Source: an uncultured Clostridia bacterium
GTDB taxonomy: Bacteria; Bacillota; Clostridia; Oscillospirales; Acutalibacteraceae
Reading direction: 5' to 3'
Length of the DNA: 35,763 nt
Assembly (NCBI GenBank): GCA_944376655.1
Contig: CALWDJ010000022.1
Span: forward strand, 1 to 35,763
Shown: positions 1-35,763 of the stretch, piece after piece
How the letters are laid out: each line of letters opens with the position of its first letter
How positions within the stretch are numbered: position 1 is the stretch's first letter
Program-made: the position numbers and the translations under genes
The notes under the pieces: generated by a model
The model's database searches: none
What the model was told of the DNA's origin: nothing
What the model saw: the letters and a program-made list of their open reading frames with translations, nothing else

Positions 1-246
1 CAAACTGACCGCAAACAAAATTATATTGATGAATGTGAACGTGTGGAAGTAGAACGGCGCTTCAGCCTTGCAAAACGCAAATGCAATCTTGGCATGGTAA
101 CTGCGAAACTAACCGATACAGCCTTCCACTGTATCGCTATGTCCGTAGTCGTTCTTAATCTCAGAAAGCTCGTGCTTTCTTTGCCTGACTTTTTGAAACA
201 GCACTTTTTATATTTCGGATTTTTTGAGTTTTCTTTTATTCAGTAG
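1..246 (+). pseudogene. IS5-like DDE transposase, C-terminal fragment cut by window edge
   Basis: The frame is open from base 1 to a TAG at 244-246 and encodes the last 81 residues of a DDE transposase. It includes the segment VEVERRFSLAKRKCNLG, which carries the catalytic Glu region (E in VERRFS) of this family. The protein is nearly identical to the end of the transposase at 34954-35763. Since the frame is uninterrupted, the gene may be intact beyond the window; only the catalytic-Glu part and the hydrophobic tail (FLYFGFFEFSFIQ) are visible. It is typed as a pseudogene here only because it is partial. Confidence 0.8.
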
Positions 247-253
247 ACATTAT
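1..253 (+). mobile_element. 3' end of an IS5-like insertion sequence (left copy)
   Basis: The segment is the 3' terminal part of the insertion sequence seen again, inverted, at the right end of the window. The two copies run together through the transposase stop codon and on through ACATTAT (247-253), after which they diverge, so the element's 3' terminus lies at about 253. By hand count the copies differ at about 12 of 246 coding positions. The 5' part lies outside the window. Confidence 0.8.
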
Positions 254-396
254 ATATCTATCCGGAATTTTATCAGACCGTAAGCCTTATACGGGCAGTC
301 GCGTCAATTCTTTATTTTGCCCGTCAGTCTTCCGGAATTATCGCCGATCAAATCAAAAGACATAAGGCGGAAAAGAAAAGGGAGCGTGCGGCTTAA
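254..396 (+). pseudogene. Interrupted ORF tail next to IS (unknown function)
   Basis: Directly after the IS end, the same reading frame continues open for about 47 codons (YPEFYQTVSLIRAVAS..., ending KRERAA) to a TAA at 394-396. There is no start codon of its own. It looks like the C-terminal end of a chromosomal or mobile-element gene whose front was removed or displaced by the IS. The tail is very basic (KRHKAEKKRERAA). The stop overlaps the next start as TAATG, the usual arrangement for coupled genes. I do not recognise the family. Confidence 0.4.
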
Positions 397-509
397 TGAA
401 ACGTGACAGATTATCCGTACATATTTCCGACAGCGCGGAAATAACGGTTGAGGAAAGAACGGACGGTATTAAAAGGGTAAAAAATTTGAGTGCAAGCAGT
501 TGCTATTAG
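396..509 (+). pseudogene. Start of a gene cut off by ISL3 debris (unknown)
   Basis: An ATG at 396-398 overlaps the preceding stop (TAATG) and opens a short frame, MKRDRLSVHISDSAEITVEE..., which runs into the ISL3 remnant at about 490 and stops at TAG 507-509. About 30 residues are native; the rest comes from readthrough into the inserted element. The coupling to the preceding ORF suggests they were neighbours in one mobilisation or conjugation operon. I cannot assign the family. Confidence 0.3.
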
Positions 510-1029
510 GCAGCTGCTTGTTCTTTGTTTAGTTGTTTATGAGAAAATATATGTAAGATGCGGTTTCTGAATCTTCTGAAATCTTTGTAGCCGTATGCAT
601 TTCTTTTAAGAACTTTAATTTTGTTATTACAGCCTTCGGTAAAACCGTTAGTATAAGGTGATGAAAAAGAATTGAGTATACCGGAGAGCCAATTTTGCAT
701 AGTGTCAGCACATTTCTCAAACTGCGGTATACCGCAGTTTGAGGCATTATCTATCCATTCTTGCATTTTTTCTTTTGCGGTTTCTCGGTCATTGCAGTCA
801 AGTATTTCAAGGAATTTTTCTTTGTACCAATGAGACCTGCTGAGGTTAGCAGATGCCTCTAACATAACCAAAACTTGTTGTTGCCGTTCGTTTTCTAATT
901 TATTAAATCTTTTTAACAATAGTTTTTTAGAGTTTTTAAAGTATCTCCTATGGGTTTTGGAAAATTTCTTCTGTTCTTCTTTTCTAACATTTTCAAAAGC
1001 CCATATGATGAGCCTTAAAAACGCCTGAA
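506..1029 (-). pseudogene. ISL3-family transposase, C-terminal remnant
   Basis: The minus strand from about 1029 down to the TAA at 506-508 encodes the C-terminal part of an ISL3-type DDE transposase. It carries the segments SSPYTNGFTEGCNNKIKVLK and NAYGYKDFRRFRNRILH, typical of the end of this family, where the Glu of FTEG is the catalytic acidic residue. Further upstream the frame still reads IIWAFENVRKEEQKKFSKT, as in full-length ISL3 proteins, then hits a stop. About 174 codons remain of a normal 400-550, so the zinc-finger, HTH and first catalytic Asp regions are gone. An internal start at 919 gives a 137-residue ORF, but this is a decayed, non-functional copy. Confidence 0.75.
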
Positions 1030-1084
1030 ATTAATGTTCCACCGAGGGGACATTACCATCAGGTTCATATTTTCGTAAGGAAGT

Positions 1085-1109
1085 GCAGGTTCAATTCCTG
1101 TTACCCGCA
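1085..1109 (+). other. tRNA 3'-end-like T-arm and acceptor strand (possible attachment-site remnant)
   Basis: Bases 1085-1101 form a five-pair stem (GCAGG/CCTGT, one G-T pair) around the seven-base loop TTCAATT. They are followed by TACCCGC and an A discriminator, the layout of a tRNA T-arm plus 3' acceptor strand. No matching 5' half (GCGGGTA) is visible upstream. It overlaps the 3' end of the recombinase-like gene. It may be the tRNA fragment left at an integration site, or chance. Confidence 0.25.
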
Positions 1110-2263
1110 GCAAGTGCATTTATATCCGAACCCAAACCTGATTTTTCAAGCTCGGTGAAAGTTATTGTTTTTGAACCGTCTTTGTAATTGAATGTGAACG
1201 TAATCCTGTCATCATAGAGGAATATAGCATTGACAAAGCTGTCTATCAATCGGCTGCGATGCTCCAGCTTGTCAGTGTTAAGTTTGCGGAAATGGTAAAG
1301 CCAAAAAACGATCTGGTCTTTAGTTAAACTTGGTTTTATCATTTCCTCTTTCATAATCTGCACAGAAAGTTCGCTCTTTTGCTGTTCCAGTTCTTCCATC
1401 CTCTGCTTGGTAGAGGGAGTCAAAATTCCTTGTTGAATAGCGTTGAGCAGATTGTCTATGGCTTTCTGAGTTTCGGCGTATTTCATTTTGAGTAACGGCA
1501 AAGCTGTATTTTCGTCACCTTGCAGCTCCATAATCGAATTCGCCAAATTGTCAATCAACTCATCATCAAAGATAATACTGCGAATTTGCGCAATCACGAG
1601 ATTTTCAAGCCATTCTTTTCTGACAGTTTTCTTGTCGCAGCCTTTATGATTTTTTACGCTCACACATTTATAATAGCGATGCACTTTATTCTTCTGATGA
1701 CTCGTCCCACTTTCTCCAACCATAAAGCATCCGCACTTTCCGCAAAACAGTTTCGTCGTCAGCAGATATTCGTCTTCTGCCTTGTGTTTGGCAGGAGCTT
1801 TTTTATTTGCCGCCATACGCTCCTGCACACGGTCAAACAAGTCCTGCGGAACAATAGCGGGAATACCCCCTAGCTTTACAATATCTACTCCTCTCATAAG
1901 CTTTTCTTTCCAATTTATATTCCATTCTATCAAATCTAAAAGGCGTGGTGATTTGTTATACATCTGCTCCGCTTTTTTAAGCTTTTTGCGTAACGGTGTA
2001 ATATGTTCGGTGATGGCTTTGCGTTCATCTTTGTAAGCTTGTTTTTCTTCAGGTGTTTGTGCACGGCGTTTCTTATTATCTGCAAGAGAGCGCTTGTGTT
2101 CCAGTTCGGTTATCTCTGATTTTGTTTTATCTAAAAAGTTTGATATATCGGCAAGGGTATCAAGATTTTCGTCTTTTAAAAAACGAAATTCGGATATATA
2201 CTCCTTTATATTCCGCACCTCATGCCGTAATCCCGCATCGGCAATGTGCAGAGAAAGTCTCAA
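1091..2263 (-). pseudogene. Chimeric relaxase tail / large serine recombinase C-terminal half
   Basis: The open frame has 390 codons and starts at a TTG without a convincing ribosome binding site. Residues 1-112 are a charged coiled coil (RRAQTPEEKQAYKDERKAI, then ITPLRKKLKKAEQMYNKSPR) resembling the C-terminal tail of MobA/MobL-type relaxases. From about residue 125 (VKLGGIPAIVPQDLFDRVQE) it becomes the C-terminal half of a large serine recombinase. A zinc-ribbon segment (FCGKCGCFMVGESG ... YYKCVSVKNHKGCDKK) is followed by the coiled coil and closing strands of that family. The catalytic N-terminal resolvase domain with its Ser nucleophile is absent. It therefore looks like two mobile-element genes fused by deletion, not a working integrase. 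It ends next to the tRNA-like arm at 1085-1109. Confidence 0.65.
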
Positions 2264-2276
2264 GCGAATATTTGCC

Positions 2277-2707
2277 GGAAAGGATATAGAAACTGAGGAC
2301 TGCGTTCCGGACGGTACTCTTATAAACGCCGACCCGGTACAGACTGAACAAGTACTCTAATCCTATCTTGAAAACGCCGCTTCGCACACTCCTGGCGGCG
2401 GCAAAGTCTGGACAGAAGCTTCAAAGAACGACGGCACGGTAAGAATATCTGTATTCAACACCGGCAGCCACGTTGACGAGGAAATAATGCTTCAGATATG
2501 GCAAAGCTTTTTCAGGGGAGATAAGTCGCACAAGCGTGAAAGCAGCCGCTTCGGGCTTGGGCTTTCAATAGTTACGGCTATTATGAAGCTGCACGGAAAA
2601 AATGCGGAGTATACAACACCGACTGCGGCGTATGCTTCTGGTTTGAGGCAGATGAAGCAGTTCCGCATGGGTCTGACAGTACGGATAACGACAGCACCGC
2701 CGGATAG
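2277..2707 (+). pseudogene. Sensor histidine kinase, HATPase domain remnant (stop + frameshift)
   Basis: Translating the + strand gives the ATP-binding half of a histidine kinase. It reads INADPVQTEQVL, then an in-frame TAA at about 2358, then SYLENAASHTPGGGKVW (N-box), FNTGSHVDEE, WQSFFRGDKSHKRESSRFGL and GLGLSIVTAIMKLHGK (G-box). Just after HGK the frame shifts, and the true ending (CGVYNTDCGVCFWFEADEA) continues in another frame to TAG 2705-2707. The sensor and dimerisation domains are missing upstream, where the chimeric recombinase gene begins. It is clearly dead. The family resembles VanS/CpxA-like kinases that travel on mobile elements. Confidence 0.75.
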
Positions 2708-2782
2708 AACAGCTTAATATCTCCGTCTTATTTTCCCGAATGCCGCGCTAAAAAGTAATTCTATGATATCCGTTTATTAAAA

Positions 2783-2808
2783 CCTGCGTTTTTCTCATGA
2801 TAACGCGG
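2783..2808 (-). terminator. Possible Rho-independent terminator after the SGNH esterase gene
   Basis: GCGTT (2786-2790) pairs with AACGC (2802-2806), and CC 2783-2784 with GG 2807-2808 across a one-base bulge. The loop has 11 bases. On the minus strand the hairpin is followed by TTTTAATAAA. It sits 12 bases beyond the stop of the last gene of the locus. The stem is short, so this is moderate support only. Confidence 0.4.
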
Positions 2809-2820
2809 TACCATACACCT

Positions 2821-3798
2821 TTATTTCAATTTTACTGCCTTGTAAATCGCTTCGGCCATTATTATTGAGCATTTATCATTAGGATGTAGATACAAATCAG
2901 AATAAAAATCTGGTATATGCGGAGTAAGAGAATACCCGTCAACCACCATGATATCGCCCTCCGCATCACAAACAGATTTTATAATTCCGCCTATCTTATA
3001 ATGAGGTATTCCGCACGGCGTAGCTTTTTCACCGTCGGCACGCCACAGCGGAGTCACCACTATTTTTAACGCCTGAGGATAAAGCCTCTTCAATCCTTTA
3101 ATAAACGAAACCGCTTTTACGGTAAAAACATCTCTCGGAAGACGGCTCCAATCATTTGTACCGTAAGCTGTCAGAACAATATCCGGCACGATCTCATCGG
3201 AATAGTCAAGCAGTTCCGGAAAGAAGCATTCCTTTCCAACTCCCCGATTCACACATTCCGCACCTAAAAAATCAGCAAGTCTTGTGCAGTAACAAAGCGA
3301 CGGATATCTTACATCATATCCCTGCGTTATGGAATCGCCGTAACATACCATTTTGCAGGTATACTCCACCGGTTTTATATAAGTAGCGGAATGCAGCGTG
3401 ATATTACCGATTTCGGCTGATTTAGACCAAGGCAAAAAAATCTCTGTTTTACCTTGTTTAAGCCTTATGTCAGCATGGCCGCAAAACACACCGGATATTT
3501 CTTCCGCACCGAAATGTTCCACCATTACTCCGTCTGTCAAAACATCAAAATAAGCAAATTTGCGGCTTGAGCCGTCATCCAGTCTATAATCAAAGGTAAT
3601 ACGGTCGGCATCGCTGTAAAAAGCCAGCTTTATTCCGGCTGATGAAAACTGTTTGCGGAAAAAATCGGCATTTCCGGTATTACGGTAAGCATTCTGCTGT
3701 GCTTGTGAGAATCTGTAAAAGCGGTAATATCCGCCGCATTCATCAACTCGCACGGCTCCTTTGACTATATTTCTTATGACATCCGAATTTAACAGCAT
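2821..3798 (-). CDS. SGNH/GDSL-family carbohydrate esterase, cytoplasmic
   Basis: This 325-residue protein has no signal peptide. The N-terminal half (to about 145) is a beta-rich domain of the kind that precedes SGNH hydrolase domains in deacetylases. The hydrolase domain starts at MVCYGDSITQG: Ser156 in GDSI is the expected nucleophile, AYGTND (211-216) supplies block III, and LHPND (304-308) the catalytic His305 with an acidic partner near Asp301. It probably removes acetyl or other acyl groups from imported oligosaccharides. It follows the GH36 gene by 28 bp and is last in the run, so the two are likely co-transcribed and act together on cytoplasmic sugars. ATG at 3798 is preceded by AAAGGG. 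Substrate unknown. Confidence 0.88.
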   Translation of the reverse strand: MLLNSDVIRNIVKGAVRVDECGGYYRFYRFSQAQQNAYRNTGNADFFRKQFSSAGIKLAFYSDADRITFDYRLDDGSSRKFAYFDVLTDGVMVEHFGAEEISGVFCGHADIRLKQGKTEIFLPWSKSAEIGNITLHSATYIKPVEYTCKMVCYGDSITQGYDVRYPSLCYCTRLADFLGAECVNRGVGKECFFPELLDYSDEIVPDIVLTAYGTNDWSRLPRDVFTVKAVSFIKGLKRLYPQALKIVVTPLWRADGEKATPCGIPHYKIGGIIKSVCDAEGDIMVVDGYSLTPHIPDFYSDLYLHPNDKCSIIMAEAIYKAVKLK

Positions 3799-3826
3799 TT
3801 TTCGCTGTCACCCTTTCATAACCCCG

Positions 3827-6010
3827 TCAAGCTTTATCGGTTAATTCAAACAGCATTATCTGTCCCGAGGCATCTTCAGCCGAAGCATTTATGCATATCC
3901 CGGAGCGCAGCTCTTCACCGCTGTACACCTTGCCGGAAAAATACTCCCTGTAATATGCGCCGTCTGCAGCGGCAATACGTAAAAGGTACAAGGTTTTTTT
4001 CTCATCTCTGTTACGCTGAAGAAATGAGAAAAGTATACGTTCTGTGCGGCTTCCGCCGCTCTTCGCGTAATAATATGAACTTATCTCAGAAGTGTTTTCA
4101 AAAGGGGAAATAAGCCGGTACATATCGCCGGTTTTTATTATATCTTCAACCATACGGTAAAATTTTATCTGCTCAAGTATTTCTTTTCTGACCTGCACGC
4201 TTTTTTTGAGTATATTCATCTCATAACCGAGGATTCCCCCCAGCGCGGTCTTATAGCGGAAATCAAGCAGCCGCATTTCGTTTTCCGAATTTCCCGGATC
4301 CGAAACATGACATGACATAACAGAAGCCGGATAAGCAAGAGAACTTCCGTACTGAATTTTCATACGTGCGGACGGCGAGGTATTGTCGCTTGTCCATATC
4401 TGTGATGAAAGCGCCATCATAGCAAGATCGTATCTTCCTCCTCCTCCGCTGCAGTTTTCTATCATAACACCGGCAAAATGATTAATAAAAAACCGGTACA
4501 GTTCATAAACACCCAGCATATACCTGTGAGTAGCCTCGTCCTGCCTGTCATAAGGAAGCGCGTATGAGCCAACCTCCGATAAATGGCGGTTGAAATCCCA
4601 CTTTATATAATCAATCGGGACCCCGTCAAATATACCGGCAAAGGTTTCCTTCAGATATTTCACAACCTCCGGATTACACAAATCCAGCACAAGCTGCGAC
4701 CGTGAAAGCGATAATTCCCTTCCGGTGCAGCCGAGACACCATTCCGGATGCGCGCGGTACAGCCCGCTGTCAGGACTTATCATTTCCGGCTCTATCCATA
4801 TGCCGAATTTAAGACCTTTGTCTTTTATTTTCTCGGCAAAATCGCGCAGACCAGAAGGGAATTTTTCGGAATTTACATACCAGTCCCCGAGCCCGCGACG
4901 GTCATCGCAACGTTCTCCGAACCAGCCGTCATCGACTACGATCATATCTATACCGCATTTTTTTGCCTCATCCGCAAAATCAAGCAAAAGCTGCTCATCG
5001 ATTTTGAAATGACACGCTTCCCATGTGTTGAGAACTACGGGACGGTTCTGACAGATTTCAGGCGGAGAAATGCATCCGCGCACAAACGCGTGCATTTTTC
5101 TTGACATTTCACCAAGTCCATTTTCTGTATAAAGCATTATAGCTTCCGGAGAAAAAAATTCTTCATTCTCCTCAAGCCTCATACCGAAATTTTCACTTCC
5201 TATACCGATCGCTACGCGCGTATTGCCGGCATGATCAACCTCGACCTCATCAAGGAAATTTCCGCTGTATACAAGATTAAATGCATAAATATCACCATGC
5301 TCTTCATCGGCTCCCGATAATGCAAGTGCTATAAAGGGGTTGAATTGATGACTTGACGCCCCGCGCCGGCTCATTATGCTCTGATTGCCGTAAAAAAGAG
5401 GCGTTCTCTGCATCATACACTCCATCATATGCTTACCGTGGAGTGAAATCAAATCAAATTCATGACCCGCAAGGTCAAGGCTTAAACTCATAGCCTTTTC
5501 TATCTTTACCGCCGTTTTTCCTTCATTTATTAGAGAAAAACTGCGCGAGATTATATCACATTCCGGAAAAACGGTATAATAAAGTGTAAGGGTACAGCTG
5601 TTAAGCTCATCACGCATATATAATTCAAGTGTTTCGCTGTTCTTTTCCGGTCTTGCAAACGGCATACCCGGTATTTCGGTTCTGCCGTTTTTAATGCTGT
5701 AACCAGAATAAATAAATTGCGTACAGCAGTCACCGTTTATTCCCCGCAGCTTCAAGGCGGTACACCGGAAATCTCCGCTCCCGAAAAGCGGAAATTCCAT
5801 AAACTCATCCGCCACTGAAAAATAAGTGTCCGTACAGAACTGATACGGTGAAAAGGAATGGTACTTTGCCTTCATAAACTCCGGACGGTCGATTTTTTTT
5901 CCGTAATATCTGTGTACCGGAAATTTCCCGCCGACTATTTCAAAGATATAAGCCGTATTATCGGTATTAAGCATAAACCGCATATTTTTCCTGTCAAAAT
6001 CTATATACAT
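3827..6010 (-). CDS. Alpha-galactosidase, glycoside hydrolase family 36
   Basis: A retaining alpha-galactosidase that removes terminal alpha-galactose from imported oligosaccharides. The frame opens at a TTG at 6064, but that codon has no ribosome binding site and sits in the T-tract of a terminator. ATG at 6010 is preceded by ACGGAG nine bases upstream and gives the family-typical beginning (MYIDFDRKN...TAYIFEI), for 727 residues, a normal GH36 length. Numbered from the TTG frame, the nucleophile is Asp490 in IKWDFNRH and the acid/base is Asp560 in IWTSDNT; subtract 18 for the ATG start. VVDDGWFGERCDD, GIWIEPEM and ENCSGGGGRYD are further GH36 signatures. There is no signal peptide, so it is cytoplasmic. 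A terminator and a palindrome lie just upstream, so expression may be attenuated or separately controlled. Confidence 0.95.
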   Translation of the reverse strand: MYIDFDRKNMRFMLNTDNTAYIFEIVGGKFPVHRYYGKKIDRPEFMKAKYHSFSPYQFCTDTYFSVADEFMEFPLFGSGDFRCTALKLRGINGDCCTQFIYSGYSIKNGRTEIPGMPFARPEKNSETLELYMRDELNSCTLTLYYTVFPECDIISRSFSLINEGKTAVKIEKAMSLSLDLAGHEFDLISLHGKHMMECMMQRTPLFYGNQSIMSRRGASSHQFNPFIALALSGADEEHGDIYAFNLVYSGNFLDEVEVDHAGNTRVAIGIGSENFGMRLEENEEFFSPEAIMLYTENGLGEMSRKMHAFVRGCISPPEICQNRPVVLNTWEACHFKIDEQLLLDFADEAKKCGIDMIVVDDGWFGERCDDRRGLGDWYVNSEKFPSGLRDFAEKIKDKGLKFGIWIEPEMISPDSGLYRAHPEWCLGCTGRELSLSRSQLVLDLCNPEVVKYLKETFAGIFDGVPIDYIKWDFNRHLSEVGSYALPYDRQDEATHRYMLGVYELYRFFINHFAGVMIENCSGGGGRYDLAMMALSSQIWTSDNTSPSARMKIQYGSSLAYPASVMSCHVSDPGNSENEMRLLDFRYKTALGGILGYEMNILKKSVQVRKEILEQIKFYRMVEDIIKTGDMYRLISPFENTSEISSYYYAKSGGSRTERILFSFLQRNRDEKKTLYLLRIAAADGAYYREYFSGKVYSGEELRSGICINASAEDASGQIMLFELTDKA

Positions 6011-6050
6011 AAACTCAAACTCCGTTCTGCCAAACGCAGAATATAAAATC

Positions 6051-6062
6051 GCCTGATCAGGC
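6051..6062. promoter_or_regulatory. 12-bp perfect palindrome upstream of GH36 gene
   Basis: GCCTGATCAGGC is a perfect inverted repeat. It lies directly after the terminator T-tract (in minus-strand direction) and about 40 bp before the preferred GH36 start. It could be an operator half-pair or a structural element of the leader. No strong promoter is evident beside it. Confidence 0.3.
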
Positions 6063-6065
6063 AAA

Positions 6066-6095
6066 AAGAAACCGTCCCGCTCCGGCAGGGCGGTT
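6066..6095 (-). terminator. Rho-independent terminator between the dockerin esterase and GH36 genes
   Basis: An 11-position stem pairs 6070-6080 with 6085-6095 around loop TCCG, with one G-T pair and one mismatch. On the minus strand the GC-rich hairpin is followed by TTTCTTTTTG, as expected of an intrinsic terminator. It follows the stop of the upstream gene by about 25 bases and precedes GH36. It is the clearest terminator inside the locus and would end or attenuate the upstream transcript. Confidence 0.75.
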
Positions 6096-6120
6096 CCTTT
6101 AAATTACGCGGATTTTATAA

Positions 6121-9100
6121 TTAGAAAACAGACGATGTGACGTTGCTTTTTATAAAATCCGCAAGCGCTTCCGCCGCCGTTGTATGCCCTTTGGCATTAG
6201 GATGATTTCCGCCGCCGTCTGTATTTGCCGGCAGGGTCATATACCAAACGTTTCCGTCCTTTGCGCCGAAAGCCTCAACCACAGGTCTGATGCTGTCCTC
6301 AATCGGATTTCCCATCATCCCGTAAACCCATACTATCGGCGATTCGGGATAATTTTGCCTTGCAAGCGTAAGTATGTCCGTAATCGCTTTTTCTTCGGTT
6401 ATACCTGCCGCGGCGGCGTCTTCATTTGTTCCTGCGACAACATCACGGTCATTTGTGCCGAGATTTATAACTACCAGATCTGTTTTATTTGCCGCATAAT
6501 CCCATTTTTCGGAAAAGAGTGAGGCAGCATTCATTGTCTTTATACCGCTCTGTGCCGATATGCGCGCAGACGCACCCAGTAAATCCGCTGTTTTGACGGC
6601 ATATGTAGCCGTAACGTCCTGACCCTCAAGAAGTCCGGTATTGGTTCTGTCATTACCGACGGCACCGTCACCCGCGGTTATAGAATCCCCGTAAAAGTCT
6701 ATCGCCGGCATATCCTCAGCTGTATTATCCGTAAGCAGTATGCCGCAGAAATCAAATTCATAAGCGTATACGGTGCCCTTGGTGCGTTCTGTCAGCTTTA
6801 CAACCTCAACAGTATGCAAGCCTGACGGAAGATCCTCGGCAATAATATATTCCCTGCGCTCACCCGAAATGTTCAAAACCTTTCTGTTTTTCTCATCGCC
6901 GTCAACCGTAACTGCGACGCGCGCGTAATCAAATGAAGGATTTGTCTGACTGAAAGCGAAGTCAGCAGTTATATTTCCTTCCGCGATGATACTGAATTTA
7001 TACCCGGTATAGCTCCAGTCCATAATAACGCAGTTATTCTCCGAAACCGTCTTGCCGATATAGCTTACTGCGTTTGTGGTATCCGACGGATCAACGGTAA
7101 CTTTATTTGAGCCGATCAGCATAAGCTGCTTCATAACAGCAAGGTCTATCGCGTCTACCTCGTCGCTGCCGTCAAGATTTGCCGCTATAAGCGATATCGG
7201 GGCGCTGATTCCGGAAAGATACTTTTTCAGCCGTATCATATCTTTTATATCGGTTTTCCCGTCTTCATTCACATCAGAGGCCGTGTATCTTGTGCCGCCG
7301 CCTATAACAAGCTCCGGCTGAGCATATGTATTCACCCAATATTCACGGTCGAGCTGTAATCTGTCTGTACTGTAAAGACTCATCTGATTTTCCGTAAGCG
7401 CAGTACCGTCCACAGCTCCGCCGTTGGTTCTATCGGAAACGGTCAGCTTATCGCTGTTATAATAACAGTTCTTGAAATAAGCGCTGTTAGTAGGATAAAG
7501 AGGATCCATAACTATATTGCCCTCGGTATCATATATGACGCTGTTTCCGTCTCCCAATATTATCTGCTGCTTGTTAAGCCCCATTATTCCGTTTGCGTAT
7601 GCAAATACCGTATCATCTGGTATCTGCATATCGATTGTTCCGTTAAAAATACATCCGTCTGCTTCGGCAGTTCCGCGCCACATATAACCTATAAATCCTG
7701 CCGCCCCGAAAAGTCCGGTTCCGGAATCAGTGCATATTCCCGTTATATCAGCGTCAGAATAGCAGTTGCTTACAGAGACCTCAGAGCCGCCGCCTACCAG
7801 TGAGCCTATTCCCGATTCCATATCGGCGTTTCCGGTCTGCGCTGTCACAGAAGAATCGCGTATGAGTATATTAGAGAAATATGTTTTCGCCTTATCGCTG
7901 TAACCTGCAACAACGGCCGCAAAAACATAATTGCTTGCGGCAGCTTGGACAGTACAATTTTCAAAGACCAGATTCTTTATTTGCGCTCCGGAAACACTTC
8001 CGAACATTGCAGCCTGACTGCGCGCGGCATTTTCGGCTGACACAACTGTCATTCCGGTTATTTTGTGTCCGTTTCCATCAAATATTCCGGAAAATGCGTT
8101 ATTCTCATTAAAAGATGACGAACCTCCTATCGGAGTCCAGCTTGAGTACCCGGAAAGATCAATATCATCTGCAAGCACATATTTCCCGCTCAATGGATAA
8201 AGCGAATGTACTCCTATAGCAGCAAGCTCATCAGCATCGCTTATTACTGTATATCCCTCAAAGCCGGGCAGTTCAGCTTTTCCGGCAATTATCTTAAGCT
8301 CAGGACCGTTTGAATAATTATCCCAATACATAGAGGAAAGTCCCAATTCCGCAGGTTTTGCCGCCTTGAATTCCCCGTAAGATATTGAACTGCCGTCAAG
8401 ACCGCGCGGATTATCCGGATTTGTTGATACGGTATCGGGATACCAGCAGTTTTTCTGACTGGCGGTACCGGTATTGTCATACGCGCTGTTCGACCAACCG
8501 CGGCTGTTTCCTCCGAGAAGACTGTTTCTACGGTCATACGCCGCCGTAGGTTCGGTTATGTCGCTTCCGTAATATACTGTTGACAATGTACCCGTAAAAA
8601 CGCTGTCCTCAGCATTAAATTTACCGTTGTAAGCTCCGCCCGCAAGTCCGCCGGCCGCTACCTGGAGACTCTCTCCGCTTCCGGTATACTTTGCCGATAC
8701 ATCGGCTGCAACATAGCAATTTTTTATATCTACCTCGCTTATAAGTATTCCGAACAGACCTCCTGATAAAGACGGATTTCCCGAATTGTAGGTCTCCGCA
8801 ATGACAGAAGTATCGTATACTGCAACATTTTCAACCTTACCGAAACCGTCCGAATATCCTATTCCCGCCAAAGCGCCGGCATATGTTCTCTTATTGCCTC
8901 CGGCATCGTTGGCAACCGCTCTGACAGTAGAATCGCGTATTATGAGATTGCATATTTCGGCATCTGATACAGCTCCGAAAAGTCCTGCATACGCCACAGA
9001 ACCCGTTACAGAAATTTCAATTCCCGTCAGAGTATGACCTCCGCCGTTGAAAACACCTGTAAAGGCTTCCGCCTTTATGTCGTTATCTGAGGTTTTTACT

Positions 9101-10341
9101 GTACTTGCAATAGGCGTCCAGCTTCCGTACGCGGAAAAGTCTATATCGTTTGCAAGTATATAACTGCCGTCAAGAGGATAATCACTGTTTTTTCCTATCA
9201 GCGAGAGATCGTAAGCATCATACATGGCAATGCTTCCCGCAAAACCGTCAAGCGTTCTGTCGAGTGTTGCGCGCGTTACGGGTCCGTCACCGAAATTACA
9301 CCAGTATTCTGCCGCAAGTCCGATTTCTTCGGGATATACCTTTTTCAATTCTTCTTCCGGCATTCCCGTACCGTCAACCGAGCCGCCGTTGGTGGTGTCT
9401 GAAACAGTCAGTCTGTCGCTGTTATAGTAGCAGTTTATAAAATAATTCAAATTAGTGGGATATGTGGCGTTGTTTGGATTTAATCCGAAAATACCGCTGC
9501 AATAATTCATATCGCTCGTCATATGCTGAGACATATCTATGGTTCCGTTAAAAAGACAGTTTTCGGCGGTCACATAGCCGCGCCACGCGCGTCCGACAAA
9601 GCCTCCTACGCCGAACTGAATATTACCCTCGGACGTACATCCTGCTGTAATTTGAGCGTCCGAATAGCAGTTGTTGAGCTTTGCCTGGATTCCCTGACCT
9701 GCTATTGAGCCCACTCCGGACGGATTGTCCTTATTGCCGGAAAACGCCTTTACAGTGCTTTCAATTACCGAAACATTGCTGATCACTGCCCCGCCTTCGT
9801 TCGCGGTATGACCCACAAGTATGCCGGCATCTACCGTAACGCCGGCATATACATTTATATGGCAATCCTTAAAAACTATATTATTGAAGTATGCGGTCTT
9901 ATTTACGCCGTCAACCTTTGCGGCGGCACAGCTGAAAAGTCCTACCGCCGCGCTGGAATAGTTGGAACCGCTTATATTCATTCCGCTTATTGTGTGTCCG
10001 TTTCCTTCAAGGGTCCCGACAAAAGCCGTATCGGCGTTATATATCATAGTTACCGCTCCGCCCTCGCTTACGGAAGACTTGCTGCACAGAGGCGTCCAGT
10101 TTTCGTACACGGACAGATCGATATCATCGGCAAGCGAATATATGCCGTCTCTCGGAAAACTGTCAGATGTTCCGATAGCCGCAAGTTCCTCAGGCGTTGA
10201 GATCAGTATTGTAGTGCCGTCGGTGTCATAGACAGGCGTCAGGGTCACGGCAGCAGCCGGAAAAGCAGATGCCAGCGGTGACAGCAGAACGCAAAGAGAG
10301 GCGATAATTGCCGGAATTTTGGTTTTGAATGTGTTTTTCAT
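6121..10341 (-). CDS. Secreted 3xGLUG - dockerin - CE2-type esterase
   Basis: An exported multidomain protein of 1406 residues. ATG at 10341 is chosen over the GTG at 10350 because AGGAGT abuts the GTG and is correctly spaced for the ATG; it starts MKNTFKTKIPAIIASLC, a clear signal peptide. Three similar modules of about 330 residues follow, each opening like LADDIDLSGYSSWTPIGG and carrying GLUG-type pieces (GNGHTISGM, FNGGGHTLTG, GNGHKITGM). At about 1020-1085 comes a type I dockerin with two calcium loops (DVNEDGKTDIKDM and NLDGSDEVDAIDL). The C-terminal 320 residues are a jelly-roll plus SGNH hydrolase as in CE2 esterases: FYGDSITAGDG, NLGTNDRDV, and GGNHPNAKGH with the catalytic His. It is probably docked to a cohesin scaffold or cell surface, deacetylating glycan. 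The dockerin sits internally, not terminally. Confidence 0.9.
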   Translation of the reverse strand: MKNTFKTKIPAIIASLCVLLSPLASAFPAAAVTLTPVYDTDGTTILISTPEELAAIGTSDSFPRDGIYSLADDIDLSVYENWTPLCSKSSVSEGGAVTMIYNADTAFVGTLEGNGHTISGMNISGSNYSSAAVGLFSCAAAKVDGVNKTAYFNNIVFKDCHINVYAGVTVDAGILVGHTANEGGAVISNVSVIESTVKAFSGNKDNPSGVGSIAGQGIQAKLNNCYSDAQITAGCTSEGNIQFGVGGFVGRAWRGYVTAENCLFNGTIDMSQHMTSDMNYCSGIFGLNPNNATYPTNLNYFINCYYNSDRLTVSDTTNGGSVDGTGMPEEELKKVYPEEIGLAAEYWCNFGDGPVTRATLDRTLDGFAGSIAMYDAYDLSLIGKNSDYPLDGSYILANDIDFSAYGSWTPIASTVKTSDNDIKAEAFTGVFNGGGHTLTGIEISVTGSVAYAGLFGAVSDAEICNLIIRDSTVRAVANDAGGNKRTYAGALAGIGYSDGFGKVENVAVYDTSVIAETYNSGNPSLSGGLFGILISEVDIKNCYVAADVSAKYTGSGESLQVAAGGLAGGAYNGKFNAEDSVFTGTLSTVYYGSDITEPTAAYDRRNSLLGGNSRGWSNSAYDNTGTASQKNCWYPDTVSTNPDNPRGLDGSSISYGEFKAAKPAELGLSSMYWDNYSNGPELKIIAGKAELPGFEGYTVISDADELAAIGVHSLYPLSGKYVLADDIDLSGYSSWTPIGGSSSFNENNAFSGIFDGNGHKITGMTVVSAENAARSQAAMFGSVSGAQIKNLVFENCTVQAAASNYVFAAVVAGYSDKAKTYFSNILIRDSSVTAQTGNADMESGIGSLVGGGSEVSVSNCYSDADITGICTDSGTGLFGAAGFIGYMWRGTAEADGCIFNGTIDMQIPDDTVFAYANGIMGLNKQQIILGDGNSVIYDTEGNIVMDPLYPTNSAYFKNCYYNSDKLTVSDRTNGGAVDGTALTENQMSLYSTDRLQLDREYWVNTYAQPELVIGGGTRYTASDVNEDGKTDIKDMIRLKKYLSGISAPISLIAANLDGSDEVDAIDLAVMKQLMLIGSNKVTVDPSDTTNAVSYIGKTVSENNCVIMDWSYTGYKFSIIAEGNITADFAFSQTNPSFDYARVAVTVDGDEKNRKVLNISGERREYIIAEDLPSGLHTVEVVKLTERTKGTVYAYEFDFCGILLTDNTAEDMPAIDFYGDSITAGDGAVGNDRTNTGLLEGQDVTATYAVKTADLLGASARISAQSGIKTMNAASLFSEKWDYAANKTDLVVINLGTNDRDVVAGTNEDAAAAGITEEKAITDILTLARQNYPESPIVWVYGMMGNPIEDSIRPVVEAFGAKDGNVWYMTLPANTDGGGNHPNAKGHTTAAEALADFIKSNVTSSVF

Positions 10342-10406
10342 TTTGCGCACTCCTTCTGTTTTTTTATAAAATCAGTTTCAGATAAATGCTGTGTGGACGA
10401 AGTCGG

Positions 10407-11306
10407 TCAATCCAGTCTTCCTCTTGTATCGGTAAAGTACCTAAGATATTCGCCGAGAAATTGCACGGCGGCTTCCATTTTGCCCCCGAACGGCAGGTTA
10501 AGCTCGTAATTATAATAGCCGTCATAGCCTATCTCATCAAGGGCATCGAAAACCTCCGGCCATTTTATAAGTCCCTGCTTCGGGAACACGTGCTGGTCGT
10601 ATCCTCCGGTGTTATCCTGAAGATGCAGAAGCTCTATTCTTTTCCCGAACATTCTTATAAATCCGGCGGGACCTATAAAGCCGCCGCCCACTCCCGTGTT
10701 GGTATGGCCGCTGTCAAAGCAGAACGCCTTGTTTTCGGTATCCAAATCCTCATATTCGCGCATCATTTTGTTCTGGTCCGTGAAATGGTCATATCCGAAG
10801 ACACCGCCCACCTTGACTCCGCCGAAGCTCTCAAGCGCTATCTTTACCCCGTATTCTTCAGCGTACGGAATAAGCTGCGCATACATCTTCTGATTCGCTT
10901 CGTGCATCTTCCGGTCAGGCACAGCCCAGCCCCACTGGTAGGTTGATATGCAGTGCACGACGCTGTACTTGCATCCGAGTATTGACGCGGCTTTGAGCGC
11001 TCTTTCGGCGCGCGGAAACAGCACCCTTTGGTTATACTCCTCATCAGGCGTGTAGGCGCCGGAAAGGTTATGCGTCTGCGCTATCGCAATTCCGAGCTCT
11101 CCTGCCTTATCCCTGATTTTTGTGAAATATTCGGTCAGCTGATCGTCGTCCATAACAAAAATATTCGGCAGCACACCGTGGTCATAGCAGTTCAGCGACA
11201 GATCAACACCGTCAAAGCCCGCCTCTGCCGCAATGCGCAGCGCCTCCTCATCTCCGAAACGAACCTGAAGCCTGTTTGTTGAAATACTGATTTTTGAATC
11301 TGACAT
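10407..11306 (-). CDS. Sugar phosphate isomerase/epimerase-type TIM barrel (copy A)
   Basis: A 299-residue cytoplasmic protein of the xylose-isomerase-like TIM-barrel (AP-endonuclease 2) superfamily. Metal-binding residues expected of the family are present: Glu159 (ALESFGG), Asp198 and His201 (FDSGHTN), His228 and Asp231 (LHLQDNTGG), and Glu268 (NYELNL). It likely interconverts, epimerises or otherwise processes a sugar or sugar acid from the imported glycan; the exact reaction cannot be read from sequence. ATG at 11306 follows GAGGGG. It is nearly identical to the gene just upstream (11473-12372), differing mainly in residues 39-75 and at the extreme C-terminus. The middle 543 bp are identical at DNA level, pointing to recent duplication or gene conversion. 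Confidence 0.88.
   Translation of the reverse strand: MSDSKISISTNRLQVRFGDEEALRIAAEAGFDGVDLSLNCYDHGVLPNIFVMDDDQLTEYFTKIRDKAGELGIAIAQTHNLSGAYTPDEEYNQRVLFPRAERALKAASILGCKYSVVHCISTYQWGWAVPDRKMHEANQKMYAQLIPYAEEYGVKIALESFGGVKVGGVFGYDHFTDQNKMMREYEDLDTENKAFCFDSGHTNTGVGGGFIGPAGFIRMFGKRIELLHLQDNTGGYDQHVFPKQGLIKWPEVFDALDEIGYDGYYNYELNLPFGGKMEAAVQFLGEYLRYFTDTRGRLD
10519..11061. repeat. 543-bp exact repeat, copy A (partner at 11585-12127)
   Basis: Compared base by base, 10519-11061 is identical to 11585-12127 (offset 1066). Differences begin immediately outside: 10518 G versus T, and 11062 G versus C. The flanking parts of the two genes are clearly diverged. The identity block is internal to both TIM-barrel genes. 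Confidence 0.95.
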
Positions 11307-11386
11307 ATTAAATTTCCCCTCGCTTTATTTTAGAAAACACAGACCATCTGCAAAACATGGCCGCTGCCGGAACGAAACTCTGAAAC

Positions 11387-11398
11387 GCAAAATTTTGC
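11387..11398. promoter_or_regulatory. 12-bp perfect palindrome between the two TIM-barrel genes
   Basis: GCAAAATTTTGC is a perfect inverted repeat in the 166-bp spacer (11307-11472) upstream of copy A. Its size and form would suit an operator half-site pair, but no convincing promoter was found beside it and AT-rich palindromes arise by chance. The spacer otherwise holds a 7-bp stem-loop at 11460-11479 overlapping the stop of copy B, without a T-tract. Confidence 0.25.
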
Positions 11399-11472
11399 AA
11401 GATACGGATTTATTTATTCGACTATTTCAGCCGCTTTATACGGCAAGTCCGCTTCCTTATGACTGAAGCCGA

Positions 11473-12372
11473 TCAGTCAAGCCTGCCCTTTGTATCTGTA
11501 AAGTATCTCAGGTATTCGCCGAGAAATCTGACAGCCGCCTCCATCTTTCCGCCGAACGGAAGGTTAAGCTCATAATTATAATATCCGTCATAGCCTATCT
11601 CATCAAGGGCATCGAAAACCTCCGGCCATTTTATAAGTCCCTGCTTCGGGAACACGTGCTGGTCGTATCCTCCGGTGTTATCCTGAAGATGCAGAAGCTC
11701 TATTCTTTTCCCGAACATTCTTATAAATCCGGCGGGACCTATAAAGCCGCCGCCCACTCCCGTGTTGGTATGGCCGCTGTCAAAGCAGAACGCCTTGTTT
11801 TCGGTATCCAAATCCTCATATTCGCGCATCATTTTGTTCTGGTCCGTGAAATGGTCATATCCGAAGACACCGCCCACCTTGACTCCGCCGAAGCTCTCAA
11901 GCGCTATCTTTACCCCGTATTCTTCAGCGTACGGAATAAGCTGCGCATACATCTTCTGATTCGCTTCGTGCATCTTCCGGTCAGGCACAGCCCAGCCCCA
12001 CTGGTAGGTTGATATGCAGTGCACGACGCTGTACTTGCATCCGAGTATTGACGCGGCTTTGAGCGCTCTTTCGGCGCGCGGAAACAGCACCCTTTGGTTA
12101 TACTCCTCATCAGGCGTGTAGGCGCCGCAAAGATTATGCGTCTGCGCAACGACTATCCCAAGCTCATCGGCTCTGTTCCTTATCCCTGTGAAATACTCCG
12201 TAAGCTGACGGTCGTCCATTGCATAGATATCCGGCAGAACTCCTTTGGCATGACCTTCGAGAGACAGATCCACGCCGTCAAATCCCGCCTCTGCCGCAAT
12301 GCGCAGCGCCTCCTCATCACCGAAACGCACCTGAAGCCTGTTTGTGGAAATACTGATTTTTGAATCTGACAT
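11473..12372 (-). CDS. Sugar phosphate isomerase/epimerase-type TIM barrel (copy B)
   Basis: The 299-residue paralogue of the gene at 10407-11306, with the same superfamily and metal-binding residues (Glu159, Asp198, His201, His228, Asp231, Glu268). It differs in residues 39-75 (for example LEGHAKGVLPDIYAMDD in place of LNCYDHGVLPNIFVMDD) and at position 82 (Cys for Ser). The variable stretch lies before the first metal ligand, a region that in this fold often shapes the substrate pocket, so the two may differ in specificity. ATG at 12372 follows AAAGGGG. It lies 83 bp after the permease gene, and a small hairpin (12402-12416) stands just ahead of the ribosome binding site. Confidence 0.88.
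   Translation of the reverse strand: MSDSKISISTNRLQVRFGDEEALRIAAEAGFDGVDLSLEGHAKGVLPDIYAMDDRQLTEYFTGIRNRADELGIVVAQTHNLCGAYTPDEEYNQRVLFPRAERALKAASILGCKYSVVHCISTYQWGWAVPDRKMHEANQKMYAQLIPYAEEYGVKIALESFGGVKVGGVFGYDHFTDQNKMMREYEDLDTENKAFCFDSGHTNTGVGGGFIGPAGFIRMFGKRIELLHLQDNTGGYDQHVFPKQGLIKWPEVFDALDEIGYDGYYNYELNLPFGGKMEAAVRFLGEYLRYFTDTKGRLD
11585..12127. repeat. 543-bp exact repeat, copy B (partner at 10519-11061)
   Basis: Identical over its whole length to 10519-11061. See the partner entry for the boundary bases. Confidence 0.95.
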
Positions 12373-12423
12373 ATTACATTTCCCCTTTATTTATTTTGAA
12401 AACAGAACCCTTCTGTATAAAAA

Positions 12424-12445
12424 AACGATAAAACCCCCGGTTTAT
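12424..12445 (-). terminator. Weak hairpin with T-tract after the second permease pair
   Basis: On the minus strand AAACC-GGG-GGTTT is followed by TATCGTTTTTTT. The stem has only five pairs. It lies shortly after the stop of the permease gene at 12456 and might attenuate readthrough into the TIM-barrel genes. Weak support. Confidence 0.3.
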
Positions 12446-12455
12446 ATTAAAAAAA

Positions 12456-13388
12456 TCATTCGCCCGCTATTCCTGTCATTTCAACGCTCTGCATAAATTT
12501 ACGCTGTAATATAAGATACAAAAGCAGCAGCGGCAAAATTGAAAGAAAAGTTCCGGCAAGCGTTACCGCCTCATTGAGGCGGTCGACCTCATTCAAAGCG
12601 TCAGCTGCGCCGTAAAGTGCTGTATACCGGTCAGTGAAAATTCCGAGCTGCATCGGAAGAGTTTTGATCTTTTCGCCGAAAAACATAGTGGACTGTGACG
12701 TCTCGTTCCAGTACCACACAAATGAAGCGACCGCAGATAGCACCGTAGCCGGTACAGCGGTCGGCAGCGCAATCTGGTAAAAAATCCGGAATCTTGAGCA
12801 TCCGTCTATCTCGGCCGCCTCATCGAGAGCTTTCGGATAGCTTGCGAAAAACTGATAATAAATCAGAATAAATATCGCGCTTTTCAGTCCCTGTCCGAGC
12901 ACAGCTGGAAGATATGACGGCAGAATCGTATTCAGTATCCCATATGAATGGTAAAGCACGTATCTCGGAATTTTCGTGACCTGATCCGGTATGAGGAAGG
13001 TGGAAATTATGAGAACCATCCAAAGCGTTTTTCCTTTTATGCGGAATCTTGCAAGTCCAAAGCCGATAAACGACGTCACCGTTACCTGGAGCACGGTAGG
13101 ACCTGCGCTCATCAGGACCGAATTAAGGAAGCTGGTGAAAAAATCAAGCGTTTCTATTGCCTTCCGGTAGTTTCCCCAGTAAATCTCTCTCGGCACCCAG
13201 TTCACCGAAACGTCCGCAAGCTCATCAGGTGAGAGTATGCTGTTCACCATCATATAGAGTATCGGATATATGAATACAAAGCCTATGCCAATAAGAAGCA
13301 TAAGTATAACAGCCAAAGGAAGAATACCCATTTTTTCATTTGTACCCAATATCCGTTTTCTGGCTCTTATAAATGCCGATTTATTCAT
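12456..13388 (-). CDS. Carbohydrate ABC transporter permease, MalG-like
   Basis: A 310-residue inner-membrane permease of the CUT1 sugar-import class. The frame is open further upstream, but ATG at 13388 has a good ribosome binding site (AGGGAGAAG) and makes an ATGA overlap with the preceding permease, so it is taken as the start. Six hydrophobic segments are visible, beginning with MGILPLAVILMLLIGIGFVF. The cytoplasmic EAA loop reads DEAAEIDGCSRFRIFYQIAL, the contact site for the ATPase. It pairs with the permease encoded directly upstream. No ATPase gene is in the window, so energy presumably comes from a shared MsmX/MsiK-type protein. Confidence 0.92.
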   Translation of the reverse strand: MNKSAFIRARKRILGTNEKMGILPLAVILMLLIGIGFVFIYPILYMMVNSILSPDELADVSVNWVPREIYWGNYRKAIETLDFFTSFLNSVLMSAGPTVLQVTVTSFIGFGLARFRIKGKTLWMVLIISTFLIPDQVTKIPRYVLYHSYGILNTILPSYLPAVLGQGLKSAIFILIYYQFFASYPKALDEAAEIDGCSRFRIFYQIALPTAVPATVLSAVASFVWYWNETSQSTMFFGEKIKTLPMQLGIFTDRYTALYGAADALNEVDRLNEAVTLAGTFLSILPLLLLYLILQRKFMQSVEMTGIAGE

Positions 13389-14257
13389 TTGCTCTTCTCC
13401 CTTGAAAATAGATAAAACAGCAGCCACACCGCACCGATAATCAACATTATCACAATAAAAACAATCCATGACATTGCAGATGAAAGACTGTATATTCTTC
13501 CTGCGTCATCAAAAATTCTGGTTGTTATTCGCTGATTTACGGCATTATTTGAGTAATTTGCCAGATCGATTATCGTGTAAAGCGTGCATATCACCGCGAG
13601 CGTTTTTGTATGCGGAAGCGTTATCTTCCAGAATTTTTCCCATGTCCCTGCACCGTCTATTGCGGCGGCCTCATAAAGGTTCGGATTTATTTTTTGAAGA
13701 CCGGCAAGGAAAATCAGTATTTGAACACCTGAAAACCACATTATCAAAATTATATTGTCAAGTATATAAACCGACGGTGATTTAAGAGTATCGGGAAGTG
13801 AATTAAGAAACTCATATATTTGAGGGATCGCATCCGAAAAGCTTACAGTGTATTTTGAAAGAAGCGTACTTATAACAGGTCCGCTCATTATTATTACGGG
13901 AAAAAAGTAAATTGCTCTGAATATCCCCCTTCCCCTGAATTTATTGTTCAGCAGAACCGAAACAATAAGTGAAAGAACAACAATGACCGGAGTAAAGCAG
14001 AATATAAAAAACAGCGTTTTCCCGAGATCTATGGTAAATCCGGGATCAACATTCAGCGCCTGGTCATAATAATATAGACCGCGCCATGATAGCTTTATAC
14101 TGCTGCCTGTTATTTTAACCGCTGAAAAGCTCATTGCTACCGAATAAAGAACCGGATAAAGGGTAACGGTTAAAAAGCCGATTATCCAGGGTGCGAGAAA
14201 GGCGTATCCGGCAAGCTGCTCACGTGCGGCAAAGGATAAATGTCTTTTATTTTTCAT
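13385..14257 (-). CDS. Sugar ABC transporter permease, MalF/UgpA-like
   Basis: A 290-residue inner-membrane permease beginning with a short basic cytoplasmic segment (MKNKRHLSFAAREQL) and six hydrophobic segments. The EAA loop is YEAAAIDGAGTWEKFWKITL. It overlaps the next permease gene by 4 bp (ATGA) and the preceding DUF5696-like gene by 11 bp, so all three are translationally coupled. With the next gene it forms the second permease pair of the locus. Its dedicated solute-binding protein is not adjacent; the candidates are the two solute-binding proteins further upstream, at 20361-23288 and 26380-27864. Confidence 0.92.
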   Translation of the reverse strand: MKNKRHLSFAAREQLAGYAFLAPWIIGFLTVTLYPVLYSVAMSFSAVKITGSSIKLSWRGLYYYDQALNVDPGFTIDLGKTLFFIFCFTPVIVVLSLIVSVLLNNKFRGRGIFRAIYFFPVIIMSGPVISTLLSKYTVSFSDAIPQIYEFLNSLPDTLKSPSVYILDNIILIMWFSGVQILIFLAGLQKINPNLYEAAAIDGAGTWEKFWKITLPHTKTLAVICTLYTIIDLANYSNNAVNQRITTRIFDDAGRIYSLSSAMSWIVFIVIMLIIGAVWLLFYLFSREKSK

Positions 14258-16529
14258 TCACCGCACCCCCTTCGGTAAGCAGATATCCTGACGCAGGTAT
14301 CGTTAATTCTCCCGTATTATAATCCTTACTCATATAATTGACATAAATACTGACACCATTATCGTAATCGGTTCTCACCACGCCCTCAGATATTACGGTA
14401 TGTGCAGTTATTCTGCTTCCTTCAGTCCTACCGAGCGCCGAACTGACCTCTTTGTACACTTCCTTCAATGTGGGATACCAATCGTCAAAGTTTATGGAAA
14501 AATAATCTACAAGCGGCGTATCCTGCAAAGAATAATTATCCGCGTGCGCAACTATGAATGACGGATAAGCGCCGAATTCTATCATTTTAAGAATATCGCT
14601 TGAGGAATATCCGCTCTGATTGGCAAACGGTGCGTAATAATCTACGGACCCTTTTAGAACTATCTGCAAAAAAGGAACTGTATCAGTTTCATAAAGATAC
14701 TGACTGTTGTTCATAGGCATATCGAAATAATCCGATGTATATTTCCAGCAGTACATATTTGGATTTGAAAGCGATATTTGCTGTTCTGAGGAGGCAAGTC
14801 TTTCGGTGATTCCTTCTGCGAAGGCGCTTCTGCTATATTCGGCATTAGTGGTATAATCCGAATAAAGCCTGTATCCTATCTGCCCGTAATAGAAATCAAA
14901 ATCCGCCAGCTTTTCAGAATACTTTTCAATCGTTTTAAACAGCTCTTTAACCTTAAGAACGTAATAATTCGCAAACATTGCCGACGGGTTAGATCTTGAA
15001 AAAACGGCAAACTGTTTTGAAATCTGGAGCGCCGCCTGTTTCTGCGTGCTGATTTGCCGCTCGTTGGCGGTCGTTATATTACTTGCAAGATAGAATTTTC
15101 CGCCGGAAGATTTCAGTTTATCCGCGAGGCCGGAAAAATCAGACTGTGTTCCGACACTCCCCTGAAATCTGACCGTGCCGTAATCCGAACCGTTTATTCC
15201 TTTTTTCTGCCATCCGTCGAAAACCATTGTGATATCAGCGATACCGTCGGAATTTATCCGTTCGACAAAATCATATGCCTGTGAAAGATCTGTAAGCGTA
15301 CGTGTATAATCAAACAAGGTACCGTCGGCAATTTCAGCACCGATAACATAAAGTCCGAGAGGTATATCGCCTGAATCTCCGCTGCTGCGGGGAAGCAGAC
15401 TGTCAGCCTCAAGCAGCCCACGGTAACGTACCGCCATTCCTGAGTACGACGCCTCCTCACCGCTCAGAAAATAAAGCGTAATACGTGGGTTGACGGTATT
15501 TTTTTCTGCCTGAGGGCGGTAAACACCTGTGTTTTTATCTACGGTATGCGTATACATCCGCCGATAGTCGAACACCGCTGTTACCCAGCTGTAATCGGTA
15601 GTTACTCCCGCAGGAGTAGCATTTATGCTTGCGTATTCCTCCCCATTCTCAATAACACTCATAACGGCATTGCAGCCCGCACCGTGAACAACTCCGAATA
15701 CCGGTGCGGTTATCTGTCCCGATTCCGCGAGATAATCATTGGGTCTCGTAGACACAAGATCGTTCACATGAGTGAGCTGGTCAATACCCATATCCTGACC
15801 GTATACCCGCTGTGAATAGCCGCTTATATATGAAGAACTTTCACTGAAGCGCATAAGCGCGCCGCAGCCGTCCGGTATAAATATGTAACCGTCGATTTCA
15901 TTCTCTTTGGCGGCTCCGAAAAACGGAAGGAAATAGACCGACTTCAGCATATAATCCTTTTTTTCTTTTATACTGCTGTCTTTAAGCTCCAATGTTATAC
16001 TGTCGTCATTCAGCCGCAGCGAAAACTCAAAAGAAATTCCCTGTTTCTGTAGATTCACCGAAAAATCAGCGCCTCTGCCGCTCCATTTTTCGGTTACTTT
16101 AATCCCGGAATCGGCAAGTGACATTTTGGTGGTGTTGTATTTTGCGTCATAATACTCAAAAGTACATATGGCGTTCGCAACAGCGCTCCATTTTTTGTTC
16201 AGCCCGTCCACCTTGTCTTCGGGAATTGAGCCCCAAATATATCCGGAGAGCTTATCCCTCACACGAAGACCGCGTACCTCCTTACGGTACCAAAGCTCAA
16301 GACGGCCGTTTTCCGCCATTTTCTCATATCCGTCGGTGCCGAGGATATTTTCCGCCACTTTTCCGCTTTCCGGTCTGGCATGACGGTTTGAGCGTATTTC
16401 AAGCACCGATGTATCAGGCGTTATAAAACTCTGCTGCGCTCTGCGCAACGCGGTAGATGGCGCAATCAGCATAACGGCTAACACCGTAACACAAGCGGTC
16501 AGCCGCAAAATACGTTTATTCAACCGCAC
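14247..16529 (-). CDS. Exported DUF5696-like protein of glycan-transport locus
   Basis: A 760-residue protein with an N-terminal signal or anchor segment (RLTACVTVLAVMLIAPSTA). It resembles, from memory, DUF5696 proteins, which Firmicutes encode beside sugar ABC permeases and YIP1-family proteins; no function is established. After a beta-rich first half (to about 385), residues 390-700 look like a TIM barrel of glycosidase type: IADITMVFDGWQKKGI (Asp438), FYLASNITT, FDFYYGQIGYRLYSDY, and MPMNNSQYLYETDTVPFLQI. This suggests a glycan-binding protein or an unrecognised glycoside hydrolase. GTG at 16529 is supported by GGGGAGG nine bases upstream and overlaps the previous gene by 14 bp. It is coupled to the NHL/YIP1 gene before it and the permease pair after it. 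Confidence 0.75.
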   Translation of the reverse strand: MRLNKRILRLTACVTVLAVMLIAPSTALRRAQQSFITPDTSVLEIRSNRHARPESGKVAENILGTDGYEKMAENGRLELWYRKEVRGLRVRDKLSGYIWGSIPEDKVDGLNKKWSAVANAICTFEYYDAKYNTTKMSLADSGIKVTEKWSGRGADFSVNLQKQGISFEFSLRLNDDSITLELKDSSIKEKKDYMLKSVYFLPFFGAAKENEIDGYIFIPDGCGALMRFSESSSYISGYSQRVYGQDMGIDQLTHVNDLVSTRPNDYLAESGQITAPVFGVVHGAGCNAVMSVIENGEEYASINATPAGVTTDYSWVTAVFDYRRMYTHTVDKNTGVYRPQAEKNTVNPRITLYFLSGEEASYSGMAVRYRGLLEADSLLPRSSGDSGDIPLGLYVIGAEIADGTLFDYTRTLTDLSQAYDFVERINSDGIADITMVFDGWQKKGINGSDYGTVRFQGSVGTQSDFSGLADKLKSSGGKFYLASNITTANERQISTQKQAALQISKQFAVFSRSNPSAMFANYYVLKVKELFKTIEKYSEKLADFDFYYGQIGYRLYSDYTTNAEYSRSAFAEGITERLASSEQQISLSNPNMYCWKYTSDYFDMPMNNSQYLYETDTVPFLQIVLKGSVDYYAPFANQSGYSSSDILKMIEFGAYPSFIVAHADNYSLQDTPLVDYFSINFDDWYPTLKEVYKEVSSALGRTEGSRITAHTVISEGVVRTDYDNGVSIYVNYMSKDYNTGELTIPASGYLLTEGGAVNEK

Positions 16530-18552
16530 GGTAGCTCGCCTCCCCTATAACTTTGCCTGCAAAAATTATTATCTGTTTCCAGAAAATATATATGAGCGCT
16601 GCCACAACAACCGTCACTATCATAAAGAAAACTGTCAACAGCATATTTTTTACAGTTGATTTGAAGGAATAGCCGTGTGTTTCCGATACACTTATAAAAA
16701 CGGACACAAAAAGCCATATAAGTGTAACAGTCCACGGGAACGCTATAAGAAACGCTTCATTCAACGTAAATACATAACTTAAAGCGACTATAAACGGAGT
16801 AATACATATATAAGGTGACAGCGAATAAGCGGTAGATATATAGACCTTTTTGATTGTACCCATACCGTCGCTTATTGAGCTGACCATATAGTTACCCAGT
16901 ACAAAAAGACCTATAACACCGAAATATATCAGCGGAAGTATGAACGGCGACATATTTTCAAACCTGCTGAAGCTGAAAATAAAGCTACGAAGCATAGTAT
17001 CTGCGCTGAATACCGCAAAACCGACGCAGTAAACAGCGGTAGCCGAAAGAACGGATCCGCATTCCCCCCTGTTGAGATAATACAGGGTATCTATCGGGTG
17101 ACGGAGCATTGAAAAAATGCATGACGCTCCGGAGCCGGGTATTTCTGATGAGGTTTTACGGTGCTTTTTCGTAATTCTTCTCGCCACAGTTGCCGCAACA
17201 ATTATCAAAATTAACGCAGCCGCAAGAAAAATCAGATTGTCGTTAAGCCATTTTCCGCGCAGCTCGCTGTATGCCGCAGAATAGTTTTCCCTGTCACCCG
17301 CTATTTTAAATTCTTCCAGTGCTTCTGAATAACGCTGCTGGTGAAAATAGGTTTTCCCGAGTCCCAGATGAGCTATACGCGACATTCCGTTTAGCTTCAG
17401 CACCTGATTCCAGATTTCCTCACTGTCATCATAATTTCCGGTCTCAAGACAATAAATTGCCTTTTGTGAAGCTATTGCAAAATCGGTCGGAACAAATGTC
17501 TGCACCAGAGCGCGCTCACGATCAAGAATATAAATAAATCCTTTGTCGTCAACATCTATTGCAGCGGCATCGGTTATCAGACCGTTTTTATCATCTGACA
17601 TCGCGCGTCCTCCGAAAGAAAAAATCAGATTTCCGGAGCTGTCATATTCATATATCAGACCGGTCTGCGTAAGACAATAGCAGTTTGAGTATATGCCCGA
17701 TGTTACATCCACAAAATTCCATTCATCATTTACCGATTCGTCTGGCGACATAATGTCTTCTCCGCCGAGATTATGCAGCTGGACAAGATTATGCGTTTTC
17801 GCTCCCGAAGAAGCGCCTGCAGAATATTTGTCAGCCGCCTGAGTCACACTGTAAATAAGATCCTGTGATGTAATATCTATATTGAATATCGGCTGAGCTA
17901 TTCTGGAGGTCATCTTTGCCTTCTGAGCATCGGAATATATAAGCTCCTGCACCATTTCGAGCAAGGTCAGTGAGCGCTCGTTCGCGGCAAAATATCCCTG
18001 AAACGTACCGTCAAAGTCAAACTGCATAAGACCCTCATGCGCACCGTCACCGACAACATAAATATTTCCCTGAGATGATACAGCAACGTTTTTCGGAGCA
18101 TATACACTGTTATTTCCGAACAGATAACTGTCAGGTCTTGATATCGTCTGCTCAAGCTTTCCGTCTTCCGAAAAGATATACACCGCCGGAGCTTTCATAT
18201 CAGCGACATAAAGCTTACCCGAATCATCAGCGAAGATCCCGCACGGATATGTAAAAATGTCTTCCCCTATCACGGAATATGAGCCGTCAGACATTGAATA
18301 GGCAATTACACGACTGTTTCCGGTATCTGCCACATACATTGTGTCATTTTTTATAAAAATATCCTGCGGCTGATTAAGACCGAGATCATTAAGATAAATT
18401 CCTCCGGGAAGATATGCGTCCTGCGTGCGTATCCATTCTCCGTCCACTGATATGGTATAATTATACGAAGTGCCGCTGCGCGCAAGCGCGCCGAGAGGAA
18501 ACAGGAACGCAAAAACGATCACTGCCGCCAGAGTAAAAAAAACTTTTCTCAT
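16516..18552 (-). CDS. NHL beta-propeller / TPR / YIP1-domain membrane protein
   Basis: A 678-residue protein with a signal peptide (KVFFTLAAVIVFAFLFPLGA). Residues 55-355 hold repeated NHL-like strands (PQDIFIKNDTMYVADTGNSR, YPCGIFADDSGKLYVAD, AIDVDDKGFIYILDRE), forming an extracellular beta-propeller. Residues 362-430 are TPR-like helices (NYDDSEEIWNQVLKL, RYSEALEEFKIAG). A membrane segment follows at about 439-457, then a YIP1-type multi-spanning domain (about 485-670) opening LRHPIDTLYYLNRGE. The topology is thus a large outside sensor or binding head on a membrane base. It is encoded between two permease pairs and overlaps the DUF5696-like gene, so it likely belongs to the glycan uptake apparatus. 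Its molecular role is not known. ATG at 18552 follows AAGGATGG. Confidence 0.8.
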   Translation of the reverse strand: MRKVFFTLAAVIVFAFLFPLGALARSGTSYNYTISVDGEWIRTQDAYLPGGIYLNDLGLNQPQDIFIKNDTMYVADTGNSRVIAYSMSDGSYSVIGEDIFTYPCGIFADDSGKLYVADMKAPAVYIFSEDGKLEQTISRPDSYLFGNNSVYAPKNVAVSSQGNIYVVGDGAHEGLMQFDFDGTFQGYFAANERSLTLLEMVQELIYSDAQKAKMTSRIAQPIFNIDITSQDLIYSVTQAADKYSAGASSGAKTHNLVQLHNLGGEDIMSPDESVNDEWNFVDVTSGIYSNCYCLTQTGLIYEYDSSGNLIFSFGGRAMSDDKNGLITDAAAIDVDDKGFIYILDRERALVQTFVPTDFAIASQKAIYCLETGNYDDSEEIWNQVLKLNGMSRIAHLGLGKTYFHQQRYSEALEEFKIAGDRENYSAAYSELRGKWLNDNLIFLAAALILIIVAATVARRITKKHRKTSSEIPGSGASCIFSMLRHPIDTLYYLNRGECGSVLSATAVYCVGFAVFSADTMLRSFIFSFSRFENMSPFILPLIYFGVIGLFVLGNYMVSSISDGMGTIKKVYISTAYSLSPYICITPFIVALSYVFTLNEAFLIAFPWTVTLIWLFVSVFISVSETHGYSFKSTVKNMLLTVFFMIVTVVVAALIYIFWKQIIIFAGKVIGEASYRAVE

Positions 18553-18562
18553 TTTTCCATCC

Positions 18563-19453
18563 TTATTTGATACCGGAATGAGCCATCGTATTCATCACGC
18601 GTGACTGAAGTATTATAAAAAGTATAAGATTGGGCATAAACATAATAAGAGTCGCCGCTGCGCTTATGCCCTGACCTGCTATTGAACCGCTCGTAACGCT
18701 TGTAAGGGTTGACATGTAAAAAGCAAAAGTTTTAAGTGATTCATTGTTTATATAAAGACTTGAGGTTTCAATATTATTCCAGACCGACTGAAATGACAGA
18801 ATGGTGACAGTAGCAAGTGTCGGCTTTATAAGCGGAAAAACAATCTTTCTCAGTATTTTAAAATCGGATGCGCCGTCTATTACCGCCGCTTCTATAAGCG
18901 CGTCAGGCAGCTGGTCGGCAAACTGTTTCACAAGAAAAACGCCGGTAGGTATAACCACCAAAGGCAGAATATTCGCCCATATCGTATCAAAAATCCCGCC
19001 GTAGACGATAATGAAATAACGCGGTATGCTAACCGCCACCGAAACAAACATCAGTGCGGTTTTATTAATGTCAAACAACAGTCCCCTTCCGCGGAATTTC
19101 TTTTTAGAAAGCGCAAAACCCGCCGCAGTGGAAATAAAAACAGTCGTAAATACAACCGCCGCCGATACTATTACACTGTTGAACAGGTATCGCACTGCCG
19201 GAACAGTAGTTCCGGAAGATACCGAAAGCAAAAGCCGGAAATTGTCAAGCGTAGGATTTTTGACATAAAAACGCGGAGGATATGCAAAAAGCTCATCGGT
19301 TGGCTTGAAAGCGTTTACTATTATAAAAAGGATGGGCAGTGCCATAAGTATGCCCACAGGTATCAGTACGGCATAAAATTTCAGCTGACTGCGGTCAAAA
19401 TGCTTGGGATTCATACCGCTTTGACGAATTCGTGTTCTGTTTGTTTTTTTCAA
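18563..19453 (-). CDS. Carbohydrate ABC transporter permease, MalG-like
   Basis: A 296-residue CUT1-type inner-membrane permease. The start is TTG at 19453, supported by AAGGGGG seven bases upstream; the next ATG has no ribosome binding site. Hydrophobic segments begin at FYAVLIPVGILMALPILFII. The EAA loop reads IEAAVIDGASDFKILRKIVF. It follows the partner permease by 12 bp and precedes the NHL/YIP1 gene by 10 bp. It forms the first permease pair with the gene at 19466-20371 and probably serves the 975-residue solute-binding protein encoded before it. Confidence 0.92.
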   Translation of the reverse strand: MKKTNRTRIRQSGMNPKHFDRSQLKFYAVLIPVGILMALPILFIIVNAFKPTDELFAYPPRFYVKNPTLDNFRLLLSVSSGTTVPAVRYLFNSVIVSAAVVFTTVFISTAAGFALSKKKFRGRGLLFDINKTALMFVSVAVSIPRYFIIVYGGIFDTIWANILPLVVIPTGVFLVKQFADQLPDALIEAAVIDGASDFKILRKIVFPLIKPTLATVTILSFQSVWNNIETSSLYINNESLKTFAFYMSTLTSVTSGSIAGQGISAAATLIMFMPNLILFIILQSRVMNTMAHSGIK

Positions 19454-19465
19454 AACGCAACCCCC

Positions 19466-20371
19466 TTATTCTTCCCTGCTCGACAGCAGATGTTCCGTTC
19501 CTTTGGAAAGAAGATATATACCAACAAGCAGAATCACGGAAACCGCCGCCGCATATCCCATTTCATAACGTAAATATCCATAGTCTTCAATATGGGTGAC
19601 TATAAGCTGACCGGCATAGTTCGGAGTCGGATTTGAGCCGGAAAGAGTCACCCCTATGTTTCCGGTCTGGAAGGTATTGACTATCGACATAATGGCTCCG
19701 AAAAGCATTTGCGGCTTAGCGGCGGGAATCGTTATATAGATGATTTCCTGAAATCTGTTTCTTATTCCGTCAATATATCCCGCCTCGTAAAGCTCCTCGT
19801 TCACATTAAGTATTCCGGAGAGCATTGCCAGAAAGCCGACTCCCATACTGCTCCACAGCGAAACGATTATCATTATCACGAGTAACGAGCCTTCAGACTG
19901 AAGCCATGCCACCGGCTCATCGATAACATTGAATTTAAGAAGGATATAATTGAGATATCCAGATTTGTCGCCGTTGAAAATAACACTCCAGACAGTCTGA
20001 ATAAGCACACCGCCGGTCATTGACGGCGAATATATTATTATAGCAAGCACAGTGCGCGGTCCCTTTGTTATCTGAGAGAGACACCACGCAAGCAAAAATC
20101 CGAGCACGTATCCCCCGAAACCTACAAAAACCGCGAAAGTAACTGTATTAGGCAAAACCTTCTGCATAAAAATGCTGTCGTTTGTGAAAAGTCTGAGATA
20201 ATTGTCAAGCCCGAGCCAAGCCGGCATCTCTACCGAGTTGAAATCCGTAAATGAAAGCACCATTGCGGCAATAACCGGAATTATAATAAATATAACAAAC
20301 AATATCGCATATGGTGCCAGCATTATTGCCGCGGAACTGCGGTTCAGGCGGTCTGATATTTTATTTTTCAA
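19466..20371 (-). CDS. Sugar ABC transporter permease, MalF/UgpA-like
   Basis: A CUT1-type inner-membrane permease of about 301 residues. The frame is open to a TTG at 20392, but TTG at 20371 is preceded by AGGGTG at good spacing and overlaps the upstream stop, so it is preferred; GTG at 20380 is also possible. The protein starts MKNKISDRLNRSSAAIMLAP and has six hydrophobic segments. The EAA loop is degenerate (YEAGYIDGIRNRFQEIIYI), with Gly in place of the second Ala. It overlaps the large solute-binding-protein gene and is coupled to it. Confidence 0.9.
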   Translation of the reverse strand: MKNKISDRLNRSSAAIMLAPYAILFVIFIIIPVIAAMVLSFTDFNSVEMPAWLGLDNYLRLFTNDSIFMQKVLPNTVTFAVFVGFGGYVLGFLLAWCLSQITKGPRTVLAIIIYSPSMTGGVLIQTVWSVIFNGDKSGYLNYILLKFNVIDEPVAWLQSEGSLLVIMIIVSLWSSMGVGFLAMLSGILNVNEELYEAGYIDGIRNRFQEIIYITIPAAKPQMLFGAIMSIVNTFQTGNIGVTLSGSNPTPNYAGQLIVTHIEDYGYLRYEMGYAAAVSVILLVGIYLLSKGTEHLLSSREE

Positions 20372-23288
20372 CCTGTTCACCCTGTTGTTCAAGCTGATTG
20401 GTCAGGAATTCATACGCGTTTGTCGCATAATCCTTTACAATCACGCCGTTTTCGTCTATATAACCAAACTCGTTCAGCTTACGCTCAATTTCACGGTTTA
20501 TCAGCACGACCGATTCATCAATCGATTCAATAAGATCCTCAGAACCAATAACAGTGTTATTCCAAATATTGCTAATTTCCCTTTCAACCATATAATTGGC
20601 GGGATGCCCTATATTTTCCATCTGGGACTGCAATTGTTCGAGTATCACCTTCTTGTCTTCCTCGTCATAAGGGAGCTGTTCGAAGGTTTTGATGTTTGCG
20701 GTGTTCCATCTGTATTCGGAACCGTATGTCGTTTGGAGAGTAAGCGCATACTCAGTTTGAGTTTCCTCGCTCAGCCACCATTTAAGAAATTTCCATGCCT
20801 GTTGAGGCTGCTTAGTGTTATCGAAAATCATACAGGCATTAACATCAGCCATCTGGGTCCTTATAACCGTGCCGTCTTCCGCCACTGTTCCTGGTGTCAG
20901 CGCTATTCCCCATTGCTGTGCCAGCTCAGGCGCGGCTATAAGCAGCTGTATGTACATACTGAAATTTGAGATGCCTATCGGTATTTCTCCGTACCTGAAG
21001 CTGTTATAAAAGCTTGCGACTACGGTATCAAGGGAATATATTTCATAAAGCTCCGTCATATCCCAAAAGCCGTTCGCCGACATCATAGTATCAATCGCGG
21101 TTGAAACACCGTCATTGCTGTAAACGGTCCCTCCGTTCTGGTATATAAACGGTGTAGTCATATTATAGCTTTTATATCCCCCGCTACCCGAAAGCGGAAT
21201 AAAAAAGTTCATTGAATTCCGCAGCAATGTGGGCATCATTCGCTTAACGTCATTCCATGTGTCAGGAACGTCAAGTGAAAGCGACTCCAGTATATCTTTT
21301 CGGTAAAAAAGCACCTGAAAATCATAAGTCTCACAGGCGCCGTACACGCCGTCGCCGCACACCATCGGAATAAGAGCCTCAAGATTGTACTGTTCATTGT
21401 AAAACGGAAGAAAATCCTCATATTCAAGAAGATTTTTCGCCGCATTGCGTATTGCGAGGTTAAAAGGCGTGGTAGAAGCTACACCCAGCACGACATCCGG
21501 ATTCGTACCCGTAGCATTTGAAAGTATCAGCTTCTGTTCGCTCGGCATTACAGAAAGCTGTATATTCGTGCCGTTTACTCTGTTATACTTTGAATCCACA
21601 AGACGCTGAAGCACCTGCACGTACTGTATTGAGCGGTTTATCCAAACCTTAAGTTCATCGTCCGACTGCGCTGCCGAAACCGAATAGTCACTGCTGCCGT
21701 CCGCGATGAAAGAATAGACAAAGGATTTGACCGTATCCGCCGCGCGCGTGAAAAAGCTGTTTGAAGCCGATGGAAGAAGACGGTTGTCCCCATAAATATA
21801 TATTCTGTCAAGTCCGAGCGCCGAAGACGTAAGACATTCCATAACAGTTCCGAGATATTTGTTCGCGGAGCTGTCTCCCGAATTTATAAGTTCAGTCCGA
21901 TTCGGAATATGCGACGGCTCTTCTGTGAGACTGCGAAGTGTTTCCGAAGCGTACAAAAGATTCGCGGCATATACCGGCTCGCAGCCGCCGATTTCATAAA
22001 GTTTATCATATATATCGTCTATACGGTCGGCAAACCCTTTAATTTTGCTTACGGCGTCCGGCATATACGCGTCCATATCCCATGTGCGGTTATCGTCATC
22101 ACTGCCGGCAGTAAGCTTTTTTAGGCTTATACCAAGCTCGCTTATCTCGTCCATAAGCTGACCGATTTCATTGTAAACAGAAGAATATTCCCCGTTTACT
22201 GCACGCATCGAAACAGTATGCCTGCCGGCGCCAAGATAAATATAAAACTCATCATCGTTATCAGAGAGCGTGCAGTTTGCGTATTCCGAATTTCCGCTGT
22301 ATTCAAACGCGGCTTCGGAAAGCTGCGCAAACGGAACCTGCCCGTCTATTTCAATTTCCCTGAAAACCCGTTTGTTTACGTTTGCATCCTGTCTGTACCT
22401 GAAGCCGAGTTTATAATATCCGGCGTTCTTTACGTCAAATTCCCATATGATTTTTTGACCTGCGGTTTTCCATGAGCCCTGTGAAATATGGTTTATCAGG
22501 TTTTTATAAGGGCTGTGTGGTTCAAGCGCGGGATTTGATTCGCTGTCTCCTCTTATAAATGAATCGGATTTCAGCGCGTATTTCTCAGCTTCAATAATTA
22601 TAAAATCAGTTCCCGCGGTTCCGTTTTTTATGTAATCGCTGTAATCCGGCAGTACCGCAGGTCTTACCAAAAATATTCCGGAAACTATAATACCCAGCGA
22701 AACCGGCGAAACGGAAATGCTTCCGCCTTCAAATAATATTCTCGTTTTATCGGCATCCCTGTAATCATATATATAATCGCATATTATTCCGTCGGCATTT
22801 ACCTGCTCTGGATTGTATTCCGAACCGTTTCGGTCGGACGAATAATCATCGGTAGCGTCCGCCCACAGAAAAGGAAGATAGCCTATATACTCTCCGCCGT
22901 CCGCAGATATATTCAGTCTGCATTCGCCCACCGTATCGCCGGAAGGTCTGTATTTCAGCATCACACAGAAATCACTGTATCCGTCACAGTTAAGGAGAAG
23001 TGTATCTCCCTTATCCAGAAAAAGTGAGCCGTCCTCTGTATACTCGGGATTGTCCGCACCCTCGAACACTGTTTGAGAAAGCGGTATTTCATACAAAACC
23101 TCATACGCTTTATCCGAAATCCAGTTTTGCATGGAAATATCAGTATACCTGACGCCCTCTTCCGCCTCAGCGGCGCTGCTCCCTTTTGCGGCAGCTATGG
23201 CTTCGGGCAGACATAGACCGACGCCTGCAACCAAAGCCGCCGCGATAACCAGCGCTGTAACCTTGATTACTTTTTTAAATGCTTTCAT
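20361..23288 (-). CDS. Giant solute-binding protein with carbohydrate-binding-like N-terminal extension
   Basis: A 975-residue exported protein, twice the usual length of a sugar-binding protein. After a signal peptide (TALVIAAALVAGVGLCLPEA), residues 45-215 form one beta-rich region. Residues 228-390 form a second that resembles a CBM6/35-type or related beta-sandwich (FIIIEAEKYALKS, NAGYYKLGFRYRQ, YLGAGRHTVSMRAVNGE). From about 600 it reads as a typical family 1 solute-binding domain (NPDVVLGVAS, DFQVLFYRKDILESL, VPDTWNDV, IPIGISNFSMYIQLL, QPQQAWKFLKWWLS). It probably captures large oligosaccharides at the membrane for the following permease pair. No lipobox Cys is placed as in the 494-residue paralogue. 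It overlaps the GH31 gene by 14 bp and the permease gene by 11 bp or more. Confidence 0.87.
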   Translation of the reverse strand: MKAFKKVIKVTALVIAAALVAGVGLCLPEAIAAAKGSSAAEAEEGVRYTDISMQNWISDKAYEVLYEIPLSQTVFEGADNPEYTEDGSLFLDKGDTLLLNCDGYSDFCVMLKYRPSGDTVGECRLNISADGGEYIGYLPFLWADATDDYSSDRNGSEYNPEQVNADGIICDYIYDYRDADKTRILFEGGSISVSPVSLGIIVSGIFLVRPAVLPDYSDYIKNGTAGTDFIIIEAEKYALKSDSFIRGDSESNPALEPHSPYKNLINHISQGSWKTAGQKIIWEFDVKNAGYYKLGFRYRQDANVNKRVFREIEIDGQVPFAQLSEAAFEYSGNSEYANCTLSDNDDEFYIYLGAGRHTVSMRAVNGEYSSVYNEIGQLMDEISELGISLKKLTAGSDDDNRTWDMDAYMPDAVSKIKGFADRIDDIYDKLYEIGGCEPVYAANLLYASETLRSLTEEPSHIPNRTELINSGDSSANKYLGTVMECLTSSALGLDRIYIYGDNRLLPSASNSFFTRAADTVKSFVYSFIADGSSDYSVSAAQSDDELKVWINRSIQYVQVLQRLVDSKYNRVNGTNIQLSVMPSEQKLILSNATGTNPDVVLGVASTTPFNLAIRNAAKNLLEYEDFLPFYNEQYNLEALIPMVCGDGVYGACETYDFQVLFYRKDILESLSLDVPDTWNDVKRMMPTLLRNSMNFFIPLSGSGGYKSYNMTTPFIYQNGGTVYSNDGVSTAIDTMMSANGFWDMTELYEIYSLDTVVASFYNSFRYGEIPIGISNFSMYIQLLIAAPELAQQWGIALTPGTVAEDGTVIRTQMADVNACMIFDNTKQPQQAWKFLKWWLSEETQTEYALTLQTTYGSEYRWNTANIKTFEQLPYDEEDKKVILEQLQSQMENIGHPANYMVEREISNIWNNTVIGSEDLIESIDESVVLINREIERKLNEFGYIDENGVIVKDYATNAYEFLTNQLEQQGEQVEK

Positions 23289-26200
23289 TTTTCCGCGCTT
23301 TACCTCCGCGTCTTTTTATACAACGTACAGCCGTTATGCAGATGAGTACCAATGAAGCAGCGGCCACCGCCGAGCATACGGCAAAAAGCGGTATATTAGA
23401 TGCCGTAAGCAGCGCCGCTGCCGATGAAACAAAATATCCGGCATTTGTAGACATAAGCGATGTACCGGTTTTATTTTCTTCATATATCGACACATTGTAA
23501 AGTGACGCCGGCACGTTCCCTCCGCGTTCAAATTCACTGAATCTTACAAACTTGGCCCTCACAGGCTCAAAATTCAGCAAATCTGTTCCGCCGTCGCCTT
23601 CGGTCTGCCCGAGTGCAGTGCTCCAGTTTTTTCCGTCTAACGAAACCTCGATTTTATATGCTGAAGCGTATCCGTGTCCCCATTTAAGGGCTACGGAATC
23701 AATTATATATTCTTTATCCAGCTCCGCCATCAGATAGGTCCCTTTCAGAGGAGAAGCAGACCACTGATATTCGGAATCGTTATTTTTAAGAGAGGCGAGA
23801 AGCTTTGTCTCCTTATTATTTTTGGAATCGGTAAAAATTGCCTTTTCCGCCACATTTAGAGAAGCTCCCGAAGAGCTTTCTCCGCTGATTTCAATATTGT
23901 TCCACCTGCCCGACGGAAGAATTATCACTGTTCTGCCGGTACCGTCAATATAATATCCAGGCTTTTTCCCGGCACTTTTCAGCTTTGGCAGATATATTCC
24001 GTCCGCTTTTACCTTTTCAGCTATGATTCCATATGCCATTATCGCCTGAGTTTCGCTGCCGGACGCACATTTTACAGTGAAGCTTTTTTCGGAAGTTTTT
24101 AAGTTTTTATAAACGACAGATTTTTCTCCCGTATCGTCCCATGCCTCAAAAGAAGTATCAGAATCGGGCGGCGTGACAATAAGTGCAGATACACTGTCGT
24201 TGTCTGAAAGCGAATCCGAAAGTCTGTATGTGTCAGCCACAGTAACCGGCATTATCGCTCCGGCTTTCAAATAAACCGGTATTGAACTTTGCGGAGCTTC
24301 GGCAGTTAATGTTACTCCGCCTTCAGTACACTCGCCGTCCCAAAGGCTGTACCAGTTTCCCGAAGGAAGTGTGACCTCTCTTGACGAAACCGAGTTTTCC
24401 GTCACGGGACAAACAAGCAGATTATCGCAAAACATATATTCGTCTTCTATTGCAAAAAGGTTTTCCTGCTCCGGAAATGCCATAATCAGCGGTTGAGCCA
24501 TCGGCGTACCGTAGCGGTTTGAATTTACAGCGGCGCTGTAAATGGTATCTATAAGATTTTCCCTGAGCCAGTACATTTTTTTGAAAACTTCCTCGGCCTC
24601 AGGACCGAATTCCCACGGATTGCATGTTGCGACGCCGTGTTCGCGCATCAGAGGCTCGAAAACCGAAAACTCAAGCCACCTCATATAAGTGTCCGCTGAA
24701 TCGGTTGCATTAAAGCCCCCGATGTCTCCTCCCCAGACAGAAAATCCCGAAGAGCTGAGCGAAAGACCTGCGTTTAACTGCTGCTTCAGACCGCTCATAT
24801 CTCCTCTGTTGTCACCTGTAAAGTTTGCTCCGAACGCCTGACTTCCGGCAGAGCCGCTGCGCTGGAAAAGAATAAAATCCTTCTCTCCGTCAAGCAGACT
24901 TGTCATTGCCTCGTTGACCGTTTTCAGATAATAATAGGAAGAGAAATTGTGCATTTCCGCACCGCTCATTCCGTTGTAATAAAGAGAATCCTCTGTTATC
25001 TTCTCCCCCATGTCTACCATCATACCGCGCGCGCCCCACTCGACGTACTGTTTAAGGTATCTTTCCATAAACACCTTTGCGTTCGGGTGAGTATGATCGA
25101 GAAATGCGGTATCGTTGCTCTTGACATTGTAAAGCCAATTATTTATCGACGAACGCACCACCGGAGCTTCATCATCGGTAATCTTAAGTTTGTCAAGTAT
25201 TTCACTGTAATCAAAATATCCGGAGGTCCACATCAGCATACGTATATTATTCTTTTTCAGTATACTGTAAGCTACCGAATCAAACATAATCGGTGACTCG
25301 GTATAAATTGCCGCCAAGGAATCTATTCCGAGCTTTTTGTATCCGTTTATAAAATTCTGCAGCACAGAGATATATTCTCCCTTGCCGTCATCCGACGCTC
25401 TCCATACCACGCCCGCGGCACCCGCCCAATAGCTGAATGCCCACTTTGGCGGCAGAAAGCTCCTGCCTGTAAGCGCCGTATAGCTCTGAACGTTCTCTGT
25501 CGGCGTTCCGGTCCAATAATAAAAATCAAATTTGGGTCCGTATGATTCCAATGTATACCTGTTTCTGTCAGTCACGCCGAAATCGGCATCAACGCAGTAT
25601 GCAGAATTCAGAAAAAATGAATAACCCCTACTGCTATGCATAAACGGCACATTGATATACGATTCTACTTTGGTTTCAAGGTTTTTGTCCGACGCATGAT
25701 ATGCGGCGTCAAGATTCCAAAGCTGAAGCTTTGTACCCACCTGATTGACAGAATTGAATCTTTCTCCGGTGCCGTACATTTTCTCCCCGTCAGAAAGCGG
25801 CGCTGATATCCTTATATGTTCATTTATTCCGTTGCGGTAACCTATTTCTATGTCGGAGCTGCTCAATGTCAGAAGTTCCTCGCTGTCCCTTAATAGCACA
25901 AGCTCCCAACCGTTTTCAAGTTCTTTAACAATCATACGCGTTCCGTCAGGCGCGGAAATATTAAGATATCCGGCAGGATCATCTGAATAAGAAAGCTCAT
26001 TAAGGCTTTCCGGCTCGAAAACTCCGTCTGTATCGGTATAAAAACGCATACCGCCTTCAGAAGGAGCCGATATACGGAAAGCCATCGGTTCACCGTTCAC
26101 CACAGCCGTAAAAGTGAAAACTTCTTTTCCCTTTTCTGTGCCGGTTATCGCGGACGGACTGTACCATTCCTGCTCACGGTAAACCGGCATCGGCCGGACA

Positions 26201-26292
26201 TTTGAACTGTCGGCGAATACGCTTATCGACACCGTACACACAAGCACCGCGCAGAGAAGAACCGCCGATATATATTTTTGCAGCTTCCTCAT
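23275..26292 (-). CDS. Secreted, membrane-anchored GH31-family glycosidase
   Basis: A 1005-residue retaining alpha-glycosidase of family 31. A signal peptide (ISAVLLCAVLVCTVSISVFA) is followed by the beta-domain and barrel. The likely nucleophile is Asp427 in GMMVDMGEKI and the acid/base Asp494 in FTGDNRGD, followed by GGDIGGF. The DMGE nucleophile region with the downstream MHN, and the RSG-x2-GSQ segment, resemble the branch of GH31 that contains sulfoquinovosidase, not the WxDMNE alpha-glucosidases. The Arg/Trp pair used by sulfoquinovosidase is not apparent, so specificity is open. Residues about 855-950 form an F5/8 type C (CBM32-like) domain (MAELDKEYIIDSVALKWG). A C-terminal membrane span and basic tail (about 970-1005) anchor it. 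GGAGGAG precedes the ATG. Confidence 0.9.
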   Translation of the reverse strand: MRKLQKYISAVLLCAVLVCTVSISVFADSSNVRPMPVYREQEWYSPSAITGTEKGKEVFTFTAVVNGEPMAFRISAPSEGGMRFYTDTDGVFEPESLNELSYSDDPAGYLNISAPDGTRMIVKELENGWELVLLRDSEELLTLSSSDIEIGYRNGINEHIRISAPLSDGEKMYGTGERFNSVNQVGTKLQLWNLDAAYHASDKNLETKVESYINVPFMHSSRGYSFFLNSAYCVDADFGVTDRNRYTLESYGPKFDFYYWTGTPTENVQSYTALTGRSFLPPKWAFSYWAGAAGVVWRASDDGKGEYISVLQNFINGYKKLGIDSLAAIYTESPIMFDSVAYSILKKNNIRMLMWTSGYFDYSEILDKLKITDDEAPVVRSSINNWLYNVKSNDTAFLDHTHPNAKVFMERYLKQYVEWGARGMMVDMGEKITEDSLYYNGMSGAEMHNFSSYYYLKTVNEAMTSLLDGEKDFILFQRSGSAGSQAFGANFTGDNRGDMSGLKQQLNAGLSLSSSGFSVWGGDIGGFNATDSADTYMRWLEFSVFEPLMREHGVATCNPWEFGPEAEEVFKKMYWLRENLIDTIYSAAVNSNRYGTPMAQPLIMAFPEQENLFAIEDEYMFCDNLLVCPVTENSVSSREVTLPSGNWYSLWDGECTEGGVTLTAEAPQSSIPVYLKAGAIMPVTVADTYRLSDSLSDNDSVSALIVTPPDSDTSFEAWDDTGEKSVVYKNLKTSEKSFTVKCASGSETQAIMAYGIIAEKVKADGIYLPKLKSAGKKPGYYIDGTGRTVIILPSGRWNNIEISGESSSGASLNVAEKAIFTDSKNNKETKLLASLKNNDSEYQWSASPLKGTYLMAELDKEYIIDSVALKWGHGYASAYKIEVSLDGKNWSTALGQTEGDGGTDLLNFEPVRAKFVRFSEFERGGNVPASLYNVSIYEENKTGTSLMSTNAGYFVSSAAALLTASNIPLFAVCSAVAAASLVLICITAVRCIKRRGGKARKNESI

Positions 26293-26379
26293 AGCCGCTC
26301 CTCCTTAAAATAATAAATTTACACCGGCAAAGCTGTATTCCCCGACCTTTTTCCGGAGACTTCGGCACTTACCGTAGAA

Positions 26380-27864
26380 TTATTTTCCATGAGATGCATT
26401 GAATTCAGACTGGACCTGCCTTACCTCATTTTCAAAATTGCTCCATGCTTCTTTCATAAGCTTGTTTACAGTAGACTGAAGCGTGGTTATCTGTGAAGTT
26501 GGGTCGGTTCCGCCCGTAGAAAGAGTGTTTATAACACTTTTAAGATAGCTGTAATGAATTTCATTGTATTCCGGCACGTACTTGAACGGGTCACCGCGAA
26601 ATGACTTTGAAATATTTTCCATAAAGTAAATATCTACTTCAGTCGCGGCGTCAAGCTCCGAAAAACGCTTCAGAGCCTCCTCGTTCGTTGTCGCGGGGTA
26701 ATAAATTCTGTCGTTCAGTATATAGACCCCTTCATTTTGGGAATCATACATAGCGAGTCTTGTAAAGTTGCCCTCCGGACTGTAAGTGAGGAAACGGAGA
26801 AGCTGGAACGCCGCTTCCGGATTTTCTGTGGTGCTGCACATAAACGAATGATCCACATGAACGCAGTTTCTGCCCGCTTCGTCCTGCGGGGTAGTCCACA
26901 TTTCCCAATTGTAGCTGATGGTGTTTTCGAGAGAAGCATATTTCCATGTTCCGGAAGACTCCATAAGTACACGGCCGGTATTAAATGCAGTGTTTTCGCT
27001 GTCACTTCCGAACTTCTTTGCGTAGTCGGTTTCACCACTTGTATCCTTACTGCTTTTAAGTGTTTCAGCAACTACGCCGGGCAATGAATTAAGCTGCTGC
27101 ATAAGTTTGACCGCTTCTAACAGTGAACCGGTCAGATTGAACTGTCTTGTCTCATTGTTGTAGCCCCATTTTTCACCGACGCCCGCAAATATAGCCGAGC
27201 CGTAATCCGTCCAGAATGTGAGCGATTCGCAACCCGAATAGGTGTTATTCGTTGCCGCTTTCAGCAGTTCGACATAATCATCGATTGTCCAGTCTATCTC
27301 CGGATGATCAAGATTCAACTCATCGAGTATATCGTTATTAAGCACCATAGTCTGGAATGTGAGGGAATTCGGCAAGGCGTAAAGCTCACCGCAATAAGTG
27401 TAGGTATCTATTATGCCCGGATCAATCTCTTCAAAATAAGGATCATCCTTTACAAACTCGGTGATCGGATATACCCATCCCTGTCTTACATATATGGGGA
27501 GCTTTCCGGCTTCATCAAAGACAACGTCGGGCAATTCGTTTGTCGCCGCCTTTGAAGCAAGATATTCGTCCGCGACATCACTGCCTGAAAAATAATCGAT
27601 TATAAGATTGACATTCGGGTAAAGTTCCTGAAATTTATCAAGCACCGCTTCGTAATCCGTAGGTCTTGAAAGATTTATCGCCACTTTGACATCACCGGAT
27701 ACCGTATAATCCGCATACTGATCCTCGCCAGTGCCGGTCACTATGAATTCACCTTTGGATGAAGAATCTTTGCCGTCAGATGTGTTTTCTTCTTCTCCGC
27801 ACCCGGAGAGAAACACAGCAAATACCATTATTAACGACAGAACCAATGAAAAATATTTTTTCAT
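26380..27864 (-). CDS. Sugar ABC transporter solute-binding lipoprotein
   Basis: A 494-residue family 1 extracellular solute-binding protein. The N-terminus MKKYFSLVLSLIMVFAVFLS is followed by the lipobox LSGC with Cys22 as lipid attachment site, then an acidic, Ser-rich linker. Typical segments include YPNVNLIIDYFSGSDVADEY, AATNELPDVVFDEAGKLP, FKDPYF-like and YGSAIFAGVGEKWG regions, and NPEAAFQLLRFLTYS near the C-terminus. It tethers at the outer face of the membrane and delivers an oligosaccharide to one of the two permease pairs. It begins 5 bp after the giant surface-protein gene, whose end carries its ribosome binding site (GAAGGAAG). An 87-bp spacer to the GH31 gene holds no clear signal. 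Confidence 0.93.
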   Translation of the reverse strand: MKKYFSLVLSLIMVFAVFLSGCGEEENTSDGKDSSSKGEFIVTGTGEDQYADYTVSGDVKVAINLSRPTDYEAVLDKFQELYPNVNLIIDYFSGSDVADEYLASKAATNELPDVVFDEAGKLPIYVRQGWVYPITEFVKDDPYFEEIDPGIIDTYTYCGELYALPNSLTFQTMVLNNDILDELNLDHPEIDWTIDDYVELLKAATNNTYSGCESLTFWTDYGSAIFAGVGEKWGYNNETRQFNLTGSLLEAVKLMQQLNSLPGVVAETLKSSKDTSGETDYAKKFGSDSENTAFNTGRVLMESSGTWKYASLENTISYNWEMWTTPQDEAGRNCVHVDHSFMCSTTENPEAAFQLLRFLTYSPEGNFTRLAMYDSQNEGVYILNDRIYYPATTNEEALKRFSELDAATEVDIYFMENISKSFRGDPFKYVPEYNEIHYSYLKSVINTLSTGGTDPTSQITTLQSTVNKLMKEAWSNFENEVRQVQSEFNASHGK

Positions 27865-27868
27865 AACA

Positions 27869-30800
27869 TTACTTCCTTCTCTTCTTATTAGTTTTCAGAA
27901 AAGCCAGAACACTTACGGCAGCAAGCGCCGCAGCAGAAACCGACACAATAACTGCCGGGATAACATTGACGTCCGGCGGCACAGCTTCCGCTGAGGATGG
28001 CGTCTGATTAGCAGTAACTATTTCAATCGAATCGACCGGCACCCTGATACCCTCTTCCGCGTCATCGCTCAGCTTTGTAATTGCGAAATTATCAAACATT
28101 GCCGCGTTTGAGTTTGTCATAATACCTACATATTCGCCCAGTGCTTCATCAGGCACGCGCACAGCGACATTCGTCTCGTAATCGTCTATCCATACCCTTA
28201 TGACGCCGTCTATGAAGGTAAGCCGCATATGATGCATCTCTTTTGAATTATAACCGACAAATTTATCCGCTGTACTCATTACACGCAGCTGTATACCGTT
28301 GAGATTAGACTGATCAACATTTCCCCAGAAATTTGTATATCCCTCATTTTCAAGATACACCGCCGTGCCTCCGGCACGCTGCTGGGCAAATTCATTGTTA
28401 TCGTAAATAATACCAAATTTCGTTTTGTCCTTAATACTTACGCTGAGCATCGGCCACATCCAGGTGGCGCTGTCTTTTTTGTAGTCAATATCAATCTGAT
28501 AATTTCCTTTGAGCGCTCCGTTGTAGGTCAGACGTGCCATCTTGTAATACACATTGTATCTGTCGCCCCGCTGGACCTTGAAATCGTCGTTTATTCTCGA
28601 AAGCTGTCCGTTATCGATTATCCACTGATTCTGCCAGTCTGTAACCGCGAAATCGGTTTCTCCCGCATTATATGTATAATATCCGGTAAAATCCCTGAGA
28701 TCGTCCTCTGTGTCAAAGTAATATTTCACCGTAACAGACGGGTCAAAATCAACCTTGGAAATCACAACCTGCGCGGTTATACTGATTCCGTCCGGATTTG
28801 AAAAACGTGATGACGGCATAACCGGAACGCCGGTAAACATATATGTACCGAGACGACCTGAGCGGTATTCGGAAGGACTGTTCCATTTTATATCGCAGTT
28901 ATAGCTGTACCCATTTATATCGAATACGGTTATTTCATCAGGCAGCTTTACCGATTCACCCTTTGTCTTGTCTATGGACTGATAAGCGCATCCGGCATCT
29001 TCAGCACTCTGCATTGATGCTATCGTCACATTTTCGGTATCGTAATTCACAATAGACAGATTCTTAACCGAAGTATCGGTTGAATTGGAAATGATATAGA
29101 AGTATCCGCCCTTATAGCTTTCGGAAAGCGCGCAGCTCCATACCTCGTAATCGTCAATATAAACCTTAAGCGTCTTGCCCGTGACCCTTAACCTCATATG
29201 GCACCAGTCATCGCTGCCGTCCCATATCGCCATCACTTTATCGTAATAGCCTTCCATAATCCGCGAGGAAGGGAAAGGATTTGAAAAATTAAGGCTTTGA
29301 CCGCCGGTGCTGCCGTTTACCGTAAGATCGCCCTCACGCTCGGTGTAAACAATATATCCTTTATTTAGGTAGGTATCTCCCATATTTTCAGCACCGAAGC
29401 CGACCGAAAACCATCTCCAGCCGCTCTTTCCGTGTCTGTAATCAAACGAAACCTCAAAATTTGTAAGCGGAGTATTATAGTATAGTGCCGCCGCACCGTA
29501 TGCGCTCTTTTTTCCGCCGCTGTATTTACCGCTTCCCGAACGCACAAGCACACCGTCCGACGTGACGCTCCACGTATTGGCGACATCGGTTTTTCTCCAT
29601 GCGCCGGTATCGGTTATCTGCTTTTCGGTCTCGCAGTAATAGTTCGTGAAATAGTTTCTCAGCTCTTCGGTCGCTGTAAGCGCGAATTTCTGAGTTATAT
29701 CAGAATCAAATCTACCGACCGAAACGCTCGCCGCGATTCGCTTCGCGCTGTCTGAAAGCCAGTAATGGGAGTATTTTCCGACCGGTTCTGCATAGAAAAT
29801 ATATGTACCCTCTGTTCCGCCGTTATAATCGGGGCTGCTCCACGATACCGGACAATCCATAGTTTTGCCGTCAGATACGATTTTGAGTGTAGCGGGAAGC
29901 TCAATATCCTCAGCAGGAGTCCCGGGAGGCACAGCACGGTACGGTATATCAGATATACATTCCGCTGTCTTTATGCGGCTTACCCTTATATTACGGTACT
30001 CAAGATTCTTGGTGCAGCCCATTATATATACATATCCCTGCTCATAATCATCAATCGCAACACTCGCGGCAGGATAATCGTCCACATACACATAAAGCGT
30101 TTTATTCTTTACTGCCACCTTGATATGATGCCATTTTGTGAGGCTTACCGATTTATCGGTAAGGGATTCGTAATAACCTGAAAAAGCGGATTTCGAAGTG
30201 ATAAGAGGTGATTCCTCCGAAGCGAGAAGCCTTATCTGTCCCTCCTGCTCTACGCACATCAGTGTTCCTCCGTCCTTATCGTAGGAGGTTTTCCCGGGCT
30301 GCTGCGCGCCTACCCCGACAGTTATCCATTTATGTCCGGTAGTTGTTCCGTTGAAGCAGTAATCGAAATCAAGCTCAAACTCGTTTATTTTATCGGGGAA
30401 ATACAAGGTTGCCGCGCCTTTATGACCGCTTTCGGAGCCGTCATAATCACCGACGCCGCCTCGCTTGATTCCTCCCTGATTTGTTACCTGCCATACATTT
30501 GACGGCGGCGTAGCGGTAAATGAATGCTCTGTTTTGCTGATGCTTACGTCTCTGCCGATATAATATGAGCTGAATATGCTGTCAAGCTGCGCGGAAGAGG
30601 TTATAACATAGTCTTTTACATAATTTGTGTCATAATCTGCCAGCGTCACCGCGATCTTTACAAATCTGCCGCTGTCTTTTTCATATATGCCCGTACCGGT
30701 CAGGTCAAGAGTACCGGTAAAAATATAGTTTCCTGCTGCATCAGGATTATAACTATCACATTGCCAGCCTGAAACTCCGAGACTGATTTTTCTTCCGTCG

Positions 30801-33649
30801 CTCAGTGAAACCGAAATCTCCTGCGGGAATGACAGCTCGGCCGCCGGGGTTCCGGTTTCGGCGATAATGCTTTCCGGCTCCCCGATTTCTGTAATATACA
30901 GTATCTCACTGATTTCTATATTTCTGAAACTCATACCCGGGGTGTTTGACATAATATAAACATATCCGCCGCTGTAATCCTGAAGCGTGACCGACGCCAC
31001 ATCATAGTTGTCAAGATATATCTCCATCTGATCGCCCTTGACAACAAGCGTAAAATGATGCCACGTAGTATCGCCGTCTTCTCCCTTCACGAGCGCCTCA
31101 TAGTCAGGCAGAAGTCCGGAAATACGCCCGCTTTTCCCGTTCTCCCAGTATGAACGGTAACCCTCCTGCTCTATAAACGCAAGCCAGCTTCCGTCAGACG
31201 CAAAATGCTGTCCGGGGCTTTCTGCGCCGAAACCGGCGGCAGCCCACTTCCATGTTGCGGTTGCTCCCGCAAAGGAATAATCGTACTCAAGAACAAAATT
31301 CCTGTATTCCTCCTTGAAATAAAGCGCGGCTTCGCCCTTTACTCCGTTCGGGCCGCCCTCATATTCACCCGAACCGCTTCTTACGATCATACCGTCGGTA
31401 TGCGTCCATACCTTGCCCGGCTCACAGGCAGTAAAGGAATTTGTTGCTTCCCTTACATCGGTGCCGTTCGGCATATAATACGTGCTGTACGAATCCGCCC
31501 AGTCATCCTGTTTATCGCTTAACTCGGTTATGCTTACATTTTTAAACTGCATTCCGGGAGTAAAGCAGGCGATATATACATATCCTGCGTAATCCGTAAC
31601 CGTAGTGCTTACAGAGGGAACATCGTCATAGCTTACGGAAAGAGTACCCGACTGCACCGTTATTTTCAGGTGGTGCCACGAAGCATCTTCAGAACCCTTG
31701 ACAATGTTCATATACTCCTCATTTTCACTGTTTCTCAAGCGACCGCCGTATTTTGTCAAATCTTCTGAATAGTAATTGTATGAAATATAGCCTTCCTGTT
31801 CAACAAAAGCTATATATCCGTCGGATTGCGCGTAATTTGATGCCGTACTGTCCGCTCCGAAGCCTACCGCTGCCCATTTCCAGGTAGACGCCGTACCGCC
31901 GAATGAATAGTCCAGCTCAAGCGTGAAAGCATCGTACCTTCGGTCGGAAAAATAGAGGTGTGATTCACCGCTTCTTCCGCTCGGCCCAGCAGCATAATCA
32001 CCGCTTCCTGTCCGTGTGAAAACACCGTCATCAAGCGACCAGCAGTTATCAAAATCTGTATTCTGCGCTTTTACGCCATCATCAATTATCTTTTTCCCGT
32101 ATGGGACATATGTGACGGTATAAGCGGATGTATCGGTCCCATTTTCTATCGGAGTTACCTTGATATTGCGGAAAGCGGTATCCCGCGTCATAGCGGTGAT
32201 ATATATGTATCCGCCGATGTATTCGTCAAGTTCAGCCTCATAAGCCGCGCCGTTTATTTCCCATACCGCTTTTCCGCCGCTGACCGTGAGTGTAAAGGTA
32301 TACCAGCTGCTCTGTGAATTATCAAGGTCATTTTCGTACTGTGATATAACCGCATCCTTAAACGCCTGATCTGAGGAATAATTTGTTCTCAGCTCTGCTC
32401 CGGAATAGAAATACATTTCTTTAGGCTGAAGACGTACAGCTGCACTCATACTGTCGCTTAAATGATGATTACCTATTTCCTGCATTCCGAAGCCGATATA
32501 AACCGAGCGTCTTCCGACTCCGGAGGTCTTCATATTATGCCTGTATTCAAACGAAACAGTAAAATCGGTCAGATATTCATTATAATAAAGAAATCCTATT
32601 TTTTTGTCGCCGCTTACTCCGGTATCTATTTCTCTGAAAAGATTGCCATCGGCATCAATGGAAAAGAGATAATCCGCAAGCGACGTGTATCCGCCTGAAA
32701 TATATCTGTCATAGTTTTCAAGCTCCGAAATTGTTTCGTCGGTCTGTAAAACACTGTCGGCATTAAGGTTCGTAACGGCATCATCATAAAATGCACCGGT
32801 AAAATAATCTTCTATTTCAGAAAAGTCTTTATAACCGTCTGACATATCCGTGACGGAAATATTGCGGAAAGCTGTCTCAGCGGACATCGTCCCTAAATAT
32901 ATATAACCGCCTTTTGCGCCAGCGGCATACTCGGCAATCTTATCACCGTCAATGTACCATTCCGCGTTTCCGTTTTCCACACGCAGTATGAAGGAAAACC
33001 ACGCGTTTCTGTCAGCCGAGTATTTATCAGCGGCGGCACCGTAGTTCACATTAGCCGCCTTAAGTTCTGATATTACACTTGTTGAACCGCAAAGCGCGTT
33101 ATGATCCGCCGGCTGAAGCAATATCGCAAAATTATCTTTTCCTTCAGTGTCATTAGCCCATATTTCACCCTTGCGCTCAGCCCCGAATCCAACATATATA
33201 CCTTTCCAGCTGTTATCATTTGCAGGGGTAAATCGATAATCAAACGAAATTTCAAAATCTGTCATTGACTCACGGTAAAACAGAAATCCCGTCTTTCGGT
33301 TCCCGTACGTGCCGTAATCGGTATCCCTTAAGAGATTACCGCTGTCATCAACAGAAAACAGATAATCGGCAAGCGATGTGTATGCGCCCGAAATATATTT
33401 GTTATAATTTTCGAGCTTGTTTACTTCCGCATCGGAAATCAATACCGCCGAAGAACCGATATTCGCAGTGGCGTTATCATAAAAATAAGCCGAAAAATCC
33501 CGTTCTATACCGGCAATATCGCCGTATTTTCCAAAAGTTTCAGCAGCGGGGACAAGCGTTGCAAACATCTGCGTTCCGGCAGCAGAAAAGATCAGGCACA
33601 TTGCCGAAAATATACTTATTAGCTTAAATATACCGCTTTTTGCCCTCAT
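27869..33649 (-). CDS. Giant membrane-anchored surface protein with repeated jelly-roll and Ig-like domains
   Basis: A 1926-residue exported protein. A signal peptide (ISIFSAMCLIFSAAGTQMFA) leads into seven LamG/concanavalin-like units of about 200 residues, starting near 38, 275, 513, 723, 1025, 1328 and 1641. Each has a variant of FEISFDYRF, WKGIYVGFGAE, a WHH/WFS-type strand, and a closing AFRNISVTD-like strand. Between units 4/5, 5/6 and 6/7 lie Ig-like linkers near 920, 1235 and 1555, each containing a piece like GTYIFYAEPVG. The C-terminus has a membrane span (IPAVIVSVSAAALAAVSVLA) and a basic tail (KTNKKRRK); no LPXTG is present. It probably binds glycan or host and food surfaces for the locus. 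GGAGGAAG precedes the ATG, which overlaps the LacI stop (ATGA). No enzyme motif was recognised. Confidence 0.88.
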   Translation of the reverse strand: MRAKSGIFKLISIFSAMCLIFSAAGTQMFATLVPAAETFGKYGDIAGIERDFSAYFYDNATANIGSSAVLISDAEVNKLENYNKYISGAYTSLADYLFSVDDSGNLLRDTDYGTYGNRKTGFLFYRESMTDFEISFDYRFTPANDNSWKGIYVGFGAERKGEIWANDTEGKDNFAILLQPADHNALCGSTSVISELKAANVNYGAAADKYSADRNAWFSFILRVENGNAEWYIDGDKIAEYAAGAKGGYIYLGTMSAETAFRNISVTDMSDGYKDFSEIEDYFTGAFYDDAVTNLNADSVLQTDETISELENYDRYISGGYTSLADYLFSIDADGNLFREIDTGVSGDKKIGFLYYNEYLTDFTVSFEYRHNMKTSGVGRRSVYIGFGMQEIGNHHLSDSMSAAVRLQPKEMYFYSGAELRTNYSSDQAFKDAVISQYENDLDNSQSSWYTFTLTVSGGKAVWEINGAAYEAELDEYIGGYIYITAMTRDTAFRNIKVTPIENGTDTSAYTVTYVPYGKKIIDDGVKAQNTDFDNCWSLDDGVFTRTGSGDYAAGPSGRSGESHLYFSDRRYDAFTLELDYSFGGTASTWKWAAVGFGADSTASNYAQSDGYIAFVEQEGYISYNYYSEDLTKYGGRLRNSENEEYMNIVKGSEDASWHHLKITVQSGTLSVSYDDVPSVSTTVTDYAGYVYIACFTPGMQFKNVSITELSDKQDDWADSYSTYYMPNGTDVREATNSFTACEPGKVWTHTDGMIVRSGSGEYEGGPNGVKGEAALYFKEEYRNFVLEYDYSFAGATATWKWAAAGFGAESPGQHFASDGSWLAFIEQEGYRSYWENGKSGRISGLLPDYEALVKGEDGDTTWHHFTLVVKGDQMEIYLDNYDVASVTLQDYSGGYVYIMSNTPGMSFRNIEISEILYITEIGEPESIIAETGTPAAELSFPQEISVSLSDGRKISLGVSGWQCDSYNPDAAGNYIFTGTLDLTGTGIYEKDSGRFVKIAVTLADYDTNYVKDYVITSSAQLDSIFSSYYIGRDVSISKTEHSFTATPPSNVWQVTNQGGIKRGGVGDYDGSESGHKGAATLYFPDKINEFELDFDYCFNGTTTGHKWITVGVGAQQPGKTSYDKDGGTLMCVEQEGQIRLLASEESPLITSKSAFSGYYESLTDKSVSLTKWHHIKVAVKNKTLYVYVDDYPAASVAIDDYEQGYVYIMGCTKNLEYRNIRVSRIKTAECISDIPYRAVPPGTPAEDIELPATLKIVSDGKTMDCPVSWSSPDYNGGTEGTYIFYAEPVGKYSHYWLSDSAKRIAASVSVGRFDSDITQKFALTATEELRNYFTNYYCETEKQITDTGAWRKTDVANTWSVTSDGVLVRSGSGKYSGGKKSAYGAAALYYNTPLTNFEVSFDYRHGKSGWRWFSVGFGAENMGDTYLNKGYIVYTEREGDLTVNGSTGGQSLNFSNPFPSSRIMEGYYDKVMAIWDGSDDWCHMRLRVTGKTLKVYIDDYEVWSCALSESYKGGYFYIISNSTDTSVKNLSIVNYDTENVTIASMQSAEDAGCAYQSIDKTKGESVKLPDEITVFDINGYSYNCDIKWNSPSEYRSGRLGTYMFTGVPVMPSSRFSNPDGISITAQVVISKVDFDPSVTVKYYFDTEDDLRDFTGYYTYNAGETDFAVTDWQNQWIIDNGQLSRINDDFKVQRGDRYNVYYKMARLTYNGALKGNYQIDIDYKKDSATWMWPMLSVSIKDKTKFGIIYDNNEFAQQRAGGTAVYLENEGYTNFWGNVDQSNLNGIQLRVMSTADKFVGYNSKEMHHMRLTFIDGVIRVWIDDYETNVAVRVPDEALGEYVGIMTNSNAAMFDNFAITKLSDDAEEGIRVPVDSIEIVTANQTPSSAEAVPPDVNVIPAVIVSVSAAALAAVSVLAFLKTNKKRRK

Positions 33650-34671
33650 AGCGCTTCCTCCGTTATTCTTGTATTTCTTATTGCGCAGGATTCCCGTTTT
33701 ACAAATTCCGTATCAACAAGTATCTTTTTTCCGACGGAATCGTTCTGCATAAGTCTGAAAACCTCGCTGACAGCAATATTTGCTATTCTTGAAATAGGAT
33801 TTTTCACAGTAGTCAGCGGGATCGAGAAGCTGTTATTCTCAAGAGAATCGTCAAATCCGGTCACGCTGATATCAAACGGAACATTGAATCCTAATGTATT
33901 AAGCGCTTTGATTACACCTCTTGCCATTGCGTCGTTTGCGCAGCAGACCGCGTCGGGAAATGTATTCATAGACGAATAGGAATTAAGAAAAACAGACCTT
34001 GCGTATATTTCATCAAAATTTGCCTGCATTATCAGACTCGGCTCTATCATGAGCGAGTGTCGCTTCATCGCGTTTACATATGCTTTATAGCGCATACCGT
34101 CGTTATATTTCATATCCCCGCGCATAAAGGCAATTCTCTTATGTCCGCATGCAATAAGATATTCCATAACGTCAGTAATTCCCATCACATTGTCTGTAAG
34201 GACGCTGGAAATCATTTCATCCTCTATTTCCCTGTCAAGAAACACCATCGGTATGCCGCGGTTTTTCAGCTTATAAATTGCCGAATCTTCAAGTTTTTCA
34301 TTGAGTATTATTACAGCGTCAAGCTTTGTATCAAGTATACTGTCTATTATTCTTCGCTCGGTCTTCTGACCTATTATCACATGCAGACCGTATTTATGGC
34401 GGCAGCTTATTGAAGCTGTCAGGGCCTCAAGCATTGAATAATAATAGCTTCCTTTGAAAATGTTGAATACCACTCCGATATTGCCGTAATGCCTTGTCTT
34501 CATCAAATGCTCATTCACATTTGTCACGTAACCTACATCCTGGGCTATTTTTATAATGCGTTCCCTGGTCTTGAAGCTGATATTACCGGTGTTATTAAGC
34601 GCATATGAAACAGTAGCGATAGAAACTCCGGCAAGTTCTGCTATTGTCTGTACCGTAGCCGTTTTAACCAC
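33646..34671 (-). CDS. LacI-family transcriptional regulator
   Basis: A 341-residue regulator. The N-terminal helix-turn-helix (TVQTIAELAGVSIATVSYAL) and hinge helix match the LacI family, and the rest is a periplasmic-binding-protein-like sugar sensor domain (IGVVFNIF, IPMVFLDREIEDEMI, GHKRIAFMRGD, PDAVCCANDAMARGVIKAL, DISVTGFDD). It is the first gene of the minus-strand run and overlaps the giant surface-protein gene by 4 bp (ATGA), so it is co-translated with the genes it likely controls. The best in-frame start is GTG at 34671. GAGG stands immediately before it, which is too close for normal use, so the exact start is uncertain. A promoter with a possible operator lies 50-80 bp upstream. 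Confidence 0.93.
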   Translation of the reverse strand: MVKTATVQTIAELAGVSIATVSYALNNTGNISFKTRERIIKIAQDVGYVTNVNEHLMKTRHYGNIGVVFNIFKGSYYYSMLEALTASISCRHKYGLHVIIGQKTERRIIDSILDTKLDAVIILNEKLEDSAIYKLKNRGIPMVFLDREIEDEMISSVLTDNVMGITDVMEYLIACGHKRIAFMRGDMKYNDGMRYKAYVNAMKRHSLMIEPSLIMQANFDEIYARSVFLNSYSSMNTFPDAVCCANDAMARGVIKALNTLGFNVPFDISVTGFDDSLENNSFSIPLTTVKNPISRIANIAVSEVFRLMQNDSVGKKILVDTEFVKRESCAIRNTRITEEAL

Positions 34672-34719
34672 CTCACAAATGGGTAAACTTAAATGTAGTT
34701 AAATTAAAATTTCATTAAT

Positions 34720-34748
34720 ATAGTACCATATTAAGGTATTTCTTTCAA
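34720..34748 (-). promoter_or_regulatory. Sigma-A promoter for the LacI-led locus, with candidate operator
   Basis: On the minus strand TTGAAA (34743-34748) and TACTAT (34720-34725) are separated by exactly 17 bases, and TGG precedes the -10 box as an extended -10. The -35 box matches consensus at five of six positions. Between the boxes TACC (34724-34727) and GGTA (34735-34738) form an inverted repeat with a 7-base centre, a possible LacI-type operator. Upstream, the odd palindrome TTTTAACTTAAAA (34838-34850) is a second candidate. Confidence 0.5.
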
Positions 34749-34863
34749 GATGCTTATACAATTTCTACAAATATTACAAGTAAAAGCTATAATAAAAGTA
34801 CAATATACAACATTATCTTTTAACTTTTAAGTATAATTTTTAACTTAAAATCTATGTTAAATG

Positions 34864-34891
34864 TTAAGCCGCCCCTTACGGAGCGGCTTAA
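34864..34891. terminator. Strong hairpin between the locus promoter and the right IS
   Basis: TTAAGCCGC (34864-34872) pairs perfectly with GCGGCTTAA (34883-34891). Two further C-G pairs follow inside, past one mismatch, with loop TTAC. It is flanked by AT-rich DNA on both sides but has no long T-tract. It lies about 60 bp beyond the transposase stop and would insulate the locus promoter from transposase transcription. The surrounding 34672-34946 contains no gene. Confidence 0.6.
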
Positions 34892-34946
34892 TTTGCAATA
34901 ATTTAAACAAAAAATTAGTTAAAAAATATTATAAAAATATTATTAA

Positions 34947-35763
34947 ATAATGTCTACTGAATAAAAGAAAACTCAAAAAATCCGAAATATAAAAAGTGCT
35001 GTTTCAAAAAGGCAGTCAAAGAAAGCACGAGCTTTCTGAGATTAAGAACGACTATGGACATAGCAATACAGTGGAAGGCTGTATCGGTTAGCTTCGCAGT
35101 AATCATTCCAAGATTGCATTTTCGTTTTGCAAGGCTAAAGCGGCGCTCTACTTCCACACGTTCACATTCATCAATATAATTTTGTTTGCGGTCAGTTTGA
35201 TCATCTTTTTTCGGTCTGCCGAGTGCCGGTCCGGATAACCGAATTCCGTGCTCTTTGCAAAAATTCAAATTATCACGGTTGCGGTAAATTTTATCCGCAA
35301 GAACACGTGCCGGATAATGACCGGTTCTTTCTCGGTATTTTTCTATAGTCGGTCTCAAAGTTCCGGCTTCGTTATATGCGTCAAAAGATAAATATTCAAG
35401 TCTTGTAAAGCCGTCAACAACGCTTATGTCAAGCTTCGCTCCGAATTCAACCGGTTTCCCGGCTTTTCCTCTCACAATCGGGCGAACCCAAGGCTGTGAA
35501 AGACTTACGATTCTGTCGGGAACACTATGAGTACGGTTATCGTACATGTATTTTTGTTGTTCATAAACCTTTTGTATTACAATCAGGCGGTTTTGTTCGG
35601 CGGAGGTCAAGGATTTGCCTTGCTGTAGCTGTTTTTCAATCGATTCAAGATTTCTGCGAAGATAAGACAGTTGTTTTCCTATTGCCTTCCGGATTTTCTT
35701 TGCGGCCGGTTTGCGGCAACGTACAAGCGCCAAATAATCTTTATATGCTTTTTTTCGGTAGGT
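34947..35763 (-). mobile_element. IS5-like insertion sequence (right copy, cut by window edge)
   Basis: The element's 3' terminus is placed at about 34947, where similarity to the left copy begins (ATAATGTCTAC on the + strand). The element is inverted relative to the copy at 1-253, so the 3' ends of both face inward. The 5' end is outside the window and the terminal inverted repeats cannot be verified. Confidence 0.8.
34954..35763 (-). CDS. IS5-like DDE transposase, 5' end beyond window
   Basis: The frame is open from the last base of the window to the TAG at 34954-34956, giving 269 residues (the TTG at 35733 is internal, since the frame continues upstream as TYRKKAYKDYLALVRCRK). Residues following VSLSQPWVRPIVRGKAGKP carry the DDE catalytic core: LDISVVDGF (first or adjacent Asp), ARVLADKIYRNRDNL (second Asp) and VEVERRFSLAKRKCNLG (Glu). 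The segment RLSGPALGRPKKD is typical of this IS5-like group. The coding sequence is uninterrupted, so the transposase may be functional if the missing N-terminus is intact. It is about 95% identical to the left copy over the shared 246 bp. Confidence 0.85.
   Translation of the reverse strand, partial: TYRKKAYKDYLALVRCRKPAAKKIRKAIGKQLSYLRRNLESIEKQLQQGKSLTSAEQNRLIVIQKVYEQQKYMYDNRTHSVPDRIVSLSQPWVRPIVRGKAGKPVEFGAKLDISVVDGFTRLEYLSFDAYNEAGTLRPTIEKYRERTGHYPARVLADKIYRNRDNLNFCKEHGIRLSGPALGRPKKDDQTDRKQNYIDECERVEVERRFSLAKRKCNLGMITAKLTDTAFHCIAMSIVVLNLRKLVLSLTAFLKQHFLYFGFFEFSFIQ

Follow-up and report, generated by a model that had tools for sequence, protein, structure and literature searches.

Seven adjacent genes in the 35,763-nucleotide stretch of DNA analysed here (the window, from an uncultured Clostridia bacterium) point to a glycan-capture and import system that has yet to be described. 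The usual view of an ABC sugar importer is one binding protein, one permease pair and an ATPase. On balance, and with modest confidence, we read the cassette as a single co-inherited surface glycan import system of Bacillota whose receptor descends from a glycosidase; its substrate glycan we infer rather than observe. If this reading is true, Bacillota of guts and soils, and thermophilic ones, possess a dedicated system for glycan capture that has so far gone unnamed, kept across the phylum and duplicated within genomes beside changing enzyme sets. For DUF5696 the analysis supplies a fold, an origin and a role that can be tested, and the cassette offers a genome marker for glycan-use loci.

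Gene order and conservation of the cassette

All genes named in the initial annotation are present on the minus strand, and the cassette of seven genes follows the order SBPL-F1-G1-NHL/TPR(-)YIP1-DUF5696-F2-G2. The features of the window are:

33646..34671, minus strand: LacI-type regulator heading the gene run (Pfam LacI and Peripla_BP_3)
26380..27864, minus strand: SBP2, a second solute-binding lipoprotein, of ordinary length, lying upstream within this gene run (SBP_bac_8, E 1.6e-21)
23275..26292, minus strand: exported GH31 glycosidase with an F5/8C module, local cargo gene (Glyco_hydro_31, E 6.4e-44)
20361..23288, minus strand: SBPL, exported long solute-binding protein of 975 aa (Pfam SBP_bac_1, E 2e-17)
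19466..20371, minus strand: F1, MalF-type permease, TTG start at 20371 or start at 20392 (BPD_transp_1, E 2.1e-8)
18563..19453, minus strand: G1, MalG-type permease (Pfam BPD_transp_1, E 4.1e-11)
16516..18552, minus strand: NHL propeller-TPR-TM-YIP1-like protein of 678 aa (Pfam NHL and TPR; YIP1 through homologues)
14247..16529, minus strand: DUF5696 protein of 760 aa, exported and N-terminally anchored (Pfam, E 1.7e-164)
13385..14257, minus strand: F2, MalF-type permease (BPD_transp_1, 23.8 bits; cut-off 26.4)
12456..13388, minus strand: G2, MalG-type permease, ATG at 13388 in an ATGA overlap with F2 (Pfam BPD_transp_1, E 1.4e-14)
3827..6064, minus strand: local cargo gene for a GH36 enzyme of the alpha-galactosidase type, in which no signal peptide was evident by eye (Pfam Melibiase, E 6.5e-122)

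As first read, F1 and G2 span 19466-20392 and 12456-13469; the preferred starts are TTG 20371 and ATG 13388. With these starts, four of the six junctions overlap (SBPL/F1 by 11 nt, NHL/DUF5696 by 14, DUF5696/F2 by 11 and F2/G2 by 4), in agreement with the earlier claim of start/stop overlaps at most junctions, and gaps of 12 and 10 nt lie at F1-G1 and G1-NHL. The GH31 gene overlaps SBPL by 14 nt. Two permease pairs had also been described around the NHL-TPR-YIP1 and DUF5696 proteins, and all of these genes were found, F2 with a Pfam score below the cut-off. The span first given to the system (16516..20371) holds real genes, but the unit is longer, adding DUF5696-F2-G2 (12456-16529) and the upstream SBPL (20361-23288). 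Likewise, the permeases, the NHL-TPR-YIP1 protein and DUF5696 keep their place as members, and SBPL, which had been omitted, belongs with them.

The source genome holds four copies of the cassette in the same gene order, with NHL and DUF5696 proteins of the other three 24-27% identical to those of the window. Among 144 annotated loci, selected for DUF5696 or NHL, all parts are present in 130 and stand in the canonical order in 129. Together with the four copies in one genome, this led us to reject a chance gene order. The conserved linkage with two permease pairs that the initial annotation had proposed for neighbourhood analysis is thus seen in nearly all annotated loci, as a frequency conditional on how the loci were chosen. 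Within the source genome's order, 147 genomes were searched, and SBPL, NHL and DUF5696 occur together in 70 of the 73 with a strong match to any of them; in the other three the locus sits at the edge of a contig. Among the hosts are Paenibacillus, Thermoanaerobacterium and Butyrivibrio. Copy numbers per genome in the multi-genome scoring are lower bounds, as at most three candidates were scored per genome.

A tally covered 101 NHL and 101 DUF5696 places, with each gene counted once even where it was matched in pieces, and with DUF5696 matches below 29 bits dropped. DUF5696 is the next gene downstream on the same strand at 86 of the NHL places; the other 15 comprise 11 weak partial matches and four strong ones that are no more than 350 nt away from where a contig ends. 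Conversely, 15 DUF5696 places lack NHL, and the 11 inspected consist of two at contig ends (L223, L224), five stand-alone relatives and four weaker proteins of 606-660 aa (L219-L222).

Across 73 loci, the seven proteins have distance matrices that correlate with r of 0.80-0.90, values to which co-inheritance may contribute as much as contact does. Exceptions to the layout exist: some genomes carry a reduced module of NHL-YIP1, DUF5696, F2 and G2 without adjacent SBPL-F1-G1, and locus L233 has the order DUF5696-F2-G2-NHL-YIP1. The existence of the reduced module means that the two halves of the cassette are separable.

This separability would be expected if the operon merely held a pair of ordinary sugar ABC importers, independent of each other, along with two surface proteins that have no relation to one another, all serving the same glycan but forming no joint machine. 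Several transporters and enzymes are common in sugar operons, and F1-G1 and F2-G2 each look complete. Such an arrangement is nevertheless hard to reconcile with an order held constant in 129 of the 144 loci while the flanking enzymes change, and with the co-occurrence in 70 of 73 genomes, and we consider it unlikely.

Permeases, binding proteins and the ATPase

The cassette permeases are of the MalF/MalG type of CUT1 importers, with G2, G1 and F1 above the Pfam BPD_transp_1 cut-off and F2 alone beneath it. F1 is 39-42% and G1 41-44% identical to its counterparts in the other three copies. F2 shares 31-32% identity with the F2 of those copies and 26-28% with their F1, and F1, G1, F2 and G2 form four orthologous series. 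A strict pattern for the EAA loop, the loop that serves the ATPase, is found in 129 of 130 F1, 129 of 130 G1, 68 of 130 F2 and 127 of 130 G2 proteins. A looser pattern is found in 130, 128, 130 and 123 of 130, respectively; both were run over whole proteins rather than aligned columns, so that the looser one can match by chance. Export instead of import was rejected on the EAA loops and the SBP_bac_1 binding proteins. The earlier notion of an accessory uptake complex is supported, as far as a role in uptake goes, by the co-occurrence, the four paralogous cassettes beside different glycosidases and the importer-type loops.

SBPL and SBP2 are both family-1 solute-binding proteins of the CUT1 kind (Pfam SBP_bac_1). 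In SBPL the SBP_bac_1 domain is C-terminal (residues 560-844), and the N-terminal ~500 aa contain stretches resembling carbohydrate-binding beta-sandwiches; CBM_35 was matched weakly in one SBPL homologue only (E 0.057). Close relatives of SBP2 occur in loci L039, L114 and L115. The enzymes beside the four copies of the source genome differ, being GH31/GH36 in the window and GH29-like/GH95, GH78/GH36 and GH36/GH35 elsewhere.

Pfam detected no MalK/MsmX-type ATPase among the 16 window proteins scanned. The whole source genome has one OB_MalK match, the sole model used for this count, versus 27 BPD_transp_1 matches, 16 of which are in cassettes. A single MalK-type ATPase detected, against four permeases in every cassette, suggests that the importers share one motor. 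In Paenibacillus cellulosilyticus, ugpC adjoins the cassette; this copy is otherwise set among flavin monooxygenases, not sugar enzymes, which counts against a glycan import system.

The NHL-TPR-YIP1 and DUF5696 proteins

Pfam matches NHL and TPR on the 678-aa protein. YIP1 (PF04893) does not match the window protein itself even at E 10; it scores above the cut-off in all five scanned stand-alone homologues of its C-terminal part, including a stand-alone copy on contig C24 of the source genome (46.5 bits vs a cut-off of 28.6), and reaches 62.5 bits in the only other fused homologue scanned. Hydropathy and the positive-inside rule predict a signal or transmembrane helix, an exoplasmic NHL-TPR head, a transmembrane helix at 439-457 followed by six K/R in 15 residues, and five further transmembrane helices. 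This predicted topology agrees with the initial annotation, which had placed the head outside the membrane and would have fallen with a cytoplasmic NHL domain, a location that we rejected on this prediction. A head that holds or threads glycans, or that couples the two transporters, as that annotation also supposed, would be a putative further role. The AlphaFold model (pLDDT 88.5) shows a propeller resembling the NHL domain of TRIM71 (E 1.6e-15).

Of 130 loci, 37 encode NHL-TPR and YIP1 as one fused protein, 90 encode them separately and three have no detected YIP1; fused and split forms change state 10 times on an F1+G1 tree of 73 loci. Such repeated fusion and splitting argues that both parts work together. 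The frequency of the split form also led us to reject a broken gene as the origin of the split on contig C24.

For DUF5696, earlier described as having no assigned role, the AlphaFold model (pLDDT 86.6, pTM 0.88) retrieved 5opq (E 2.8e-33), 5wzr (4.8e-25) and 5a55 (3e-19) with Foldseek, and a sequence profile matched 5opq (E 2.9e-12) and NagBb (E 6.8e-7). The GH129/GH101-type glycosidase fold that these predictions assign to the family is new here, and its known catalytic acids are often lost. A search of the open-licence literature returned no paper on DUF5696; the system may have been published outside that literature. Against PDB sequences, a profile built on just the latter half of the barrel gave chance-level matches only. 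Pfam Glyco_hydro_129 had zero matches across 299 genomes, 14 controls among them, and its silence in the controls makes it uninformative on absence. A DagB fragment found no match in plasmids, and a NagBb fragment gave one weak match in Embleya.

The second catalytic residue of NagBb we take to be E478, for which a search of the open-licence literature gave no confirming paper. The catalytic Asp is D435, according to an excerpt of PMC5698469. At the positions of this pair the window protein has Q550 and S588, and for lack of the Asp/Glu pair it is not filed as a GH129/GH101 member. Both acids are kept in five stand-alone DUF5696 relatives and in 10 of 146 cassette proteins, many of which are close Paenibacillus relatives, so that these counts are not independent. 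The nucleophile-position Asp is kept in 96 of the 146 and a Glu at the acid/base position in 22.

Given its fold, DUF5696 might instead found a new family in the GH101/GH129 clan and work as an active glycosidase at the surface, trimming the glycan before uptake either through other carboxylates (e.g. D558, E651) or, in some members, through the old nucleophile and another partner, as in DagB. DagB is the closest solved structure and, in the excerpted text of PMC5698469, an active enzyme without the second NagBb residue; on that account, losing this Glu alone does not make a dead enzyme. The retained nucleophile-position Asp, the ten proteins with both old acids, an E651 equivalent in 142 of 146 proteins and D558 in 43 of 48 point in the same direction. 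On the other hand, all four copies of the source genome lack the Asp common to NagBb and DagB. The cassette proteins also seldom keep residues on which all five stand-alone relatives agree (D258 in 8 of 146, D410 in 7 of 146), and the His257, His294 and Asp415 of those relatives fall outside the eight commonest residues of the respective columns. We regard activity as a real possibility but lean against it. The absence of the shared Asp from the four copies, and of the acid/base Glu from most members, hints instead at a receptor.

A putative capture machine and its relation to known systems

In the favoured reading of one glycan import system, the F1-G1 and F2-G2 pairs would import oligosaccharides, with SBPL possibly feeding one pair and the ordinary binding protein the other. 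One MalK/MsmX-type ATPase encoded elsewhere would probably drive both. DUF5696, as an exported, membrane-tethered GH129/GH101-type barrel, may act as the glycan receptor, and the NHL-TPR head on its YIP1 membrane domain could bring the receptor and the binding protein together next to the permeases, by analogy with YknW. Only tentatively do we extend this to a machine in which the NHL-TPR-YIP1 scaffold bridges two different permease heterodimers and the GH101/GH129-derived receptor captures long or branched glycans for the binding proteins, as a functional counterpart of SusCD; this extension we hold to be rather doubtful.

At the outer membrane of Bacteroidota, SusCD takes up glycans by joining a surface capture part to an import channel, in several copies that are each specific for a substrate. 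The cassette would resemble it in combining capture part and channel in such copies, but the envelope is different, ABC permeases are used, and homology is not expected. CUT1 importers (MalFGK/MsmX-type) share the MalF/MalG-type pairs with EAA loops, the SBP_bac_1 proteins and, probably, an unlinked ATPase. In contrast to them, the conserved cassette unites two pairs, extends its long binding protein by an additional N-terminal half, and places NHL-TPR-YIP1 and DUF5696 between the pairs.

DUF5696 shares the beta-sandwich and TIM-barrel fold and detectable sequence kinship with NagBb (a GH129 alpha-N-acetylgalactosaminidase), the GH129-like DagB (ZGAL_3152) and GH101. It differs from these enzymes in being exported, anchored and tied to permeases, and in the rarity of the NagBb pair (10 of 146). 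NagBb is described without a signal peptide in the excerpt of PMC7232152, and DagB is placed outside GH129 by its own paper, in the part available (PMC5698469). A Yip1-family membrane protein also accompanies an ABC transporter in YknWXYZ of Bacillus, where YknW modulates transporter assembly, as stated in an extract of PMC4887032. YknWXYZ, however, works in export and includes a membrane fusion protein, unlike the cassette with its importer-type permeases and fused or adjacent NHL-TPR head. Within the open-licence literature, titles on YIP1-family proteins and ABC transporters revealed none on this system, and NHL repeat with YIP1 returned kidney papers only.

Propeller and TPR heads are frequent in recognition proteins, and regulators lie near the cassette (LacI in the window, a histidine kinase and response regulator in Butyrivibrio), which could suggest that NHL-TPR-YIP1 and DUF5696 form a glycan sensor, its signal passing by way of the permeases or reaching a regulator, rather than an aid to uptake. 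The type of regulator differs between loci (LacI, AraC), however, and no signalling domain was detected on the cassette proteins scanned, making a sensor quite improbable.

The seven-gene cassette in the window and its copies

The genes named in the initial annotation are real and lie on the minus strand of the window:

33646-34671, minus: LacI regulator
27869-33649, minus: 1926-aa surface protein
between the 1926-aa protein and the GH31 enzyme, minus: solute-binding lipoprotein SBP2
between SBP2 and SBPL, minus: exported GH31 enzyme
23288 down to 12456, minus: cassette SBPL-F1-G1-NHL/TPR/YIP1-DUF5696-F2-G2 (SBPL, long solute-binding protein; F, MalF-type and G, MalG-type permeases)
11473-12372 and 10407-11306, minus: two near-identical sugar isomerase-like genes, after G2
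6121-10350, minus: dockerin/esterase protein, after the isomerase-like pair
last in the row, minus: GH36, then SGNH esterase

With our preferred starts, four of the six junctions within the cassette overlap by 4-14 nt, bearing out the start/stop overlaps described before. The genome carrying the window (G000; 1.99 Mb, 55 contigs) contains four NHL-type and four DUF5696 genes, every one paired, and the seven-gene order is identical around each pair. The other copies share 25-27% (NHL), 24-26% (DUF5696) and 27-31% (SBPL) identity with those of the window. F1, G1, F2 and G2 form separate orthologous series across the copies, with identities of 39-51% among F1, 31-34% among F2 and 22-35% between F1 and F2, the upper values representing short stretches. 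The cassette is a unit and not a one-off.

The tandem isomerase-like proteins are xylose-isomerase-like (AP_endonuc_2), both of 299 aa, and differ mostly in the N-terminal third, a pattern resembling that left by recent duplication or gene conversion. The 1926-aa protein is exported and has a hydrophobic C-terminus; it also carries Big_4 domains and five segments of 3keto-disac_hyd type, and is a probable glycan-binding surface protein. The dockerin/esterase protein (1409 aa) combines dockerin type I, CE2 N-terminal and SGNH esterase domains. Because transposase/recombinase-like ORFs, assigned by eye, occur at both contig ends (506-2263 and 34954-35763), mobile elements may flank the locus.

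Conservation and spread

Profiles built from the four G000 copies served to annotate 144 loci: these four copies, 60 regions from other genomes and 80 named loci. Linkage to two permease pairs, the check proposed initially, is conserved: 130 loci contain all parts, 129 of them in canonical order (including three in which YIP1 was not detected and a few where one part is doubled or split in two), and L095 has the complete set in rotated order. Since the loci were chosen for DUF5696 or NHL, 130 of 144 is a conditional count, and co-occurrence across 147 genomes of the order is a fairer test. There, DUF5696 matches in 75 genomes, NHL in 80 (counting weak propeller-only matches) and SBPL, as an independent probe, in 72. 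SBPL, strong NHL and strong DUF5696 occur together in 70 of the 73 genomes that have at least one of the three; in the remaining G065, G014 and G126 the matches lie at contig edges. DUF5696 lies directly downstream on the same strand at 86 of 101 paired-up NHL places; the other 15 comprise 11 weak partial matches and four strong ones (L103, L225, L226, L240) at a contig end or at most 350 nt away.

Five of the 14 incomplete loci consist of NHL-YIP1, DUF5696, F2 and G2 only (L100 among them at a contig end), three carry SBPL-F1 downstream of G2, two start at YIP1, three are cut at contig ends and one has no detected G1. Fourteen additional regions yielded five more such reduced modules (L234, L236, L237, L238, L241), full cassettes (L232, L242), contig-end cuts (L235, L239, L240) and the order DUF5696-F2-G2-NHL-YIP1 (L233); NHL and DUF5696 were not found in three inter-module stretches (L229-L231). 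The reduced module is real. SBPL is present somewhere in 12 of 12 genomes searched from families with reduced forms, the module itself being shown in not all 12. SBPL matches above 450 bits number nine in G227 and six in G186 and, among the matches listed, exceed the NHL/DUF5696 copies, so half-cassettes may be common in these genomes. At L094 (G010, contig C14, 36006-38063), which has two YIP1 matches, the NHL-YIP1 match runs through eight stops and perhaps represents a frameshifted or decayed copy.

At phylum level, DUF5696 exceeds the cut-off in 35 of 348 genomes, barely so in G446 and G468. Named hosts, drawn from a genome collection as the best 80 of at least 565 confirmed loci, include Paenibacillus spp., Thermoanaerobacterium butyriciformans, Acetivibrio alkalicellulosi, Gracilibacillus, Cohnella and Lachnospiraceae. 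NCBI annotation of a Butyrivibrio fibrisolvens plasmid lists a binding protein, two permeases, NHL repeat, YIP1 family and DUF5696 proteins and two permeases; a P. cellulosilyticus plasmid (L228) displays a like row, with NHL and YIP1 in a single gene and ugpC adjoining.

Transport components and the NHL-TPR-YIP1 protein

Among the 130 complete loci, a strict EAA-type loop pattern is found in 129 F1, 129 G1, 68 F2 and 127 G2 proteins, and a looser one in 130, 128, 130 and 123, respectively; four F2 misses of the strict pattern, among those listed, read EVAKIEG (three) and EAARVDS (one). G000 has 27 BPD_transp_1 matches, 16 inside the four cassettes, against one OB_MalK match, making a single ATPase motor shared by the importers likely, by analogy with MsmX, a precedent for such sharing. 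The SBPL binding domain resembles sugar-binding proteins, with Lin1841 as top match (E 9.9e-28).

The AlphaFold model of the NHL-TPR-YIP1 protein is of good quality (pLDDT 88.5), and its head matches NHL propellers, TRIM71 for example (E 1.6e-15). The window protein is too divergent to match the YIP1 Pfam model; all six homologues scanned match it clearly. Hydropathy and charge predict that the YIP1 part lies in the membrane and that NHL-TPR forms an external head, in agreement with the exoplasmic placement proposed initially. NHL-TPR and YIP1 are separate in 90 of the 130 loci and fused in 37 (YIP1 undetected in 3), and a quick F1+G1 tree of 73 loci requires 10 changes between these states. 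Recurrent fusion or fission is a usual sign of partner proteins, and these repeated changes point to NHL-TPR and YIP1 as partners.

DUF5696 and a proposed model of uptake

The DUF5696 model (pLDDT 86.6, pTM 0.88) matches the GH129-like enzyme DagB (5opq; E 2.8e-33, TM 0.63/0.72), the GH129 enzyme NagBb and GH101 enzymes; the sequence profile concurs (DagB E 2.9e-12, NagBb E 6.8e-7). Five stand-alone relatives of 565-583 aa were found with no further cassette gene alongside:

L215, 2761-4458: stand-alone DUF5696-like gene
L216, 3010-4740 and 8429-10180: two such genes
L217, 4053-5777: one such gene
L218, 4214-5938: one such gene

As a profile, they match NagBb across the whole barrel (E 7.4e-31). 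Their invariant D363 and E406 align with NagBb D435 and E478, the latter presumably the second catalytic residue; having kept this pair, they perhaps constitute an unassigned GH129/GH101-clan enzyme family. In the DagB report (PMC5698469), D435 is catalytic and conserved as D486 in DagB, which is active without the second NagBb residue and is placed outside GH129 by its authors.

We aligned 146 cassette DUF5696 proteins, many of them close Paenibacillus kin, with the five relatives. The nucleophile position is D in 96 of the cassette proteins; T follows with 15, S with 7, Y and N with 6 each, G and E with 5 each, and Q with 2. At the acid/base position, S is found in 41, E in 22, D in 17, T in 16 and N in 12, the remainder having other residues, and 10 proteins combine the D with the E. 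Few retain D258 (8) or D410 (7); H257, H294 and D415 are outside the eight commonest residues at their columns, and W252 (131) and E472 (window E651; 142) are widely kept. Profile-profile alignment likewise sets window Q550 opposite D363. The four G000 copies carry Q/S, G/R, T/E and K/Q at the two positions; since the Asp common to NagBb and DagB is missing, the known mechanism is unlikely for these copies specifically. We prefer a binding role for DUF5696. The main rival is hydrolysis using other residues. DagB activity and the many close Paenibacillus rows count against a simple dead-enzyme reading.

With DUF5696 as a binding protein, glycan pieces freed by surface enzymes would be captured at the membrane by DUF5696 and SBPL, and the YIP1-anchored NHL-TPR head would bring them to the permeases. 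Import could proceed via F1-G1 and F2-G2 with a shared ATPase, and intracellular enzymes, e.g. GH36, would finish the breakdown. The literature searched holds no mention of DUF5696 and, among the papers listed, no account of the system. The parts are of known kinds; their fixed combination and the glycosidase-derived partner are undescribed within the reach of that literature.

Enzyme neighbours vary among the G000 copies: GH31, GH36 and esterases in the window, a fucosidase-like gene and GH95 on contig C25, GH78 and GH36 on C2, and GH36 and GH35 on C24. At other loci, 84 proteins, drawn from 100 listed among 213 flanking ORFs, include GH3, GH31, GH26, GH66, apiosidase, CBM35, LacI and AraC families of 2-6 members each. 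Given this variation, the cassette appears to be a general device whose glycan is set by the local enzymes. Around the P. cellulosilyticus plasmid cassette lie an NADPH-dependent oxidoreductase and several flavin monooxygenases of the LLM class. For a sugar importer this is an odd setting, and it warns that some substrates need not be plain glycans.
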